Source of the DNA: Rhodopirellula halodulae | GTDB taxonomy: Bacteria; Planctomycetota; Planctomycetia; Pirellulales; Pirellulaceae | Assembly (NCBI RefSeq): GCF_020966775.1 | Contig: NZ_JAJKFV010000029.1 | Span: forward strand, 2,307,372 to 2,371,371 | Reading direction: 5' to 3' | Length of the DNA stretch: 64,000 nucleotides | Shown: piece by piece, positions 1-64,000 of the stretch | Layout: the number at the start of each line of letters is the position of its first letter | How positions within the stretch are numbered: position 1 is the first letter of the stretch | Position numbers and translations under genes: made by a program | The notes under the pieces: generated by a model | Told to the model about the DNA's origin: nothing | The model's database searches: none | Seen by the model: only the letters and a program-made list of their open reading frames with translations

Positions 1-114
1 GTTCAGTCGATGCAGCAAGTTTTGGAAATCTCCAAAAGCCAGACACTGAACTCGTTGATCGAAGACGCCGTCGCCGAACTAGAAAACGCACGCAATGGCG
101 AGTGTGAACGCTGA
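1..114 (+). CDS. C-terminal end of an unidentified protein (partial)
   Basis: The first reading frame is open from base 1 and ends at TGA 112-114, giving the last 37 residues of a protein that begins outside the window. The fragment is polar and probably helical (it contains EDAVAELENARNGE) and has no motif I recognise. Its stop overlaps an ATG at 114 in the frame of the mechanosensitive channel, so the two genes may be co-transcribed. Function unknown. Confidence 0.5.
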   Translation, partial: VQSMQQVLEISKSQTLNSLIEDAVAELENARNGECER

Positions 115-185
115 TGGACGTGCGTTTGCAACGCATCGTCGGTCCGGCATTCGTTTGCCGATACAATCTTTGGAAGGATAGATCG

Positions 186-1457
186 TTGAAGAATCGTTGT
201 TTCGTGCTGGTGGCTGCTTGGCTGCTGATGACCTCTGTCTCGTTGGGACAAGAAGCGGCGGAGGAAGAGCCGGTTCTCGAATCCAACGCACCCGTGGACA
301 CGGTTGCGGTCACCGATATCGTTGACGATGAGGCCATCCGAAAGCGTTTAAGTCGCATTTATTCGTCGGCGACCGAGGCGGGGTGGTTACAAGGTGCCGA
401 GGTGCAAATCAGCAACGGCATCGTGACGCTGCAGGGCCAAGCCGACACGGAAGAACATCGACAATGGGCCGAAAACGTCGCCAGGAAGACGGAGGACGTG
501 GTCGCCGTGATCAACGAATTGTCGGTCGATAGTGCGGTGGATTTGGAATCAACCCGCGATGTGGTGTCGAACTCCCTGGGCTCACTCTGGACCGACTTTT
601 TGAAACGATCGCCGTTGCTGCTGGCGGCATTGCTGATCGTGGTGATCACCAGCCTGCTTTCCAAGGGCGTCAGTTGGGCGACGCATCGCGTCTTGGATCG
701 ACGTGGGATGCGTGTGAGTTTGAAGGACTTGATCAACCAAATGGCGTCCATCGCGATTTGGATCGTGGGATTGCTGGTGGCGACCGTGGTCGCGTTTCCG
801 GGGATGACGCCATCCAAAGCCTTGACCGTGCTCGGTTTGGGATCCGTTGCCATCGGTTTTGCCTTCAAGGACATCTTTGAAAACTTCTTCGCCGGAGTGT
901 TGATCCTGTGGAACTATCCTTTCGACCGAGGCGATTTCATCACTTGCGAGGAGGTCACCGGCGAAGTGAAGCAAGTCACGATTCGCAACACGATCATTCG
1001 CAGATTGGATGGTGAATTGGCGGTCGTTCCCAATGCGACATTGTTCAAGAACAATGTGGATGTTTTGACCAGTCAACCACAACGCCGAGTTCGAATCATC
1101 TGCGGCGTGGCGTACGACGAAGACGTGGATGCATCGCGAGAAGTGATTTTGAAAGCGGTGCAGAGTTGCGATTCGGTGCAGGGCAAACGAACGGTCGAAG
1201 TGTTCGCACAAGAATTCGCCAGCTCGAGCATCAACTTTGAGGTCGCGTGGTGGACGGGATCCAAACCGGTGGATCTTCGTCGGAGCCGCGATGAAGTGGT
1301 TGCGGCGATCAAACGCGAATTGGATGCGGCTGGAATTGAAATCCCGTTCCCGTATCGAACGTTGACATTCAAGAACCCGGAACACTTGGGCTTTCGTTGT
1401 GACACGAGCGGCCAAGCGGATTCCGCAAACATGGACAACGAAGGAGACGATGTTTGA
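186..1457 (+). CDS. BON-domain MscS-family mechanosensitive channel
   Basis: Likely inner-membrane small-conductance mechanosensitive channel that releases solutes on hypo-osmotic shock. I chose TTG 186 because GGAAGGA (172-178) lies 7 bases upstream and the protein then opens directly with a signal peptide (KNRCFVLVAAWLLM, cleavage near LGQ). An in-frame ATG at 114 overlapping the previous stop would add 24 residues and is the alternative. With the TTG start: a periplasmic BON-like domain at about residues 47-115, membrane helices near 144-160, 185-205 and 215-240, then the MscS pore and beta domain (GLGSVAIGFAFKD, then NYPFDRGDFI). BON-MscS fusions are known. The stop overlaps the ATG of the next gene at 1457, suggesting an operon. 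Confidence 0.85.
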   Translation: MKNRCFVLVAAWLLMTSVSLGQEAAEEEPVLESNAPVDTVAVTDIVDDEAIRKRLSRIYSSATEAGWLQGAEVQISNGIVTLQGQADTEEHRQWAENVARKTEDVVAVINELSVDSAVDLESTRDVVSNSLGSLWTDFLKRSPLLLAALLIVVITSLLSKGVSWATHRVLDRRGMRVSLKDLINQMASIAIWIVGLLVATVVAFPGMTPSKALTVLGLGSVAIGFAFKDIFENFFAGVLILWNYPFDRGDFITCEEVTGEVKQVTIRNTIIRRLDGELAVVPNATLFKNNVDVLTSQPQRRVRIICGVAYDEDVDASREVILKAVQSCDSVQGKRTVEVFAQEFASSSINFEVAWWTGSKPVDLRRSRDEVVAAIKRELDAAGIEIPFPYRTLTFKNPEHLGFRCDTSGQADSANMDNEGDDV

Positions 1458-2485
1458 TGGAAGGCTCAAGTTTTGTTCGGCGGGTGTTGCTCGCGTGTGC
1501 CGTGGTGTTGGTTTTTGTCGCTTTGAGCGCGTTGATGGTCGCGGCTCGGGATCTGCTGCCGCTGATCTTCGGTGCGGTTTTGATCGCCGTGGTCTTGAAC
1601 GCTATGGCGAAAAAGCTCGCGAGGTGGCTACCTGGTTTCTTAGGACAAACCGGACGGGTGAGTTTGGTGATCGCCAGCTTGCTTTTGTTGGCCGGCCTGA
1701 CGACCTACTCATTCGCGAATTCGGCGGCGCAGAAAACCATGCAGTTTCGCGATCGAATTCAAGAGTCATTTCAAGAAAGCGTCGAAACACTTCGTGATCA
1801 ACCGGTGATCGGCGAGCAACTGCCCGAGAAAGAAGAGTTGCCTTCGATGATGCCGTCTTCCGGCAAGTCGCTCGGTCTGCTGAAGAATTTCTTCACCTCG
1901 ACGTTCGGCGGCTTGGTGGATGTGCTGATCCTGTTTTTCTTGGCGTTGTACTTCGCCGTCAGTCCGGAAAAGTATCGAGTCGGGGTGATTCGATTGCTAC
2001 CGCTGTCGTGGCGTACCCATGTTTCCGAGTTGATGTCAGATTCGAGTGAAACGCTTTGGCGTTGGATGATCGGCCGGCTGATCGCGATGGCTTTGGTGGG
2101 AATTCTGTTCGGAGTGGGTTTGAGTTTCATTGGTGTTCCCATGCCGCTGGAACTCGGCGTGTTTGCCGGTTTGGTCACCTTCATTCCAAACATTGGTGGC
2201 GTCGCGGCGGTCGTTCCCGCTTTGTTGCTTTCTTTCCAAGAAGGAACATCGGCGATGGTCGCTGTCTTGGTGCTCTATTTGGCGATTCAAACCGTCGAGA
2301 GCTACTTCATCACGCCAATGATTCAAGAACGCCAAGTCGAGCTTCCTCCGGCAATGGTGATCCTGGCCCAAATTCTTGGGGGTATCATCTTTGGCTTCTG
2401 GGGCGTGGTGTTCGCAACGCCGATGGTCGCGGTGTCGATGCTGTGGATTAACCGACTGTATGTCGAGGAATGGTTGGAGGCATGA
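1457..2485 (+). CDS. AI-2E/PerM family membrane protein
   Basis: A 342-residue polytopic membrane protein of the AI-2E transporter (PerM/YdiK/TqsA) family, whose members are putative exporters or Na+/H+ antiporters. The family core is visible near residues 225-260 (GLVTFIPNIGGVAAVVPALL) and again near TPMIQERQVELPPA. About seven to eight hydrophobic segments are present, with a soluble loop around residues 95-140. ATG 1457 overlaps the stop of the MscS gene and is preceded by AAGGAG at 1441-1446. A paralogue lies at 29383-30570. The substrate cannot be read from sequence. Confidence 0.85.
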   Translation: MEGSSFVRRVLLACAVVLVFVALSALMVAARDLLPLIFGAVLIAVVLNAMAKKLARWLPGFLGQTGRVSLVIASLLLLAGLTTYSFANSAAQKTMQFRDRIQESFQESVETLRDQPVIGEQLPEKEELPSMMPSSGKSLGLLKNFFTSTFGGLVDVLILFFLALYFAVSPEKYRVGVIRLLPLSWRTHVSELMSDSSETLWRWMIGRLIAMALVGILFGVGLSFIGVPMPLELGVFAGLVTFIPNIGGVAAVVPALLLSFQEGTSAMVAVLVLYLAIQTVESYFITPMIQERQVELPPAMVILAQILGGIIFGFWGVVFATPMVAVSMLWINRLYVEEWLEA

Positions 2486-2559
2486 TTCCCCGCATCTTTC
2501 CTTGTGCGGTGCGAACGCAACGGCATGCCTGAGACGTCGGTAGCGGAGTGAAACGAAGA

Positions 2560-2592
2560 CGGGCCCCGAACGTTCTTGCACGTCGGGGCCCG
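2560..2592. terminator. Strong hairpin between convergent genes
   Basis: A perfect 10-bp inverted repeat (CGGGCCCCGA at 2560-2569, TCGGGGCCCG at 2583-2592) with a 13-base loop sits between the convergent AI-2E and PNPOx-like genes. There is no long T run on either side, so it is probably a shared bidirectional end-of-transcript hairpin rather than a textbook intrinsic terminator. Confidence 0.6.
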
Positions 2593-2624
2593 TTGCGTTG
2601 ATCGCTTGTTGAATTGCGAGTGGA

Positions 2625-3107
2625 CTACATCTTGACCGTCGCGTTGATCTTTTCGTCGGTCTCGGCACGCTCGCCTTTGACGTAAGCGGTGCCGGCTTTG
2701 ATCAGATAGTTGATGCCGCTCAATCCGCTGTTGTCCCAGTATTCACCTCGTTCAGGCTCGACTCGCAGCAACGTGATGTCTGGATCGTTCTTGCCTTCCG
2801 GGAACCAGACCTTCCAGGCTTCTTTCCAAAGCTCGTTGATTTTGCTCCGGTCGTCGATCACGCGGCATTCGCCGGACAGGGTGACGAACTTGTTGGAGCT
2901 TTGCATGGTGACCGCGACGTCGCGATCAAGCATCAGTTCAGCGATCTTGCCGGAGTTGCGACTGGTCACGAACCAAATGTGACCGTCTTCGGTTGCCTCG
3001 GCGATCGCCATCGGACGGGCGTCCAGTCCGCCGTCATCGGTTTTTGTCACGAGCATCGAGTTGTCGAAATCTTGGATCAGATCGATCAGCTTTTTTTGAG
3101 TGTCCAT
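2625..3107 (-). CDS. Pyridoxamine 5'-phosphate oxidase-like general stress protein
   Basis: A 160-residue split-barrel flavin/PLP-binding protein of the general stress protein 26 type (Pyrid_ox_like). The family pattern is visible: DARPMAIAE, IWFVTSRNSGKI, AVTMQSSNKFVTLSGECRV and WFPEGKNDPDITLLRVEPERGEYWD. Such proteins bind FMN or F420 and are induced by salt, oxidative or starvation stress; the substrate is unknown. The start is ATG 3107, preceded by AGGAG 5 bases upstream; longer in-frame extensions lack a ribosome site. It is followed by a cluster of other stress genes on the same strand. Confidence 0.88.
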   Translation of the reverse strand: MDTQKKLIDLIQDFDNSMLVTKTDDGGLDARPMAIAEATEDGHIWFVTSRNSGKIAELMLDRDVAVTMQSSNKFVTLSGECRVIDDRSKINELWKEAWKVWFPEGKNDPDITLLRVEPERGEYWDNSGLSGINYLIKAGTAYVKGERAETDEKINATVKM

Positions 3108-3291
3108 GGTTTCTCCTAAGTTGTCGCGGCGAGGCATCTCAATCACCGCGGCGATCGAATATTTCGTCGATTCGGAACCGCGTCTTGGCCTCACCGCAGA
3201 TGGCTTCGTTGGAAGATTGAGGTTTCGATAGGAAAGAGAGCAAAGCAGAGGCCAACGATCGCAACTCGTTGTGGACTTTTCATGAAGACAT

Positions 3292-3318
3292 AAAAAAAGC
3301 GAGAGGTTTCCCCCTCGC
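3292..3318 (-). terminator. Intrinsic terminator on the minus strand
   Basis: On the minus strand GCGAG (3318-3314) pairs with CTCGC (3303-3299), with a further two G-C pairs inside, and seven T (3298-3292) follow. It lies downstream of the GlsB-like gene at 3387-3647 and would end that transcript before the PNPOx-like gene. Confidence 0.75.
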
Positions 3319-3386
3319 GATTTTCTCGTGCCAGTCGAATGGAACGTCCAAAATTGGGCCGAGCGATGACGACTTGCTGGGTTTGA

Positions 3387-3647
3387 CTAGACGGCCCGTG
3401 GGCTTCCCCAGCGAGCGGCGATCGCTAGCACGAGGACGGCTCCAATGATCGACCCGATCCATCCGGAAGCCTGCATTGCGGATCCGCCGAAAAGGAGGAA
3501 CGCCAGAAAGCCACCGACGAACGACCCGACGACGCCGAGCAGAATGGTTTTGACAAAACCCAGATCTTGACGTCCGGGGTAGAGCAAGCGAGCGATTGCG
3601 CCGACGATCAGACCGAACACGATCCAGCCAATGATTGGAATTAACAT
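3387..3647 (-). CDS. GlsB/YeaQ/YmgE family stress membrane protein
   Basis: An 86-residue, almost entirely hydrophobic protein of the transglycosylase-associated (GlsB/YeaQ/YmgE) family: three membrane helices, with [19 protein letters not shown], the Gly-rich [17 protein letters not shown] and [10 protein letters not shown]. Members are general-stress inner-membrane proteins of unknown mechanism. I chose ATG 3647 because GGAG lies six bases upstream; a GTG four codons earlier would place that GGAG inside the gene. Its own terminator follows at 3292-3318. Confidence 0.88.
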
Positions 3648-3705
3648 TTGATACTCCACTCAGTTTGAGTCAGTTGATGATTCGATTCAGGTTTCTTGTG
3701 CAGAT

Positions 3706-4191
3706 TCAGGCTTCTTGTGCCTGCAACATCCACAAGTGTTTTTCGAGCTCACCGGAGATGGCGATCAGCATGTCTTCGCTGATGGCGTCCAGCTCGCCCA
3801 GTTTCTCGATGGCGTCACGCAACGAGTCGATGACTTGTTTCGTTGCATCCGCAACGCGTGAGATGGTTTCAGGAACCTTCACGAATCCAGCGGGATAATT
3901 CTCGACATCGCTTTCCGCAGCGACGGTCGACGAACGTCCGTCAGCGGGGACGCCGAGCGTCGCAATGCGTTCGGCCACTTCATCACTGGCGTCGCGCACC
4001 GTGACGATGATCTCGTCCAGTTGCAGGTGAATGCTGCGGAAGTTCGTTCCCACCACGTTCCAGTGTGCCTGCTTCATCAACAGGGCGAGGTCGATCAGAT
4101 TGGTGAGGTTGTCTTGCAGAATGCCCGCAACATTTTCGGACTTGTCGTCGTTCAGAATGTCGCGAGCGAAGGGAGAGGTCTTGGTAGTCAT
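3706..4191 (-). CDS. dps: Dps-family DNA-binding ferritin
   Basis: Dps mini-ferritin, 161 residues, the normal family length. It oxidises Fe(II) with hydrogen peroxide, stores the iron and, in many species, binds DNA during starvation or oxidative stress. The inter-subunit ferroxidase ligands are all present with the classic spacing: H43, H55, D70 and E74 in KQAHWNVVG and the following helix (FRSIHLQLDE, then DEVAERIATLG). The N-terminus is short and only modestly basic, so DNA binding is not assured. It sits among stress genes on the same strand. Confidence 0.93.
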   Translation of the reverse strand: MTTKTSPFARDILNDDKSENVAGILQDNLTNLIDLALLMKQAHWNVVGTNFRSIHLQLDEIIVTVRDASDEVAERIATLGVPADGRSSTVAAESDVENYPAGFVKVPETISRVADATKQVIDSLRDAIEKLGELDAISEDMLIAISGELEKHLWMLQAQEA

Positions 4192-4250
4192 TTTGAAATC
4201 TCTTGGAAGGAAGTGGCAGAAGCTGCCGTAAAAAATGGGTTGAATGCTGA

Positions 4251-5057
4251 CTAGCTCGCCAGCAGGTTTTTGCGAAACGCTTCTGCCGCCAATGGTGTTG
4301 CGGCTTCGAAGCCTCCATCAACGGGCCAGCGGGCACCGGTGACGAACCCAGACGTGTCACCGGCGAGAAAGGTCACCACGGCAGCAATTTCATCCGGATG
4401 GCCAACACGCCGAACGGGAATGGCATCCCGGTGCGAACTCATCGCGTCATCGGGATCCATGTCATTCATCGGGGTCGCGATCTCGCCAGGAGCCACTGAG
4501 TTGACCGTGATGTTCAACGGAGAAAGCTGTAACGCCAGACACTTTACGAGACCGCCAAGAGCGTGTTTGCTCATCGTGTAAAGCGTGTCGTTTGGATTCG
4601 CGATCGCTTCGTGAACACTGGTCACAACAATGATTCGTCCCGGCGTTTCGCGTCTGGGTCCTTTCAGGCCTTCGGGCAACATGTGCCCGGCAGCCCGCTG
4701 GATCGCGAGCGTTGCACCAATCGTGTTGACGTGGAACAGTTTGGTCGCTGTCTCGACATCCAACTCAGGCATGGTCTTGTTGACCATCATCCCGGCGTTG
4801 CTGACGAAAACGTCAAGGCCGCCCAATTCGTCAACCATTTCATCCACGACCGGATCGGCGGTCTCGGGGTTTGAAAGGTCGAGCTTTTTGACGACGCACC
4901 TTTGGCCCGTTTTGGCGATCATCTCGGAAGTTTGGTGAGCCTCCTCTTCGCCGTGAGCGTAGGTGATTGCGACATCATGACCGGCACGAGCCAATGCAAT
5001 TGCGGTGGCTCGGCCGATCCCGGTGCTGCCGCCGGTGACGATTGCTTTGCGTGACAT
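4251..5057 (-). CDS. Short-chain dehydrogenase/reductase
   Basis: Classical SDR of 268 residues. It has the NAD(P)-binding TGGSTGIG at 8-15, NAG at 88-90, catalytic S147, Y160 and K164 (YTMSK), and the PG motif after strand 6 (SVAPGEIATP). It resembles glucose/3-oxoacyl reductase-type SDRs, but the substrate cannot be assigned. Residues 130-140 carry a short extra loop (GLKGPRRETPG). It is 59 bases upstream of dps on the same strand and may share a stress transcript with it. Confidence 0.85.
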   Translation of the reverse strand: MSRKAIVTGGSTGIGRATAIALARAGHDVAITYAHGEEEAHQTSEMIAKTGQRCVVKKLDLSNPETADPVVDEMVDELGGLDVFVSNAGMMVNKTMPELDVETATKLFHVNTIGATLAIQRAAGHMLPEGLKGPRRETPGRIIVVTSVHEAIANPNDTLYTMSKHALGGLVKCLALQLSPLNITVNSVAPGEIATPMNDMDPDDAMSSHRDAIPVRRVGHPDEIAAVVTFLAGDTSGFVTGARWPVDGGFEAATPLAAEAFRKNLLAS

Positions 5058-5094
5058 GGTCGGTTGCTCCTGTAGGGAGTGATGTGGTTGAGAC

Positions 5095-5313
5095 TCAAGC
5101 GTCGCTGAGTTCGCTTTCGCTTTTCAGGACGTGATCGCCGTCTTCCTGTTCGATGTAGTAGGCGGGATCGTCATCCGTTGCATTCCGAGTCACATCGTTA
5201 CCTTTGATGGTTTTGGTGACTTTGGATTTGTACGACTCTTTGATTTGGCCCTTGGCAGTGCCGCCGCCGTAGTTCCACTCGACGTATTGGTTGACTTGGA
5301 ATTTCTGACCCAT
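5095..5313 (-). CDS. DUF2945 (Hva1-type TUDOR) small protein
   Basis: A 72-residue protein matching the DUF2945/hypervirulence-associated TUDOR domain. It begins GQKFQVNQYVEWNYGGGTAKGQI, continues with a basic strand (SYKSKVTKTIKG) and ends DPAYYIEQEDGDHVLKSESEL. This is a single small SH3/TUDOR-like barrel, often found beside stress genes in bacteria; its role is unknown. It is 37 bases upstream of the SDR gene on the same strand. Confidence 0.8.
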   Translation of the reverse strand: MGQKFQVNQYVEWNYGGGTAKGQIKESYKSKVTKTIKGNDVTRNATDDDPAYYIEQEDGDHVLKSESELSDA

Positions 5314-5564
5314 GACTTGGTTTCGTTAAAAGATTGGGAAGCATCGCGACACGTCGGTTTGGCCGTGTCTCAGCGACATGAAAAAGCTGATCTCGATTGG
5401 CATGACCATCAACGCAACTGGTGGGCCAAAGATCAAGCGGATCGATTTGGCTCGATCCTTGCTTGCTTGTTTTCATCCTGTGAGTCGCAGCGAAAACTCA
5501 CGGGCACCTCAAAAAACAGTTTTTGAGCCAGCCAATATCAATTCCTTTCACCAACGAAAGAATC

Positions 5565-5762
5565 ATGTCGAAATCAACGAATGAACAAGTGCCGTTGAAC
5601 CACGTTGCCTGTCCTCAGTGCGGCAAAGAGGTGGACGATCGCGTGCCAGCCTGTCCGAAATGCGGCGAAAAGATCTACGTGGAACACCCCGGCGGGATCA
5701 CTCCCATACGTCACGAGCCACTGTCGGCGAACTCTCACGACAAGCAGGCGGCGAAGGATTGA
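5565..5762 (+). CDS. Small zinc-ribbon protein
   Basis: A 65-residue protein with two CxxC knuckles (C16/C19 and C30/C33, in CPQCG and CPKCG), as in rubredoxin-like zinc ribbons; the tail is polar and disordered. ATG 5565 is chosen because the ribbon then starts near the N-terminus; an in-frame ATG 14 codons earlier lacks support. Such ribbons usually mediate protein or nucleic-acid contacts; no specific role can be read. It stands alone, with about 250 bases of unassigned DNA on its 5' side. Confidence 0.6.
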   Translation: MSKSTNEQVPLNHVACPQCGKEVDDRVPACPKCGEKIYVEHPGGITPIRHEPLSANSHDKQAAKD

Positions 5763-6088
5763 GCGAAGAGCGATCAGGTTGTCCGGAAAGCCGTCTGGCA
5801 ACCGCGGTCACTGCGACCGTCCTGTCTGACTTGCCCCTCTACCGGCCGACGCGAAACAACGAATCAACTGGCTTGGCGCGCGTTCGGTTTTTGGCTTGGG
5901 GCGAGGTGGCGATACAAACGCATTTGCATTCCATCATTTCGTCGTTGCTGAGGTTGTAAATCGAGCGTCTGTTTCGTCCGCGGCACGTTACTTGCGTTTT
6001 CAACAACGTTGTAAACCTTTCCGTACTGACGCTCGGATGAGGTTTCATCGACCGTCGTTCGAATCACTTCTTCTGGCATCCCACTGCA
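5763..6088. other. Intergenic leader upstream of the deaminase/CheY pair
   Basis: 326 bases without a convincing gene. The only notable element is the sigma-54-like site at 5981-5996. Short open frames here have atypical composition and no ribosome site. Confidence 0.5.
5981..5996 (+). promoter_or_regulatory. Candidate sigma-54 (-24/-12) promoter
   Basis: The sequence CGGCACGTTACTTGCG matches the RpoN consensus TGGCACG-N4-TTGCW at ten of its twelve defined positions. The invariant GG (5982-5983) and GC (5994-5995) are separated by exactly 10 bases. It lies about 90 bases upstream of the deaminase start, leaving a leader of roughly 80 bases. No activator gene is visible nearby. Confidence 0.4.
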
Positions 6089-6586
6089 ATGAACCCCTCG
6101 TGGAACATCGATAGCAAGCTGCTTCGTCAATGGATGAAGTCGGTGCTTGCCGTGACCGTCGAAGGTGTGGCGCGAGGCGAACATCCTTTTGGTGCAGGTG
6201 TGTTTCGTGACGACGGATCGCAAGTCGCGATCGCTCACAACGAAGTCGCCTCTCGCAACGATCCAACGGCACACGCGGAGGTCTTGGCTCTCAGCCGAGC
6301 TGGCAAGCGTTTGCACTCGCCGGACCTCTCAGGCACTTGGCTGGTCAGCAGCGGTGAACCATGTCCCATGTGCCTCTCGGCAATCGCTTTGTCAGGAATC
6401 CAGAACGTTGTTTTTGGGGCGTCCGCTGGCACAATCGAGGCGGCCAATTTCGGAACGTTGGGATTGCCGGCCGCTGAATTGGAGTCGCACCTCAAACCGT
6501 CGATCGAATTGATCGGTGGGGTGTTGGAGTACGACTGTTCGGCCTTGTTAATCAATCATCGCAAGAAGGAGACTCAAGATGGTTGA
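6089..6586 (+). CDS. Nucleoside/guanine deaminase-type zinc enzyme
   Basis: A 165-residue member of the cytidine/deoxycytidylate deaminase superfamily. Zinc ligands and catalytic residues are visible: H62-A-E64 (HAEVLAL) and P91-C92-x-x-C95 in SSGEPCPMCLSAI. The EPCPMC form is typical of guanine deaminase/TadA-like enzymes. Its length and long C-terminal segment (from residue 105) fit guanine or nucleoside deaminases better than TadA, but I cannot fix the substrate. It overlaps the CheY-like gene by 8 bases, so the two are co-translated. A sigma-54-like site lies upstream. Confidence 0.82.
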   Translation: MNPSWNIDSKLLRQWMKSVLAVTVEGVARGEHPFGAGVFRDDGSQVAIAHNEVASRNDPTAHAEVLALSRAGKRLHSPDLSGTWLVSSGEPCPMCLSAIALSGIQNVVFGASAGTIEAANFGTLGLPAAELESHLKPSIELIGGVLEYDCSALLINHRKKETQDG

Positions 6587-7049
6587 GTTGAATGTGCAAG
6601 TGGCGGAACAATTATCTTTGTCCACATTGGGGCTACGCAAAGTATTGATCGTCGACGACGTTTCGGTGATGCGAGTGATCGTCTCACGAATTTTGTCCGA
6701 TCTGGAGGTCGAGTCGGTCGAGGCAACCGATGGTTACGAAGCTTTCAAACTATTGAACTCGGGTGACTTCGATGCGGTGGTGACCGATGTTGAGATGCCA
6801 AAGTGGAGCGGGTTTGAATTGGTGGAAGAGATGCGACGTTCAGATGATCCAAGAATCGCAACCATGCCAGTCGTGGTGACAAGCACCGTCGCCAGCAAGG
6901 AAACGGCATTGCGAGCTCGGCAGTATGTCGGTGTCTACTTCCTACCCAAGCCCATCTCTGTCAAGCAACTCAGCGTCACGTTGAAAATGATTGCCACCAG
7001 CCGTTGGCTGCATCAACGATACGCGGACGGGAGCAGCATTTCCGCGTAG
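6579..7049 (+). CDS. Single-domain CheY-like response regulator
   Basis: A 156-residue receiver with no output domain. The acidic pocket is D26/D27, the phosphoacceptor is D70 (VVTDVEMP), the switch residue is T101 and the conserved lysine is K124 (LPKPIS). About 20 residues precede the receiver and 25 follow it, neither resembling a known domain. Translationally coupled to the upstream deaminase (8-base overlap), which is unusual company for a CheY. Its kinase is not adjacent; it could be an orphan receiver for a kinase elsewhere, including the cluster at 43-51 kb (inference only). Confidence 0.9.
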   Translation: MVELNVQVAEQLSLSTLGLRKVLIVDDVSVMRVIVSRILSDLEVESVEATDGYEAFKLLNSGDFDAVVTDVEMPKWSGFELVEEMRRSDDPRIATMPVVVTSTVASKETALRARQYVGVYFLPKPISVKQLSVTLKMIATSRWLHQRYADGSSISA

Positions 7050-7109
7050 TCGGAATCGCGTCGTCTCTTGCTTTTGGTCATTGAAGACGTTGGTCTTCTT
7101 CTATCTCGC

Positions 7110-7463
7110 TCACTCGGCGGGTTCGGTGTTTTCTAGCTGCCATGCAAGAGGCGGCAAGGATGCATGGTTGGGGATCAGCGCGATCATCATCAGAAAGAGT
7201 CCGGCAACGATGTGGTTTTGATGCGCCGGCGGGGGCGGTGAATCCGCGAAACGCCCCCAAATCACCAGTCCGATCGCGACCAGCAGGATCGCGACGTGCG
7301 AGTGGCGTGTCGGATTCCAAAAGGACAGTCCCGATAGGACGCAAATGGTCAGGGCGATCAGCTGATCAGCCCAGAGAATCGATGGATCCGTCTGGACGCC
7401 AAAGACGAAGGGGCTGATTGCCAGCCAAACGGCCGTTGTGATTTCGATGACGCGTCCCCACAT
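7110..7463 (-). CDS. SPW-repeat membrane protein
   Basis: A 117-residue integral membrane protein with four hydrophobic segments. The pattern WLAISPFVFG is the SPW-repeat signature with F in place of W, and a second repeat-like unit starts around residue 60 (VAILLVAIGLVIWG). SPW-repeat proteins are of unknown function. Its ATG overlaps the last base of the VKOR-like gene's TGA, so it is the last gene of the epimerase-VKOR-SPW operon. Confidence 0.7.
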   Translation of the reverse strand: MWGRVIEITTAVWLAISPFVFGVQTDPSILWADQLIALTICVLSGLSFWNPTRHSHVAILLVAIGLVIWGRFADSPPPPAHQNHIVAGLFLMMIALIPNHASLPPLAWQLENTEPAE

Positions 7464-8095
7464 CAGCTTGTTGCTCCGGATAAAAACTCATTGCCCAGAT
7501 GTTCGAGTCTGGCCTCACGGTGACCCCAAAATGCTTTCCAGAGAAGGCGTTTGCTTTTGTCGCGTTTCCAGACCAAGTAGAGATAACCGATGGAGACGCG
7601 AACTTCGTCCCATGCCATGTAAACGAGAATCAGTGAGATCGTCGCTGTCACGAGGCAAAGAAAACACCACTCGCCGACGATGAATGCTTGGCAAAGTACA
7701 AGCACACTGCTGACGATTCCCAATGGAATGACATCAATGCCAAAAAGGATGACCATCCACGGGCGATATTGCCATCGGCGTGTGGATCCCGCGAATCCGA
7801 GAACCGCATCACCGAGGTAGGCCAGCACGCCGAGTGCAGCATCGTGGATTCCCAGTAGCCGATACATGAAGTCCGCGGTGTCGGATTTGAGAACGCGGTT
7901 GCTGCCGTCGCCAAAGACGGGATCCCAAGTGCTTTCGATCAATCCCCATTGATAGAGCGATAGGTGTGCTGAGATCGCGGCCGCGACAAACGCCAGCAGG
8001 CAAATTGGAATGCGCTGGCTCCAAGCAGATGGGTTGTAGGAATAGGGCGGTACCGAAACGTTCCAGCCCGACGTGTCGATGGAAGGAGTCTGCAT
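7463..8095 (-). CDS. Vitamin K epoxide reductase-family protein with only the CxxC pair
   Basis: A 210-residue membrane protein with about four to five helices, resembling the VKOR family. Near residues 144-147 it has the quinone-proximal CxxC (GEWCFLC) preceded by a VKOR-like helix, and GIHDAALGVLAYL fits the helix after the periplasmic loop. VKOR homologues reoxidise DsbA-like thiol oxidases through quinone. Here the loop between helices 1 and 2 (about residues 52-75) contains no cysteine, so the usual shuttle pair is absent; C32 and C135 are the only others. No Trx-like domain is fused. It lies 4 bases after the epimerase gene and is coupled to the SPW gene by TGATG. Confidence 0.72.
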   Translation of the reverse strand: MQTPSIDTSGWNVSVPPYSYNPSAWSQRIPICLLAFVAAAISAHLSLYQWGLIESTWDPVFGDGSNRVLKSDTADFMYRLLGIHDAALGVLAYLGDAVLGFAGSTRRWQYRPWMVILFGIDVIPLGIVSSVLVLCQAFIVGEWCFLCLVTATISLILVYMAWDEVRVSIGYLYLVWKRDKSKRLLWKAFWGHREARLEHLGNEFLSGATS

Positions 8096-8099
8096 TCAC

Positions 8100-9155
8100 T
8101 CACCCCAGTCCGTTTTTGCGATAGAACGTCTGGGGATCTGATTTGATCAGCCCCGTCATGGTCGCGACTTCGTCGGCCAAGTGGTGCGTGGGTGTCCACT
8201 CGAGCAAGGACTGTGCTCGGCTGATATCTAGCGCATAGTGATCATCCGCCATGTCCACCATGAATGGTTTGATGAACGCGCTGCCGCCTTGAACCATATC
8301 CGTTGCGGCAGCACCCACTTTGGCCAGACGTTTGGGAATACGAATGGTTGGCCACGCATCACCATGAATTTGACTGCCGATCAAGTGCTGCAACTCAGCG
8401 TACGATGGCGGGTCAGGCTCGCCGATCAAAATTGGCGTGCAGGATTCGATCCGATCACGCCGCTGGACGGTCCGGACAATCGCGTCCACCGCGTCGTCCA
8501 GGTGCACCGCTGATTGACCCGCCTCTGTATTGCCCGGATAGAAATGGCCCTGGAAGTCTTTTTCGTAGATGCGTTTGATCTGTTGGGCCAATGTCGGTTG
8601 TCGACCGAATTCGGTGTAGACGCCACCGATCCGCAAAAAGACCGAACGCACATTGGGATGACCGTCGCGAATCAGTCTTTCTGTGTCGATCTTGCTTTGC
8701 GGGTAAGCCCAACGAGCTTTCAGAGGATCATCTTCCCGAATATGCTTGCCGACTTCGCAGGGGGCGTGAACCAACATCGTGCTGGTGAATACAAACTGAT
8801 CAAGTTCAAAGTCTTCCAGTTCGTTTAGCAGACGGTCGGTTCCCTTGACCGTGACTTCGTCATAGAGCTCGCTGTCCGAACCCGAGAAATCGTAGTAAGC
8901 AGCCATGTGGACCACGCTCGCGATTTTGTCACCGGAAAGCTGCCGTACCTTTTGCATCGCGGAACGCACCGATGCCGAGTTGGACACATCGCATTCGATG
9001 TCGCGAACGTGTTCCATGACTTTGGGAGGTTCGGGCAAGCCAACACGATCGAAACCGTAAACTTCATACCCGAGGTTGGCGAGTCGCTGGCAAAGTGGAT
9101 GGCCGAGCAGTCCAGAACTGCCGGTGACGATGACTGCGGGGCGTCGTTCAGACAT
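8100..9155 (-). CDS. NAD(P)-dependent epimerase/dehydratase (extended SDR)
   Basis: Extended short-chain dehydrogenase of 351 residues. The Rossmann motif GSSGLLG is at 12-18, a catalytic Ser/Thr near 125, Y151 and K155 (YPQSK). The C-terminal half resembles sugar-nucleotide epimerases (DDAVDAIVRTV; later LLEWTPTHHLADEV), but the substrate is unknown. ATG 9155 puts the Rossmann motif near the N-terminus; an ATG 19 codons earlier (9212) is possible, and neither has a clear ribosome site. It is first of three tightly packed genes (VKOR-like 4 bases downstream, then SPW), which hints at a membrane-associated redox role rather than nucleotide-sugar metabolism (inference). Confidence 0.82.
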   Translation of the reverse strand: MSERRPAVIVTGSSGLLGHPLCQRLANLGYEVYGFDRVGLPEPPKVMEHVRDIECDVSNSASVRSAMQKVRQLSGDKIASVVHMAAYYDFSGSDSELYDEVTVKGTDRLLNELEDFELDQFVFTSTMLVHAPCEVGKHIREDDPLKARWAYPQSKIDTERLIRDGHPNVRSVFLRIGGVYTEFGRQPTLAQQIKRIYEKDFQGHFYPGNTEAGQSAVHLDDAVDAIVRTVQRRDRIESCTPILIGEPDPPSYAELQHLIGSQIHGDAWPTIRIPKRLAKVGAAATDMVQGGSAFIKPFMVDMADDHYALDISRAQSLLEWTPTHHLADEVATMTGLIKSDPQTFYRKNGLG

Positions 9156-9352
9156 ACCAGATTGATGCGAAGAAGGATGAAGCTGGTGATTTCGTTCGCG
9201 AAAGGCTGCCATGATGTCTGCTATTTCAAATCGCAGACCAGACGGAGCGGCGATTTCACCTGAGCCTTCTGGTGATTGGTTGCGTTAAGTTTGTTGCGTG
9301 TCGCCGCAAGTCACATGCCAGTCCAGATGTGTGGTCTTGTTGGGTTGTCTGG

Positions 9353-10414
9353 CTAGAGCGTCCAGTAGATTGCTAGTCCGCCAACGTAGGTCAGCAAGAC
9401 GGTGAACGAGTCGTAGCCCATGCCGAGAATCGTTCGGTCGCGTCTTTCCAAGATTCCCCAGAGATACAGACTGGTGACAACGATCCCGAGGCATCCAAGG
9501 AAAGCCGCGGACGGCGGGACCGCATCGATGATGTTTCCCTCGCGATAGGCAAGTTCAGCGGGGAGAAACAGTGCGATCTCCAAACTGTTTGTTCCAAGAA
9601 TGTTGGCGGCAGCCATGCTGTACGCGCCGAAACGTACCGCGGAGTAGGTTGTGCTGACTTCTGGAAGGCTGGTGGCGAGCGCGACGAGGGTTGCACCAAT
9701 GAAGCTTTGTCCCAGTCCCGATTGGTTGGCGATCGCTTCGCCCGATTTCGCGACAACGAATCCTCCCCCGAGGACGGCGAGGGATGCCAAAGCGAAGAAG
9801 GCAATCAGCTTTCCAGTGCTGACGTCTCGGAATTTGTCTTCATGAGCGTCTTTCAGATCACGAGCGGATTCGGGTGGTTGAGTGATGTCGCCCCGTGGTT
9901 CCCAACGTGGGTCGCCTTCGTATCGGTAAATGACCCACATCGAAAAGAGATAGGCCGCAAAAAGTGCTAGCGGCCAGAAGCCGACGCCGAAGATCGAAAA
10001 CAGTTCGCCACTGGACACCGCCGCGGACGCGAGAGCGACCAGGCCGATCAATAAGACGCCACTGATCAGAAGTGAAGATTGAGGTGAGAAAAGCGTGAGC
10101 GGCTTTCCGCGTAGTACAAAGGCGTCAATGATCGCGAGCACGGCGACTTGCATCACAACGCCACCAAGCAGATTGGTTCCGGCAAGCTCCGCCGCGCCGG
10201 ACGACGCGCTCGTTAGGGTGGTCGCCAACTCAGGAAGGCTGGTCGCGCCACCGAGAAGAAGGGCTCCGGCGAATGCCTTTCCCATTCCGGTTCGGTCGGC
10301 GAACAAATCAACGTATTGGCTCAACTTGGTTCCGGCGAACCATACCATGCCGGCACCAACTAGAAAGACGCCAAGGTTGGCTAGCAACGATTGATCTTGA
10401 AGTGAAAGCATCAT
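9353..10414 (-). CDS. Sodium/calcium exchanger family protein
   Basis: A 353-residue cation antiporter of the CaCA superfamily with two inverted halves. Each half carries the alpha-repeat signature: GGATSLPELATT near residue 55 and ALATSLPEVSTT near residue 245. About ten membrane helices flank a hydrophilic central loop at about 165-200 (EGDPRWEPRGD through HEDKF). It probably extrudes Ca2+ in exchange for Na+ or H+. ATG 10414 (or ATG 10411) is preferred over an upstream TTG. It is on the same strand as the epimerase operon but 197 bases away. Confidence 0.85.
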   Translation of the reverse strand: MMLSLQDQSLLANLGVFLVGAGMVWFAGTKLSQYVDLFADRTGMGKAFAGALLLGGATSLPELATTLTSASSGAAELAGTNLLGGVVMQVAVLAIIDAFVLRGKPLTLFSPQSSLLISGVLLIGLVALASAAVSSGELFSIFGVGFWPLALFAAYLFSMWVIYRYEGDPRWEPRGDITQPPESARDLKDAHEDKFRDVSTGKLIAFFALASLAVLGGGFVVAKSGEAIANQSGLGQSFIGATLVALATSLPEVSTTYSAVRFGAYSMAAANILGTNSLEIALFLPAELAYREGNIIDAVPPSAAFLGCLGIVVTSLYLWGILERRDRTILGMGYDSFTVLLTYVGGLAIYWTL

Positions 10415-10760
10415 GCTGCCCCGTCGCCGCAACCGTTGCGCCAGTCAGATGGGCCGGCAGTTGATCGGCGCGATTTGAAGGAGCGTCACCAGTTCGGCTG
10501 ATCGTCGCTACTGATGGCTGTGATCTTCGCCGTGATCACGCCGAGACGCACCGTTCGTAAGAATGACCGCGAGTGATCGCTGCGGGGTTCACCCATCTCA
10601 TCTTGTTTCACTTCATCGACGCCTCGGGCGGAACATCCTTTGCGGCACTGTTGATGCCCGTTCAGTATCCATCAGGCACTAAACCGATTGGACATCCATT
10701 CGGGCGATGTGATTGTGACGTCGTCTGTGTCAATGAATCGTGACTAAAAAGGAGTCGAAT
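10415..10760. other. Divergent intergenic region
   Basis: 346 bases separate the divergent exchanger and the small membrane-protein gene. I find no credible gene. The segment GTGATC at 10520-10525 followed by GTGATCAC at 10532-10539 is a possible operator-like repeat. The only firm signal is AGGAG seven bases before ATG 10761. Confidence 0.35.
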
Positions 10761-11072
10761 ATGTCAACCATTCCAGAGCAAACCCAATTTCACGCAACCG
10801 CTCAGCAGCACCGGGCTCGTGAGGCGGGCGAGCTGAACAGCGTCAACGAATCGGGGGGTTGTGAGGGCCGTGTCGCGAAAATGCTTGAATCGCAAACTGC
10901 GAAGTTGCCTTCGGACACATGGCTGTACGCCGCGGGAGGATCGATCTTGCTGTCACTTGCGTTGCAGGCGAGCGGGCAAAAACAAAAGGCCCTTTTCGTT
11001 GGTAACTGGGCTCCCACCATGTTGTTGTTTGGTATTTACAACAAAATGGTGAAACAACACGGATCGGACTGA
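10761..11072 (+). CDS. Small membrane-associated protein, unknown function
   Basis: A 103-residue protein starting at ATG 10761 with AGGAG 7 bases upstream. The first 50 residues are polar (a Gln/His-rich segment then a Glu-rich one). Residues 55-95 form two hydrophobic stretches (LYAAGGSILLSLALQASG and ALFVGNWAPTMLLFGIYNKMV). The GNWAPTxLLFGxYNK pattern looks like one I associate with small planctomycete hypothetical proteins, but I assign no function. It lies 6 bases upstream of the DedA gene, probably in one operon. Confidence 0.6.
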   Translation: MSTIPEQTQFHATAQQHRAREAGELNSVNESGGCEGRVAKMLESQTAKLPSDTWLYAAGGSILLSLALQASGQKQKALFVGNWAPTMLLFGIYNKMVKQHGSD

Positions 11073-11078
11073 TTCATT

Positions 11079-11696
11079 ATGGATCAATGGATCGAGCAGG
11101 TTCTCGAGCAGTTTGGTGCCGTCGGTGTCGCCGCGTTGATGTTGCTCGAGAATGTCTTCCCGCCCATTCCGTCCGAAGTCGTCATGCCCTGGGCCGGCTA
11201 CGCTGCAACCCAGGGCTTCTTTTCGTTTCCAGCGGCGGTGCTTGCCGGCAGCATCGGTTCTTTCGCGGGAGCCTTTGGTTGGTACTGGTTGGCTAGGAAA
11301 GTCGGCAAAACGCGGCTTGCAAGTTGGGTGGACCGGCACGGAGCGTGGCTGACGTTGTCACTTGGCGATCTCGATGCGGTTGAACGATGGTTCGACAGGT
11401 GGGGAACCGTGGCGGTGTTCGTTTGTCGTCTGATCCCGGGATTAAGAACGTTCATCAGCGTTCCCGCTGGTTTCTCGAAGATGCCGATGGGGCCGTTCTG
11501 CATTTACACTCTGCTTGGTACTGTCCTTTGGACGGCCATGCTTACCGGTATCGGTGCTTGGTTGGGACGCAATCACGAGGATCTGGCCGGACCACTTGGT
11601 TGGATCAGCACGAGCGTGATCATCGCGATGTTCGTTTGGTGGTGCATTCGGTTGGTGCGACAAACGCGACGACGAACGCAACAAAACGTTCACTAG
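11079..11696 (+). CDS. DedA-family membrane protein
   Basis: A 205-residue DedA/SNARE-associated (VTT) protein. The hallmarks are ENVFPPIPSEVVMPWAG, GSIGSFAGAFGWYWLARKVG, and FVCRLIPGLRTFISVPAGFSKMP, which contains the essential Arg and Pro of the family. DedA proteins are inner-membrane proteins involved in envelope homeostasis; some act as lipid carrier flippases (undecaprenyl phosphate or PE). Five to six hydrophobic segments are visible. It follows the small membrane protein by 6 bases and converges on mgtC with only 9 bases between stops. Confidence 0.9.
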   Translation: MDQWIEQVLEQFGAVGVAALMLLENVFPPIPSEVVMPWAGYAATQGFFSFPAAVLAGSIGSFAGAFGWYWLARKVGKTRLASWVDRHGAWLTLSLGDLDAVERWFDRWGTVAVFVCRLIPGLRTFISVPAGFSKMPMGPFCIYTLLGTVLWTAMLTGIGAWLGRNHEDLAGPLGWISTSVIIAMFVWWCIRLVRQTRRRTQQNVH

Positions 11697-11705
11697 TGGT
11701 TTGCA

Positions 11706-12215
11706 TCAACCGCGATCGGTTCGCTTGTCGTCCGGATGCGGTGGCATGTCATTGCGATGAAACCACCGCATCAATCGGTGTTCGATGAAGCCGATCACGA
11801 GCAGCACGAAGACCGCGGCCACGGTGACCACCGTGGCAAGTTCCGTTCGCCCGACTGCCACGGCGACCCCGATGCCCGCTGTTAGGAAGATGCTGGCGGC
11901 CGTGGTCAAGCCTTCGACCTCTTCGCCTTTTTGGTGGACGATGGTTCCGGCACCAAGGAAGCTGATGCCGACCACGATCGCTTGCAACACACGAATTGGA
12001 TCGGTATTGAGCATCGAGTCCGCTTCGCGTTGTTGGAATTGATCCACCACTTCTTGGGCAAGCAACATCATCAGGGTCGCGCCCGCACAAACGAAGATGT
12101 GCGTTCGGATGCCGGCGGGCTTCCTGGCGAATTCTCGTTCAAGCCCGAGAAGTCCTCCCAGTCCCGCGGAGATGGCGATGGTTTGCAGATTGTTGAGGTC
12201 GGTGGCTTCTAACAT
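11706..12215 (-). CDS. MgtC/SapB family membrane protein
   Basis: A 169-residue protein containing the MgtC/SapB domain: GLGGLLGLEREFARKPAGIRTH, GAGTIVHQKGEEVEGLTTAASIF and GIGVAVAVGRTELA, with four to five membrane helices. The C-terminal cytosolic ACT-like domain of long MgtC proteins is missing, as in SapB-type members. MgtC proteins adjust P-type ATPase/F-ATPase activity under low Mg2+ or acid; this one's role is unknown. ATG 12215 is preferred to a TTG six codons upstream. Confidence 0.88.
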   Translation of the reverse strand: MLEATDLNNLQTIAISAGLGGLLGLEREFARKPAGIRTHIFVCAGATLMMLLAQEVVDQFQQREADSMLNTDPIRVLQAIVVGISFLGAGTIVHQKGEEVEGLTTAASIFLTAGIGVAVAVGRTELATVVTVAAVFVLLVIGFIEHRLMRWFHRNDMPPHPDDKRTDRG

Positions 12216-12395
12216 GTGGCGGCCGGGGTGCAAAACCTGTGCCCCGCGTTGGTTGCTACCAGATCAAAATCGATGGCGTAACGCGTCTCTACGTCGGCAT
12301 ACAGATTGCAGCAACTTGTACCGCTCATCATTCATTTCATTGCCAATGATTGATGTAATGTCAAAGGCTTTCGTGACTCATCGTCGATTAGCTTG

Positions 12396-13463
12396 ATGCT
12401 TCCAACGCCATCACAATCTGCGCTCGATCCCGCTGGCACTGGCGCGGAATCAATCGCAACGTTGTTTTGGTGGATGGTCAGCGGTGGCGCGTTGATTTGG
12501 GCATTGGTGATCGGGCTGTCGGTCTATGCGATCTACCATCCCGGTCAACACGCTCCGAAGTTGACGCGACGCTTGGTGATTGGGGGTGGTGCTGTGTTCC
12601 CCACGATCGTGCTGACTGTGTTGTTGTCATACGGGCTTTCCATGCTGTCTGAGTTGCAGCGACCCGCACCGGATGGAAGCTTGATCGTTGAGGTCTCTGG
12701 TGTTCGTTGGTGGTGGCGAATTCGCTATTTGCTGAACGATGCCAATGTTGCGGTCACGGGTGAGCGTTTGACGCAGCAAGCTGCTTCGGACCAGCAGAGC
12801 ACATTGATCGACGATCCTATTGGCCATAACGATTCGTCGTTCGCGGGTGAGGTCAATCCTGACCTGGATGTTCGTTCCGCTGACTTTGTCGAGAGTGCCA
12901 ACGAACTGCATTTGCCAGTCGGCGAACCGGTTGAGTTCAAGCTCTTGAGCGAAGACGTGATTCATGCGTTTTGGATTCCGGCTTTGGGTGGCAAGGTCGA
13001 CATGATGCCAGGTCGCGTCAATCGGTTGAAACTGCATCCGACACGAGAGGGGACGTACCGCGGTCTGTGTGCCGAGTACTGCGGCACCTCTCACACTCAA
13101 ATGATGTTTGACGTGATCGTGCACTCCCGCGACTCGTTCGATCAGTGGCTTTTGAATCAAACGAAAGCGGCGGATGTCGATCGGTTGCCCGAGCAAGGTT
13201 TGGCATTGTTCAAATCAATCGGATGTGGTGCATGTCACACGATCCGAGGTGTCGTAGAAGCCGCCTCGGTGGGGCCTGAGCTGACTCATTTCGGCAGTCG
13301 CTTGAGACTGGGGGCGTCGGCGATGGCCAACAACGAGGAAAACCTTCGGCGATGGATTCGGAATGCGAAGGACGTGAAACCCGACGCCGCGATGCCTTCG
13401 TTTGAAACGTTGTCCGATGAGGAGCTGAACACGCTGGTTGAATTTTTGGGGGCATTGCAATGA
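12396..13463 (+). CDS. coxB: Cytochrome c oxidase subunit II with fused cytochrome c (caa3 type)
   Basis: A 355-residue CoxB. Two N-terminal membrane helices (about 22-47 and 62-85) precede the aromatic strand (RWWWRIRY), and the cupredoxin domain has CuA ligands H190, C225, E227, C229, H233 and M236 (CAEYCGTSHTQM). A C-terminal cytochrome c follows with CGACH (277-281) and a likely axial Met at 333 (AMPSF). It receives electrons from soluble cytochrome c and passes them to subunit I. An acidic insertion at about 115-165 between the cupredoxin strands is longer than usual. The start is ATG 12396 (a TTG just upstream is weaker). The stop overlaps the subunit I+III gene by ATGA. Confidence 0.93.
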   Translation: MLPTPSQSALDPAGTGAESIATLFWWMVSGGALIWALVIGLSVYAIYHPGQHAPKLTRRLVIGGGAVFPTIVLTVLLSYGLSMLSELQRPAPDGSLIVEVSGVRWWWRIRYLLNDANVAVTGERLTQQAASDQQSTLIDDPIGHNDSSFAGEVNPDLDVRSADFVESANELHLPVGEPVEFKLLSEDVIHAFWIPALGGKVDMMPGRVNRLKLHPTREGTYRGLCAEYCGTSHTQMMFDVIVHSRDSFDQWLLNQTKAADVDRLPEQGLALFKSIGCGACHTIRGVVEAASVGPELTHFGSRLRLGASAMANNEENLRRWIRNAKDVKPDAAMPSFETLSDEELNTLVEFLGALQ

Positions 13464-15985
13464 ATGACGCCCGCGAAAGTGATCTGGAAAGATCCCAAGC
13501 AAGACGTCTGCTGAAAGCTTGGGAAACGCCGCGAGGTTGGCGTTACTGGTCCGCGGTCAACAACAGTGAGGTCGGTCTTTGGTACACCCTGACCGCCTTT
13601 GCGTTCTTTTTGTTCGGCGGGGTTCTCGCGCTGGTCATGCGGATTCAATTGGCCGTTCCAGAGAACGACTGGCTGACCCACGATCAATACAACCAAATCT
13701 TCACCATGCACGGCAGCGTGATGATGTTTTTGTTCGCGGTGCCGATCCTGGAAGCCATCTCGATCATGTTGTTGCCGGAAATGCTGGGCGCACGCGATCT
13801 GCCGTTTCCGCGATTGTCCGCCTACGGATACTGGTGCTTTTTAATTGGCGGGGTGTTTGTCTGCGGTTCACTGTTCTTTGACGCCGCGCCGCGAGGCGGT
13901 TGGTTCATGTATCCGCCGATGACGACGCAGTATCAAGACGGAATCGGAGTGGATGTCTGGTTGCTGGGTTTGTCTTTCATCGAGATCGCATCGATTGCCG
14001 CAGCGGTCGAGCTGATCGTTGGTGTGTTGAAATGTCGTCCGCCGGGGATGAGGCTAAATCTGATTCCGTTGTACGCGTGGTACATCTTGGTGGTCGCGGT
14101 GATGATTCTATTCGCCTTTCCGCCACTCATCGCTGGCGACGTGCTGATGGAATTGGAAAGGGCAATGGACTGGCCGTTTTTTGACGTCAGCCGGGGTGGC
14201 GATCCGATGTTGTGGCAGCATCTTTTCTGGATCTTCGGTCATCCGGAGGTCTACATCGTCTTTCTGCCATCGATCGCTTTGGTGGCGATGATGGTTCCAA
14301 CGTTTGCTCGCACGCCGATGGCGGGTTACGGCTGGATTGTGCTGGCTGCGGTCGGAACCGGCTTCCTTAGCTTCGGTTTGTGGGTGCACCACATGTTCAC
14401 GACGGGGATCCCGGGAATCTCAATCGGGATCTTCTCCGCTGCATCAGAAGCCGTGGCCATTCCGACCGGGGTGCAGATTTTTTGCTTCATCGCCACGCTG
14501 CTGATTGGCCGAGTGAAGCGTGCCGTGTGTTTGCAGTTTGTTTTGGCGGGGCTGGCGACCTTCATCATCGGCGGATTGACGGGTGTAATGGTGGCAATTG
14601 CGCCGTTTGACTATCAAGCTCACGATACTTATTTCATCGTTGGACATCTGCACTACGTGCTCGTTGGCGGCACAATCTTTCCCATCGTTGCGGGGTTCTA
14701 TTACTACTATCCGTTTGTGACGGGCAAGCGGCTGTCTGAACGTTTGGGCAACCTTGCGTTTTGGTTGATGCTCATCGGATTCAACGTGGCCTTCTTTCCG
14801 ATGCATCTGTCCGGGCTGATCGGGATGCCGCGTCGCGTCGCCACCTATCCCAGCGGAATGGGACTTGAGATTCCGAACATCATCTCCTCAATCGGAGCTT
14901 TCGTTTTGGGGCTTGGGTTTGTGGTGTTGCTGTGGGATGTGTTCCGTCCCAAATCGAAACAGCCACTGGTACGGCGAAATGTTTGGGACGCGGGAACGTT
15001 GGAGTGGAGCGGCGAAGTTCCGGATCAACCATGGGGAATTCGCTCCATCCCGATCATTCAGTCTCGCTATCCGCTGTGGGAGCAAAAGAACTTGCTCGAA
15101 GGCATTGATCGCGGGAAGTTCTACTTGCCGGATGCGGAAGAAGGCCGCCGAGAGACACTGGTCACCAGTGCCGTCGATGCGGAGTTGGTGCATTGTCTGA
15201 GAGTTCCAGGCCCATCTTTCCTGCCGTTTTGGGCCGCGGTGTTCACCGGCGGAGTCTTCATCTTCTCGACCTATCACTGGTGGACCGCAGCGGGAGTTTG
15301 CGCGGTCATGTCGTTTTGCACGATCGTCACCTGGTTGTGGACTGGTACCGCGGAAATTCCGGAGAAGCCAACGAAGTCTGTTGGCATGGGGCAGTCATTA
15401 CCGCTTTATGTTTCGGGGCCCTCGGCGGTTGGGTGGTGGGCCATGTTCATCACGATGCTGGGCGACATGACCGCGTTCATGTCGTTGGTGTTTGGCTACT
15501 TCTTCTACTGGACGGTCCATGAAGAGTTTCCACCCGCGGAATGGGATGGTGCGGAGGTGTACGGTCCCGGGACGCTTTGGCCAATGGTCGGTGTTGCCTT
15601 GGGAATCATGGCTTGGTGTGCCGTGATACTGGCAAGGAAATCGAACCGTTCCGATCGATCCATTGCGTTTTATGGGGCGGCGATCATCGGGATCGTGTGC
15701 TCGCTGCTATCTGCATTGGCTTTGTTCTACGGTCCCTATCAAAACGGAATGGACCCAACGCAGCACGTTTACACGTCTTCCACGGCGGTCTTGTTGCTTT
15801 GGACCATTCTTCATTTGGTTTTGGGAGGGGTGATGTTGGCGTACTGCATTGCCAGACGAATCGCTGGGCGGATGGATCGGCAGCACGATGCAGATCTTGC
15901 GAATGTGACGTTGGCGTGGCACTTCATTGCGTTGACCACCGTGATCACCGGAGCCACCGTTGCACTGTTCCCGTGGGTGGCTTGA
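13460..15985 (+). CDS. Cytochrome c oxidase fused subunits I and III
   Basis: An 841-residue heme-copper oxidase catalytic subunit reducing O2 to water with proton pumping. Subunit I occupies residues about 1-560. It shows the low-spin heme a ligands H84 and H398, CuB ligands H261 (in HPEVY, with the cross-linked Y265), H310 and H311, and heme a3 ligand H396 (HDTYFIVGHLHYV). The A-type HPEVY tyrosine marks an A-family oxidase. Residues about 570-841 form a subunit III-like five-helix region (MFITMLGDMTAFMSLVFGYFF). I-III fusions occur in caa3 oxidases of Thermus and others. It overlaps coxB by 4 bases and the next gene by 1. Confidence 0.93.
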   Translation: MNDARESDLERSQARRLLKAWETPRGWRYWSAVNNSEVGLWYTLTAFAFFLFGGVLALVMRIQLAVPENDWLTHDQYNQIFTMHGSVMMFLFAVPILEAISIMLLPEMLGARDLPFPRLSAYGYWCFLIGGVFVCGSLFFDAAPRGGWFMYPPMTTQYQDGIGVDVWLLGLSFIEIASIAAAVELIVGVLKCRPPGMRLNLIPLYAWYILVVAVMILFAFPPLIAGDVLMELERAMDWPFFDVSRGGDPMLWQHLFWIFGHPEVYIVFLPSIALVAMMVPTFARTPMAGYGWIVLAAVGTGFLSFGLWVHHMFTTGIPGISIGIFSAASEAVAIPTGVQIFCFIATLLIGRVKRAVCLQFVLAGLATFIIGGLTGVMVAIAPFDYQAHDTYFIVGHLHYVLVGGTIFPIVAGFYYYYPFVTGKRLSERLGNLAFWLMLIGFNVAFFPMHLSGLIGMPRRVATYPSGMGLEIPNIISSIGAFVLGLGFVVLLWDVFRPKSKQPLVRRNVWDAGTLEWSGEVPDQPWGIRSIPIIQSRYPLWEQKNLLEGIDRGKFYLPDAEEGRRETLVTSAVDAELVHCLRVPGPSFLPFWAAVFTGGVFIFSTYHWWTAAGVCAVMSFCTIVTWLWTGTAEIPEKPTKSVGMGQSLPLYVSGPSAVGWWAMFITMLGDMTAFMSLVFGYFFYWTVHEEFPPAEWDGAEVYGPGTLWPMVGVALGIMAWCAVILARKSNRSDRSIAFYGAAIIGIVCSLLSALALFYGPYQNGMDPTQHVYTSSTAVLLLWTILHLVLGGVMLAYCIARRIAGRMDRQHDADLANVTLAWHFIALTTVITGATVALFPWVA

Positions 15986-16401
15986 TGAGCACGGAACCAG
16001 ACATTCATCCGATCGCGAAACATGATTCTGCGGCGGAACGTCCGTTGTCGCAGCAGCTTTGGTGGATCGTTGTTTCACCGAGCCTTTGGGCGGTGCATTT
16101 CATGGTGTGTTATCTCACCGCCGCGATCTGGTGCGAGAAAGCGGGAGTGCAAGCGGATCCGTTTGCGTTGCACTTCGCGATCACCGTCTACACGGTTGTT
16201 GTTTTGCCGGTGATGGCATGGGTGGCGTGGAGCAGTCATCGCGAATTCAGGCGTAGCGAACCGCCGGTGCCGTATGATTTTGATGATCCCGCTGACCGAA
16301 CGCACTTTCTAGGATTCACAGCGTTTTTGCTGTCTCTTTTGAGTCTCGTCGCGACGCTTTTCACCGTGTTGGTGTTTGTCTTCGTGAGGAGTTGTCACTG
16401 A
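15985..16401 (+). CDS. Small membrane protein of the oxidase operon
   Basis: A 138-residue protein with three membrane helices (about 25-48, 62-82 and 108-135) and cytosolic polar ends (EPDIHPIAKHD at the start). I do not recognise a named family. Its ATG overlaps the TGA of the I+III gene, and its TGA overlaps the ATG of the CtaG-like gene. This location suggests a structural or assembly partner of the oxidase, perhaps in place of a subunit IV (inference). The frame runs open far upstream inside the oxidase gene, but the real start is at 15985. Confidence 0.75.
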   Translation: MSTEPDIHPIAKHDSAAERPLSQQLWWIVVSPSLWAVHFMVCYLTAAIWCEKAGVQADPFALHFAITVYTVVVLPVMAWVAWSSHREFRRSEPPVPYDFDDPADRTHFLGFTAFLLSLLSLVATLFTVLVFVFVRSCH

Positions 16402-17066
16402 TGAAGCCGTGGCTTTGGAACATCGGTTGGTTGTTGCTCGCCTTTGGTTGGTTGGGGCCGTTGCCGGAATTGGCCGAGACCTCGTTCGCGGCACACATGA
16501 CTTTGCACATGTTGGTGGTCAGCATCGCTTCGCCTCTGCTGGCTGTTGCGGCCGCTGGAACGCGACTGGATCCCGTGGAACGTTTTCCGAAACTTTGCTC
16601 GCCGGTGATCGCTTCGGTGGGCGAGCTGTTGATCGTTTGGGCTTGGCACGCACCCGTTCTTCACCACTTCGCTCGCCATGCCGCCGTTGGGTTTCTCTGC
16701 GAACAAACCATGTTTTTGGGAGCGGGTTATTGGGTCTGGATTTCGGCGTTTGGAGGCGGGACCCCGAGAATTCTTTCGCGAAGCGCGTCTGGCGTGGTTG
16801 GTTTGTTGCTGACTTCGATGCACATGACCCTCTTGGGAGCGTTGCTGACGTTGTCTCCTCGTTTGCTGTATTCGCATCATCAGTCGTTGTGGCTGGACCC
16901 GATCACGGATCAGCATCTCGGCGGAGCGGTAATGCTGGTCGTTGGTGGCGCTTCGTTTCTCGTGGGTGGATTGGTGCTGACTCGTGATTTGTTGAGGGAG
17001 AACCCTGAGTCTGACGGGCCGCCCGCACCGTCGTGGATTCGTTCAGTCACCGGAGCGACGCGATGA
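16401..17066 (+). CDS. CtaG (caa3-type) cytochrome c oxidase assembly protein
   Basis: A 221-residue membrane protein of the caa3_CtaG family, which is needed for forming the CuA/CuB site in several caa3 oxidases and is distinct from the Cox11 CtaG. Conserved elements are HMTLHMLVVSIASPLLA, the second His-rich stretch VWAWHAPVLHHFARH, and SMHMTLLGALLTLSPRLLY, with an Asp-His pair near DPITDQHLGG. Six to seven helices are visible. Its ATG overlaps the previous stop. It is followed 58 bases later by the triheme cytochrome c gene with its own strong ribosome site. Confidence 0.82.
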   Translation: MKPWLWNIGWLLLAFGWLGPLPELAETSFAAHMTLHMLVVSIASPLLAVAAAGTRLDPVERFPKLCSPVIASVGELLIVWAWHAPVLHHFARHAAVGFLCEQTMFLGAGYWVWISAFGGGTPRILSRSASGVVGLLLTSMHMTLLGALLTLSPRLLYSHHQSLWLDPITDQHLGGAVMLVVGGASFLVGGLVLTRDLLRENPESDGPPAPSWIRSVTGATR

Positions 17067-17124
17067 GAGATGGAGTGAAGGGACACCGTTGGACCGCGAA
17101 GCGAACGATGGAGGAGACAACGTG

Positions 17125-18216
17125 ATGAAGTTGACATGGCGGGCTGTGTTTGCTGGTCTGATTTTGGTTGCGATCGTTGGCGGGATCGTTTTGGTCAGCG
17201 GTGTCGTTCCCATCAAGGCGAGCAGTGGGCACTGGGCGATCACTCGGGCATTACTGGATTTTGCGAGCGATCGCTCAGTTGCGTTTCATTCGCGCGATGG
17301 GGAGCCGCCGGATGATTCAACAGCAAGGGATTCTCGATTGGGACGAGAGGTTTTTCGTACAAACTGCAAGTTTTGCCACGGTTGGCCCGGTGAACCGATT
17401 CCTCCAGTCGCCGCAGGGATGACTCCCAAGCCTCCTGTGCTGGGATCCGAGGTTCTGAAGAAAGAACCGCGGGAGTTGTTCCACATCATCCAACACGGGA
17501 TCAAGTTCGCGGGTATGCCCGCTTGGCCGGTTCGACAACGTCCCGACGAAGTTTGGCCCGTCGTCGCATTTCTTCGTGAGCAGAACAGCGAGCAAGTTCG
17601 AGACGAAGAAGCACTGCATCGCAGTCACGACTCGGCACCGAATCGAGTTGCGGGTTTGGATGCGTGCGCGGCGTGTCACGGCGAAGACGGTTTCAGCCGT
17701 GTGGGGTCTCAAGTACCGACCTTGGCTGGTCAATCGCGTGAGTACCTGGTGGCAGCGCTGACGGATTATCGCGAGGGCAAGCGATCCAGCGGGATCATGA
17801 TGCCAATTGCACATCAGCTCGATGATCGTCAGATCAATTCGCTCGCATTCCACTATGCAAACGCAAACATGGTCATTCCGTCTGCAGCGGAATCGCAAAC
17901 TACCGTGAAGGATGTCGATGCAGAAGCAATCCAACGTGGGAAACGTCTTGCTGAGCGTGGCGATGGAACGCGAAAGATCGCGGCTTGTTCGGAGTGCCAC
18001 GACCGAGATGCGACCTCGCATCATTCGAGTTATCCGCGACTGGCCGGGCAAGGAGCATGGTATCTGCGAAAACAGTTGGAACTGTTCGGCGAACAGACTC
18101 GCAGTCAAACCGAGCGTGGGCAGCGGATGAGCGAGATCGCGAAGAGTCTGACGGCTCGCGACCGTTCTGACTTGGCAGCTTATTACGCTTCGTTGACGTG
18201 GCGTCCGGAAGAATGA
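17125..18216 (+). CDS. Membrane-anchored triheme cytochrome c
   Basis: A 363-residue protein with one N-terminal anchor helix (about 5-27) and three c-type heme sites: CKFCH (81-85), CAACH (181-185) and CSECH (288-292). The last two belong to tandem class I cytochrome c domains of the type seen in cytochrome c4 or c553-like proteins (LAGQSREYLVAALTDYREG and LAGQGAWYLRKQLELF repeat the same pattern). It is a plausible electron donor to the oxidase encoded upstream. Start: ATG 17125 with GAGGAG 8 bases upstream; a GTG immediately before is possible. It is the fifth gene of the oxidase operon. Confidence 0.88.
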   Translation: MKLTWRAVFAGLILVAIVGGIVLVSGVVPIKASSGHWAITRALLDFASDRSVAFHSRDGEPPDDSTARDSRLGREVFRTNCKFCHGWPGEPIPPVAAGMTPKPPVLGSEVLKKEPRELFHIIQHGIKFAGMPAWPVRQRPDEVWPVVAFLREQNSEQVRDEEALHRSHDSAPNRVAGLDACAACHGEDGFSRVGSQVPTLAGQSREYLVAALTDYREGKRSSGIMMPIAHQLDDRQINSLAFHYANANMVIPSAAESQTTVKDVDAEAIQRGKRLAERGDGTRKIAACSECHDRDATSHHSSYPRLAGQGAWYLRKQLELFGEQTRSQTERGQRMSEIAKSLTARDRSDLAAYYASLTWRPEE

Positions 18217-18284
18217 AGACCCGTTTGGCCCGATGTTTGCCAGTCTGAATGACGAATCACTCAAAACACACACAAGGAAAAATC

Positions 18285-18629
18285 ATGGCGGCGACATTGT
18301 CGGATCAAGCGGAAGAGGTTTACCAAGAGTTTTACGACTTGGTGAACATGCAACCGAAGGAAATTGAGGATTGGTTGGATACGGACGAAGCAAAGTCGGT
18401 GGGACAAACCAAAGACGGCGAAGACGAGTCCGTTGGCTATCAATCCGGAAAGAAAATCATTGAAATCAAACGCACCAACAAAGACGAGTTGAGCGACGAC
18501 CAAATCGATCACATGCGGAAAGTGTGCGGCTACATCAAACGGCACAAAGCACAGCGTCCTGACGGCGATGTGGAAGACACGGATTGGTGTTTCAGTTTAA
18601 AGAATTGGGGCCACGACCCGACGAAGTGA
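18285..18629 (+). CDS. DUF3140 protein
   Basis: A 114-residue, strongly acidic-basic small protein matching DUF3140: VYQEFYDLVNMQPKEIEDWL, then SVGYQSGKKIIEI, DHMRKVCGYIKRHKAQRPDGDVEDTDW and the C-terminal SLKNWGHDP. The function is unknown; homologues are annotated as DNA-binding only loosely. ATG 18285 follows AAGGA; a longer N-terminal extension is unsupported. A terminator hairpin lies 40 bases downstream. Confidence 0.8.
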   Translation: MAATLSDQAEEVYQEFYDLVNMQPKEIEDWLDTDEAKSVGQTKDGEDESVGYQSGKKIIEIKRTNKDELSDDQIDHMRKVCGYIKRHKAQRPDGDVEDTDWCFSLKNWGHDPTK

Positions 18630-18668
18630 GTTGGGTGAAGTGAGTCGAAGAAAGCGTTCATGAAAATG

Positions 18669-18711
18669 AACAGCTCGCGGTGTCGTTCCAAGACGCCAGC
18701 GAGCTGTTTTT
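18669..18711 (+). terminator. Intrinsic terminator
   Basis: AACAGCTCGC (18669-18678) pairs with GCGAGCTGTT (18699-18708); the stem extends inward with a bulge (GGTGTC pairing with GACGCC), followed by a T run to 18711. It ends the DUF3140 transcript and lies between convergent genes. Confidence 0.8.
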
Positions 18712-18763
18712 GTAATTGGAGGACACGCCTTTTTCGCGAATCCGTCTCTAAGCCGGCAATTGT

Positions 18764-19696
18764 TTAGACTGGGCTTCGTCCGCCGGTGCAGCCAAAAACT
18801 TCGCCGGTGACGTAACTTGCGTCGGTACTGGCGAGCCACACAAACATCGGTGCCAATTCAATCGGTTGAGCCGGACGGCCAAACACCGTGTTGTCCCCAA
18901 ACTGTTGAAATTTTTCCGCTGGCATCGATCCGGGGATCAGGGGAGTCCAAACGGGACCCGGGGCGACCGCGTTGACTCGAATCCCACGTTCCATGGCCAT
19001 TTGCGCGAGCGCCTTGGTCATTCCCAACATGGCCGATTTGGTGGATGCATACGGCAGCAAGTAAGGCGACGGATCGTAGCCCTGGATGGAGACCGTGTTG
19101 ATGATGCTGCCACCTGGCGGCAAATGCTTCATTACGGCTTTTGAAAGCCAAAACGGAGCATAAACATTGGTTTTGAAGATGCGATCGAACAGGTCCGTTG
19201 AGAACTCTTCGATTTGATCGGCGGTTTCTTGGTAGGCCGCGTTGTTCACCAAGATGTCGATGCCACCGTGTTCGTCGATGGATTGCGCGACCAAGTCGTT
19301 GCAAAACGATTCCTCTCGCAAATCACCGCCGATGACCGACACGTTGACTCCGGATTGTTTGGCAATTTCGGCGGTTTGGTGCGCGTCGTTCTGTTCCGAC
19401 AAATAATTGATGGTGACGTTGGCTCCTTCGCGGGCGTAACAAATCGCGATGGCTCGCCCAATGCCGCTGTCGGCTCCGGTGATGAGGGCGTTGAGTCCCT
19501 TCAATTTGCCGGACCCTTGATAGGTTTCTTCGCCGTGATCAGGCGATGGGGTCATTTTGTCAGTGCTGCCAGGCATCGGCATGGCCTTTTGTTTGTCAAA
19601 CGGCGGCCGAGCGTAGGCATGCCGCGGATCTTTCAGCTCAACTCGATCGGCGGTTTGATTGTTGGTGTTTGTTCGGGTGGAGGTGGCGGTGGACAT
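18764..19696 (-). CDS. SDR-family oxidoreductase, YghA/YdaD-like
   Basis: A 310-residue SDR of the glucose/ribitol dehydrogenase-like group found in general stress regulons (YghA, YdaD). A 60-residue polar N-terminal leader (RVELKDPRHAYARPPFDKQ, GSTDKMTP, SPDHGEETYQGSGKLKG) typical of this group precedes the Rossmann domain. TGADSGIG is at 73-80, N151, S203, Y216 and K220 (YASTK). The reaction is probably NAD(P)-dependent oxidation of an alcohol or sugar; the real substrate is unknown. Start ATG 19696 has AGGA upstream; an earlier in-frame ATG lacks support. It converges on the DUF3140 gene. Confidence 0.88.
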   Translation of the reverse strand: MSTATSTRTNTNNQTADRVELKDPRHAYARPPFDKQKAMPMPGSTDKMTPSPDHGEETYQGSGKLKGLNALITGADSGIGRAIAICYAREGANVTINYLSEQNDAHQTAEIAKQSGVNVSVIGGDLREESFCNDLVAQSIDEHGGIDILVNNAAYQETADQIEEFSTDLFDRIFKTNVYAPFWLSKAVMKHLPPGGSIINTVSIQGYDPSPYLLPYASTKSAMLGMTKALAQMAMERGIRVNAVAPGPVWTPLIPGSMPAEKFQQFGDNTVFGRPAQPIELAPMFVWLASTDASYVTGEVFGCTGGRSPV

Positions 19697-19850
19697 CACG
19701 TTCCTTTGGGATGTGTTCAATGGAGGTTGAATTCAATCCAGCACGTTTGCAAACGGCGTTCCCAGTCGACTCGGAGACCAGTGGCATGAGGGTTGCGTTC
19801 GTTGTCTGTTCAGGACTGAACTATTAATCGACTGAACGAGGAGGCTCAAC

Positions 19851-20855
19851 GTGAATGAGTTGAAAGAGAACGAAGTGGTGAACCCGAAATCGAACAAAAG
19901 CGTTCCACCCGGATCGATGAACGCGATTGTTTTCCACGATTACGGAGATTCGAGCGTTCTGCAGCCAGGGGTGATCGACATCCCTGATCGTCTGCCGGGG
20001 CAAGTGTTGATTGACGTCAGGGCGTCCAGCGTGAACCCAATCGATTACCGGTTACGGAGCGGTGAGATGAAGGGGCTACTGCCCGGCGGGTTTCCTCGCG
20101 TGCCGGGGTATGATGTGGCAGGGGTGATCGCGGATTGTGCCGGAGATTCACCATTCGCGGTGGGCGATCGAGTCATGGCGTTTTTGGATTCGGCTCGAGG
20201 CGGAGCGAGTGCGGACTTCGCAGCGGCCGCCATCGATGTGACCGCGTCGATTCCCGATTCCATGTCCTTCAACGAAGCCGCCGCGATCCCATTGGCGGGC
20301 ACAACGGCGCTTCAATCGCTGCGTGACCACGGAAAATTGGAAGCCGGCCAACGGGTGCTGATCAACGGCGGAAGTGGCGGTGTCGGAATGTTCGCGATTC
20401 AAATCGCAATAGCGATGGGTGCGAAGGTCGATGCGGTCGCCAGTGGTGACAACCAAGAGTTTTGCCTGAAGCTTGGAGCGGAACGTTTCTTCAACTATGA
20501 AGAAACCGACATCGCCCAGACCAGCGAGACTTGGGACCTGATCTTCGATGCAGCGGGCAAGTTGGACTTTTGGGATGTTCGCGAACGGTTGTCGGAGTCG
20601 GGTCACTTTGTGTCAACGGAGCCCGACGTGAAAGGCATGTTGATGACCATCGTGACTTTGCCGATGTCGAAAAAGTCGCGAGTCATGTTGGCTCAGCCCA
20701 ATGCCGATGATCTTCGGGAGTTGATTCGGTTGCACGAAGAGGGGCAATTGCAAATCACGATCGATGCGATTTATCCGATATCTCAGTTGAGCCGGGCGCA
20801 TCAACATGTCGAAGAGGGCGTCGAACGTGGGAAAGTTGTGGTCACGTCGGATTGA
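19851..20855 (+). CDS. NADPH:quinone oxidoreductase-like MDR protein
   Basis: A 334-residue medium-chain dehydrogenase/reductase of the zinc-free quinone oxidoreductase type. An N-terminal GroES-like domain (VLIDVRASSVNPIDYRLRSG, GYDVAGVI, FAVGDRVMAF) precedes a Rossmann domain with GGSGGVGMFAIQIA. No catalytic-zinc cysteine motif is seen. It probably reduces quinones or enoyl compounds with NADPH. The start is GTG 19851 with GAGGAGG seven bases upstream, a clear ribosome site. It converges on the flavoprotein gene at 20872 with 16 bases between the stops. Confidence 0.85.
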   Translation: MNELKENEVVNPKSNKSVPPGSMNAIVFHDYGDSSVLQPGVIDIPDRLPGQVLIDVRASSVNPIDYRLRSGEMKGLLPGGFPRVPGYDVAGVIADCAGDSPFAVGDRVMAFLDSARGGASADFAAAAIDVTASIPDSMSFNEAAAIPLAGTTALQSLRDHGKLEAGQRVLINGGSGGVGMFAIQIAIAMGAKVDAVASGDNQEFCLKLGAERFFNYEETDIAQTSETWDLIFDAAGKLDFWDVRERLSESGHFVSTEPDVKGMLMTIVTLPMSKKSRVMLAQPNADDLRELIRLHEEGQLQITIDAIYPISQLSRAHQHVEEGVERGKVVVTSD

Positions 20856-20871
20856 GTGGGCGACTTTGCCT

Positions 20872-22230
20872 TCAGAGCATTGAGCGGACATCGGCGGCGG
20901 ACGTTGGAAACGCGAATAGCGTTGACTTCATGTCCGTCGCGGTGTGTCCGAATCGCATTGCCAAAGCGAACAAGTTGATCGTCTCTTCCGCATTAGGTCC
21001 CAGGATATGAGCGCCGACAATCTTGTCTGTTTGTGAGTCGATTAGCAGTTTGTATCCAGCGACCGTGGATCCTGTTTTTCGAACGCTGCCCCAACCGGAC
21101 ATGTCACCCGAACGCACTTCAAGGTTGCTGAATTTCTCGCGAGCTTCCTGTTCCGACAAACCGATCGAAGCGATGCTCGGGATGGTGAATGCAACCTTAG
21201 GGACATCGCCGTACCGGGGTACGTAGTCCATTTCTGCGGCAAAGAGATTCTTGCTCACGGCACGAGACTCTTCGTTGGCCACGGGGGTCAAGCGTGGCAT
21301 TCCGCTGTCAGCACAATCACCCGTCGCGAAAACGGCGGGGTTGGAAGAGCTCCGCATGAATTCGTTGACGGCAATCCCGTTTTCCGAGAAAGCGACATTG
21401 CCTTGTGACAGTTGCAACGCACCAATGTTGGGAACACGCCCCGCGCCGTGGACCACCAAGCCCGCATCGATCCGACTTTCGTCTTTCATCGAGACTCGCA
21501 GGGAATCCGCGGCATCATCATTCTTAGAAATGCTCTCGATCGTGGCATTGAGGTAAAATTTCACCCCACGGGATTCGTATTCCTTACGCAACTGCTGCAC
21601 GAGATCTGGATCGAATCCGGACAGAATTTGTTCGTTGCGTTCGATCACGTGAACGCTGTGCCCCGCGGCGGCTACAACGCCAGCGAATTCCATCGAGATG
21701 TATCCGCCGCCAATGAACACGACGGTGTGGGGGAGTTGTTTGAGTTGAAGGAAATCGTCGCTTATTGTTACCAGCGATTCGCCTCCGATGCCCAAGTCGC
21801 TGGGGCGAGCACCAGTGGCGATCACGATGCGGTTCGCGGATAGCCGTTGACCAGCCACCTCGATTGCCTTCTGGTCAACAAACTTTGCGACACCGTGAAA
21901 GGTTTTGATGCCTTTCTCGCGGAAGGCGTCTTCCTTGCCTTCCGCGACCGGTCGAGTGAACTCCTCTTTGAAGTCGTGTAGACCCGACCAGTCAATCCGA
22001 ACCTGCCCGTCTTCGATGAGCTTTCCGCGAGCCCGGCGAACTTGGTCGGCAAGTTCGCCGGCGTTGACATAAACCTTCTTTGGGTTGCAACCACGAAGCG
22101 CGCAGTTGCCACCAAAGGTTCGCGAATCGACCAAGGCGACGGACTTGCCCGCTTCGGCCGCTTTGCTCGCGATCGTTCCACCGGATGGTCCAGTACCAAT
22201 GACGATCACATCGAAATGTTCGTCGCTCAT
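20872..22230 (-). CDS. Disulfide reductase-like FAD/NAD(P) flavoprotein lacking the HxxxxE motif
   Basis: A 452-residue class I pyridine nucleotide-disulfide reductase homologue. FAD GxGPSG is at 11-16, redox-active CALRGC (C43/C48) inside GGNCALRGCNPKK, the NAD domain FIGGGYISMEFAGV near 175, and GDCAD near 300 with a dimerisation domain. Normal members end with HPTxxE, the proton-relay His and Glu from the second subunit. Here the ending is FPTSAAD, so His is Phe and Glu is Asp. It therefore may not be a glutathione or lipoamide reductase; it could instead use the disulfide as an electron shuttle with a different acceptor. It overlaps the AhpD-like gene by ATGA. Confidence 0.82.
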   Translation of the reverse strand: MSDEHFDVIVIGTGPSGGTIASKAAEAGKSVALVDSRTFGGNCALRGCNPKKVYVNAGELADQVRRARGKLIEDGQVRIDWSGLHDFKEEFTRPVAEGKEDAFREKGIKTFHGVAKFVDQKAIEVAGQRLSANRIVIATGARPSDLGIGGESLVTISDDFLQLKQLPHTVVFIGGGYISMEFAGVVAAAGHSVHVIERNEQILSGFDPDLVQQLRKEYESRGVKFYLNATIESISKNDDAADSLRVSMKDESRIDAGLVVHGAGRVPNIGALQLSQGNVAFSENGIAVNEFMRSSSNPAVFATGDCADSGMPRLTPVANEESRAVSKNLFAAEMDYVPRYGDVPKVAFTIPSIASIGLSEQEAREKFSNLEVRSGDMSGWGSVRKTGSTVAGYKLLIDSQTDKIVGAHILGPNAEETINLFALAMRFGHTATDMKSTLFAFPTSAADVRSML

Positions 22231-22739
22231 GGCAGTTGGATGTCCAAACCATGGTTCACGCGATTGGTGAAGTTGGCAAGAGCGACCGCGGCGGCCAGCG
22301 TGACCAATTGCTTCTCATCCAGAAAGGCTTGAATCTCTTGCACCAAGGCTGCGTCCATATTGGCTTTGACGGTCAACTGCTCTGCGTACTTCAGCACCGC
22401 CTGTTCTTTTGAGTCGAACAAATCAGTCGCCGAAGCATTCATCGAATCAAGCTGTTGGTCAGTGAGGCCGGCTTTCTTGGCTGCTTGACGATGATAATGC
22501 GAGCAATAGTCACACGAGTTGAGTTGGGACGCTTTGTAGTACGCCAATTCGCGATACTTTGCCGGCAGGTCATTCTGCAAACCGTCGTTGATCTGCGTCA
22601 TGCCTCCCAAAACATCCGGTTGATGAGCCAATGTGCTGAAGATGTTCATCGACTGGCCGAACTTTTCTTCGATGGCTCGCAGGATCGGCTGCGATTTCTC
22701 AGGAGCGTCCTCGATGGACAATGGTTGTGCATGGGGCAT
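22227..22739 (-). CDS. AhpD-like carboxymuconolactone decarboxylase-family protein
   Basis: A 170-residue member of the CMD/AhpD superfamily. It carries the CxxC-x3-H catalytic centre (C76, C79, H83 in CDYCSHYHRQA) with E64 twelve residues before the first Cys, matching the AhpD proton-relay pattern. AhpD-like proteins are thiol-disulfide peroxidases that are reduced by a dihydrolipoamide-type system. Its ATGA overlap with the flavoprotein gene makes that flavoprotein its probable reductase (inference). It is divergent in length from CMD enzymes of aromatic catabolism, and no catabolic genes are nearby. Confidence 0.85.
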   Translation of the reverse strand: MPHAQPLSIEDAPEKSQPILRAIEEKFGQSMNIFSTLAHQPDVLGGMTQINDGLQNDLPAKYRELAYYKASQLNSCDYCSHYHRQAAKKAGLTDQQLDSMNASATDLFDSKEQAVLKYAEQLTVKANMDAALVQEIQAFLDEKQLVTLAAAVALANFTNRVNHGLDIQLP

Positions 22740-22816
22740 GGAAAGTCCTTTGCAAAATTAAATGGTGGGGATGAAAAGAAACGTCCGCGGCTCGAGGCCG
22801 CGGTGTCGCCGGAGGA

Positions 22817-23383
22817 TCAGACCGTTTGTTCTGCGTGTTTTCCTTCCGCGAATTCCTCGACGGCCTTCTCGCAGAACGCTGGAATGTCGTCTGGGTTGCG
22901 ACTTGTGACCAAGCCTTGGTCGCACACGCATTCTTCATCGACCCACTCCGCACCGGCGTTGATCAGGTCCGTTTTCAAGCTGGGCCATGAGGTCACTCGT
23001 CGACCGCGAACCACGTCGGCTTCGATCAACGTCCAAGGCCCGTGGCAGATCGCCGCGACGGGTTTGTGCTGCTTGAAGAAATCTCGAATGAAGCTGACCG
23101 AGACCTCGCATGTCCGAAGCGTATCCGGATTAGCGACTCCGCCAGGAAGAACCAAGCCGTCGAAGTTCTCCGCACTGGCGTCTTTGACATTCATGTCGAC
23201 GTCGAATTGGTCGGCCTTTTCATCGTGATTCATGCCTTGGATCTTGCCGTCTTTTGGCGAGACCAACACGACTTCCGCACCCACGGACTGGATGGCTTGC
23301 CACGGCTTTGTCAGCTCGACTTGTTCGAAGCCGTCGGTTGCCAGAAATGCAATTCGTTTGTTTTGAAGTGTTTGATCGCTCAT
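22817..23383 (-). CDS. DJ-1/PfpI family protein
   Basis: A 188-residue DJ-1/PfpI/YhbO protein. The nucleophile elbow is AAICHGPWTL (C113, H114) and E20 is the conserved acid in DGFEQVEL, with the LPGG motif at 79-82. Related enzymes are glyoxalases, deglycases or stress chaperones; proteolysis is disputed. Start: ATG 23383 with AAGGAAA upstream. The open frame extends far upstream but has no support. It lies 77 bases upstream of the AhpD-like gene on the same strand, giving a three-gene oxidative-defence unit. Confidence 0.9.
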   Translation of the reverse strand: MSDQTLQNKRIAFLATDGFEQVELTKPWQAIQSVGAEVVLVSPKDGKIQGMNHDEKADQFDVDMNVKDASAENFDGLVLPGGVANPDTLRTCEVSVSFIRDFFKQHKPVAAICHGPWTLIEADVVRGRRVTSWPSLKTDLINAGAEWVDEECVCDQGLVTSRNPDDIPAFCEKAVEEFAEGKHAEQTV

Positions 23384-23695
23384 GGTGTTTCCTTTTGGTA
23401 GAAGTTTCGATGCAACTCGCGAAAACGCGGATGCGATGCAACGGCTTCCACGCAGATGCCATGCCGCAAACAGGAAGCGAAAAACTTCTTCACGCTCGCA
23501 CGACGCCTTTTTGTCGGGTGAAGGAGCAGGCTGGTTTGCCAGCGAGCAGAGACCAGGTGGCGGCTCTGGTATGGCTGGTGATCCATTCGGATTGCCGCAT
23601 CGCAATCGATGAAGTTTTGGTCTATCAATTGCGTGGAAACCGACAGCCACGCTACTGCCGTTGTGTTTCTTGGTTTCAACCCATCCGGAGAAAAC
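23384..23695. other. Divergent intergenic region, nothing assignable
   Basis: About 310 bases between the divergent DJ-1/PfpI and C39-like genes. Several overlapping open frames run through it on both strands, but none has a ribosome site or recognisable product. I see no clear operator or hairpin. Confidence 0.35.
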
Positions 23696-24586
23696 GTGTC
23701 CGTTATCGCAACCCTGACGCAAGGCGACGCCTCGGATCTGCTGCTTGCAATCGTGGTGATGTCGATGCTATCGCTCGTCGCCGCTTTGTTCGCGTGGAAG
23801 GTGGCTTATTCGGACAAGGGTCAGCGAGTCATGTTGATGTTGTCCGTTTCAACGTTGGCAATGATTTACTTTTTGTTCTACGGATCAGGGCAATTGTTTT
23901 GGGCCAAGTGGGTGCCTGATTCCGCAGCGATCATTTACACCAACTTTGCTTCGATCTTTGCCGCGTTGGCTGCTGGCTGGGCGTTTCGACTGCCCAACAC
24001 ACCGATGTGGCGTCGCGCTGGATTGTCGTTCTTTCTGGCATGTGCCAGCGTTGCCGCGATCTTTTGGCCTTTGTTGTCGGTTGCGATTCGACCGGCACCC
24101 AACGGTGGAAGTGAATGGAAAAACGGTGTGGCCATGCAGACCAGTTGGGCGACCTGCAGTCCAGCCGCGGCAGCGACCTTCCTGAACGCGGAAGGGATTT
24201 CGGTCGATGAATCGCAGATGATTCCATTGTGTCTGACCGATTCCAGTGGCACACCCACGCTGGGTTTGTACCGGGGCATCAAGCTGCTTGCGGAGCAGAA
24301 CCAAGCGGAGGTGGAGGTTCTGGACGAGTCTTTGGATGAGTTGTGGTCGAAGAACGATTTTCCCGTGTTGATGGCGGTGGAGCTTCCTTACGGCGTGGAA
24401 GATCGACGCTATGCGGATCAATGGGGTTGGATCCCCGGAATGGGACACAGCGTCGTTGCATTGGGGATTCGTGAAGATGGGCAGCGAATGTTGGTTGGCG
24501 ACCCATCGATTGGTTTGGAAGAGTGGTCGAAAGACGATCTGGAAGTGCTGTGGCACGGCAATGGGATCCGGTTGCATCGCCCGTGA
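23696..24586 (+). CDS. Membrane-anchored C39-like cysteine peptidase
   Basis: A 296-residue protein. Four membrane helices (about 16-36, 45-63, 78-96 and 108-130) are followed by a C39/papain-like domain with Q148, C154 (QTSWATCSPAAAATFL), H251 (GHSVVALGI) and D269 (VGDP). All four catalytic positions of a cysteine peptidase are present. No ABC ATPase is fused, unlike bacteriocin-processing C39 exporters. The start is GTG 23696 with CGGAG five bases upstream. An ATG 29 codons earlier is possible. The peptidase would face one side of the membrane; the topology is not clear. The substrate is unknown. Confidence 0.7.
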   Translation: MSVIATLTQGDASDLLLAIVVMSMLSLVAALFAWKVAYSDKGQRVMLMLSVSTLAMIYFLFYGSGQLFWAKWVPDSAAIIYTNFASIFAALAAGWAFRLPNTPMWRRAGLSFFLACASVAAIFWPLLSVAIRPAPNGGSEWKNGVAMQTSWATCSPAAAATFLNAEGISVDESQMIPLCLTDSSGTPTLGLYRGIKLLAEQNQAEVEVLDESLDELWSKNDFPVLMAVELPYGVEDRRYADQWGWIPGMGHSVVALGIREDGQRMLVGDPSIGLEEWSKDDLEVLWHGNGIRLHRP

Positions 24587-24749
24587 GGCGACGCTTCGCC
24601 AGTTTGTCGAGAACCCAAACTCGCGTTTCGATCGCAGCAGCAATCCAATTGGCGGCTGTATGTAACGGGGGTGGCTTCACCGGTTGTGTTTTGGCACAGG
24701 GGTTGCGTTAAGGGAGCGGCAATTCAACCGTGCCCCCGAGACACTTTCT

Positions 24750-25778
24750 ATGAACCCAATCTCCAACCGAGTATGCAACGGTGTGCTGGACGCGATCGGG
24801 CACACCCCATTGATTCGACTGAATCGTTTCTTGGATCGCGAAGATGTGGAGCTGTTGATCAAATGGGAAGCCGGCAATCCAGGCGGCAGCGCCAAGGATC
24901 GACCTGCTGCGAAAATGTTGGAAGAAGCGTTCGCGCGAGGTGAAATCTCGTCCGAGACCACGATCGTCGAGTCAACTTCCGGCAACATGGGGATTGGTCT
25001 GGCACAAGCTTGCCGCTACCACGGGCTGCGCTTCATTTGTGTCGTCGATCCTCGAGCACAGAAACAAAACCTGGCGATCATCGAAGCTTTGGGCGGTCAA
25101 ATCGAGATGGTGCATCAGCCGCTCGGTGGAGATTTGCTGGCCGCACGAATCGCGAAAGTTTGCGAGTTGATTGAGACGACGCCGAATAGCTATTGGCCCA
25201 ATCAATACGCCAACCGAGACAATCCACGTTCGCACTTCGAAGGAACCATCGCCGAGATCGATGACGCGTTGAACGGCGAGTTCGACGTGCTGTTCGTCGC
25301 CACCAGCAGCACGGGAACCGCACAAGGGTGTCGTGACTATTTGCGTTCACGTGGTCGAGACATCGAAGTCATTGCCGTTGATTCGGTCGGCAGTGTCCTG
25401 TTTGGCGGAGCGTCGGGGCCTCGCAAGATTCCCGGACTTGGTGCTGGCAAGGAGCCTCGTTTGGCAGCGGGGCAATCCTTCGATCAAGTCGTCCGCGTGA
25501 CGGATTTGGACTGCGTGGTGGGTTGTCGAAAGCTGGCCGAACGTGAAGCGATTCTGGTTGGTGGTTCGGCCGGCGGAGTTTTGACCAGCGTCGGACGGAT
25601 GCAGCACGAACTGGCGGGCAAACGCTGCGTCGCCGTGTTGCACGATTCCGGCACACGTTACTTGGAGACGGTGTTTAACGACCAATGGGTGAGTGATTCG
25701 TTGGATTGTTCCTCCGAATCGCTGCACGCATTGGTGCATTCTTCCTCATTCGATGTCATTGAAAAGGTAAACGCATGA
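24750..25778 (+). CDS. SbnA-like cysteine synthase-family PLP enzyme
   Basis: A 342-residue fold-II PLP enzyme. The PLP lysine is K49 (NPGGSAKDRPA), with the phosphate-binding ESTSGNMG near 74-81 and GGSAGG near 275. It resembles SbnA (2,3-diaminopropionate-pathway synthase, using O-phosphoserine and glutamate) more than CysK: the SAKDRPAAKMLEEA and YANRDNPRSHFEGT patterns are those of the SbnA group. No sulfide-assimilation gene is nearby. It overlaps the FAD protein gene by ATGA, and a PLP decarboxylase follows. ATG 24750 is chosen; an upstream in-frame start lacks a ribosome site. It is a candidate first step of a diamino-acid pathway (inference). Confidence 0.78.
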   Translation: MNPISNRVCNGVLDAIGHTPLIRLNRFLDREDVELLIKWEAGNPGGSAKDRPAAKMLEEAFARGEISSETTIVESTSGNMGIGLAQACRYHGLRFICVVDPRAQKQNLAIIEALGGQIEMVHQPLGGDLLAARIAKVCELIETTPNSYWPNQYANRDNPRSHFEGTIAEIDDALNGEFDVLFVATSSTGTAQGCRDYLRSRGRDIEVIAVDSVGSVLFGGASGPRKIPGLGAGKEPRLAAGQSFDQVVRVTDLDCVVGCRKLAEREAILVGGSAGGVLTSVGRMQHELAGKRCVAVLHDSGTRYLETVFNDQWVSDSLDCSSESLHALVHSSSFDVIEKVNA

Positions 25779-27463
25779 GCGTTGCGATATCAGGCGGCAG
25801 CATCGCGGATCTTCCGTTCTTTGATGGGGCGAGCCCTCGTTCACCCATCCAGTTGGCAATCGTTGGATGCGGTCCTCGTGGGCTGCAGTGTTTAGATGCG
25901 TTGTCGCGAAATTTGTCAAAGGATGAACTGGCTCAGGTGGAGATCACGGTCTTCGAACCTTCCACTCACCCCGGCGCCGGATGTGTGTACGACCTGAAGC
26001 AGTCGCGTATGTTGCGTATGAACTTCGCAACCCAGTACATCGATTTTTGGAAAGTCGATCGTGACCAAACAACTTCTAAGTCTGGGTCGCTGATCGGATG
26101 GTTGGATCGAAACTATCCCGAGTACGCTGCGTCGGATCAGTTTGTGCCGCGTGCGGTCGTGGGCGAATACCTTCACGATTGTTTCGAGGTGGTTTGCAAA
26201 CGGTTGCGTCGTTGGACGAAACTGAATGTGGTACGGGCTCGCGTCGAAAGCATCCGTCATTGTGCCGCTGGTGAAGCGAACGCCGAGGTAGCTGCCACCA
26301 CGAAGGCGATGACGCTGAATGACGATGAGGGTTGGTGGGTGTGGGACGGCAGCGAAGAGCGAAAGTTTGACCGTGTTGTGCTGACCACCGGCCACGAGGG
26401 CCTTCGGAGTTCGGACGAGATCCAAAGTCAAGATACGGGGGCGTTTGTGTATCCCGTTGAAAACAGTTTGTCGGAGGAGCGGATTCCTGCGGGAGGTGAT
26501 GTCTTTCTACGTGGTTTCGGTTTAACCGCGATCGATGCGATCCTGATGTTGACCGAAGGGCGAGGTGGAACGTTCGTGCAAGGCGACGGGCTTCCGACTT
26601 ACCAGGCCAGCGGTCAGGAGCCGAACTGCATTGCGGTGCATTGCCGGTCGGGGCGTCCGATGTTGGCCAAACCCACCGCGAAGTTGGAGCCGATCAACGA
26701 TCGATTCTGGGAGCCATACCGGCAAACATTGTCGAAACATGAGGCGAGCCATGGCAGCGTGAAGTTTTGCCGCGACATTTGGACGGTCGTGGCCGAAGCA
26801 GCATCGGAATTGCTGATTCGATCCGGTGATGCGGTGTCACGCCGTGATGTCGAAGAATGGTTTCGCGGTTGGTCGCGCTACAAGATGGACGACGTGAGTG
26901 CTCGGAAAGCAATGCTGCAGTCGTACGGCGTGGCCACCGGTGCTCGAGAAATGGATGTTCCGTTTGCCTTGGGCGAGGCTTGGCGGCAGTTGTACCCGCA
27001 AATTGTGTCGCTGATCAGCTTTGGCGGTTTGGCCGAAGGGCAATGGAAAGCGTATTCACAAACCGCGGCGGAGATGGAACGGATTGCGTTTGGGCCCCCG
27101 GCCGAGAGCGTCGCGAAGGTGCTGCGTTTGATCCGCGACGGGAAAGTACGTTTGTGCGAGCAAAACGAACCGTCGCAGGACTCGGTGATTGTCAACGCGG
27201 TGATCGCCAGTCCCCATCAAGCCAACGAAGACGGTCCGCTTTCGCAATTGATTCTTCGTGGCGACGTGCAAGTCGATCCGGTGACCGAAGCCGTTCGCGT
27301 GAGCGAGTCTGGCAGTGTGTTGGGTGGCCGGAAAGGCTTGGCGATTTTTGGTCGTGCGACGGAAGGTTGGGTGATTGGTAACGATACGCTATCCCGAACC
27401 TTGCACCAACAGATTCAAAATTGGGCCGAAACCATTGCGGTCGATGCACACTCTCGAGGTTGA
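25775..27463 (+). CDS. FAD/NAD(P)-binding protein of a biosynthetic cassette
   Basis: A 562-residue Rossmann-type protein (NAD_binding_9-like). The dinucleotide motif is VGCGPRG around residue 31, followed by FEPSTHPGAGCVYD, MNFATQYIDFW and, around 210, VVLTTGHEGL. Later motifs (RGFGLTAIDAILML and the C-terminal IFGRATEGWVIGNDT) fit a flavin-dependent oxidoreductase or N-hydroxylase. Its exact reaction is unknown. It starts within the stop of the SbnA-like gene (ATGA) and ends four bases before the decarboxylase start. All three genes form one operon. Confidence 0.7.
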   Translation: MSVAISGGSIADLPFFDGASPRSPIQLAIVGCGPRGLQCLDALSRNLSKDELAQVEITVFEPSTHPGAGCVYDLKQSRMLRMNFATQYIDFWKVDRDQTTSKSGSLIGWLDRNYPEYAASDQFVPRAVVGEYLHDCFEVVCKRLRRWTKLNVVRARVESIRHCAAGEANAEVAATTKAMTLNDDEGWWVWDGSEERKFDRVVLTTGHEGLRSSDEIQSQDTGAFVYPVENSLSEERIPAGGDVFLRGFGLTAIDAILMLTEGRGGTFVQGDGLPTYQASGQEPNCIAVHCRSGRPMLAKPTAKLEPINDRFWEPYRQTLSKHEASHGSVKFCRDIWTVVAEAASELLIRSGDAVSRRDVEEWFRGWSRYKMDDVSARKAMLQSYGVATGAREMDVPFALGEAWRQLYPQIVSLISFGGLAEGQWKAYSQTAAEMERIAFGPPAESVAKVLRLIRDGKVRLCEQNEPSQDSVIVNAVIASPHQANEDGPLSQLILRGDVQVDPVTEAVRVSESGSVLGGRKGLAIFGRATEGWVIGNDTLSRTLHQQIQNWAETIAVDAHSRG

Positions 27464-27467
27464 TTGA

Positions 27468-29024
27468 ATGCCCATCGCTGTTCCAACTCACCTGACGTCG
27501 AACGATTCGTCGGATGCGATTTCCAACCGAACGTCCTCGTTGAATCAATCCGTCGAGTCGTCGGTGGACGTTGCGGACGAAATGGCGGTGCGAAGTTTCT
27601 GCATGGGATTGCTGCCGTTGAAGGCTCGTTTGGAGCCGTGGATGGTGCGGGCGGTGCAATCTGAATCCCTGCACGAATGGGTCGAGCAAAATGGTTCGCC
27701 GCTTAACCTACTGAACGTGGATCCGATGCGTCGGAACGTGGGTGAGCTGCAACGAGCTGCGTCGGACGCGGAGGTGGATTTGCGAGTGTTCTTTGCTCGT
27801 AAGGCCAACAAGTGTTTGAGTTTCGTGGATCTGGCAAATGAAAAAGGCTGGGGCGTTGATACGGCCAGCGAGAACGAATTGAAGCAGTGTTTGCAACGTG
27901 GTGTTGCACCCGCGAATTTGATTTGCACGGCGGCGGTCAAAAGCGAAACGCTGATCCGTTTGTGTCTGAACGAAGAAGTTTGCATCGCGGTCGACAATCA
28001 CGATGAACTGAATCGGATTGCGGATGTCGCAATGAAATGTGCCTGCCGCTCGACGGTTGCGATTCGTTTGGGCGGTTTCGAACACAAGGAAAAGAAGCTG
28101 CCCACGCGTTTTGGATTCGATGTGGATCGCGACCGAAATCTGCCGTTCGAACTGGGGAGTTTGCCCGTTGATGTGGAAGGGGTTCACTTTCATTTGGACG
28201 GCTACGATGCGGACCAACGCGTGTCTGCTCTTGCGACCGCGATGGATTGGATCGAGCGATTGCAAGACGCTGGTCACGAACCCACGTTCATCGACATGGG
28301 AGGCGGAGTCCCGATGCGATACCTCGACGAGGAATCGCAATGGCTCGAATTTTGGCAGCAGCATCGCGCGGCCATGTTGGGTAAGAGTGAGCCATTGACC
28401 TATCGCGGTCACGGTTTGGGGACGATGGTTGTTGACGGTCGATTGGTTGGCACACCCAAGGTGTATCCGTTTTATCAATCGCTGATACGTGGGCCTTGGT
28501 TGTCAAAGATTCTGAACGCGCGGCTGGGTGATGACTCAGTCGCGGAACGGTTGAAGTCGCTTTCGTTGCAACTGCGATGTGAGCCGGGGCGCAGTGTTCT
28601 GGACGGGTGTGGGATGACCGTGGCACGAGTCGAATATCGCAAGCAGAACGCCGACGGCGATTGGTTGGTTGGCGTTTCAATGAATCGAACGCAGTGCCGA
28701 ACGTCCAGCGAAGACTTTTTGGTCGATCCGCTGGTGGTTCCAAGTTCGAAGGATGCTTCTCGAATCGCCGATGAGACCGATTGCACGATCGAAGGCTACC
28801 TCGTCGGCGCGTACTGCACGGAGTCTGAGTTGCTGTGCCTACGCAAGCTGCGTTTCCCAGGCGGGATTCGAGTGGGAGACTTGGTCGTGTTCCCAAACAC
28901 AGCCGGGTACATGATGCACTTTCTAGAAAGCCGCTCGCATCAATTCCCGTTGGCGAAGAATCTGGTGCTCAGCGGCGAAATTGCAGCCGCGGAACTCGAT
29001 CTGATCGATCAGAAACCAGATTGA
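27468..29024 (+). CDS. Fold-III PLP-dependent decarboxylase (Y4yA-like)
   Basis: A 518-residue alanine racemase-fold decarboxylase related to diaminopimelate/ornithine decarboxylases. The PLP lysine is K112 (FARKANKC), followed by WGVDTASENELK. A glycine loop (FIDMGGGVPMRY) binds the phosphate; EPGRSVLDGCGMTVARV and the active-site Cys region GAYCTESELL close the C-terminal barrel. An N-terminal extension of about 80 residues precedes the barrel. It resembles the Y4yA group of PLP proteins named after a rhizobial symbiotic-plasmid gene (recalled, not searched). Following an SbnA-like enzyme and an FAD protein, it plausibly decarboxylates the pathway product, as SbnH does in staphyloferrin B synthesis. 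Confidence 0.75.
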   Translation: MPIAVPTHLTSNDSSDAISNRTSSLNQSVESSVDVADEMAVRSFCMGLLPLKARLEPWMVRAVQSESLHEWVEQNGSPLNLLNVDPMRRNVGELQRAASDAEVDLRVFFARKANKCLSFVDLANEKGWGVDTASENELKQCLQRGVAPANLICTAAVKSETLIRLCLNEEVCIAVDNHDELNRIADVAMKCACRSTVAIRLGGFEHKEKKLPTRFGFDVDRDRNLPFELGSLPVDVEGVHFHLDGYDADQRVSALATAMDWIERLQDAGHEPTFIDMGGGVPMRYLDEESQWLEFWQQHRAAMLGKSEPLTYRGHGLGTMVVDGRLVGTPKVYPFYQSLIRGPWLSKILNARLGDDSVAERLKSLSLQLRCEPGRSVLDGCGMTVARVEYRKQNADGDWLVGVSMNRTQCRTSSEDFLVDPLVVPSSKDASRIADETDCTIEGYLVGAYCTESELLCLRKLRFPGGIRVGDLVVFPNTAGYMMHFLESRSHQFPLAKNLVLSGEIAAAELDLIDQKPD

Positions 29025-29382
29025 TCGTTCGTTGCCGTTCGCTATCGGAATCGGGACTTTGCGAATCAACGGATCGGTAGGGCATTCGTAATATCGAACG
29101 CGAATGCTGTGATCTTTGTCCGATTCTGGACCAGCCAGCTCATCGGCACAACGTTTGCGGAATTGGCGACCGTCCTTTCACCGTCTCTCGGTCAGACGCG
29201 TCACACGCCGTGAATCTATCCGACCGATGGTGTGATGAGGATTGCTAGTTGTCAGTCTGTATGCAGGCGTTTGCCATGGTCCCTCCTCTTTTCGGTTTGC
29301 GGCGTCGAGCTTGTGCGTCATCGAGGTTGGTGTGTCGCCGATGTGAGGATTTTGGCTTGCTGTTTGTTCGGGGAGAGCGTTG
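29025..29382. other. Intergenic region with one weak hairpin
   Basis: 358 bases between the decarboxylase and AI-2E genes. One short inverted repeat (GCATTCG at 29082-29088, CGAATGC at 29101-29107) may mark the end of the cassette transcript, but no T run follows. Open frames in this stretch are unsupported. GGGAG at 29370-29374 serves the next gene. Confidence 0.35.
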
Positions 29383-30570
29383 ATGGTTTCGCACAGTCAT
29401 CGCTTCCATACGATCCTGACCGGACCTCGATCGGAGCGTTCCAAACCGAAGGCGGAATCGCTGCTCGAGCTGGAGCGGCTTTCTTCGCGAGTGAAGCATG
29501 CGAACGTTGGCATTTGGATTTGTGCAATTTTGTTGTCGTTGTATGCACTGTACATCGGTCGCAACCTTTTCATGCCGATTTTGGTTGCTGTGTTTGCCTA
29601 TTTGACGCTGCGTCCCGTCATTCGCGGGATGGGCCGGATGGGAATCCCGTCCGGCATCGCGGCCGGTTCGATCATGTTGGTGATGGGATTGTCCGTTGGC
29701 ACCATTGGCTATGTTTTGTCCGGGCCAGCCCAAGAGATTTTGCAACAGATCCCCGGTTCGCTACCGGAAGTCAAAGACAAGTTGGGTTTCATCTTTGAGC
29801 ACTTGGAAACCGTCAATCAAGCAACCGAAGACATCTCTGACACGGCTGATCAAGAGAACCTGACCGCGGAAGAAAAACCCGTGCCGGTCGAAATCAAGCA
29901 ACCAGCTTGGACCACCACGTCGCCGTTGATAGCAGGGACCGGCAATGCCGTTTCGTTCATCTCAATCGCGGCCGTGTTGCTCTTCTTTTTGATGGCGGGC
30001 GGTGACTCGGTGATTCTGTCGGTCGTCAGCATCTTGCCATCGTTTTCGTCCAAGCGTCGCTTCATGGAAGTGCTGGTCGGCGTGCAAGATGGGCTCAGTA
30101 GCTATCTGGCCTGGGTGACCTGCATCAATGCTTGCTTGGGAGTTTGCATTGGCACTGCCATGTGGGCCTTGGGTATGCCATCGCCTTTGTTGTGGGGCGT
30201 GGCGGCGATGCTATTGAATTTCATCCCGATGGTCGGGGCACTGATAGGGATCGCCGCGGTTTTCTTCGTTGCGTTGGTCAATGTCGACCACGTGTCATAC
30301 GCATTCATCGTGGCGGGAGCCTACGCAGCTCTGACCGGTTTGGAAGGCCAGTTCATCACACCGATGTTGCTGGGCAAGAGCATGCGACTTTCGTCCGTCT
30401 TGGTATTCCTGTCCATCGTCGTTTGGGGGTGGATGTGGGGCATCCTTGGTGTGTTCCTCGCGGTCCCGATTTTGATTGCCATCGTGATGGTGGTTGAAAA
30501 GCTAGAAGCCACCTCACCCGTGCAAGAAATGATCAACGGCACCGTGGGCAAAAACGTTCCTGCTGACTGA
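29383..30570 (+). CDS. AI-2E/PerM family membrane protein
   Basis: A 395-residue paralogue of the protein at 1457-2485. A soluble N-terminal stretch of about 45 residues precedes two membrane helices and a long Glu-rich soluble loop (about 135-190, including TADQENLTAEEKPV). The family core follows (GVAAMLLNFIPMVGALIGIAAVFF and QFITPMLLGKSMRLSSV) with further helices to residue 370. Family roles include export of signals and Na+/H+ antiport; the substrate is unknown. ATG 29383 is used with GGGAG 8 bases upstream. It stands between the biosynthetic cassette and catalase. Confidence 0.85.
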   Translation: MVSHSHRFHTILTGPRSERSKPKAESLLELERLSSRVKHANVGIWICAILLSLYALYIGRNLFMPILVAVFAYLTLRPVIRGMGRMGIPSGIAAGSIMLVMGLSVGTIGYVLSGPAQEILQQIPGSLPEVKDKLGFIFEHLETVNQATEDISDTADQENLTAEEKPVPVEIKQPAWTTTSPLIAGTGNAVSFISIAAVLLFFLMAGGDSVILSVVSILPSFSSKRRFMEVLVGVQDGLSSYLAWVTCINACLGVCIGTAMWALGMPSPLLWGVAAMLLNFIPMVGALIGIAAVFFVALVNVDHVSYAFIVAGAYAALTGLEGQFITPMLLGKSMRLSSVLVFLSIVVWGWMWGILGVFLAVPILIAIVMVVEKLEATSPVQEMINGTVGKNVPAD

Positions 30571-30649
30571 GCGTCGGCCGATGCCTTCGTGCTCTTTGCC
30601 AATCAATCACTTTAAATCTCTGTTTGTTCCCTTTTCAGAAGACAACACC

Positions 30650-32131
30650 ATGCCTGATGAACCGAAGTGCCCGTTTCAGACTCAACAGTTTGGACGTCCC
30701 GTCGACAACAACCAACATTCTCAAACGGCGGGTCCTCGCGGGCCGATGTTGATGCAAGACGTGCATCTGGTTGAGAAGATGGCTCATTTCAATCGGGAAC
30801 GCATTCCAGAGCGAGTTGTTCACGCGAAGGGGTATGGTGCGTTTGGGACCTTCACCGTGACCAACGATATCACTGAATATTGCATGGCGGATCTCTTCTC
30901 CGAAGTCGGGAAGAAGACCGACACGTTCGCAAGGTTCTCCACGGTGGGCGGGGAAAGCGGTTCGGCCGACACGGCCCGTGACCCGCGCGGATTTGCGTTG
31001 AAGTTCTACACCGATCAAGGCGTGTGGGACATGGTTGGCAACAACACGCCAATTTTCTTCGTTCGTGACCCGTTGAAGTTCAGCGACTTCATCCGAACGC
31101 AGAAACGCGAGCCGCAGAACCACCTGCAACCGCATTGGCGGCGTTGGGATTTTTGGGGCGAGGTGCCCGAGGCGTTGCATCAAGTCATGTTTCTTTACAG
31201 TGACCGTGGCACACCCAAGAGTGCACGGTTCATGAATGGTTACGGCAGCCATACCTTCAGCATGTACAACCGCGAAGGCGTGCGTCATTGGGTCAAGTTC
31301 CACTTCAAGACGGAACAAGGTTCCGAGAACTTCAGCGCGGATGAAGCCATTCAGATGGCCGGGGAAGCGCCTGACTATTCCACGCGCGACTTGTTCGAGG
31401 CAATCGAAAAAGGCGATTACCCGCGATGGCGGATGCACATCCAAGTCATGCCGGAAGCGGATGCTGCCAACTACGAATGGCATCCGTTCGATTTGACGAA
31501 GGTTTGGCCTCACGACGACTATCCGTTGATCGAAGTGGGGACCTTTGAACTCAATCGAAACCCATCCAACTACTTCCAAGACGTGGAGCAAGCCGCGTTT
31601 GAGCCTGGCAACTTGGTGGAAGGCATTGGTTTGTCACCGGATCGCATGTTGCAGAACCGTGTGCTTTCTTATCCCGACGCTCACCGTTATCGATTGGGCG
31701 TGAACTATCACCAAGTCCCGGTGAATCAACCGCGTTGCCCGTATGCGACCTACCATCGTGATGGTGCGATGCGAGTCGATGGAAATGGCGGTGGCACCGT
31801 TGATTATGAACCAAACAAGATGGGCGGCCCAAGGGAAACCGGCCAATCAATCGAGCCTCCGATGCCGGTCCACGGTGACGGCGATCGATACGATGAATTC
31901 GCTTGCGATGACAAGGATTACTACGGGCAACCGAAGATGTTCTGGAACAAGGTGCTCGACGAAGGGGCTCGCGAAAGGTTGTGCACCGCGATCTCGAACT
32001 CGATGGCTGATAGCCCCGAATTCATCCGAGAGAAGATGCTGGCGCAGTTCGCGAAAGTTCACGAAGATTTCGCGGACGGAGTGAAGTCGCGGTTGGAGCA
32101 ACCGGAGTCACAACCGATCCCAATTGCATAA
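30650..32131 (+). CDS. katA: Monofunctional heme catalase
   Basis: A 493-residue small-subunit catalase that dismutates hydrogen peroxide. The catalytic residues are present: H58 (RVVHAKGYGAFG), N131 (VGNNTPIFF), and proximal Y341 with R337 (RVLSYPDAHRYRLG). The segment FSTVGGESGSADTARDPRGFALKFYT is a textbook match, and the length is normal for clade 1/3 enzymes without the flavodoxin-like domain. There is no signal peptide, so it is cytoplasmic. The start is ATG 30650; frames extend upstream without support. The gene symbol follows the family name; which kat orthologue it is cannot be told. Confidence 0.95.
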   Translation: MPDEPKCPFQTQQFGRPVDNNQHSQTAGPRGPMLMQDVHLVEKMAHFNRERIPERVVHAKGYGAFGTFTVTNDITEYCMADLFSEVGKKTDTFARFSTVGGESGSADTARDPRGFALKFYTDQGVWDMVGNNTPIFFVRDPLKFSDFIRTQKREPQNHLQPHWRRWDFWGEVPEALHQVMFLYSDRGTPKSARFMNGYGSHTFSMYNREGVRHWVKFHFKTEQGSENFSADEAIQMAGEAPDYSTRDLFEAIEKGDYPRWRMHIQVMPEADAANYEWHPFDLTKVWPHDDYPLIEVGTFELNRNPSNYFQDVEQAAFEPGNLVEGIGLSPDRMLQNRVLSYPDAHRYRLGVNYHQVPVNQPRCPYATYHRDGAMRVDGNGGGTVDYEPNKMGGPRETGQSIEPPMPVHGDGDRYDEFACDDKDYYGQPKMFWNKVLDEGARERLCTAISNSMADSPEFIREKMLAQFAKVHEDFADGVKSRLEQPESQPIPIA

Positions 32132-32297
32132 TCGTTTCAATGGTACATCTGTTGCTTTGTTCAGCGGCGACCCTCCCCAGCACGGGCGGTCGTCGCTTTT
32201 TTTATGCTTTCGATGCGGTTAAACGCGGGTGGATGCGTGATTTGGGCGGTTTACAGTTCCGTGGCTTCACCCAGTTTTTGACTCATCGGGAAACAGT

Positions 32298-35200
32298 ATG
32301 TTCCATTTTCGTTCAATCGGATCGCGCGATAATCAACCAACGGATCAGGAGGTAAGTTCTCGCGGACGGGACGAACGTTTCCACACTCGCAAGCAACATC
32401 GACGCTCTTCGAAGCGGCGTCGTACTCGTTTGAGTTCCCTGCTGGGCGAGCGATTGGAAGAACGCCGTGTTTTGGCTGCTTACGTGGTCGACACCGCAAT
32501 GGATGTGGTTGCGGAAGACGGGATGGTGAGTCTCCGGGAAGCCATCCAGGCGGCGAACTCCAATGCCGCGGTCAATGCTGACACCATCGCTGGCGAACCG
32601 ACGGCGACTGCAGTTGATCGGATTACATTCGCCGAAGGATTGAGCAGTATCACGCTGAGCGGAGAACTGTCGATCACTGAGTCGATCGAGATTGCGCTCG
32701 GCGATGCGTCCAGCCAAATCATCAGCGGGGACGATGCATCCCGGATCTTTTCGATTGACACGTCCGGAGTGGATCCGATCGATGTCGACTTGAGTGGACT
32801 GACGTTGCAGGATGGCTTGGCGGAGTCCGGTGGTGCGATCTACCTCGGTCCGGGGCATTCACTCTCGATGACCAACATGACGTTGTCAGATAACGTCGCG
32901 ACGGGTGCCGCTGCGGACCAAGGTGGCGGTGCAATCTTCATTGATGGAGGAACCGCGACCATCACGGATTCGACGATCACCGGAAACGTCGCGAATGGTG
33001 CGTCAGGCAGCGGCGGCGGGATTTTGAACCAAGGCACGTTGGTCGTGTCCGGTGGTTCGATCAGTGAGAACGTTGCCAATCGCGCCGGTGGTGGGATCGA
33101 AGCGACCGGTGGAACGTCGACGACGCTGACCAATGTGTTGATGGATCAGAACGTGGCCGGACCGGATGGCACGGCGGCACCTGGAAACGGTGGTGCATTG
33201 CACATCAGCGGTGATGGTGACGCGACAATCACCGGCGGCACGGTCAGTAACAACGTGGCGGCTCGCGAGGGCGGTGGCTTGTGGAACAACACCGGTGCGA
33301 TGACCGTCAGCGGCACGACTTTGATTGGCAACATCGCCTCGGGTGATGCGGCTGATGACGGCGGTGGCGGTATCTTCAACAACGGTGGGACGTTGACGGT
33401 GTCTGATGCAACGCTGTCGGGCAACGCTGCGGACGGAACGCTTGGTAGCGGCGGAGCGATCTTCAGCATCGATGGCGATGTGACGATCAATTCGTCTCAG
33501 ATTGGCGGTCCGCTTGGTTCCGACGGGAACACCGCGAATCGTGCCGGTGGCGGCATCGAAGTGGTGGAAGGCAGCGTGACGTTGAACCTTGGGACGGACG
33601 TCTCCAACAACTTCGCCGGGATCAACGGTGGTGGTTTGCACTCGACGGGTGCAGCGGAAGTGATCTCGAATTTTTCGATCTTCGGTAGCAACGTTGCAGC
33701 CAGCGAAGGCGGGGGACTATGGAACTCGGCCACGGGGACCATGACGATCAACGGCGGAGCAATCTCTTCCAACACCGCCAGCGGTGATGCTGCTGACAAC
33801 GGTGGAGGTGGCTTGTTCAACGATGGCGGTGTGATGAATGTCGCCAACGCGGTGATCGGCTTCAACGTGGCCGATGGTGCGTCCGGAAGCGGCGGTGGAA
33901 TCCTGAATGATGGCGGAACGCTGACGATCACCGGCAACACCACGATCTCGGAGAACCGAGCCAATCGTGCTGGTGGTGGGATCGAAGCCACCGGTGGATC
34001 GACGAGCACTTTGACGGGTGTGTCGTTGGACTCCAACAACGTCGGGATCAGTCCCGCGGTTGCATCACCCGGCAATGGCGGTGGTTTGCACATCACGGGT
34101 GATGGTGACGTGACGATCACCGGCGGCACGGTCAACAACAATGTGGCGGCATCCGAGGGCGGTGGTCTTTGGAACGGTAGCGGTGTGATGACGGTGACAG
34201 GCACGACGATCGATGGCAACGTTGCAAGTGGCGACGATGCTGACAACGGTGGTGGTGGGATCTTCAATGTTGCTGGGACGGTGAACATCACTGACTCAAC
34301 GGTCACCGGAAACGTCGCGGATGGTGCGTCAGGCAGCGGCGGCGGAATTTTGAACCAAGGCACCTTGGTCGTGTCCGGTGGTTCGATCAGTGAGAACCTC
34401 GCCAACCGAGCTGGTGGCGGGATCGAAGCGACCGGTGGAACGTCGACGACGCTGACCAACGTGTTGATGGATCAGAATGTGGCTGGGCCGGATGGCACGG
34501 CGGCACCAGGGAACGGTGGTGCGTTGCACATCACCGGCGATGGAGTCGTCGAGCTGTTTGGTGGAACCGTTTCTGGCAACGTGGCAGCAGCCGAAGGCGG
34601 CGGGCTATGGAACAGTGTTTCCGGCAGCTTGAGTTTGGATGGGACGGAAGTCAGCGGCAATTCGGCTCCGATTGGCGGCGGTGTCTTCAATGACAGTGGT
34701 GTGGATCTTACGACGCAGACTTTCACGACCACTCTGAGCGAGCTGAATGATTCGGGAGTCGCCGGGACGGCGCGTGTCACGGTCGACACCAGTGATCCGG
34801 ACAACCCTTCGGTGACGGTATCGATTCAGGCATCGGGCTTGGTCCCCAACCAACCTCACATTCAACACATTCACGGCCGCTTTGCTTCGGACCTGGATTC
34901 CACCGGAACGATCGACGGGCCTTTCGTTGGCGATGGCGGTTCGTCGATCGATTCGCGAACGCCTGATTTAGGTGATGATACGAACGGTGATGGCTTCGTC
35001 ACCGTTGGTGAAGGATTGGCGGGTTACGGCAACGTGCTGTTGAACCTTTCTAGTCCACGGGCTCCGGTTCCGATCGAAGGCAACTCGCCGCTGGCTGATT
35101 TTGACCTGGCCGACTTTCCAACGGCTCCCGACGGAACGATCGACTTCAGTGAGACCTATGTTTTTGACTTAAGCGATTCGGATCAGGCTCGTCAGTACAA

Positions 35201-38200
35201 CAACCTGTTGCCGATGTCGCTGCGAGAGATCGTGCTTCATGGCGTGAACACCGACATTGACGTCGATGGTGACGGTTCACCGGATGGTTATCGAGTCACC
35301 GGTCCGGCGGCAGCGGGAACGCTTTCTGCAGTCGGCGGGACATTGACCATTGCGAACTCGACCATCACCGGGAACACGGCCTCGGGCAACGGCGGCGGAA
35401 TCGCGAATGAAAGCGGCCGCGTTACGATTACCGATTCGACGATTTCGCAGAACGTCAGCGGTGGCGATGAACTGGGCGAAGGTGGCGGAGGGATCTTCAA
35501 CGATGGCGGTACGGTCACGCTGACCGATACTGATGTATTTGAAAACACCGCGATCGTTGGACTTGGTAACGGCGGCGGCATTTTGAACAACTCGGGCGGT
35601 TTCTTGGTCGTTCGAAGCGGTTCGATTTCGGACAACGATGCGGCGCGAGCTGGCGGTGGCGTTGAGAACGCTGGTGAAGCGACGTTCTTTGAAGTCGAAA
35701 TGGATAGCAATGACACCGGGATCAATGGAGGCGCGCTACATACCTCGGGACCGTGGACCGCGAATTTCATTGATTCGGTGATCACGAACAACACGGCCGG
35801 AGCGGAGGGCGGCGGTGTTTGGAATAGCGACACCGGTGAGATGACATTGGTGGGTACAAGGGTGACCGGCAATACCGCCAGCGGCGATGAAGCGGATCAA
35901 GGCGGCGGCGGAGTGTTCAACGATGGTGGCGTGTTGATGATCACGACCTCGACGATCAGTGACAACGTCGCCGATGGAGTGTCGGGCAGTGGCGGTGGTG
36001 TGCTGAATACCGGCACGTTGACGGTGTCAGACTCAACGATCAGCGGCAACGTTGCCAATCGTGCTGGTGGTGGGATCGAAGCGACCGCGGGAACGACAAC
36101 AACACTCACAAATGTTGCATTGAATCTCAACAACGTCGGAATCAGTCCTGCCGCGGCGGCTCCAGGTAACGGCGGTGGTTTGCACATCACCGGCGATGGT
36201 GATGTGACGATCACGGGCGGCACGGTCAACAGCAACGTGGCGGCATCCGAGGGCGGTGGTCTTTGGAATGGCAGCGGTGTGATGTCCGTGACCGGCACAA
36301 CGATCGATGGCAACGTGGCCAGTGGCGACGATGCTGACAACGGTGGTGGTGGCGTCTTCAATGTTGCTGGGACGGTGAACATCACTGACTCGACGGTCAC
36401 CGGAAACGTCGCGGATGGTGCGTCCGGCAGCGGCGGCGGGATTTTGAACCAAGGCACTTTGGTCGTGTCCGGTGGTTCGATCAGTGAGAACGTCGCCAAC
36501 CGTGCTGGTGGCGGGATCGAAGCGACCGGTGGAACGTCAACGACGCTGACCAATGTGTTGATGGATCAGAACGTGGCCGGACCGGATGGCACGGCGGCAC
36601 CGGGTAACGGTGGTGCGTTGCACATCAGCGGCGATGGTGACGCGATAATCACCGGCGGCACGGTCAGCAACAACGTGGCGGCTCGCGAGGGCGGTGGCTT
36701 GTGGAACAACACCGGTGTGATGACCGTCAGTGGCACGACTTTGATTGGCAACATCGCCTCGGGTGATGCGGCCGATGACGGTGGTGGCGGTATCTTCAAC
36801 AACGGTGGAACGTTGACGGTGTCTGATGCGACGCTGTCAGGCAACGCGGCGGACGGAACGCTTGGTAGTGGCGGAGCGATCTTCAGCATTGATGGCGATG
36901 TGACGATCAATTCGTCTCAGATTGGCGGTCCGCTTGGTTCCGACGGGAACACCGCGAATCGTGCCGGTGGCGGCATCGAAGTGGTGGAAGGCAGCGTGAC
37001 GTTGAACCTTGGGACGGACGTCTCCAACAACTTCGCCGGGATCAACGGTGGTGGTATGCACTCGACCGGTGCAGCGGAAGTGATCTCGAATTTTTCGATC
37101 TTCGGTAGCAACGTTGCGGCCAGCGAAGGTGGTGGACTATGGAACTCTGCCACTGGAACGATGACGATCAACGGTGGAGCGATCTCCTCCAACGTCGCCA
37201 GCGGTGATGCTGCTGACAACGGTGGAGGTGGCTTGTTCAACGATGGTGGTGTGATGAATGTCGCCGACGCGGTGATCGGCTTCAACGTGGCCGATGGTGC
37301 GTCCGGAAGCGGCGGTGGAATCCTGAATGATGGCGGAACGCTGACGATCAGCGGCAACACCACGATCTCGGAGAACCGAGCCAATCGTGCTGGTGGTGGT
37401 ATCGAAGCCACCGGCGGATCGACGAGCACTTTGACGGGTGTGTCGTTGGACTCGAACAACGTCGGGATCAGTCCCGCGGTTGCATCACCCGGCAATGGCG
37501 GTGGTTTGCACATCACGGGCGATGGTGATGTGACGATCACGGGCGGCACGGTCAGCAACAACGTGGCGGCATCCGAGGGCGGTGGTCTTTGGAACGGCAG
37601 CGGTGTGATGACGGTGACCGGCACGACGATCGATGGCAACGTTGCCAGTGGCGACGATGCTGACAACGGTGGTGGTGGGATCTTCAATGTTGCTGGGACT
37701 TTGGTCGTGCAAGATTCGACCATCCAAAACAACGTCGCTGATGGTGCAGCCGGAAGCGGCGGTGGGATCTTCAATGCGGGGACCGCCACCATCACTGGCA
37801 CTGAGATCACAGAAAACACTGCGAATCGTGCTGGCGGTGGTTTGGAGGTCATCGACGGGACGACGACCACGATTTCGGCCAGCTTACTGGTGGACAACGT
37901 TGCTGGCCCGGATGGTTCAGCATCTCCCGGCAATGGTGGTGCACTTCATATCTCCGGCGGTGGTGAGGTGACGATTGTCGACACCTTGGTCGAAGGGAAC
38001 ACGGCGGCCAGCGAAGGAGGTGGTTTGTGGAATAGCAGCACCGGAACGTTGGTCGTCGAACGTTCAACGGTCTCAAACAACTTCTCTGTCGACGGAGGCG
38101 GTGTCTTCCAAGACGGCGACGCGGGGATTCTCGAACTGATCAATTCGACAATCGCGATGAACGCTGCGTCGAATGACGGTGGCGGGCTTCTCACCGAAGG

Positions 38201-39725
38201 CGGCAGCGTTGATTTGATCAGCGTCACCATTGCGGACAACGATGCCGCGACAGGTGGAGGCATGAAGGCTGACAGCGGTACCGTTTCGGTGATCAACTCC
38301 ATTGTTTCCCGCAACACGGCCACGACTGATTCAGACGTGTCGGGGGCGTATCAGGACGATGGAAATAACTTGGTTGGGACGGAAGCGGGACTGGGAACGC
38401 TCGGTGACAACGGTGGCCCCACCCCAACAATTGCTTTGATTCCAGGCAGTCCCGCTTTGGACGCGGGTATTCTCGCGGGATTGAGCGTCGACCAGCGAGG
38501 CGTCAGTCGACCGCAGGGAACGGGGGGCGACATTGGCGCGTTCGAGTCCGGATTGTCGGCTCCTGTGGCGGCTTCTTTGTCGATCGCGGCGGACGATGCG
38601 GCGATCGCAGAAGGCGATTCAGGCAACACGTCGTTCACCTTCACCGTGACTCGCAGTGACAACACGGCGGGAGCGATCTCTGCCAACTATTCCGTGATTG
38701 GTAGCGGGGAAAATTCCGCGGACGCGAGCGATTTCGGGGGCAGTTTCCCAAGCGGCGTTGTGAGCTTTGAAGACGGTCAATCGGTCGCGACAATCACGGT
38801 GAACGTGAGCGGAGACGAGACAGTCGAACCGAATGAATCGTTCACGGTAACGCTTGACTCGGCAAGTGACGGGGCTGTCATCGAGCAAGCTTCCGCCGTG
38901 GGCACGATCTTGAATGATGACATCAACGCGGTGGAGACCAGGATTCTGATTCCAGAGTTTGTGGCTCGACCTCACCTGCTGATTGGCGATGGGGTTCCAA
39001 CCGCGATCATCTTCCAGGCTTTGAGTAGCACGACGGTGACCGTGACCCCGGTCGCTCAGGCGAGCGTGAGTGAATCGGTGCGGATCGTGGATGCGGACAC
39101 TGTGACGATCAGTTCTTATCAGAACGGTGTTGCCACCGCCGATTTGGAAGCTGGCGAGTTGTACGCGGTGATCTTTGGTTCGCTGAGCACCGATCGGATC
39201 TATTCCATCCGTTCGTCCGCGGGTGTGGATTCGCTCACCAACCGAGCTGCGACAAACATTTTGCAACCGACCGACACCTCGGCCGACGGAGAAACCACCG
39301 CACTGGATGCCTTGATGGTGATTAATGAATTGAATCGCATGAGCGATGCCGGTGGTGAACCCTTGCTGGGTAGTTTCGTCGATGTCAACCGCGATGAGAA
39401 CGTCACCGCGTTGGATGCGTTGTTGGTAATCAATCACCTGAATCGCACGCAAGCCGTAGGCAACGCGGAAGGTGAGGCGATCGCTCCGCAAGCCTCGTTT
39501 GTTGGCAATCCTGATCGCGGCCTAACCGACGACGATGTCGATCAGGTCTTCGCCGATCAGCCGACAATGGGGGTCGGTGAAAATGTTGATTTGGTGCCCG
39601 TCGCGGATACGGTCTCCATGCCTGCTCAGGCCGCAGTTGTCGATGAAGTGATGGACGACTTGGGCGACGACGAAGCCTTGCCGCTTGTTCTCGAGGTTGA
39701 GCTTTTGGCGGGTTTGACGTTCTAA
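32298..39725 (+). CDS. Giant exported beta-helix repeat protein with CHRD, Calx-beta and dockerin domains
   Basis: 2475 residues. The N-terminus (RRSSKRRRTRLSSLLGERLEERRVLAA) is the planctomycete export motif of giant surface proteins. A CSLREA-like segment follows (VSLREAIQAAN). Then about 30 units of a Gly/Asn/Thr-rich polymorphic-membrane-protein repeat (pattern GGGIxNxGTLTVxxSTISGNxA) form a right-handed parallel beta-helix. A CHRD domain interrupts the repeats at about 804-1005 (HIQHIHGRF). After the helix come a Calx-beta domain (about 2094-2210, ending AVGTILNDD), a spacer, and a dockerin type I pair (about 2318-2385, DTSADGETTALDALMVINELN and a second DVNRDENVTALDALLVINHLN). It is probably a cell-surface or secreted adhesin or matrix protein. 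Long stretches of the gene are near-identical duplicates. Confidence 0.92.
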   Translation: MFHFRSIGSRDNQPTDQEVSSRGRDERFHTRKQHRRSSKRRRTRLSSLLGERLEERRVLAAYVVDTAMDVVAEDGMVSLREAIQAANSNAAVNADTIAGEPTATAVDRITFAEGLSSITLSGELSITESIEIALGDASSQIISGDDASRIFSIDTSGVDPIDVDLSGLTLQDGLAESGGAIYLGPGHSLSMTNMTLSDNVATGAAADQGGGAIFIDGGTATITDSTITGNVANGASGSGGGILNQGTLVVSGGSISENVANRAGGGIEATGGTSTTLTNVLMDQNVAGPDGTAAPGNGGALHISGDGDATITGGTVSNNVAAREGGGLWNNTGAMTVSGTTLIGNIASGDAADDGGGGIFNNGGTLTVSDATLSGNAADGTLGSGGAIFSIDGDVTINSSQIGGPLGSDGNTANRAGGGIEVVEGSVTLNLGTDVSNNFAGINGGGLHSTGAAEVISNFSIFGSNVAASEGGGLWNSATGTMTINGGAISSNTASGDAADNGGGGLFNDGGVMNVANAVIGFNVADGASGSGGGILNDGGTLTITGNTTISENRANRAGGGIEATGGSTSTLTGVSLDSNNVGISPAVASPGNGGGLHITGDGDVTITGGTVNNNVAASEGGGLWNGSGVMTVTGTTIDGNVASGDDADNGGGGIFNVAGTVNITDSTVTGNVADGASGSGGGILNQGTLVVSGGSISENLANRAGGGIEATGGTSTTLTNVLMDQNVAGPDGTAAPGNGGALHITGDGVVELFGGTVSGNVAAAEGGGLWNSVSGSLSLDGTEVSGNSAPIGGGVFNDSGVDLTTQTFTTTLSELNDSGVAGTARVTVDTSDPDNPSVTVSIQASGLVPNQPHIQHIHGRFASDLDSTGTIDGPFVGDGGSSIDSRTPDLGDDTNGDGFVTVGEGLAGYGNVLLNLSSPRAPVPIEGNSPLADFDLADFPTAPDGTIDFSETYVFDLSDSDQARQYNNLLPMSLREIVLHGVNTDIDVDGDGSPDGYRVTGPAAAGTLSAVGGTLTIANSTITGNTASGNGGGIANESGRVTITDSTISQNVSGGDELGEGGGGIFNDGGTVTLTDTDVFENTAIVGLGNGGGILNNSGGFLVVRSGSISDNDAARAGGGVENAGEATFFEVEMDSNDTGINGGALHTSGPWTANFIDSVITNNTAGAEGGGVWNSDTGEMTLVGTRVTGNTASGDEADQGGGGVFNDGGVLMITTSTISDNVADGVSGSGGGVLNTGTLTVSDSTISGNVANRAGGGIEATAGTTTTLTNVALNLNNVGISPAAAAPGNGGGLHITGDGDVTITGGTVNSNVAASEGGGLWNGSGVMSVTGTTIDGNVASGDDADNGGGGVFNVAGTVNITDSTVTGNVADGASGSGGGILNQGTLVVSGGSISENVANRAGGGIEATGGTSTTLTNVLMDQNVAGPDGTAAPGNGGALHISGDGDAIITGGTVSNNVAAREGGGLWNNTGVMTVSGTTLIGNIASGDAADDGGGGIFNNGGTLTVSDATLSGNAADGTLGSGGAIFSIDGDVTINSSQIGGPLGSDGNTANRAGGGIEVVEGSVTLNLGTDVSNNFAGINGGGMHSTGAAEVISNFSIFGSNVAASEGGGLWNSATGTMTINGGAISSNVASGDAADNGGGGLFNDGGVMNVADAVIGFNVADGASGSGGGILNDGGTLTISGNTTISENRANRAGGGIEATGGSTSTLTGVSLDSNNVGISPAVASPGNGGGLHITGDGDVTITGGTVSNNVAASEGGGLWNGSGVMTVTGTTIDGNVASGDDADNGGGGIFNVAGTLVVQDSTIQNNVADGAAGSGGGIFNAGTATITGTEITENTANRAGGGLEVIDGTTTTISASLLVDNVAGPDGSASPGNGGALHISGGGEVTIVDTLVEGNTAASEGGGLWNSSTGTLVVERSTVSNNFSVDGGGVFQDGDAGILELINSTIAMNAASNDGGGLLTEGGSVDLISVTIADNDAATGGGMKADSGTVSVINSIVSRNTATTDSDVSGAYQDDGNNLVGTEAGLGTLGDNGGPTPTIALIPGSPALDAGILAGLSVDQRGVSRPQGTGGDIGAFESGLSAPVAASLSIAADDAAIAEGDSGNTSFTFTVTRSDNTAGAISANYSVIGSGENSADASDFGGSFPSGVVSFEDGQSVATITVNVSGDETVEPNESFTVTLDSASDGAVIEQASAVGTILNDDINAVETRILIPEFVARPHLLIGDGVPTAIIFQALSSTTVTVTPVAQASVSESVRIVDADTVTISSYQNGVATADLEAGELYAVIFGSLSTDRIYSIRSSAGVDSLTNRAATNILQPTDTSADGETTALDALMVINELNRMSDAGGEPLLGSFVDVNRDENVTALDALLVINHLNRTQAVGNAEGEAIAPQASFVGNPDRGLTDDDVDQVFADQPTMGVGENVDLVPVADTVSMPAQAAVVDEVMDDLGDDEALPLVLEVELLAGLTF
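32961..34279 (+). repeat. Internal duplication A, copy 1
   Basis: About 1.3 kb inside the giant gene is repeated almost exactly 3420 bases downstream (copy 2 at 36381-37699), in frame (1140 codons). Comparing 33481-33720 with 36901-37140, I count five differences in 240 bases. Confidence 0.88.
34075..34542 (+). repeat. Internal duplication B, copy 1
   Basis: About 470 bases repeated 2094 bases downstream (36169-36636), again in frame (698 codons). It overlaps the end of duplication A, so the array holds nested copies. Confidence 0.8.
36169..36636 (+). repeat. Internal duplication B, copy 2
   Basis: Second copy of 34075-34542 at a fixed offset of 2094 bases. The 3' part coincides with the start of duplication A copy 2 and also resembles 32980-33210, giving three related copies of the shared unit. 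Confidence 0.8.
36381..37699 (+). repeat. Internal duplication A, copy 2
   Basis: Second copy of the block at 32961-34279, at a fixed in-frame offset of 3420 bases. Similarity drops sharply at the 3' end (after TGCTGGGAC at 37691-37699), which marks a recombination junction. Confidence 0.88.
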
Positions 39726-39746
39726 CGACCAGCGGTCATCTGTTTC

Positions 39747-39795
39747 CGATCGCGACACGGTCTTGAACGAGGCCGTGTGGTTCGGATCGCTTTTT
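39747..39795 (+). terminator. Probable terminator of the giant gene
   Basis: ACACGG (39755-39760) pairs with CCGTGT (39773-39778), flanked by a weaker CGATC/GATCG outer pair and followed by TTTTT (39791-39795). It lies 20-70 bases after the stop of the giant gene. Confidence 0.6.
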
Positions 39796-39844
39796 GATTG
39801 CAGCGACGGTGGTTGTCGGTACGGCGAACGACGTCGCCTGATGA

Positions 39845-39863
39845 AACAGTTGAGACAACTGTT
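39845..39863. repeat. Palindrome 1 of a related pair
   Basis: Perfect 8-bp inverted repeat AACAGTTG, spacer AGA, CAACTGTT, followed by CT. Its arms differ from those of the palindrome 70 bases downstream at one position per arm. It could be a protein-binding site or a transcript-end hairpin. Confidence 0.65.
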
Positions 39864-39912
39864 CTACAATAGGGCAGTTGCGGCAAATGTTTGACGCTGG
39901 TGAGTTGAGAGT

Positions 39913-39936
39913 AGAACAATTGTCCCCAATTGTTCT
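39913..39936. repeat. Palindrome 2 of a related pair
   Basis: Perfect 10-bp inverted repeat AGAACAATTG, spacer TCCC, CAATTGTTCT. Its core AACAATTG/CAATTGTT matches the first palindrome (consensus AACARTTG, 3-4 bases, CAAYTGTT). No T run follows on either strand. Confidence 0.7.
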
Positions 39937-40057
39937 GCGTGTGGAGAGAACTTCGCGGGCGATGTCTTCGCCAGCTCAAGTTGGCCGTCGTCTGCGGCTG
40001 AGTAACGTGTCGCCGGCGAAGTCGCGTTGGTTCGTTTCTTCCCACGCGTCGCGAAAA

Positions 40058-42094
40058 TTAGCCCAATAGCGACAGCACATTTCTTGGGTTTTGATTCGCC
40101 AACGACAGAACATTGGTTCCGGATTGCACCAAGATCTGGGCTCGTGTGAGGTTGGCGGATTCTTGAGCGAAGTCGGCGTCGCGGATGGAGCTTTCCGCTT
40201 CTTGCAAATTGGCTTTGGTTTCGTTCAGCGAAATGAGGCTGCTTTCCAGCGTCGTGCTTTGAAACGATCCGAGTCGCCCTCGCATGCCGACGACTTTGCC
40301 GATGACTTCGTCGATCACCTCGATCGCGCCTCGCGGATCATTCTCGAGCGATTTGGCTTGTCCACTACCGAGTTCATATAGCCGGCCAGATGATCCGCCA
40401 AGTTGTCCGGTGGAAACGCTGCTGATCCCCAGCGTCGCGCGTTGGGTGCTGCTGACATCGGGGCCGATTTGGAAAGTGGCTCCCCCGCCGCTGATGCGAA
40501 AACTGAAATTGCTGCTACTGCCCTCTTCGACGGTCAAAGACAAATCGAGGGACGCGGTGTTGATGGAGAAGTGGTTGCCTTTGCCGCCCGCCTCGACCCC
40601 GTTGACTGTGGCTTGGATATCCGTTCCTTGCGCACGGGAAACGTTCAAATCATCTTCGAATTTCCCGTTTGCCCCTTCGCTTATCACGTCGACTTCAACC
40701 AACGCTTCGCTGCCGTAGTCTTCGCTGGAGAAGGTCAGCCCGTTATCCGTGCTGGCGACAACGCCGGTCGAATCACTGACCAAATTGACTGCTGCGGCGA
40801 TCTGCAGATTGGTCGTACCAGATGAAAACTGAAACGTTTCGCTTCCTGAGCTGCCTTTCAACTCAAACACCAGATCATCATGAAGGGCGGGTTCAAAGTT
40901 GCTGTTGATGGAGTTGAAGTCATCAGCGGTCAAATCAAGTCGTTGTGCCACGCCACTGGCTTCGTTGCCTTCGGAATCGTAGACGGTGGCTTCCAGCTCA
41001 ACCCCATCGCCGAAACTGGAGAGGTCATTGATGCGTTGAGCGATGTTCAAGAAGGCTTTTTCTTCTTCGTCGGTTCCCAGGTCAACAGTGACGGTGTTGG
41101 TTTGTTCGTCGTAGCTGACCGCCGTCGCGGCCTGGTCAGAATCTGTGTACTGAATCGCAATGTTGCCGCCGTCGCTGCGGCTGACTTCGAGGCTTTTATG
41201 AACTGCTTTGGGAGTGACGGTTTGTTGCGTGAACTGGTAGGTGAGACCAACCGCTTCAGCTTCGATGCCCGGAAGACTGTTGATTGCCGAAGCACTCAGG
41301 GAAATTGAGTGAGGGTGGTCGAATGAGTCGTAGGTCAGCAGCAGATCGCCGTCGGTGATCGAGGCCGCCGGAAAATTGTTGAAGTTGCCGTCGTCAACGA
41401 AGCTGACTGTGTCGAATTCGCCCGTGATCCAAATGCCGCTGGTGGGAGAAACGGCATGGTAATACTTGTTGACCGCCAACTCGGTGCTCGCGGCTGCGTT
41501 CGCATTCAGTGGCGGGTCAAAAGCGGCGCCGCCTAGATCAACGCTGGCTTGGCTCGCGGCAGATTGCACATTGACTTCCACATCGAGGTTGCCGGTGGCC
41601 CCGAGGTTTGCCTGCTCAATCGTGAAATCTTTCACGCCGGGAACGGAGCCGAGGTTACTGATGAAGTCCTGCGAACCGTCCAGCAGCTTGCGACCTTGAA
41701 AGGTGGTTGTTTGCGAGATGCGATTGATCGCTTCTAAAGACGAGTCAATTTGCAACTGATTGGCGGAAATTTCTTCTTTGGAGAGTCCGCCGGTGTTGGC
41801 CGCTTCGACGAACAAGCCGCGTACTTCGCTGAGTAGATTGCTGACTTGCCCCAATGCATTGTCGGCGGTGCTGATGATTTGGCTTGCACGCGTCGTGTTG
41901 CTGATCGCTTTTGTCAGTCCCGTGATTTCGCTGCGAAGGGCTTCACTGGCCAGCAACCCGGCCGGATCATCGGAACCCGCGTTGATCCGTAAACCCGTCG
42001 ACAATCGCGTCAACGATTGTTGCAGATCCGTGTTGCTGCTCTGCAGTCGGTTTTGAGCAACCAACGAAGAGACGTTCGTGTTGATGCGGGTCAT
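40058..42094 (-). CDS. fliC: Flagellin with a large central domain
   Basis: Flagellin, 678 residues. The N-terminal D0/D1 region starts MTRINTNVSSLVAQNRL, with LSTGLRINAGSDDPAGLLASEALRS; the C-terminal D1/D0 region ends SIRDADFAQESANLTRAQILVQ and LSLANQNPRNVLSLLG. The middle (about 170-580) is variable and long, so the filament surface carries an unusually big domain for a bacterial flagellin. It has two or three repeat-like segments of serine- and acidic-rich sequence. ATG 42094 is the normal flagellin start (TRINTN); upstream in-frame codons are not flagellin-like. No other flagellar gene is in the window. Confidence 0.94.
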   Translation of the reverse strand: MTRINTNVSSLVAQNRLQSSNTDLQQSLTRLSTGLRINAGSDDPAGLLASEALRSEITGLTKAISNTTRASQIISTADNALGQVSNLLSEVRGLFVEAANTGGLSKEEISANQLQIDSSLEAINRISQTTTFQGRKLLDGSQDFISNLGSVPGVKDFTIEQANLGATGNLDVEVNVQSAASQASVDLGGAAFDPPLNANAAASTELAVNKYYHAVSPTSGIWITGEFDTVSFVDDGNFNNFPAASITDGDLLLTYDSFDHPHSISLSASAINSLPGIEAEAVGLTYQFTQQTVTPKAVHKSLEVSRSDGGNIAIQYTDSDQAATAVSYDEQTNTVTVDLGTDEEEKAFLNIAQRINDLSSFGDGVELEATVYDSEGNEASGVAQRLDLTADDFNSINSNFEPALHDDLVFELKGSSGSETFQFSSGTTNLQIAAAVNLVSDSTGVVASTDNGLTFSSEDYGSEALVEVDVISEGANGKFEDDLNVSRAQGTDIQATVNGVEAGGKGNHFSINTASLDLSLTVEEGSSSNFSFRISGGGATFQIGPDVSSTQRATLGISSVSTGQLGGSSGRLYELGSGQAKSLENDPRGAIEVIDEVIGKVVGMRGRLGSFQSTTLESSLISLNETKANLQEAESSIRDADFAQESANLTRAQILVQSGTNVLSLANQNPRNVLSLLG

Positions 42095-42428
42095 GGCAGC
42101 AGGGGCAATGCAAGCCAGAGAACATGAGTTGGACAAATCGAGGTGAGCTCAACCATGACACCTTTTCGGACACACTCCGCTCCCTACAACGCTCGCGTTG
42201 GATCAATTTGATCTCGAAAGGTTTTGCCCACCTATCGCAATCATCACAGCCCAAACAAATGGACGATCAAACCACCACGAGGTTCGACAGAAGTTCCCAC
42301 ACGACGTTGCGAACTGTAGCTTATTGATTGGCACTGACGGAGGGGGCAGTTGTGTTTTGGCGGAGCCGAAGGCGCACAAAAAAAGCCGCGTCAACTGACG
42401 CGGCTCTCTTTCGGATTCCAAATCAAGC
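42095..42428. other. Intergenic region upstream of flagellin
   Basis: 334 bases between the flagellin start and the end of the next minus-strand gene. I looked for sigma-28 and sigma-54 elements and found no convincing match. The terminator at 42378-42405 is the only clear element. Confidence 0.4.
42378..42405 (-). terminator. Intrinsic terminator on the minus strand
   Basis: AGCCGCG (42384-42390) pairs with CGCGGCT (42399-42405), and TCA/TGA continue the symmetry into the loop; on the minus strand a T7 run follows (42384-42378). It terminates the DUF2383 gene before flagellin. Confidence 0.85.
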
Positions 42429-42899
42429 TCAGCTGGCTTTGTAAGCATCACGCAAATCGCGGATCTTATCGTGCCCGGCTTTCACCTTGGCGTACTGGGC
42501 GGTTAGCACATCATTCATCGCACTACCGGCGGTGTCCTTCAAGACATCCTCGTAGGCTTCCTTGATATGGTCTTCCCCACGTTCGGCTTCGATCAAGATC
42601 ACGGTGGCATCGCCTCCGTTCAGCTTGCCGCGAATGTTGATCCAGATGCGGTGCGTTTTGGCTGCGACGCTGCCGTCGTCCTCGGCTTCTTTTCCATTGA
42701 ACTCAACGTACTGCTGCAATTCGCTGGCCATGGCCGAACGTTCGTCACCAATCGAGCGGAACAGTGTTGAGAGACGTTCGTCTTTCAACTCTTCAGCGGA
42801 CTCGTGAAAACCGTTGTACGAATCAATGTTCGCACGAATCAGCTTTTGCAGCTTTGCGATGGTGGTTTCATTCAAATCAATTTTAGTTTCAACAGACAT
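42429..42899 (-). CDS. PA2169-type four-helix bundle protein (DUF2383)
   Basis: A 156-residue, mostly helical ferritin-like protein of the DUF2383/PA2169 family: KLQKLIRANIDSYNGFHESAEEL, LFRSIGDERSAMASELQQYV, and ERGEDHIKEAYEDVLKD with conserved Glu and His positions. Members may bind a metal, but the function is unknown; they are often found with stress genes. ATG 42899 is preceded by AAAGGA at a suitable distance. A terminator follows. It lies 210 bases downstream of the H-NOX kinase cluster and probably has its own promoter. Confidence 0.8.
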   Translation of the reverse strand: MSVETKIDLNETTIAKLQKLIRANIDSYNGFHESAEELKDERLSTLFRSIGDERSAMASELQQYVEFNGKEAEDDGSVAAKTHRIWINIRGKLNGGDATVILIEAERGEDHIKEAYEDVLKDTAGSAMNDVLTAQYAKVKAGHDKIRDLRDAYKAS

Positions 42900-43109
42900 T
42901 TCAAATCCTTTCAGGTAGATAGTTGGTTTCTCAATTCTCTCGAATTGGCTGATAGGAAAAGAAAGTCGCAATTGACGTGCCAAAGACTCGGTTGTCAGTC
43001 ACGCATTGCTTGCTTGGGACGCTTGGCAATCAGAACGTCGAGTTCAGGTGTCCGTGATGCATCACGCCGGTTGCTAGTCACGCAATTCGGAGTTTCTTCG
43101 GCCAGGCAT

Positions 43110-44453
43110 TCAGGGCGATGGAGCTGATAGCGGCAGTTCCAAACAGACCGACGTCCCGCCCGCAGGGGTGGGAGAGACACGGATTTGGCCACCGTGCTGA
43201 TCGACGATCACGCTGTATACGAACGCGAGTCCCTGCCCCATGCCTTGGCCGACCTCTTTGGTCGTGAAGAACGGTTCGAAGATGCGATCCAAGATGGATT
43301 CGGGAATGCCGGGGCCGTTGTCGTTGACCATGACCCGTGCGGTTTCTTCGGTTCGCTCGGTGTGAACAGTGATCTTTCCGAGGTGGACTCGATCATCGTG
43401 TTGCAACGCTTCGCAGGCATTTGCAAGCAAGTTTAGGATGCATTGATTGATCTGGACTGCATTGCAGGGAACATCGTTCAGAGTGGAATCAAGGTTGGTT
43501 GCAATCTCAGCGACATCTTGATAGTGGTTTTGCGAAACCTTGATCGCGTTGCGAATCGATCGATTCAAATCCACCAATGCTTTGCAGTCGGCAGTGGGAC
43601 TGGAAAACTCTTTCATGGCACGGACGATGCCGGCGACTCGTTCAATGCCATCAATCGATTGTTGGATGGCTGTGGGGAGTTCTTCCTTCAGGAACGGAAT
43701 GTCGGCTGATTCGATCCGTTGTCGGATCTGTTGCAAATTGGATGCAAACGTATCCGACGAAGTCTCCGTTTGTGGAAAGGAGTCGTAGGCATCGAAAAGC
43801 GCCTCCAGATCGGTGAAGGCATTCTGCAGGAACAGCAAATTGTCTCCGATGAACTGGATCGGCGTGTTGATCTCGTGGGCGATTCCCGCCGCCAGGTTTC
43901 CGACCGACTCCATCTTGCGAGCCTGGTTCAAACGCGACTCCAAGATCTTTCGCTGGGATAGATCGCGAACCAGCATGGTGAAGAGGACAAGGCCGTTGCG
44001 GACACAACGACTGATAGCAACCTCCGCACAGAAGCTGGTCCCGCCGTTTCGACGCGCTGACAACTCGATCGGATGCGCACGGCACATCCCGTCTTCAGGC
44101 GAGACTTCAAGCGGATGATCGTCCTCCGATGTTGGCATGCAATTTGGAAACAAGGCATCGTGAGTTGCCGACTGCTCTTCGAATAGATCTTGGATTTGCA
44201 CGGCGACGACATATTCGCGACCGAACAGCTCGCAGGCGGATCGATTGAAGGTTTCGATGCACCCTGATTCGTCGTAAACGATGATGCCTTCGGCGGCCGT
44301 TTCCACGATCGCTTTGGTGCGTTCGGCAAGGTCAATCAGTTTTTCGTTGGTTTCATAAACCTCACGCGACTTCTGCTCGAGCAACTGCTCGGCAGATTTT
44401 CGTGCGGCTTTTTCTCTGGCAAGCCGTCTTTGCAGCAATTCCAATTCGGACAT
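43110..44453 (-). CDS. Soluble PAS-domain histidine kinase
   Basis: A 447-residue kinase without membrane helices. Residues 1-45 form a coiled coil (LQRRLAREKAARKSAEQLLEQK), about 46-170 a PAS domain (AEGIIVYDESGCIETFN), then the H-box with phosphoacceptor H193 (GIAHEINTPIQFIGDN) and the HATPase (NLLANACEAL, DNGPGIPE, GMGQGLAF). ATG 44453 follows the H-NOX stop by 23 bases; earlier ATGs overlap the H-NOX gene. The coiled-coil N-terminus resembles the start of other kinases of this type. It is the last gene of the cluster and, being next to H-NOX, is the best candidate H-NOX-associated kinase. Confidence 0.9.
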   Translation of the reverse strand: MSELELLQRRLAREKAARKSAEQLLEQKSREVYETNEKLIDLAERTKAIVETAAEGIIVYDESGCIETFNRSACELFGREYVVAVQIQDLFEEQSATHDALFPNCMPTSEDDHPLEVSPEDGMCRAHPIELSARRNGGTSFCAEVAISRCVRNGLVLFTMLVRDLSQRKILESRLNQARKMESVGNLAAGIAHEINTPIQFIGDNLLFLQNAFTDLEALFDAYDSFPQTETSSDTFASNLQQIRQRIESADIPFLKEELPTAIQQSIDGIERVAGIVRAMKEFSSPTADCKALVDLNRSIRNAIKVSQNHYQDVAEIATNLDSTLNDVPCNAVQINQCILNLLANACEALQHDDRVHLGKITVHTERTEETARVMVNDNGPGIPESILDRIFEPFFTTKEVGQGMGQGLAFVYSVIVDQHGGQIRVSPTPAGGTSVCLELPLSAPSP

Positions 44454-44475
44454 GAGTCGATCCGATGAGGTGGAT

Positions 44476-45021
44476 TCAACAAGCGATGGGTGTAATCCGG
44501 AACTCCGCTTCCGTTCCATCTTTGGCACCCAAATTCTCGCGTGCAATCTCGACGTGATCGCCGTAGTGCTCGGCGGTGGCTTGGATCAGACCTTCGGCGA
44601 GATCAGCGAAGGGGCGTTTGGATCGATAGGTCATGACCAGCGTTTGGCCATCCATCGAACAATCAAATGATGGAAGCTCCGCATCTGGATAAAGCTTTCG
44701 CACTTCGACGTGGATATAACTTTCGACGAGAGGCAAGAAGTCAAATGTTGATTTCGATGCTGCAAAAAACTGTGGATACAACGCGTGGAATCGACCCAGC
44801 AGATGGACGCCGAAGGATCGGACCAATTCGGGAACCGGCACATTGGTCTCCGCCGACAAGGAAAGAACCAATTGGATTAATTGACCGTGGTCGTAGGTCC
44901 CCACCGCGGTGTACGCACCATCGTTTTCCAAATCCGCACCCACGATCATGCGGTCGGCGATCTCGATGCCAAGATCGTTTTCCACCATCTCAATCAATTC
45001 AGTGAATACGATGCCCTTCAT
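44476..45021 (-). CDS. H-NOX heme-based NO/O2 sensor
   Basis: A 181-residue stand-alone H-NOX (HNOB) domain binding heme b to sense NO, sometimes O2. Hallmarks: it starts MKGIVFTELIEMV; the proximal histidine is H104 in ESYIHVEVRKLYP; the heme-propionate motif YxSxR is Y132-S134-R136 (YRSKR). The positions match the Thermoanaerobacter H-NOX almost exactly (H102, Y131, S133, R135). Stand-alone H-NOX proteins regulate a neighbouring kinase (HnoX/HaHK) by inhibiting it when NO is bound. The gene lies between two kinase genes in an eight-gene signalling cluster. Ligand preference cannot be deduced without the distal-pocket residues in a structure. Confidence 0.92.
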   Translation of the reverse strand: MKGIVFTELIEMVENDLGIEIADRMIVGADLENDGAYTAVGTYDHGQLIQLVLSLSAETNVPVPELVRSFGVHLLGRFHALYPQFFAASKSTFDFLPLVESYIHVEVRKLYPDAELPSFDCSMDGQTLVMTYRSKRPFADLAEGLIQATAEHYGDHVEIARENLGAKDGTEAEFRITPIAC

Positions 45022-45129
45022 GATTCATCCGTCCTTCAAAACGAGAATTGGTGGAGCCTGCCCCTGGAGGCTGGTGGCGTTTTAACAGTGAGTATTGAAA
45101 ACGTCAAACTTTTGGGGGCAACGATTGGT

Positions 45130-46512
45130 TCATGTGGCGGCCGGTTGGCGGACGCAGGGAAGTCGCATGGTGACCTTGGTGCCAATGCCGGCTTCACTTT
45201 CGATGCTGATTGAACCGTTGTGTTTCTCAAAGATGCCATAGGCGATGGAAAGCCCAAGCCCGGTTCCTTCGCCAACCGCTTTGGTTGTGAAGAAGGGCTC
45301 GAAGACATGTTCAATGTCAGACGCATCGATCCCAATGCCGTTGTCTTCCACAACGATGGTGATGTTGGAATCAATCACATCCGTCCGTAACGTGATGCTG
45401 CCGCCGTTGCGACTGGCTTGACCGGAGTTCAACAACACCCCCGCGATGGCTTGCCCGACTTCAGCGGTGTTGCACTGCACCGTAGGCAATTCGGACAAAT
45501 TCATCTCGACCTCGCAATCCTTTGGTAACTGAGCCGCGATGAGGTTGCAGGTGTTTTGCACGATCTCGTTAACACTCGCTTCCGATTTCCCGTTTCGGTC
45601 GACTTGTGAGAAGTCTTTCAAACCCTTCACGATGGACTTGATGCGAGCCACCCCGTCGCGGGTCTCTTCCACCAAACTTTTCGTGTCTTCGATGACGAAG
45701 GCGAGTTCCTGTTCCTCGGCATTGGATTGCAGTTTGGAAAGTTCCTCCGGCGTATCAACATCCGCGCTGACCAGGGATTCGCAGAGTGTTTCATACAGTC
45801 CGATGGTGGACTCGATGACTTGGATGTAGTCGTTCAGCGTCGTCAGATTCGCATCGACAAAGAACAGCGGGTTGTTGATTTCGTGGGCAACACCCGATGC
45901 CAGAACGCCGACCGAAGCCATCTTGGCGGAGTGGACCAACTGTGCCTGTTGTTCCGCAAGATGACGATTGGCGTCCTTCAGTTTGGCGTTGACCGCAACC
46001 AGCGAATCCATGGCTTCGGAGTAGGAGGCCGCAAGGTCCAATCGCATCAAATCCAAGCAGAAGTGACATTCGATCTCGCCAAATTCCGTGTTCAAGACAC
46101 ATTTGCCGGTTCGGAACTTGGGATATCGGATCTGACCAAAGTAGATTCTTGGTGCGGTGATCGTGAGTTTGGCATAGGATTCCTGCAAACCAACGATGGC
46201 TTCACCGACGATGGTATTGAGCGTTTCGGACATCGCGTCGCAGATGTCTTCCCGGATCTCTTCGCGGTTCTCGTCGGTGATGGTCGTATCCATGCCGATG
46301 ATTGCGGCCGCGGTGGATTCGTCCATCGCCAACATGTATTCCCCGTAGACCGTTCCTGTGTAATAAATCGACAGGATGAAAGATTTCTCTGTTTGGACGG
46401 AGTTGGTGGTTTCAACTTTTGACACGGCCGGCGGTTGGATGCCAAACATTTCCGAACAAGTTCGACTGGCAATCGAAGCGAAGGCGTCGGTGTAGCGGGT
46501 GACGTTGTCCAT
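45130..46512 (-). CDS. Histidine kinase with N-terminal CheX-like domain
   Basis: A 460-residue soluble kinase. Residues 1-155 resemble CheX/CheC phosphatases: the beta strands SIYYTGTVYGEYMLAMDEST and an ExxN motif (E96, N99 in SETLNTIVGEA). A short coiled coil (175-195) leads to the phosphoacceptor H210 (GVAHEINNPLFFVD) and a HATPase (DNGIGIDASD, then GEGTGLGLSIAYG). CheX hydrolyses phosphorylated receivers, so fusion to a kinase suggests both writing and erasing of the same signal (inference). Start ATG 46512 is 2 bases after the stop of the receiver gene upstream. Confidence 0.82.
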   Translation of the reverse strand: MDNVTRYTDAFASIASRTCSEMFGIQPPAVSKVETTNSVQTEKSFILSIYYTGTVYGEYMLAMDESTAAAIIGMDTTITDENREEIREDICDAMSETLNTIVGEAIVGLQESYAKLTITAPRIYFGQIRYPKFRTGKCVLNTEFGEIECHFCLDLMRLDLAASYSEAMDSLVAVNAKLKDANRHLAEQQAQLVHSAKMASVGVLASGVAHEINNPLFFVDANLTTLNDYIQVIESTIGLYETLCESLVSADVDTPEELSKLQSNAEEQELAFVIEDTKSLVEETRDGVARIKSIVKGLKDFSQVDRNGKSEASVNEIVQNTCNLIAAQLPKDCEVEMNLSELPTVQCNTAEVGQAIAGVLLNSGQASRNGGSITLRTDVIDSNITIVVEDNGIGIDASDIEHVFEPFFTTKAVGEGTGLGLSIAYGIFEKHNGSISIESEAGIGTKVTMRLPCVRQPAAT

Positions 46513-46514
46513 CT

Positions 46515-46901
46515 TTAAACAGTCCTTCCGGCGGCTTCTTCGATTGCCTCGCACAAGCGTTCGAGGTCGGCTGGGCTTCCGGGACGAATGGGCTTTTTCA
46601 GAAAACCACACGCGCCGTATTCGAGACAACGGTCAATGGTTTCCTGATCTTGAATGGCCGACAGCATCACCACGCGAGCGTCGGAATCCATGCGGCGCAC
46701 GTGTTGCAAACATTCCACTCCGTCCATGTTCGGCATGGTGATGTCAAGCAACAGAACATCCGGACGGTTCGATTCGTACTGGGCGACACCTTCGTGCCCG
46801 TCGAATCCCACTCCAACGACTTCGAAGCCCATTCGCTCAACAAGTGCTTTGACTTGCTTGGCCATGAACTTACTGTCGTCGACGACTACAACTCGGATCA
46901 T
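46515..46901 (-). CDS. Single-domain receiver (CheY-like)
   Basis: A 128-residue receiver with acidic D8/D9, phosphoacceptor D53 (LLDITMPNMDG), switch S81 and K103 (LKKPIRP). No output domain. It lies two bases upstream of the CheX-kinase gene, so the latter is its likely partner. It could be a phosphate sink or an intermediate relay. Confidence 0.92.
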   Translation of the reverse strand: MIRVVVVDDSKFMAKQVKALVERMGFEVVGVGFDGHEGVAQYESNRPDVLLLDITMPNMDGVECLQHVRRMDSDARVVMLSAIQDQETIDRCLEYGACGFLKKPIRPGSPADLERLCEAIEEAAGRTV

Positions 46902-46967
46902 TGGGACGGGTCCTTCACGGAATGTGGTTGGATGGTTGTGGCAGGCTTCGTGTGCGACGAGTTCCGG

Positions 46968-47372
46968 TCAGGTGACCGAAGAGTGCTTTTCCAGATAATC
47001 GTCGGGGATGGTTGCTAGTCCGTCGCGGATGGCCAACGCCAATTCGACGTCGCGGATCGGTTTGGTTAGGAAGCGAAACACACCTCCGCGATTGATAACG
47101 TCCTGGGCTAAACGGACATTGGGATGGCCGGTGAGCATGATGCGAACCGATTCCGGGAAGTGTTCGCTGATCCAAGCGATCAGTTCTGAGCCAGGGCTGC
47201 CGCCTAGGTTTTGGTCGACCACCGACAGATCGAACGCTTCGCGGCGAAACATGCTCTGAGCCTCTTCGCTGGACCGAGCGATGTAGAGTTTGTAGGGCTG
47301 GTCGCGAAGGGAGCGGCGTAGGCCGCGAAGCAAATTGAGGTCGTCGTCAACGAGGAGGATAGAGTGCTGCAT
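46968..47372 (-). CDS. Single-domain receiver
   Basis: A 134-residue receiver with DDD at 9-11, phosphoacceptor D53 (VVDQNLGG), T81 and K104 (LTKPIRD). The QNLGGSPG loop after the phosphoacceptor differs from the usual xMPxMDG, suggesting a specialised partner. No output domain. Separated from both neighbours by about 60 bases on the same strand. Confidence 0.9.
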   Translation of the reverse strand: MQHSILLVDDDLNLLRGLRRSLRDQPYKLYIARSSEEAQSMFRREAFDLSVVDQNLGGSPGSELIAWISEHFPESVRIMLTGHPNVRLAQDVINRGGVFRFLTKPIRDVELALAIRDGLATIPDDYLEKHSSVT

Positions 47373-47429
47373 GGTTTTGTGTTCTCAGTTTTGGGTTGCT
47401 ACGGATGTGGCGAGGTCGTTGGTGGACAA

Positions 47430-48566
47430 TCAGCTTGCCATGCTGGACGTGACGGACGATGTGTCGATGGGAACCATTCGCCGGACATGAATCGGTTCGC
47501 GAACTCCGCTGCCCGAGTTATGGAGCGAGATCAGTTTGTGAATCAGCGTTTCGTGCATTTCGTTGCCACGCGCGATCAGCACACGACCCGCGAGGTCAAC
47601 CACGTTCTCTTCGAGCACCATGCCTTCGGACAGTTCGGCAACGCTGACTTCCGCGTCTTGGAACGTGGACTGCACAAACTCGCTGAGATGCCGAAGTGCC
47701 GCCGCGTCGTATTCGGGGCGTCCTTCCATCGCACGCAGAGCCGCCAGTGGCGATGCGTTGGTTCGGATGCGTTGGAAATCGCCAACGACACGTAGCACAC
47801 GCGCGGTCGGCAAGGTCGGATCGGTAGGTGGCTCATATTGGGTAGCGATGATCTCGGCAACTCCCTCCAACCGAGGAATTGTCGAGACCAAGTCGCTACC
47901 CAATCGCGCCGAGTCTTCGATGGCTTTTCGTTCGACTGAGTTCAGGTCCTCATCGTTGAGGTATCGGTCAATGATTTCCGGCGGAAGGGAAACGCATCCG
48001 ATACGCATCAGCATCGCTGCGATTTCGACTTCCCAAATGGGACGAAGCTGCATGCCATTGGCGATTGCCCGAGAAAGCGTGCGTGCTTCTTGAGTCAAAC
48101 CGAAGGCACTGGGCATGGTCAGCGAGAGAACTTGGGTCAGCATGCGAATGCTGCCCGAAAGCGTGTTGTTCAGCAGTTCCGATTCCGCCGTGATCAGCCG
48201 GTAGTGCTCAAGTGCAGCGTCCAACGTTTTCGAAAACGCCTCGGCCGCGCAGGGTTTACTCAGAAAGCGGAAGATGCTGCCTTCGTTGACGGCATCCACC
48301 GCGGTCTTTTGATCCGCGTTTCCTGTCAGCATCACACGAACGGTTTGCGAATTGAGTTGTCGAATGTGTCCCAATAATTGAACACCATTCATGACCGGCA
48401 TTTGCATGTCGGAAACGACGACGGCAAACGGTCCGTTTTCTTTGTACTCTTCAATCGCAGCGGCCCCGCCGACGGCGAGCGTCAGGTCGTATCGTTTGCG
48501 GAGTTGGCGTTTGATGCCTTGCAAAACGTTGGGTTCATCGTCGACCAAAAGGATTTTCTTGTTCAC
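47430..48566 (-). CDS. Receiver with degenerate HD-GYP-like domain
   Basis: A 378-residue protein. Receiver at 1-120: acidic D9/D10, D53 (VVSDMQMPVMNG), T81, K104. The C-terminal half resembles an HD-GYP domain in layout (AMLMRIGCVSLPPEII; ARLGSDLVSTIPRLEGVAEIIATQYEPP), but the HD at 187-188 is MR, the HxxxG His is Ser (S219), and the GYP and downstream His residues are not recognisable. It is therefore predicted to be unable to bind the metals and to hydrolyse cyclic-di-GMP; it may be a pseudo-enzyme that binds partners. Start GTG 48566 overlaps the HDOD gene stop (GTGA); an ATG further upstream is unsupported. Confidence 0.82.
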   Translation of the reverse strand: MNKKILLVDDEPNVLQGIKRQLRKRYDLTLAVGGAAAIEEYKENGPFAVVVSDMQMPVMNGVQLLGHIRQLNSQTVRVMLTGNADQKTAVDAVNEGSIFRFLSKPCAAEAFSKTLDAALEHYRLITAESELLNNTLSGSIRMLTQVLSLTMPSAFGLTQEARTLSRAIANGMQLRPIWEVEIAAMLMRIGCVSLPPEIIDRYLNDEDLNSVERKAIEDSARLGSDLVSTIPRLEGVAEIIATQYEPPTDPTLPTARVLRVVGDFQRIRTNASPLAALRAMEGRPEYDAAALRHLSEFVQSTFQDAEVSVAELSEGMVLEENVVDLAGRVLIARGNEMHETLIHKLISLHNSGSGVREPIHVRRMVPIDTSSVTSSMAS

Positions 48567-49771
48567 GACACATTCTCCAAACCGACGGCGCCTTTCCAAA
48601 TGTCCAAACGGTCGGTGACTCCCAGTCGTTGGAGGTAAGCATGGTCGAGTTGACCGCTGGATATCGTTTCGGCTCCTCCCGCAGCAATCGTGTCGTTGCA
48701 CCATGCGTTGGCAACGTGGACTGCTGTCAAAGGTGTGAATTGAGTGTCGTGAGCATCGCTGGGGCGGTGATGAAGGGCGACTGCCTCAACGATGGACTGT
48801 GAGAGTCCCCACAATCCCAGCAAATGAGCACCGACGGAATCAAATGTGGTGTCCGAGGGGTTTCGGGTCGCGTCGCCGAGTTGCTTCAGCCACTCCTTGT
48901 AGTTTGGCGGAGTGGACGGTGAGTCCGACGATTGCTGTATGGAGAAAATCAGTTTGCCAATGTCGTGCAGCAAGCCAGCGATGAAAGCCTCGTCATGCAG
49001 TTCGGCTTGATCACTTTCGGTTTGGGCAATGCGACGCGCTGCATTCGCAACTGAAAGACCATGTTGAATTTCGCGGTCCATCTGACTCGCTTGCTGGTCA
49101 TCGCCGTCGAACTTTCGAAAACCTTTGGAATCAAGAGCCAAAGGCCGGATCACGTTCAGGCCCAGCAGTGAAACGGCATGTTTGGGCGAGGTCACGTGGC
49201 TGGGAAGCCCGAAGAAAGATGAGTTGACCAGTTGAAGCACTTTCGCACTCATCGCCAAATCGTTCTCGATGATTGAGCCAACCTTTTCGATGCAAGCGTC
49301 CTCCGACTGAAGCTCTTTGACCAGCTCGTTGAAGACATCGGGCAAGCTCGGCAGAGATGTGATTTGGCTGCTGAGCTGCAACAATTCTTCGTTGGGTAAG
49401 TGGTCCTGCAGATTAAGAGCCTGTTCGATGGTTTGCATCAATCGATCTGGATCGCACGGCTTGGAAAGAAACTGATGAGCTGGCCCGATCACTCGGAAAA
49501 TCTTTTCCTGTTCGGATTGACCGCTGAGAACCAAACGGACGGTGTGCGGGTGTTCTTTCGATACTCGAGTCAGTAATTCCGCCCCATCCATGATGGGCAT
49601 TCGCATGTCAGAAACGATCACGTCGACACGCTGCTCCTGAAGCAGTTCCAAGGCTTTGTCGGATCCACAAGCAAAGTGCATGTCCCAAACTTTGCGTTGC
49701 CCGCGGAGCATCCGCCGCAATCCCGAGAGGACGTTGGCTTCGTCGTCAACAAACAGAATCTGTCGTTTCAT
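48563..49771 (-). CDS. Receiver-HDOD signalling protein
   Basis: A 402-residue protein. The receiver (1-120) has D9/D10, D55 (VSDMRMPIMDG) and the conserved Lys (LSKPCDP). An HDOD domain follows (about 132-350), with LPSLPDVFNELVKEL, IENDLAMSAKVLQLVNSSFFG, and a His-Asp pair in GLLHDIGKLIF. HDOD proteins regulate signalling through protein contacts and lack the full catalytic ligand set of HD hydrolases. It overlaps the next gene by GTGA and follows the first kinase by 3 bases. Confidence 0.9.
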   Translation of the reverse strand: MKRQILFVDDEANVLSGLRRMLRGQRKVWDMHFACGSDKALELLQEQRVDVIVSDMRMPIMDGAELLTRVSKEHPHTVRLVLSGQSEQEKIFRVIGPAHQFLSKPCDPDRLMQTIEQALNLQDHLPNEELLQLSSQITSLPSLPDVFNELVKELQSEDACIEKVGSIIENDLAMSAKVLQLVNSSFFGLPSHVTSPKHAVSLLGLNVIRPLALDSKGFRKFDGDDQQASQMDREIQHGLSVANAARRIAQTESDQAELHDEAFIAGLLHDIGKLIFSIQQSSDSPSTPPNYKEWLKQLGDATRNPSDTTFDSVGAHLLGLWGLSQSIVEAVALHHRPSDAHDTQFTPLTAVHVANAWCNDTIAAGGAETISSGQLDHAYLQRLGVTDRLDIWKGAVGLENVS

Positions 49772-49774
49772 GGG

Positions 49775-51043
49775 TTACACCTCGGTGTGAATGGGAGATT
49801 GCGGTGCGTGAACGACGCAGACGGGTGCGGTTGGCATGGAGGGGGCGGCGAACGTGCTGCCTTCGCGTCGCGCTTCCAACGGCACTTGGATAATGAAGGT
49901 GGTGCCGACGCCGACTTCGCTTTCGACTTCGATCCGACCTCCGTGGTTTTCGACGATCACCGTTTGCGCGATGGCCAAACCTTGCCCGGTACCTTTGCCA
50001 GCGGCTTTAGTCGTGTAAAACGGAGCGAACACCTTTTCGACGTCTTCGGCGGGAATGCCAGTGCCCGAATCCGCGATGCGGATTTCAGCGTGCGTTCCAC
50101 GGAGATGAGTGGAAACCTTGATGGTTCCTTTCTCACCGGGGCGATCACGAATGGTGTCTCCAATCGCGTGGGCGGCGTTCACCACCATGTTCAAAAGAAC
50201 CTGGTTGAGTTCACCGGGCAAACATGGAACCAATGGGACCTCGGGATCGAATTCCGTTTCCAACTCGGCCACGTATTTCCACTCATTGCGAGCGACCATC
50301 AATGTGTTTTCAATCGACTTGGGCAGGTCCGTCGGAACCATCTCCGAAACGCCGGGATGAGCAAATTCTTTCATCGCCCGAACGATGTTGGCGACTCGGT
50401 CAACGCCTTCCAATGTTTGCCGAATGGCGGATGGAACCTCTTCCATCAAGTAATCAATGTCGGTCTCTTCCAAGAGAACGCGGATCTCGGACGCAACATC
50501 AGCCGACCCAGCGTTATGTGCCAGTTCGCTGCATCGGCTGAGTGCGTCAATGAGATCCACGCATGAGTCTTGTACAAAGCGAGTGTTGTCGCCGACGTAT
50601 TGGATCGGCGTATTGATCTCGTGAGCGATGCCGGCCGCGAGTTCGCCAATCGATTCCAGTTTCTGTGCTTGAGCCAAACGTTGTTCCAAACGGTTCAAAC
50701 GTTCTGCGAGCGTGATGTTCGCCTGGATGGCTGAGTTTTGACGCGGATCGAGAATGCAATCCAAGAAGCCTTGTTCGTAGGCGTCTTCCATCACGGAAGA
50801 ATCATCGTTGGTCAAAGCCACCAAATAGTGACAGTGTGTTCGAAGCAGATCGAGGAAGGCTTCGGGTGAGTCGCTGTAGGTGAGCGGAAAACGAACGAAC
50901 GCCGCCGAGAGCGGTTCCTTCGAAATCGCCGATTGGGTTTCTTGTTCCGAACCAGAAGTGGAGACTCGAATGCTTTCGGTTGCGATCCTGTCTGCCCAGG
51001 CATCACGCAGTTGCGAATCGGGATCAACGATCAGGACATGCAT
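49775..51043 (-). CDS. Soluble histidine kinase with degenerate receiver-like N-terminus
   Basis: A 422-residue kinase without membrane helices. Residues 1-115 have a receiver-like start (HVLIVDPDSQLRDAW) but no clear phosphoacceptor Asp or following MPxMDG; it is probably a pseudo-receiver. The kinase core has H141 (GIAHEINTPIQYVGDNTRF), the N box NMVVNAAHAIGD, and DSGTGIPAEDVEKVFAPFYTTK and GTGQGLAIAQTV. The H-box is very similar to that of the kinase at 43110-44453, so the two are probably paralogues. ATG 51043 is preceded by GGAGGAG, the strongest ribosome site in the cluster. It is the first gene, so the promoter is upstream of it. Confidence 0.88.
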   Translation of the reverse strand: MHVLIVDPDSQLRDAWADRIATESIRVSTSGSEQETQSAISKEPLSAAFVRFPLTYSDSPEAFLDLLRTHCHYLVALTNDDSSVMEDAYEQGFLDCILDPRQNSAIQANITLAERLNRLEQRLAQAQKLESIGELAAGIAHEINTPIQYVGDNTRFVQDSCVDLIDALSRCSELAHNAGSADVASEIRVLLEETDIDYLMEEVPSAIRQTLEGVDRVANIVRAMKEFAHPGVSEMVPTDLPKSIENTLMVARNEWKYVAELETEFDPEVPLVPCLPGELNQVLLNMVVNAAHAIGDTIRDRPGEKGTIKVSTHLRGTHAEIRIADSGTGIPAEDVEKVFAPFYTTKAAGKGTGQGLAIAQTVIVENHGGRIEVESEVGVGTTFIIQVPLEARREGSTFAAPSMPTAPVCVVHAPQSPIHTEV

Positions 51044-51643
51044 GGTGACTCTCCTCCGTCTGAGGTTGAGCCACATGAAGGCGGCGATGGTTGCAACTCG
51101 GCAAAGCTTCGCTTCATCGGCCAAGGTGCATGATCGTCCGCTTTCAATATGCTGTGTGAGCGGGATGCAGATGCGGTGCCCTGAAGAGACTTTCGTGAAC
51201 GATGTCCGGCTGAACGATCAACGAATGGGTAGAAGATCAACCAGCGAAGTGAGTTGGGACTGGTTGCGATGCGACGCCGGTGCTTTGCGTTGCATGCGTT
51301 GGAAAGAGAAATCGCAGACATCGAACTTTGACTCGCTAAGGATGTGTGCCCCCATGCCTAGCAAGAACCGGCGATCACGACTGACGCCGCCTAATGGAAC
51401 CATGTGATGGAAACCACCCTTAGTCCATTGGTTTCGTGTTTCTCAGCCACGTTGTTGTCGAGAAAGGTTCACCTTTAACGGATGTTCCGTCGCCTCACGG
51501 GCGTAGATTTCGCGTTGTTTCAAACGTCACTCGCTCCGCAGTAGGGGAAGCGTCGAAAACGCGAAATGAATTGGCTGAGAGAGAAGTGATTGCAACACGA
51601 ATAGCTGCGGATCAACTCATCAGGTTGGAGGCTAACGCGGTAT
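51044..51643. other. 600-base intergenic region upstream of the signalling cluster
   Basis: It contains the promoter of the minus-strand cluster and the downstream region of the glycosyltransferase operon. Small open frames on both strands (e.g. minus 51218-51403, plus 51436-51708) have no recognisable product or ribosome site. I find no hairpin with a T run or convincing sigma-54 site. Confidence 0.4.
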
Positions 51644-52540
51644 TTAGAAGCCGGCCGGCGTCATGGTTTGGCAAGCACGGATTTCAGAATCGGTCGGCAG
51701 GCGGTTGATCTGAATGTGATCGGATGCTTGATCAAATTCGATGAAGTCTTCCGCTGCGAAGGCTTTCAACCAAGCTCCCATGGGCCAGCATCCCCACTTC
51801 TTTCGAAACTGTTCCGCATTTTGGACGATCGGTTGCAAATGATTCAGAGGTGGTTTGCAGACCGCGTGATGTTGATGGTACGCGACCGCGTCGACGAAAC
51901 CGAACGGGACACCGGCACGGCGAGCTGAAAACGAAAAGTCCGTGTCTTCCCCGCCGTAGCCATCGAACGACTCATCAAAACCGCCGATGTGATCGAATGA
52001 ATTGCGTGTGATCGCGAAACACAGGGACCAGAACAGTTCGTATCGATCCGATGCGATCCATTTGTTCTTGTCCAGAGACGGCTGCAACGGATGATCGACG
52101 GCTTGTTCGGCTAGCTCGGTCATCGACCACGCGGAAGCGTTGGTCGTCCCCTCGAGAGTTGGTTTGCCGCTTTGTGTTGCACCGGCCGGGAGGTACATCG
52201 GGTGTCCCATCCACAACCGATCTTCTTTTGTCAGTGCTTGAGCAAAGCGGTCGAGCATTGACGGTGAAGGAATGCAGTCGACATCCAAGAACACCATCGC
52301 GTCCGTGCGGCACAGCGACGCAGCGTGGTTTCTCGCGGCGGCAAGTGGCAACGCTTCCGTGGGATGATGCACACTGCTCGTCCGTATCGTGAATTGATCC
52401 GTCGAAGGCAATGAAACGTCTTGATTCATCCCGACCACGACCCATTCGATGGGCGCAAGTTCGGATTGCAACAAACCACGCATTTGATTTTCGAGATGGC
52501 TCTGTCGGCCTCGAACGATGGTGAGCACTGAAAGTTTCAT
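51644..52540 (-). CDS. Family 2 glycosyltransferase
   Basis: A 298-residue GT-A inverting transferase. It has the N-terminal VLTIVRGRQSHLENQMRGL, a DxD metal site at D86-V-D88 (FLDVDCIPS), and the acceptor-binding GGFDESFDGYGGEDTDFSF near 190, typical of polymer-forming or chain-initiating GT2 enzymes. Substrate sugar unknown. It is the last of three overlapping glycosyltransferases. Confidence 0.88.
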   Translation of the reverse strand: MKLSVLTIVRGRQSHLENQMRGLLQSELAPIEWVVVGMNQDVSLPSTDQFTIRTSSVHHPTEALPLAAARNHAASLCRTDAMVFLDVDCIPSPSMLDRFAQALTKEDRLWMGHPMYLPAGATQSGKPTLEGTTNASAWSMTELAEQAVDHPLQPSLDKNKWIASDRYELFWSLCFAITRNSFDHIGGFDESFDGYGGEDTDFSFSARRAGVPFGFVDAVAYHQHHAVCKPPLNHLQPIVQNAEQFRKKWGCWPMGAWLKAFAAEDFIEFDQASDHIQINRLPTDSEIRACQTMTPAGF

Positions 52541-53679
52541 AGCGAGATCAATTGAGCGGTTTGACGTTTGTTATGAGACCAACTTGCCACCGAGGCTATA
52601 TGCTCGGCAGCTTGAATCGCGCCGTCGCGTTGGAACACTTTGTCCCAGCGACTGACATCCAGTTGCAAAGCAGAGCCAATCAAATCAGGCCATTGGTCAG
52701 CACTGGGCCAGGCCGAAAGTCCGATCGCGAGACCTTCTCGATCCAGAATGTGTGACTTGCGAACTTGTTCCTCGAAGGGCCGCTCCTCGGCAATGGCGAT
52801 GAATCGTTGGCGAGATCGGCCCAACTCCATCACACTGTTATGCCCGGCCGATGTGATCACTACGTCGGCGGATCGTAGGATCTCGTCTGGAGAATCGTGC
52901 CAACCAAGAAATTGAAGGTTCGTCGGCGTTTCGCGACGGTCGTTGTTGTCCTCTTTGCCGAGCACCAACCATTGTGAATGTGGCAATGATTCTGCTGCTT
53001 TGCGAAGATGTTCGTGAACATTGCCGGTGCCTCCACGACCAAACATCACGACCACCCGAAGCGAATCATTCGCGTCGGTGAAGTTACTAACCGAAGTTCG
53101 CTCGCTCGCGTTGGTTCCCGTCGTTGATGGATCGCATTCAAAGCGACAGAATCCATCTAGGTAGATGGTCTTTTCCCGAACGAAGTCGGGGGTGATGTCG
53201 TCTTCCATGCTTTGGGGAAACGGAGCCAGCAGTGAATGAGCGGCTTCGTACGCGGTGAGGTGAGCCGGGTCATCACGCCGCCCATGTTGTCGCATCACGA
53301 TCTGTGGCACGGATGCCAAACGAGTCAGCAGGGAGATCTCTGCCGACACGTCAACCACCATCACGTCAGGTCGTCGCTCATCAATCCACCGGGTGTACTG
53401 TGCGACACGCCGGGTGACGCTGGGCGTCCACAGAGGAGCGAAGTGCAACGCCGAAACGTCGTCTGCATGTTGCAGTCCCTCCGGGTGAACCTCATCGTTG
53501 TCGCAATCAATGCCAATCACTTCATCGAGCGTCGGACCGTTCCAGTCCAACGAATGGATTCGGCTGGTGACGACGCTGGCCGGACACGATAGCTCTCGCA
53601 GGATGGATTCCGTTCTGTGTTTATGGCCCATGCCGTGATAATGGACATAGAAACCGACACGAGGTGTTGAATCGTTCAC
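52537..53679 (-). CDS. GT-B fold glycosyltransferase
   Basis: A 380-residue GT-B protein resembling MurG/UDP-glycosyltransferases. The N-terminal GMGHKHRTESIL corresponds to the GxGGH loop, and the C-terminal SAGHNSVMELGRSRQRFIAIAEERPFEEQ is the nucleotide-sugar donor motif. The donor cannot be told. It overlaps GT2 (ATGA at 52537-52540) and the upstream GT4 gene (53676-53679), so all three are one operon. Confidence 0.85.
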   Translation of the reverse strand: MNDSTPRVGFYVHYHGMGHKHRTESILRELSCPASVVTSRIHSLDWNGPTLDEVIGIDCDNDEVHPEGLQHADDVSALHFAPLWTPSVTRRVAQYTRWIDERRPDVMVVDVSAEISLLTRLASVPQIVMRQHGRRDDPAHLTAYEAAHSLLAPFPQSMEDDITPDFVREKTIYLDGFCRFECDPSTTGTNASERTSVSNFTDANDSLRVVVMFGRGGTGNVHEHLRKAAESLPHSQWLVLGKEDNNDRRETPTNLQFLGWHDSPDEILRSADVVITSAGHNSVMELGRSRQRFIAIAEERPFEEQVRKSHILDREGLAIGLSAWPSADQWPDLIGSALQLDVSRWDKVFQRDGAIQAAEHIASVASWSHNKRQTAQLISL

Positions 53680-54761
53680 GCGGCAACCTCGGTCGGGAAC
53701 ACCGATCCCGTTTGACTCTTGTACAGTGCCTCGTATTGGTCAACCATTCGATCAAAGCTGAGATGTTCTTGTGCAACGCGTCGGCAAACCTCACCTGGCA
53801 AGTCCATGCAATACGTGATGGCACGTGCGAGTTGGCGGACGTTTCCAGGCGAAGCCAATCGTCCCGTGGATGGACTGATCAACTCCGGCATTGCACCACG
53901 GCGGAAAGCGGCCACCGGAGTCCCGCATGCGAGCGATTCTGCGACGACCAATCCGAACGGTTCATCCCAACATGGTGAAACAATGGTCACCGCAGATTGG
54001 CTGATCAGCCCGCATAGTTCTTCATGAGTGCGATGCCCCAGATAGCGATCCTCGGCTTGCATCAGCGGCATGACTTCACTGTGGAAGTAGTCTTCGTCTG
54101 AGATCGGGCCCACCACGTCCAGGGGAATCCCAGCACGATGAGCGGCACGCAAAGCCAAGTGGGTTCCCTTGTCTGGCAAGATCCTTCCAAACCAAATCGC
54201 TCGGCGTTTTTTCGGAGCTTGGCAGCGAACCCAAAAATTCGTGTCAACGCCATTGCGAACGATCGTTTGCGACGGTAGCAGCCTTCGCCATGCGTTCGCG
54301 TTTGCTTTTGAAATGTTGACGAAGTGGCCGCAATGCTCTGGTCCTCGAACATCAATCTCACTTGCCATGCGTGGCAGCACGGGAGCGTGCAGCGTCGTCA
54401 ACAAACGTGATGGAAGTAGCTCGGCAAATCGCAACGGGATGGGGCTGAGTGAGTGATTGTGAATCACGTCGAAGTCGCTGGTGCTGAGTTCCGACATCAA
54501 CGAAGCGTAAGCTTCGTCCTCGACGCCTTCGATCCATTCGTGGCACACACGTCCGGTGCGTGATTGCGATTCAGGGATGGTTGCTGCGGGTGTGATCGAT
54601 CGCAGCGGAAGTTCGCGATCGGAATCTCCCGATGCGAAGAGCGTGACGTCGTGCCCTCGTAATTGCAACGCTCGTGTGTAAGCGTGAGTGAAGGCTTCCA
54701 GTCCACCAGCGAATGGTTTCGCGATCGGGAACTTGAGGTGACCAATGATGCCAATTTTCAT
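53676..54761 (-). CDS. Family 4 glycosyltransferase
   Basis: A 361-residue GT-B retaining transferase. It starts MKIGIIGHLKFPI with the GGLE donor-side loop (KPFAGGLEAFTH), has the central NGVDTNFW and WFGRILPDKG, and the C-terminal EX7E motif in EPFGLVVAESLACGTPV. It is the first gene of the GT operon. Start ATG 54761 is the normal GT4 beginning; a 25-codon extension is unsupported. The likely product is an exopolysaccharide or surface glycan; no polymerase is in the window. Confidence 0.88.
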   Translation of the reverse strand: MKIGIIGHLKFPIAKPFAGGLEAFTHAYTRALQLRGHDVTLFASGDSDRELPLRSITPAATIPESQSRTGRVCHEWIEGVEDEAYASLMSELSTSDFDVIHNHSLSPIPLRFAELLPSRLLTTLHAPVLPRMASEIDVRGPEHCGHFVNISKANANAWRRLLPSQTIVRNGVDTNFWVRCQAPKKRRAIWFGRILPDKGTHLALRAAHRAGIPLDVVGPISDEDYFHSEVMPLMQAEDRYLGHRTHEELCGLISQSAVTIVSPCWDEPFGLVVAESLACGTPVAAFRRGAMPELISPSTGRLASPGNVRQLARAITYCMDLPGEVCRRVAQEHLSFDRMVDQYEALYKSQTGSVFPTEVAA

Positions 54762-54905
54762 CGTGAGATGCTCCCGCGCGGATGGTGACTGAATCGAGTG
54801 GTTGATCTGAAAAACCATCCATGGTGTTGCTTTCATTCCGTTGGTCTCGGCGAAAGCAACGCCCGTGCCAAAGTCATCTCGTGGGGAGCAAAGAGATGAT
54901 TGGCA

Positions 54906-55187
54906 TCATTGATTGCGCGGTTGTGGATTGGATTGTGAAGTCGTTTGTGAGACGATGACTGGAACGCGTTCCGCGTGTGGGACAACGGCGTGAACATTGG
55001 TCAGTTTTCGGTCGGATCGGTCGAGGAACCCAGCGAAGGCTTGCACCGTTCGCATCACGCTCCATCCGAAAACGGTGACCGCTTGGGTGATCGGGAAGTT
55101 ACGGCCAATCGAAGTTGATCGATTTGCGAACACGCGAGCGTTCGAGGCACGGTGGCTGCGGCGACGCAAGACGGTTTCACTGGACAT
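54906..55187 (-). CDS. Small basic hypothetical protein
   Basis: 93 residues, basic N-terminus (RRRSHRASNAR) and a hydrophobic stretch (FPITQAVTVFGWSVMRTVQAFAGF) that may be a membrane helix, then a polar tail. I do not recognise the family. ATG 55187 has AAAGG upstream. It lies about 145 bases upstream of the GT operon on the same strand. It could be a non-coding artefact. Confidence 0.35.
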   Translation of the reverse strand: MSSETVLRRRSHRASNARVFANRSTSIGRNFPITQAVTVFGWSVMRTVQAFAGFLDRSDRKLTNVHAVVPHAERVPVIVSQTTSQSNPQPRNQ

Positions 55188-55460
55188 GGCGATGCCTTTG
55201 ATTGTGATTGAATGTTTGTGATGCGAGAGCGACGTTGGCTGAGTTCTGTGGGAGGTCGCTTTTCGATCAATTGAACTCACGTCGTTTGGATGGCACGTGG
55301 TTCGCTTTCAAAATGTGGATCAAGCTCTTAAGCGGGCTGTTCACCCAAGGAGGCGACGGGGTGCGCGAGAGAACGAATCGAGACCATTGACGACAGTGGA
55401 ATAGGTCAGCATCTTTCGAGCCAGTTTGCCCATTCGATCACCGGAACCATCCGCGAATTC

Positions 55461-56885
55461 ATGTTGCAGTCACCCAATCGCTCGAAAAACGATGCTTTTG
55501 GCTATCGAGCGATGGTGTCCGTCGCCATTCCCTTGGCAGCAACGGTGGGTTGTTTCTCGCTCACGTTGTTCACTGACCGCACCCTGTTGATGTGGTATGG
55601 TCCGACTTCCTCTGCGGCATCGATGGCGGCGGGAAACCTCTACTGGGCGATTGCGTGCATCCCGGTGACCGCCATGGGGTTCATCACTCCTCTGGCCGCG
55701 ATGGCACTCGGGAAAAAGCGAAACCGCGGGGCGGTGGCCCAGCGAGTTTGGTCGTTGTTGTGGCAGTGCGTTTGGTTCACGCTCGCATGCGTGCCCGCGT
55801 TCGCTTTGATCGGCTGGGCCAGTCCGCTGCTCTTTCAAGGTTTTGGGCATGCCGCCGAATTGGCGGATCAGGAAGCGAAATACTTCCGAACGCTGCTGTT
55901 GGTCGCACCAGCATCCATGTTGGAAGCTGGCCTGACCGCGTTCTTCGTCGGACGCCGAGTGACGCGTCCGATTCTTCGTACCAACCTCGCTTCCTCGGCC
56001 CTGAATGTGGCATTGGATGTCTGGTTCATTTTCGGCGGTCTGGGCTTGCCAGCGATGGGTGTCTTTGGTGCTGCACTGGCCACGACCGTTTCCATGTGGT
56101 TCAAGGTGGCCGTCTTTCTCACCATGTTGCTTCGACTGAAATCGTTTGCACGCCACCGATCATCCGCGTGGAAACCCAGACGCCAATTGATGCGTGAGAT
56201 CGTCGGCCCCGGTGCAGCGATTGGTTTGCAGCAACTGATTCGTTCCGGCTTGTTCAGTTTTGTTCTGTTGGTCATCGGAGCGGCATCGGTGACCGGGTTG
56301 GCTGCGACCTCGGCGGCACTCACGCTGTATCAATTGCTGTCCATCCCCGCGATCGGGTTGGGAACAGCGATCACCGTGGTGACTGGGCAAGCCTTGGCAT
56401 CCAACGGAATCGGATTGGCGTCGGAGACCATTCGACGTGGAATGACGCTGGGAGTCGCGGTGGCGTTGGCACTGGCGATGATTCTGGTCTTGTTTCCAGA
56501 TGCGTTGTTGCAGATCCCGTTGGGGGGCGTCGATGCGGCAGAACGCGCGGACATTCAACCTTTGGCGGTGCAGTTGATGCGATACGCCGCGGTGTATGGC
56601 TTGGTGGACGTCGCGAGTTTGTTGTTGGCGGCATCAATGAAAGGCATTGGCAAATCGTTTTCGATTCTGATCGCAACGGCGGTACCAGGGATCGCCGTGG
56701 TCGGTCTCGGATGGTTGCTCGTCCCTGGAGGTTCTTTCAGCTCGGCGACGGTCGACGATGCAACGGTGGTGACTTATTGGTGGTCCGCCTTGGTGATATG
56801 GTCAGCCGCCCAGTCCGCAATTCTGGCCGGGAGTTTGTTTTTCACAACGAAACAATCGAGCGAAGCAATGCTGGAATTGGGATAA
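55461..56885 (+). CDS. MATE-family efflux transporter
   Basis: A 474-residue multidrug/toxin exporter with twelve membrane helices in two related halves. Typical features are VSVAIPLAATVGCFSLTLFTDRTLLMWYG at the start, ATVSMWFKVAVFLTMLL between the halves, and GPGAAIGLQQLIRSGLFSFVLLVIG early in the second half. It couples Na+ or H+ influx to export of cationic or lipidic compounds. It is divergent from the GT operon. Given its neighbours it might instead export a glycan precursor (inference only). Confidence 0.88.
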   Translation: MLQSPNRSKNDAFGYRAMVSVAIPLAATVGCFSLTLFTDRTLLMWYGPTSSAASMAAGNLYWAIACIPVTAMGFITPLAAMALGKKRNRGAVAQRVWSLLWQCVWFTLACVPAFALIGWASPLLFQGFGHAAELADQEAKYFRTLLLVAPASMLEAGLTAFFVGRRVTRPILRTNLASSALNVALDVWFIFGGLGLPAMGVFGAALATTVSMWFKVAVFLTMLLRLKSFARHRSSAWKPRRQLMREIVGPGAAIGLQQLIRSGLFSFVLLVIGAASVTGLAATSAALTLYQLLSIPAIGLGTAITVVTGQALASNGIGLASETIRRGMTLGVAVALALAMILVLFPDALLQIPLGGVDAAERADIQPLAVQLMRYAAVYGLVDVASLLLAASMKGIGKSFSILIATAVPGIAVVGLGWLLVPGGSFSSATVDDATVVTYWWSALVIWSAAQSAILAGSLFFTTKQSSEAMLELG

Positions 56886-56973
56886 GGCAATCCTGAAGCT
56901 TCGGAACGGTTGTCGGTCATCTCGCCTCGTTTCCAGCTTGATGCGTTGAATACGCATGGCTAGACTCAGGCTT

Positions 56974-57396
56974 ATGAGAACTCCCTTCCTTGTCGCTTTG
57001 CTGGTTGTCAATTTATTGACATGCCCGATGCGTTGTTTGCCTTGCCAAGCGGAAACAACTGGCGACGACACCGCTGCGCCAGCGACCTGCTGCTGTTCTC
57101 AGCACTGCGAACCCAACGCAGAGTCTGCGCCATTGAATTCTCGGACATCCGAACGGAGCGAACTGCCTTGCGATGGCGAATGCGCCTGCCCGGGATGCAT
57201 CTGTGACGGTGCGGTTCGGTGCGGCGAGATCGAGTTTTGTGTTTCCACCGACGTGGTGAATTGGTTGCATGAAGTCGACTTGGTGGACCAATCTTGCCGT
57301 GGTGTCGGCGCCATCCTTTTTCGTCATGGACCGCCGGATCCGGTGCGCATGACTGGGCGTCAGGTGCGCGTCGCGCATCAATCTTGGGTGATTTGA
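56974..57396 (+). CDS. Exported Cys-rich small protein
   Basis: A 140-residue protein with a signal peptide (RTPFLVALLVVNLL) and 15 cysteines, clustered as CCCSQHC near 39-45 and CDGECACPGCIC near 66-77. This is consistent with metal binding, perhaps copper or zinc, in the periplasm. No family is recognised. It precedes the exporter cluster by about 280 bases on the same strand and may be linked to it functionally. Start ATG 56974 places the signal peptide at the N-terminus. Confidence 0.55.
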   Translation: MRTPFLVALLVVNLLTCPMRCLPCQAETTGDDTAAPATCCCSQHCEPNAESAPLNSRTSERSELPCDGECACPGCICDGAVRCGEIEFCVSTDVVNWLHEVDLVDQSCRGVGAILFRHGPPDPVRMTGRQVRVAHQSWVI

Positions 57397-57675
57397 GCGG
57401 AATGCTTCTCGGCACGCTGCTGCCGGGGAACTCTTGCTTCCGCTGAATCCATTTCTTTCGACGCGATGAACGTGTGCGCCTGCTGTTGCGCCACGATTGT
57501 TCAACGTTGCCCTGACAACGGGGCGGAATTGGTTCAGTCATTCGTTGGAACGGTTCCGCTGTCGGGGATCATTCCTGGTCGACCCATGCAATGTATGAAA
57601 CATGAAATTTGAACGAGCCATGCACGTTGTGCTTCAAGCATTACCCACCCTAACTGAGCGCAGGCGTGATCGCTG

Positions 57676-58830
57676 ATGTTGTTGCCGTGGGAATATGGCG
57701 TTCGCAATCTCGCTCGGCGACCCGTGCGAACCACATTGACTTTGGTTGCCCTGGCGACCGTCGTCATGTTGGTTTTTGTGGTGGTTGGTTTCATCCGTGG
57801 GTTGGAACGATCGCTAGCGATCAGCGGTGATGAGGACGTCGTCTTGGTCTACTCAGTCAATTCAGAAGAGAACGTCGAAAACTCCTCCATCGCGGCTCGA
57901 ACACCATCTTTGTTGGCCGCCAGCCTGCGTGGAACGATGCGTCGGTATGGCGTGCAGCACGTATCGCCGGAGCTTTATCTAGGAACACGAGTGGCAACGG
58001 GATCGGGTGAGTTTGGATTGGGATTGGTGCGTGGGGTGGAGACGTCGGCGCCTTTGGTGCGGCGAACGGTCCAGATCGTCGATGGTCACTGGCCGTCCGC
58101 CGGCGAAGTCATGGTGGGGCGGTTGGTCGCCGCGAAATTGGGCTGTGAGAAAGAGGCGTTGCGAACGGGAAAACAGCTGAAGTTCGAGGGCCGTCAGTGG
58201 ACAATCAGCGGTCTATTCGCATCGGGCGGATCCGCGTTTGAATCGGAAATCTGGTGCGGTTTGAACGACTTCCAAACGGCGACCAAACGCCAGGATTTGA
58301 GTTTAGTTGCGATTCGATTGAAGCCGGGAAGCTCTGCTGCAGAGGTTCAATTGTTCTGCAAAGAAAGGCTGGATCTGGAGCTGCATGCGATTCGTGAAAC
58401 GGATTACTACGCGTCGCTTCAACAGCACTACAAACCCGTGCGAGTCTTGGCTTGGTTTGTCGTGCTCCTGGTGTCGGGAGCCGGAGTCTTTGCCGGACTC
58501 AACATGATGTATGGGGCCGTGGCGGGACGAATTCGAGAGATCGCAACGTTGCAAGCAATTGGCTATCGGCGAAGCGCAATTCTGGTCAGTGTGATCCAGG
58601 AAGGTGTGTTACTCGCGGCGGCGGGAGCACTGTTGTCCGGAACGGTGGCGTTGTTTCTGCTCAATGGAATGGCGATTCGATTCACCATGGGAGCTTTTGC
58701 GTTACGAATCGATAGCGTTGCGATCTTGGTGGGTTGCGGAGTTGGAATCTTATTGGGTGTTCTGGGCTCGTTGCCCCCAGCACTCAAAGCGTTGCGTCAG
58801 GAAGTTGCGACGGGACTGAAGTCCGTGTGA
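57676..58830 (+). CDS. FtsX-type ABC transporter permease (1)
   Basis: A 384-residue MacB-type permease. One N-terminal helix ([25 protein letters not shown]) is followed by a periplasmic MacB core domain (about 50-245), then three helices with the FtsX signature ([26 protein letters not shown]) and the C-terminal [22 protein letters not shown]. It moves substrate across the envelope with the ATPase and adaptor encoded 2-3 genes downstream. No ribosome site is clear. Confidence 0.88.
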
Positions 58831-58947
58831 CCGGTGGCATCATGCGGGGTGATTTGAATGGTTGCTGGGAAGAACGCAGAGACATTCGAGTCGAAGAAGT
58901 TTGCCACCATAAATCAAGTTTTGAATTCTATTTTTAGGAAAGACGAA

Positions 58948-59469
58948 ATGAAGCGTTTCAACATGTTGTTTCTGTCATTGTCTGCAGTCACTCTCCTCGG
59001 GTGTGGAGGCCAGCCCGTCGCTGAAAGTGCGAACGAGAGTGGTGGTGCGGATTCAAACTACCTTGCCAGTTCCGAACCTACCGGTGCGATTCCGGTGGGA
59101 GAGGCTCGCGAAAAGGTCAGTGATGGGGAGGAGCTGACGTTGGTTGGTATGGTGGGTGGTTCCGCGGAACCATTTGTCGATGGAATCGCCGCGTTCACCG
59201 TCGTCGATCCAAAGGTGCCTCATTGCTCGAGCGAAGAAGGTTGCCCCACGCCGTGGGACTATTGCTGCACGCAGGATCAGGTGAAAGAAAACATCGCGAC
59301 CATCAAGGTCGTTGATGAATCAGGGTCACCGGTACCAACCACGGCTCGGGAATTGTTGGGAATGAAGGAGTTGTCGAAGGTAGTCGTTCAGGGGATTGCG
59401 AAGCGAGATGAACAAGGCAACTTGACGGTGGAAGCGAGCGACGTGTTCGTTCAATCGGATCAGGGATAA
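58948..59469 (+). CDS. Lipoprotein of the exporter cluster
   Basis: A 173-residue exported lipoprotein. The signal peptide ends in a lipobox (LLGC, C19). The mature part has a beta-rich domain ([27 protein letters not shown]) and a Cys-rich segment ([19 protein letters not shown]) that might bind a metal. Function unknown. ATG 58948 with AGGAA upstream. Its TAA overlaps the HlyD start (TAATG), so it belongs to the exporter operon. Confidence 0.7.
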
Positions 59470-61028
59470 TGGCAAACACTCCGCTCGACCTCGGCCAATT
59501 GGCTTTGGATCGCAATCCGAAAGAACATCAGTCTCGGCAACCATCTCGGTACCGTCGATTCGGCATCCGATATTTATTGCCCGCGGCGACCTTGATCGGC
59601 TTCGCCGCATTGTTGGGTGTTTCGGCGGGGCGACACTGGTTGCCTCGGCCGAAGGTTTCGGTGATGCCGGTGATTGCCAAGCGAGCTGAGGTGGTTCAAG
59701 CGGGGACAGCGTTGTTCCAGGCTCCGGGGTGGATCGAACCGCGACCGACGGCAATCAGCGTCGCGGCTCTGGCTCCCGGAGTGATCGAATCCTTGCTGGT
59801 GGTGGAAGGGCAGGCCGTTGAGAAAGGGGAGCCCGTTGCTCGTCTCATTTCCATTGATGCAGAATTGAATGTCGAGCGTGCGAGGAACACGGTTGCCATC
59901 CGGGAGGGAGAGTGGAAGCGAGCCAAAGCGGAATTGGCCGCTGCAAAACGTCGACTCAATCATCCATTGCACTTGCAGGTCCAACTGTCCGACGCCGAAA
60001 GCATGTTGGCGAAAGCGGAAACGGAGTTGGCCAAGTTGCCATTCCTAGCAGAGGCGGCGAAGGCGAATGTGAAATACGCCGAGCAAAACTTGCAGGGCAA
60101 ACGGTCCGCTGAAGGAGCGATCTCCGGCCGGCTTCTTTCTCGCGCGGAGAGCGACCTCGCGGCGGAGCAGGCCAAGTTGCAAGAGTTGGAGCAACGTGAG
60201 CCGAATTTAAAACGAGACGTCCATGCACTCAGCAACAAGGTGCATGCTTTGAAGAGTCAATTGGAGCTTTTGATTGAGGAAACCCGACAGGTGGAGGAAG
60301 CCGAGGCGAAGGTCGATTCCGCCGCAGCGCTTTGGGAAGAAGCGAAGTTGCAATTGCGTCAAGCGAAGTTGGTTTTGGAACGCAATGTGGTGAAATCACC
60401 GATGTCGGGGCGCATTTTGAGGTTGGTGGCTTCACCGGGCACGCGTGTTTCCGGGGCTTCGTCATCGGCTTCGCACAGTGCCAGCACGGTGGTCGAGATG
60501 TACGATCCCGAACGATTGCAGGTGAGAGCTGACGTGCGTTTGGAAGATGTTCCGATGGTTCAAAAAGGCCAACCGGTGGAGATTGAAACGGCATCGTCTT
60601 CTGTGGTGATCCAAGGACGCGTTTTGCAAGCCACCAGCGCGGCGAATGTTCAAAAGAACACGCTGGAGGTCAAAGTCGAACTGATGGATCCGCCCGCCAC
60701 GGTGAGCCCGGAGATGCTGGTCACCACGACGTTTTTGTCGCCCGAGGTCAATGGTGGTGTCGATGCGTCGGCCGAACGCGAGCGTTTGTTCATCCCCAAA
60801 TCGTTGATTCAGACGAACGATCAAGGCGACTATGTTTGGTGCGTCAGTGCCGAGTCGATCGCTGAAAGGAAGGCTGTGAGTGTTGGCGGAACGGCTGGGG
60901 ATGACTTGGTGGAAATTGAATCTGGACTGGATGTCACCGCCAAATTGATCACCAGCCGACCGTCAGGTTTGAAGGATGGTGACTGGGTGGAAATCGAATC
61001 GGAAGATCAAACAATGGGGGTGAACTGA
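59469..61028 (+). CDS. HlyD/MacA-type periplasmic adaptor
   Basis: A 519-residue membrane fusion protein. One N-terminal membrane helix ([20 protein letters not shown]), then a biotinyl-lipoyl-like half ([25 protein letters not shown]), a long coiled-coil hairpin at about 135-310 rich in Ala, Lys and Glu, the second lipoyl half ([13 protein letters not shown]), and a beta-barrel region ending [21 protein letters not shown]. It bridges the permease and an outer-membrane channel that is not encoded in the window. The end overlaps the ATPase start (TGATG at 61026-61030). Confidence 0.88.
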
Positions 61029-61732
61029 TGGCATTGGTCGAATTGCGAGGCGTGTCGAAAAGTTTTCAAAAGGGAGATCAGACGATCACGCCGTTGGATC
61101 AAATCGATTTAGACATCCACGAGGGTGAGTTTGTCTCGCTGATGGGGCCGAGCGGGACCGGGAAGAGCACTCTGCTGAATTTGGTCAGCGGGATTGATCG
61201 GCCCGATGCCGGGACAATTCGCGTGGACGACACCGACGTCACAAGTTTATCGAGGGGGCAGTTGGCGGATTGGCGAGCCGCGAATTTGGGATACATCTTT
61301 CAAACTCACAATCTGATTCCCGTCCTGACTGCCTACGAGAACGTGGAATTGCCCACGCTGTTGTTGAAGATGAGCGGCTCGCAACGACGTCAACGGGTGG
61401 AGTTGGCATTGGAAGCGGTGGGGCTCAGCGACCGAGCGGATCACTACCCCAGACAGTTGTCTGGCGGACAAGAACAACGTGTCGGAATCGCTCGCGCCAT
61501 CGTCGCTCATCCGAAAGTCGTGGTCGCGGACGAGCCGACGGGAAGTTTGGACACGGAAACCAGTGAACAAGTGCAAGTCTTGCTTCAACGGCTAAATCGC
61601 GAACTCAACATCACCATGTTGATGGTGACTCATGATTTGGACGCAGCCAAAATTGCAAACCGGCAACTGTTGCTGGATCGCGGGAAGTTCATTGAGACCG
61701 GGGCGACATCTTCTTCAGCGACGCTCGCGTAA
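61028..61732 (+). CDS. ABC transporter ATP-binding protein (MacB/LolD type)
   Basis: A 234-residue nucleotide-binding subunit. Walker A is GPSGTGKST (40-48), the Q-loop Q92, signature LSGGQ (144-148), Walker B and catalytic Glu at 168-169 (ADEP), and switch H202 (VTHDL). The Walker A and SGGQEQRV forms are those of MacB/LolD-type export ATPases. It probably powers either or both FtsX permeases on either side. Confidence 0.94.
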
Positions 61733-61801
61733 GCAACAGAAGTGTGTCTTTACTCGGCTAGCCGATCAAGAAACCATTCCTTCCTTTTGTCAGCCAACCC
61801 T

Positions 61802-62935
61802 ATGTTTCGCTACGTTCTCAAGACGCTGTGGCGGCATCGCACTCGAACGTTGTTGACGGTGACCGGTGCGGCGGTGGCGATGTTTGTGTTTTGTTTTGTG
61901 GGGTCGGTTCAAGAAGGAATGCGGCGTTTGACGACGGGGACGGACGCGGATCGAAACTTGATTGTGTTTCAGGAAAATCGGTTTTGCCCGACCAGCAGTC
62001 GGTTGCCGGAAGATTACCAACGCATCGTTCAAGAAATCCCGGGTGTTCGCGAAGTGATGCCCATTCAGGTTTGGACCAATAACTGTCGTGCGAGTTTGGA
62101 CATTGTCGTTTTCAACGGAGCCGACCCAGAGCAAATTCGACGGATGCGTCCGTTGCGGCTTCTCAGCGGAAGCTGGCAGCAGTTTCAGTCCTCCACAGAT
62201 GCGGCATTGGTCGGACGCAATGTGGCTCAGCGACGCGGGCTAAAAACCGGGGATCAATTCACGATCGGCGAATTGTCCGTTCGTGTCGCGGGAGTTTTCA
62301 CCTCGAATGTTCCGTCAGAAGAAAACTTGATCTACACGAGTTTGCGATTCTTGCAGTACGCCCGAGGTCTCGACGCGGCGGGTTTGGTCACGCAGCATGA
62401 GGTGTCTCTCACGAAAGAAGCCGACCCTGATCGCGTCGCGGCAGCAATTGACGAGAAGCTACGAGCGGCGGCGGTGGCGACAAAGACGCGGCGAAAGGGA
62501 GCGTTCCAGGCAAGCACCCTCTCGGACTTGGTTGATTTGATCGGGTTCGCACACTGGTTAGGTTACGCCTGCGTCGGATTGGTGCTTTCGCTGGTGGCGA
62601 CCACAACGGTGATGAGTGTCCAAGACAGGATCAAAGAATATGCAGTGCTTCAAACGGTCGGCGTCCGTCCGCTGCGAGCCATGCGATTGGTTTTGGCCGA
62701 AAGTACGCTCCTGTGTCTGGTCGGCGGAGTCGGCGGGACATTGCTCGCATTGGTGGCATTGGGGCTTGGCGGATTCGCGATCGGAGCGGAGGGGGCGACG
62801 ATTGCTTTTCGGCCTTCGATTCACCTGGCCATGATGGGAACCATGGTGTCGGTCATCGTGGGGATCTTGGCCGGAATCCTACCCGCGATTCAAGCCGCCA
62901 CCGTTCCCATCGTCAACGCCTTGCGTCAGGACTGA
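61802..62935 (+). CDS. FtsX-type ABC transporter permease (2)
   Basis: A 377-residue permease. One N-terminal helix ([20 protein letters not shown]), a periplasmic MacB-like domain (about 45-250) and three C-terminal helices with the FtsX signature ([26 protein letters not shown]) and [24 protein letters not shown]. It differs enough from permease 1 to suggest a heterodimer. The start is ATG 61802. It is the last gene of the cluster. Confidence 0.88.
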
Positions 62936-62969
62936 TTTCGTCGCGCGAGATCAATCACCGTTGCAGTTG

Positions 62970-63950
62970 TCATTTCTTGGCGACCAAGCTGACGCCAACG
63001 ATGGCGATTCCCATGCCGGCGAAATGTTGCCACGACGATGGTTCGTGCAGAATGAGGATCGCCAGCAACATGGTCAGTACCGGGCCAACGGAACCGATGA
63101 CCGTCGTCCGCGTGGCACCGATGGTCAGGATCGCTTCGTTAATCATGAAGCTTGGAATGACCGTGCATACAAACGCCAAGATCAATCCGTACGCGTAAAC
63201 CACCGGTTGCACTGCGAAAAGATCTGACGCCGATCGAAACCAAAAGAAATGGGTCAACGCGAATGCGGTGGAGCCGATCATTGCCAAACTCGTGAATTCG
63301 CGACTGCCGATTTGTTGCATCACCGGTTTGGCAAAGAGAACGTAGAACGAATAGCTCAGTGCCGCCGCGAAAACCAGGAAAACTCCCCACGCCGTGTTGC
63401 CGTCGGTAGTGAACTGGCTTTCTTGTCCGTACATCAACCAAACGCCCGCGTAAGACAAACCAATCGCCGCCAAAATGCGACGGTTCAAGGTCTCGCCCAA
63501 AAACATCCAAGCGAGTGCCGCGACCATCGCTGGGTAGGTGAACAGCGTCAGGCGTTCGAGTTGTGCGGAGATGTACTGCAGCCCAGAAAGGTCCAAGTAA
63601 GAGGCCAAGTAGTAGCCCAAGAACCCAAGCGATAAAGCCCGCACCATGATCGGGATCGGCAAACCAGATTTCGGTGCCTGGTCCGACGCAACGCTATTCG
63701 GCAAAGACTTGTACCGACGTCGCATCAAGGTTGCAAAGACAGCGGCGTAGAAGGGCAATGCCATCAACATCCGCAGCGTCAACAACAAGGTCGCGTCTGC
63801 CCCGGCGGCAAAGGCGAGTTTGATAAAGATGGACTTCAACGCAAAGAGAAACGTGCCGACGATTGCGAGCGTCACGCCCCACGACAACTTGCTCGTGCCG
63901 GCGGGGCGGGTGACGGGTGATGCCTCGTTCGGGACGGTCGGGGAACTCAC
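62970..63950 (-). CDS. EamA/DMT-family transporter
   Basis: A 326-residue, ten-helix drug/metabolite transporter with two EamA repeats (about 22-165 and 185-325). The first repeat has LRMLMALPFYAAVFA and ALAWMFLGETLNRRILAAIGLSYAGVWLMYG; the second has PSFMINEAILTIGATRTTVIGSVGPVLTMLLAILILHEP. The substrate is unknown. The start is GTG 63950; the frame stays open to the window edge, so a start further upstream is possible. It converges on the export cluster. Confidence 0.85.
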   Translation of the reverse strand: MSSPTVPNEASPVTRPAGTSKLSWGVTLAIVGTFLFALKSIFIKLAFAAGADATLLLTLRMLMALPFYAAVFATLMRRRYKSLPNSVASDQAPKSGLPIPIMVRALSLGFLGYYLASYLDLSGLQYISAQLERLTLFTYPAMVAALAWMFLGETLNRRILAAIGLSYAGVWLMYGQESQFTTDGNTAWGVFLVFAAALSYSFYVLFAKPVMQQIGSREFTSLAMIGSTAFALTHFFWFRSASDLFAVQPVVYAYGLILAFVCTVIPSFMINEAILTIGATRTTVIGSVGPVLTMLLAILILHEPSSWQHFAGMGIAIVGVSLVAKK

Positions 63951-64000
63951 GAGTTCACTTTGTGATGGAGATTCAGCGGCGAAGATAGCCAGCGTGGCGA

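Follow-up and report, generated by a model that had tools for sequence, protein, structure and literature searches.

The minus strand of the 64-kb window (the whole stretch of DNA analysed) carries at 43110–51043 a cluster of eight genes that is a conserved unit beyond chance, because its six core genes recur in ten loci in either of two arrangements of blocks, and that we regard as probably encoding an NO-responsive multi-kinase two-component hub, in which the sensor H-NOX with its PAS kinase (PAS-HK) and a second kinase (HK1) would act on shared receivers with binding outputs. Every frame is open and Pfam confirmed the domains, in agreement with an earlier note on this DNA that had described an eight-gene H-NOX, kinase and HDOD cluster. 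In order along the minus strand, the genes encode HK1 (49775–51043), a histidine kinase (Pfam HATPase_c, 4.8e-26) whose receiver-like N-terminus lacks the aspartate; the response regulator REC-HDOD (48563–49771; Response_reg, 4.6e-22; HDOD, 5.7e-44); REC-dead-HD-GYP (47430–48566), a NosR-like response regulator (Response_reg, 5.8e-20; HD_5, 4.3e-20); REC4 (46968–47372), a stand-alone receiver and core member (Response_reg, 2.1e-17); REC5 (46515–46901), a CheY-like receiver and partner of CheX-HK (Response_reg, 2.4e-26); CheX-HK (45130–46512), a fusion of a CheX phosphatase-like domain with a histidine kinase (CheX, 1.1e-11; HATPase_c, 1.5e-22); H-NOX (44476–45021), a predicted heme NO-sensor (HNOB, 5.3e-37); and PAS-HK (43110–44519), a soluble PAS kinase (PAS_9, 1.7e-8; HATPase_c, 2.6e-24). 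Spacings from HK1 through H-NOX are 3, −4, 57, 66, 2 and 108 bases; PAS-HK, whose start is ambiguous (TTG 44546, ATG 44519 or ATG 44453), overlaps or follows H-NOX depending on the start codon (−44, or +22 with ATG 44453). The eight genes are probably transcribed as one unit; promoter and terminator scans gave signals not above those of shuffled sequence, and no tRNA was found in the 64-kb window. A mobile element within the cluster was considered and rejected, as the longest direct repeats sit in the kinase genes, where we interpret them as fitting kinase paralogy.

A tree built from the 49 dead-HD-GYP protein rows that scored above 150 bits places the window inside a ten-locus clade with support 100/100. 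All ten loci encode H-NOX, PAS-HK, HK1, REC-HDOD, REC-dead-HD-GYP and a receiver, the last following REC-dead-HD-GYP each time, and the H-NOX and HK1 blocks occur in two orders with the order inside each block constant (the gene maps rest on a purpose-made ORF picker and on profiles built on relatives of the window rather than on curated annotation). This conservation goes against the earlier note's refuting condition of a non-conserved cluster and led us to reject an array of unrelated regulators. The module itself is more widespread: REC-HDOD and REC-dead-HD-GYP occur without H-NOX in 23 of 39 regions, and the REC-dead-HD-GYP module does so in 33 of the 49 tree rows (a second region set comprised 40 regions chosen from matches, 38 in other genomes and 2 in the window's own). 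NO is thus not a general input of the module, since the module is common without H-NOX. The association with H-NOX switched at least four times on supported tree branches, and H-NOX behaves like a plug-in sensor.

Such modularity, together with the two block orders and the occurrence of CheX-HK outside the hub in 6 of 10 genomes, is what would be expected if two or three independent systems lay side by side with no common phosphoflow: H-NOX/PAS-HK with an unlinked target, HK1/REC-HDOD/REC-dead-HD-GYP/REC4 with another signal, and REC5/CheX-HK. We consider this unlikely, though the strongest of the alternatives, because none of the ten clade loci separates H-NOX and PAS-HK from the HK1 block, because HK1 and PAS-HK are close paralogues, and because in five more distant loci lacking HK1 (L086, L099, L102, L105 and L168) H-NOX/PAS-HK directly precedes REC-HDOD and/or REC-dead-HD-GYP. 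The kinase cores of HK1 and PAS-HK share 42% identity over 277 aa (each is 32% identical to the core of CheX-HK), a figure that would suit common receivers. REC5 and CheX-HK, 2 bases apart, recur as a pair in three other loci (L073, L074 and L087), in L087 on the opposite strand. The ExxN motif is the CheX phosphatase motif, and its E96 and N99 are invariant in 4/4 CheX domains.

H-NOX scored 127.7 bits against PF07700 (curated cut-off 25.5) and matched structure 6ocv at 4e-42 over residues 1–177. A proximal His and YxSxR form the heme motif of H-NOX proteins, and both are kept here (IHVEV and YRSKR) in alignment with 6ocv, 6bde, 2kii and relatives; among relatives, one has an altered YxSxR (L083) and another lacks the proximal His (L103), which bears on the earlier note's refuting condition of homologues that do not bind heme. 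Some bacterial H-NOX proteins bind O2, a property in which a distal tyrosine has a role, and the hub might accordingly be imagined to sense oxygen or heme redox state instead of NO and to adjust attachment to oxygen level. We hold this to be improbable: the sequence has no tyrosine between YRSKR and the end of the next helix, and among the closest solved relatives 6ocv is annotated as heme NO-binding (6bde and 6bdd stand under an unrelated depositor name). With the heme motifs kept and that tyrosine missing, NO is the more likely ligand, which narrows the earlier suggestion of NO or O2 sensing to its first half. PAS-HK is likely the partner kinase of H-NOX; the 52 stand-alone H-NOX loci examined (40 chosen regions, mostly stand-alone frames, plus ten further loci, L168 and the window) have a kinase immediately after H-NOX in 47 cases, a figure that is no census because the regions were hand-chosen from matches.

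Turning to the kinases and regulators expected to receive this signal, the N-terminus of HK1 gave no Pfam receiver match at E 0.01; it can be aligned to the intact receivers found in related kinases, but with the phospho-Asp missing, so the label of pseudo-receiver kinase given to it before was right. The Asp is lost in 10/10 clade loci and kept in 8 other aligned related kinases. Aspartate-less receiver (ALR) domains are similar in lacking the residue (excerpts of PMC4395418), whereas the HK1 domain stands in front of a kinase in whose more distant relatives the Asp is retained. The boxes of the three cluster kinases (HEINT, HEINN and HEINT) agree with the motif that excerpts of PMC12570481 give for kinases having phosphatase activity. 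REC-dead-HD-GYP has MR in place of HD and no recognisable GYP stretch, as the earlier label of a dead HD-GYP had implied. The HD motif was retained in none of 54 rows over 100 bits, a set biased towards dead domains in that it came from a dead-domain profile (with it, the relatives in L107 and L108 that have a live HD stayed below 50 bits); the GYP stretch is partly kept in some of these rows, and L189 reads GYP. Five related loci also encode a REC-HD-GYP in which both HD and GYP are intact (Pfam run on two). None of the eight cluster proteins is a c-di-GMP enzyme, and Pfam found no EAL or HTH family among them; elsewhere, the genome has 9 GGDEF places, 4 EAL places and 6 HD_5 proteins with the HD motif, only 2 of which also match the GYP pattern.

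Parts of this architecture have precedents. The earlier note had seen a branched relay of a kind it did not recognise; a conserved branched system whose regulators lack an obvious catalytic output was indeed found, but its kind is known from the Hno network (PMC6335343) and from NosPKR (PMC12570481), as far as excerpts of these papers describe them. In the excerpts of PMC6335343, the Hno network of Shewanella oneidensis comprises two kinases and three regulators, and it includes a degenerate HD-GYP. Like the window, the network (HnoX, HnoK, HnoS; HnoB, HnoC, HnoD) combines a stand-alone H-NOX and kinase with a REC regulator bearing that degenerate HD-GYP (excerpts of PMC6335343 and PMC8846402), and its two kinases on shared regulators, as these excerpts present them, are what we propose for the window from the 42% kinase-core identity. 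Unlike it, the window's cluster has no EAL regulator (HnoB) or HTH regulator (HnoC) and instead has REC-HDOD, lone receivers and a CheX-kinase, with BLUF in sister loci. In NosPKR, a REC-degenerate-HD-GYP is the target of an NO-modulated kinase (excerpts of PMC12570481), and NosR is the best NCBIfam match of REC-dead-HD-GYP, as it is of REC-HDOD and REC4. The score of REC-dead-HD-GYP against the NosR model (NF053512; 185.8 bits) is below the cut-off of 400 and stems in part from the common receiver domain; the window also differs from NosP/NosK/NosR in its sensor, H-NOX rather than FIST, and in having more kinases and receivers. NosP was discarded as an own-genome sensor, with 0 matches to PF08495 (FIST) in that genome. 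The H-NOX/kinase pairs of Bacteroidota, Verrucomicrobiota and other Planctomycetota (L032–L040) likewise have a PAS-containing kinase directly after H-NOX, but with one kinase, often hybrid, and the REC-HDOD/REC-dead-HD-GYP module was not seen there. The novel elements are HDOD and the CheX-kinase as partners, an HD-GYP lineage that is dead throughout, and the pairing of BLUF with H-NOX.

That pairing and the modularity lay outside the earlier note's view. A stand-alone BLUF (blue-light) gene adjoins H-NOX in 9/10 clade loci and is missing only from the window, where a profile run against every piece of at least 12 aa in 44401–46700, in search of a hidden copy, gave a best E of 0.73. The nine sister-locus genes are comparable to stand-alone BLUF regulators such as PapB, a short BLUF protein that acts in trans on a c-di-GMP pathway (excerpts of PMC8846402). 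Among six Rhodopirellula-genus genomes compared, the cluster is present only in that of the window; in G733, of the same genus, the glycosyltransferase and DUF2383 genes lie ~2 kb apart and flank an ISAzo13-type transposase gene with no cluster, which removes the flanks as a hint of a motility output. The missing BLUF, the absence from the other five genomes and the transposase gene at the G733 site could all be read as signs of a decaying remnant, an operon on its way out after losing BLUF and a phosphodiesterase once encoded with it. This is very improbable given eight open frames and intact kinase, receiver and heme motifs; moreover, only 2/10 clade loci (L072, L081) have a live REC-HD-GYP, so its absence is not a window-specific loss.

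For the NO-responsive hub that we favour, H-NOX would bind NO and then control the adjoining PAS-HK through protein contact; the paralogues PAS-HK and HK1, as kinases or phosphatases, would act on REC-HDOD, REC-dead-HD-GYP and REC4, and the phosphorylated regulators would work through partner binding. The dead HD-GYP would most likely tune a c-di-GMP enzyme encoded elsewhere in the genome, by analogy with the inhibition of HnoB by HnoD in Shewanella. REC5 and CheX-HK would form a separate kinase-plus-phosphatase pair of a sub-lineage that may drain or reset the shared signal. The BLUF photosensor would be a second input in the nine sister loci, from which the window operon would differ most simply through loss.

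More tentatively, and with rather less confidence than we place in the hub itself, we propose that a planctomycete modular hub (kinase, REC-HDOD, REC-dead-HD-GYP and often a lone receiver) accepts sensors, and that one lineage takes both H-NOX (NO) and flavin BLUF (blue light), joining gas and light on one receiver set without a catalytic output of its own; the window may descend from such a form, having given up the light input, and have a CheX-kinase as its reset arm. The relatives with BLUF suggest that gas and light sensing are joined on one output set. According to excerpts of reviews, H-NOX pathways end in c-di-GMP enzymes; in this planctomycete lineage, H-NOX is kept on a conserved regulator module in which no working enzyme is evident, and a photosensor joins it in nine sister loci. 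Should NO and blue light act on the same kinases, these loci would offer a two-input circuit made by nature and a means of testing HDOD and dead HD-GYP function. Because one module has gained and lost H-NOX repeatedly, changes in kinase-receiver specificity could be read from sequence.

All eight genes that the earlier note had placed on one strand have open frames on the minus strand from 51043 down to 43110, and Pfam returned the same domains as had been read: in transcription order, a kinase (HK1), a receiver-HDOD protein (REC-HDOD), a receiver-HD_5 protein (REC-dead-HD-GYP), two lone receivers (REC4 and REC5), a CheX-kinase, H-NOX (HNOB) and a PAS-kinase. Intergenic gaps are 3, -4, 57, 66, 2, 108 and finally -44 or +22 bases, the last depending on the PAS-kinase start chosen, and because this spacing is short the genes are likely carried on a single transcript; promoter and terminator scans of the cluster gave matches not above those of shuffled sequence. 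H-NOX retains the heme motifs IHVEV and YRSKR and aligns with the solved H-NOX 6ocv over residues 1-177 of 181 (4e-42). O2-binding H-NOX proteins are marked by a distal Tyr, and no Tyr lies between YRSKR and HYGD. H-boxes are present in all three kinases (HEINT, HEINN, HEINT), and PMC12570481 describes H-E/D-x-x-T/N as the mark of kinases having phosphatase activity; HK1 and the PAS-kinase match at 42% over 277 aa, and either matches the CheX-kinase at 32%. Alignment of the HK1 N-terminus bore out the proposed pseudo-receiver, the phospho-Asp being gone in the window and nine sister loci and kept in related receivers of L103, L107, L108, L153, L154, L157, L158 and L160. By alignment, the phospho-Asp is also kept in REC-HDOD, REC-dead-HD-GYP, REC4 and REC5, and ExxN of the CheX domain is retained in 4/4 aligned copies. 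The HD-GYP domain, read earlier as dead, has indeed lost its HD motif, as have all 54 rows above 100 bits found with a search profile that favours dead domains.

Conservation of the cluster, whose absence the earlier note had named as one way to refute its reading, was upheld. A tree built from 49 REC-HD-GYP proteins that match the dead-HD-GYP profile puts the window inside a ten-row clade (support 100/100) together with L072, L073, L074, L077, L078, L079, L081, L083 and L089, its nearest rows being L073 and L074 (99/91). H-NOX, the PAS-kinase (its frame split in L089), HK1, REC-HDOD, REC-dead-HD-GYP and a lone receiver occur together on one strand in 10/10 of these loci. Gene order inside each block is constant; the H-NOX block leads in seven loci and trails in the window, L073 and L074, with REC5 and the CheX-kinase between the blocks. 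The cluster is a real, conserved unit, probably a functional one. REC5 and the CheX-kinase are an add-on outside this core: the CheX-kinase type occurs in 10/392 genomes. Three of these (the window's, G576 and G635) carry it within the H-NOX/kinase/receiver cluster, G397 has it next to the cluster on the opposite strand, and in the remaining six it lies elsewhere. In G769 (C53:15823-21471), CheX-kinase and REC-dead-HD-GYP genes lie ~5 kb apart, with H-NOX genes on other contigs, so these modules may come together elsewhere as well.

H-NOX is present in 93/396 genomes of the order and 42/392 of a phylum sample; dead-HD-GYP profile matches at E 1e-10, some weak, occur in 76/396 order genomes, and a comparison of coordinates finds both within 10 kb of each other in 15/396, the window's included. 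Along supported branches of the REC-HD-GYP tree, H-NOX presence switches at least four times. One of 40 regions fetched around dead-HD-GYP matches (L168) contains H-NOX, and by manual count REC-HDOD directly precedes REC-dead-HD-GYP in 23 of the 39 others, where the kinase preceding the module is receiver-bearing in some and PAS-bearing in others. Since the module is found without H-NOX and its preceding kinase varies, H-NOX behaves like an exchangeable input. A strict link would also sit poorly with the motifs of L103 (9039-9614), where R replaces the proximal His and the R of YxSxR is missing, perhaps a heme-free H-NOX, and of L083, where YxSxR is altered. The PAS-kinase is the likeliest H-NOX partner, because a kinase immediately follows stand-alone H-NOX in 47/52 loci examined.

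Several neighbourhoods are recorded as observations. A second REC-dead-HD-GYP protein of the same genome (L151:9259-10425, contig C33), with no kinase in the fetched region, has a close relative in G733 (L175). In L086, an H-NOX/PAS-kinase/REC-HDOD set has immediately upstream of it a gene of the histidine-phosphatase superfamily, branch 1 (9637-10233), whose product might serve as a phosphohistidine phosphatase in that pathway, and an O6-methylguanine-DNA methyltransferase gene directly upstream of H-NOX (L105:8394-8984) hints at a connection to nitrosative DNA damage. Most H-NOX matches of family f107 genomes lie within open frames of roughly 500 aa, probably fusions to another domain.

Within the genus, H-NOX plus dead-HD-GYP matches place the cluster in one of six genomes compared, the window's; the H-NOX of G725 (L070) is a different one, accompanied by a hybrid kinase. 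The two genes that flank the cluster, for a glycosyltransferase and a DUF2383 protein, are separated in G733 by ~2 kb holding an ISAzo13-type transposase frame in place of the cluster (L195:10173-12236), so the cluster was either acquired in the window's genome or lost in G733. Given this patchiness and the G733 site, we discount the flagellin flank, suggested earlier as a pointer to motility output. The DUF2383/PA2169-type four-helix protein (42429-42899) shares an unusually strong 98% identity with its G733 copy, and the glycosyltransferase on the other side 65%. A repetitive ORF of 2475 aa (32298-39725), with a C-terminal motif that we take to be dockerin-like, is probably a surface protein.

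No c-di-GMP enzyme occurs among the eight genes. Five related loci (L072, L081, L087, L093 and L103), two of them in the ten-locus clade, co-encode a REC-HD-GYP protein with intact HD and GYP motifs, read in all five and accompanied by Pfam for L081 and L087. The window's genome holds nine GGDEF, four EAL and nine HD_5 places; among the HD_5 matches, an HD motif is present in six proteins, of which two also match a GYP pattern. On the simplest reading, the dead HD-GYP would tune an enzyme in trans. For the Shewanella Hno network, which we compared through reviews, PMC6335343 describes HnoD as a degenerate HD-GYP that suppresses the phosphodiesterase HnoB; PMC8738867 names the domain an inactive DGC instead.

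In 9/10 clade loci, all except the window, H-NOX is directly preceded by a gene of 158-182 aa, and all nine encode a stand-alone BLUF by Pfam (103.6-110.3 bits, cut-off 25). Across the order, BLUF occurs at 49 places in 42/396 genomes (45 above cut-off), and a coordinate comparison puts nine of these 49 no more than 1 kb upstream of an H-NOX. No BLUF remnant was detectable in the window's 108-base gap upstream of H-NOX; because L073 and L074 carry BLUF, its absence is most simply explained by loss from the window's operon. The window's genome has one BLUF match, on a different contig from the cluster, beside frames that read as ABC-transporter-like and adaptor-like.

A literature search, with subscription papers mostly outside its scope, returned no paper joining H-NOX with HDOD, H-NOX with Planctomycetes, or BLUF with HDOD. 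Three papers contain both H-NOX and BLUF, and seven combine H-NOX with blue light and histidine kinase; passages of PMC8846402, which belongs to both sets, handle H-NOX and BLUF as separate subjects, and the other two of the three have one or two mentions each. Novelty judged in this way is weakly founded. Among H-NOX two-component systems the cluster counts as a new variant. Its surprises are that BLUF is paired with H-NOX in the sister loci and that the HDOD/dead-HD-GYP module is exchangeable, neither of which could be seen in the window alone.
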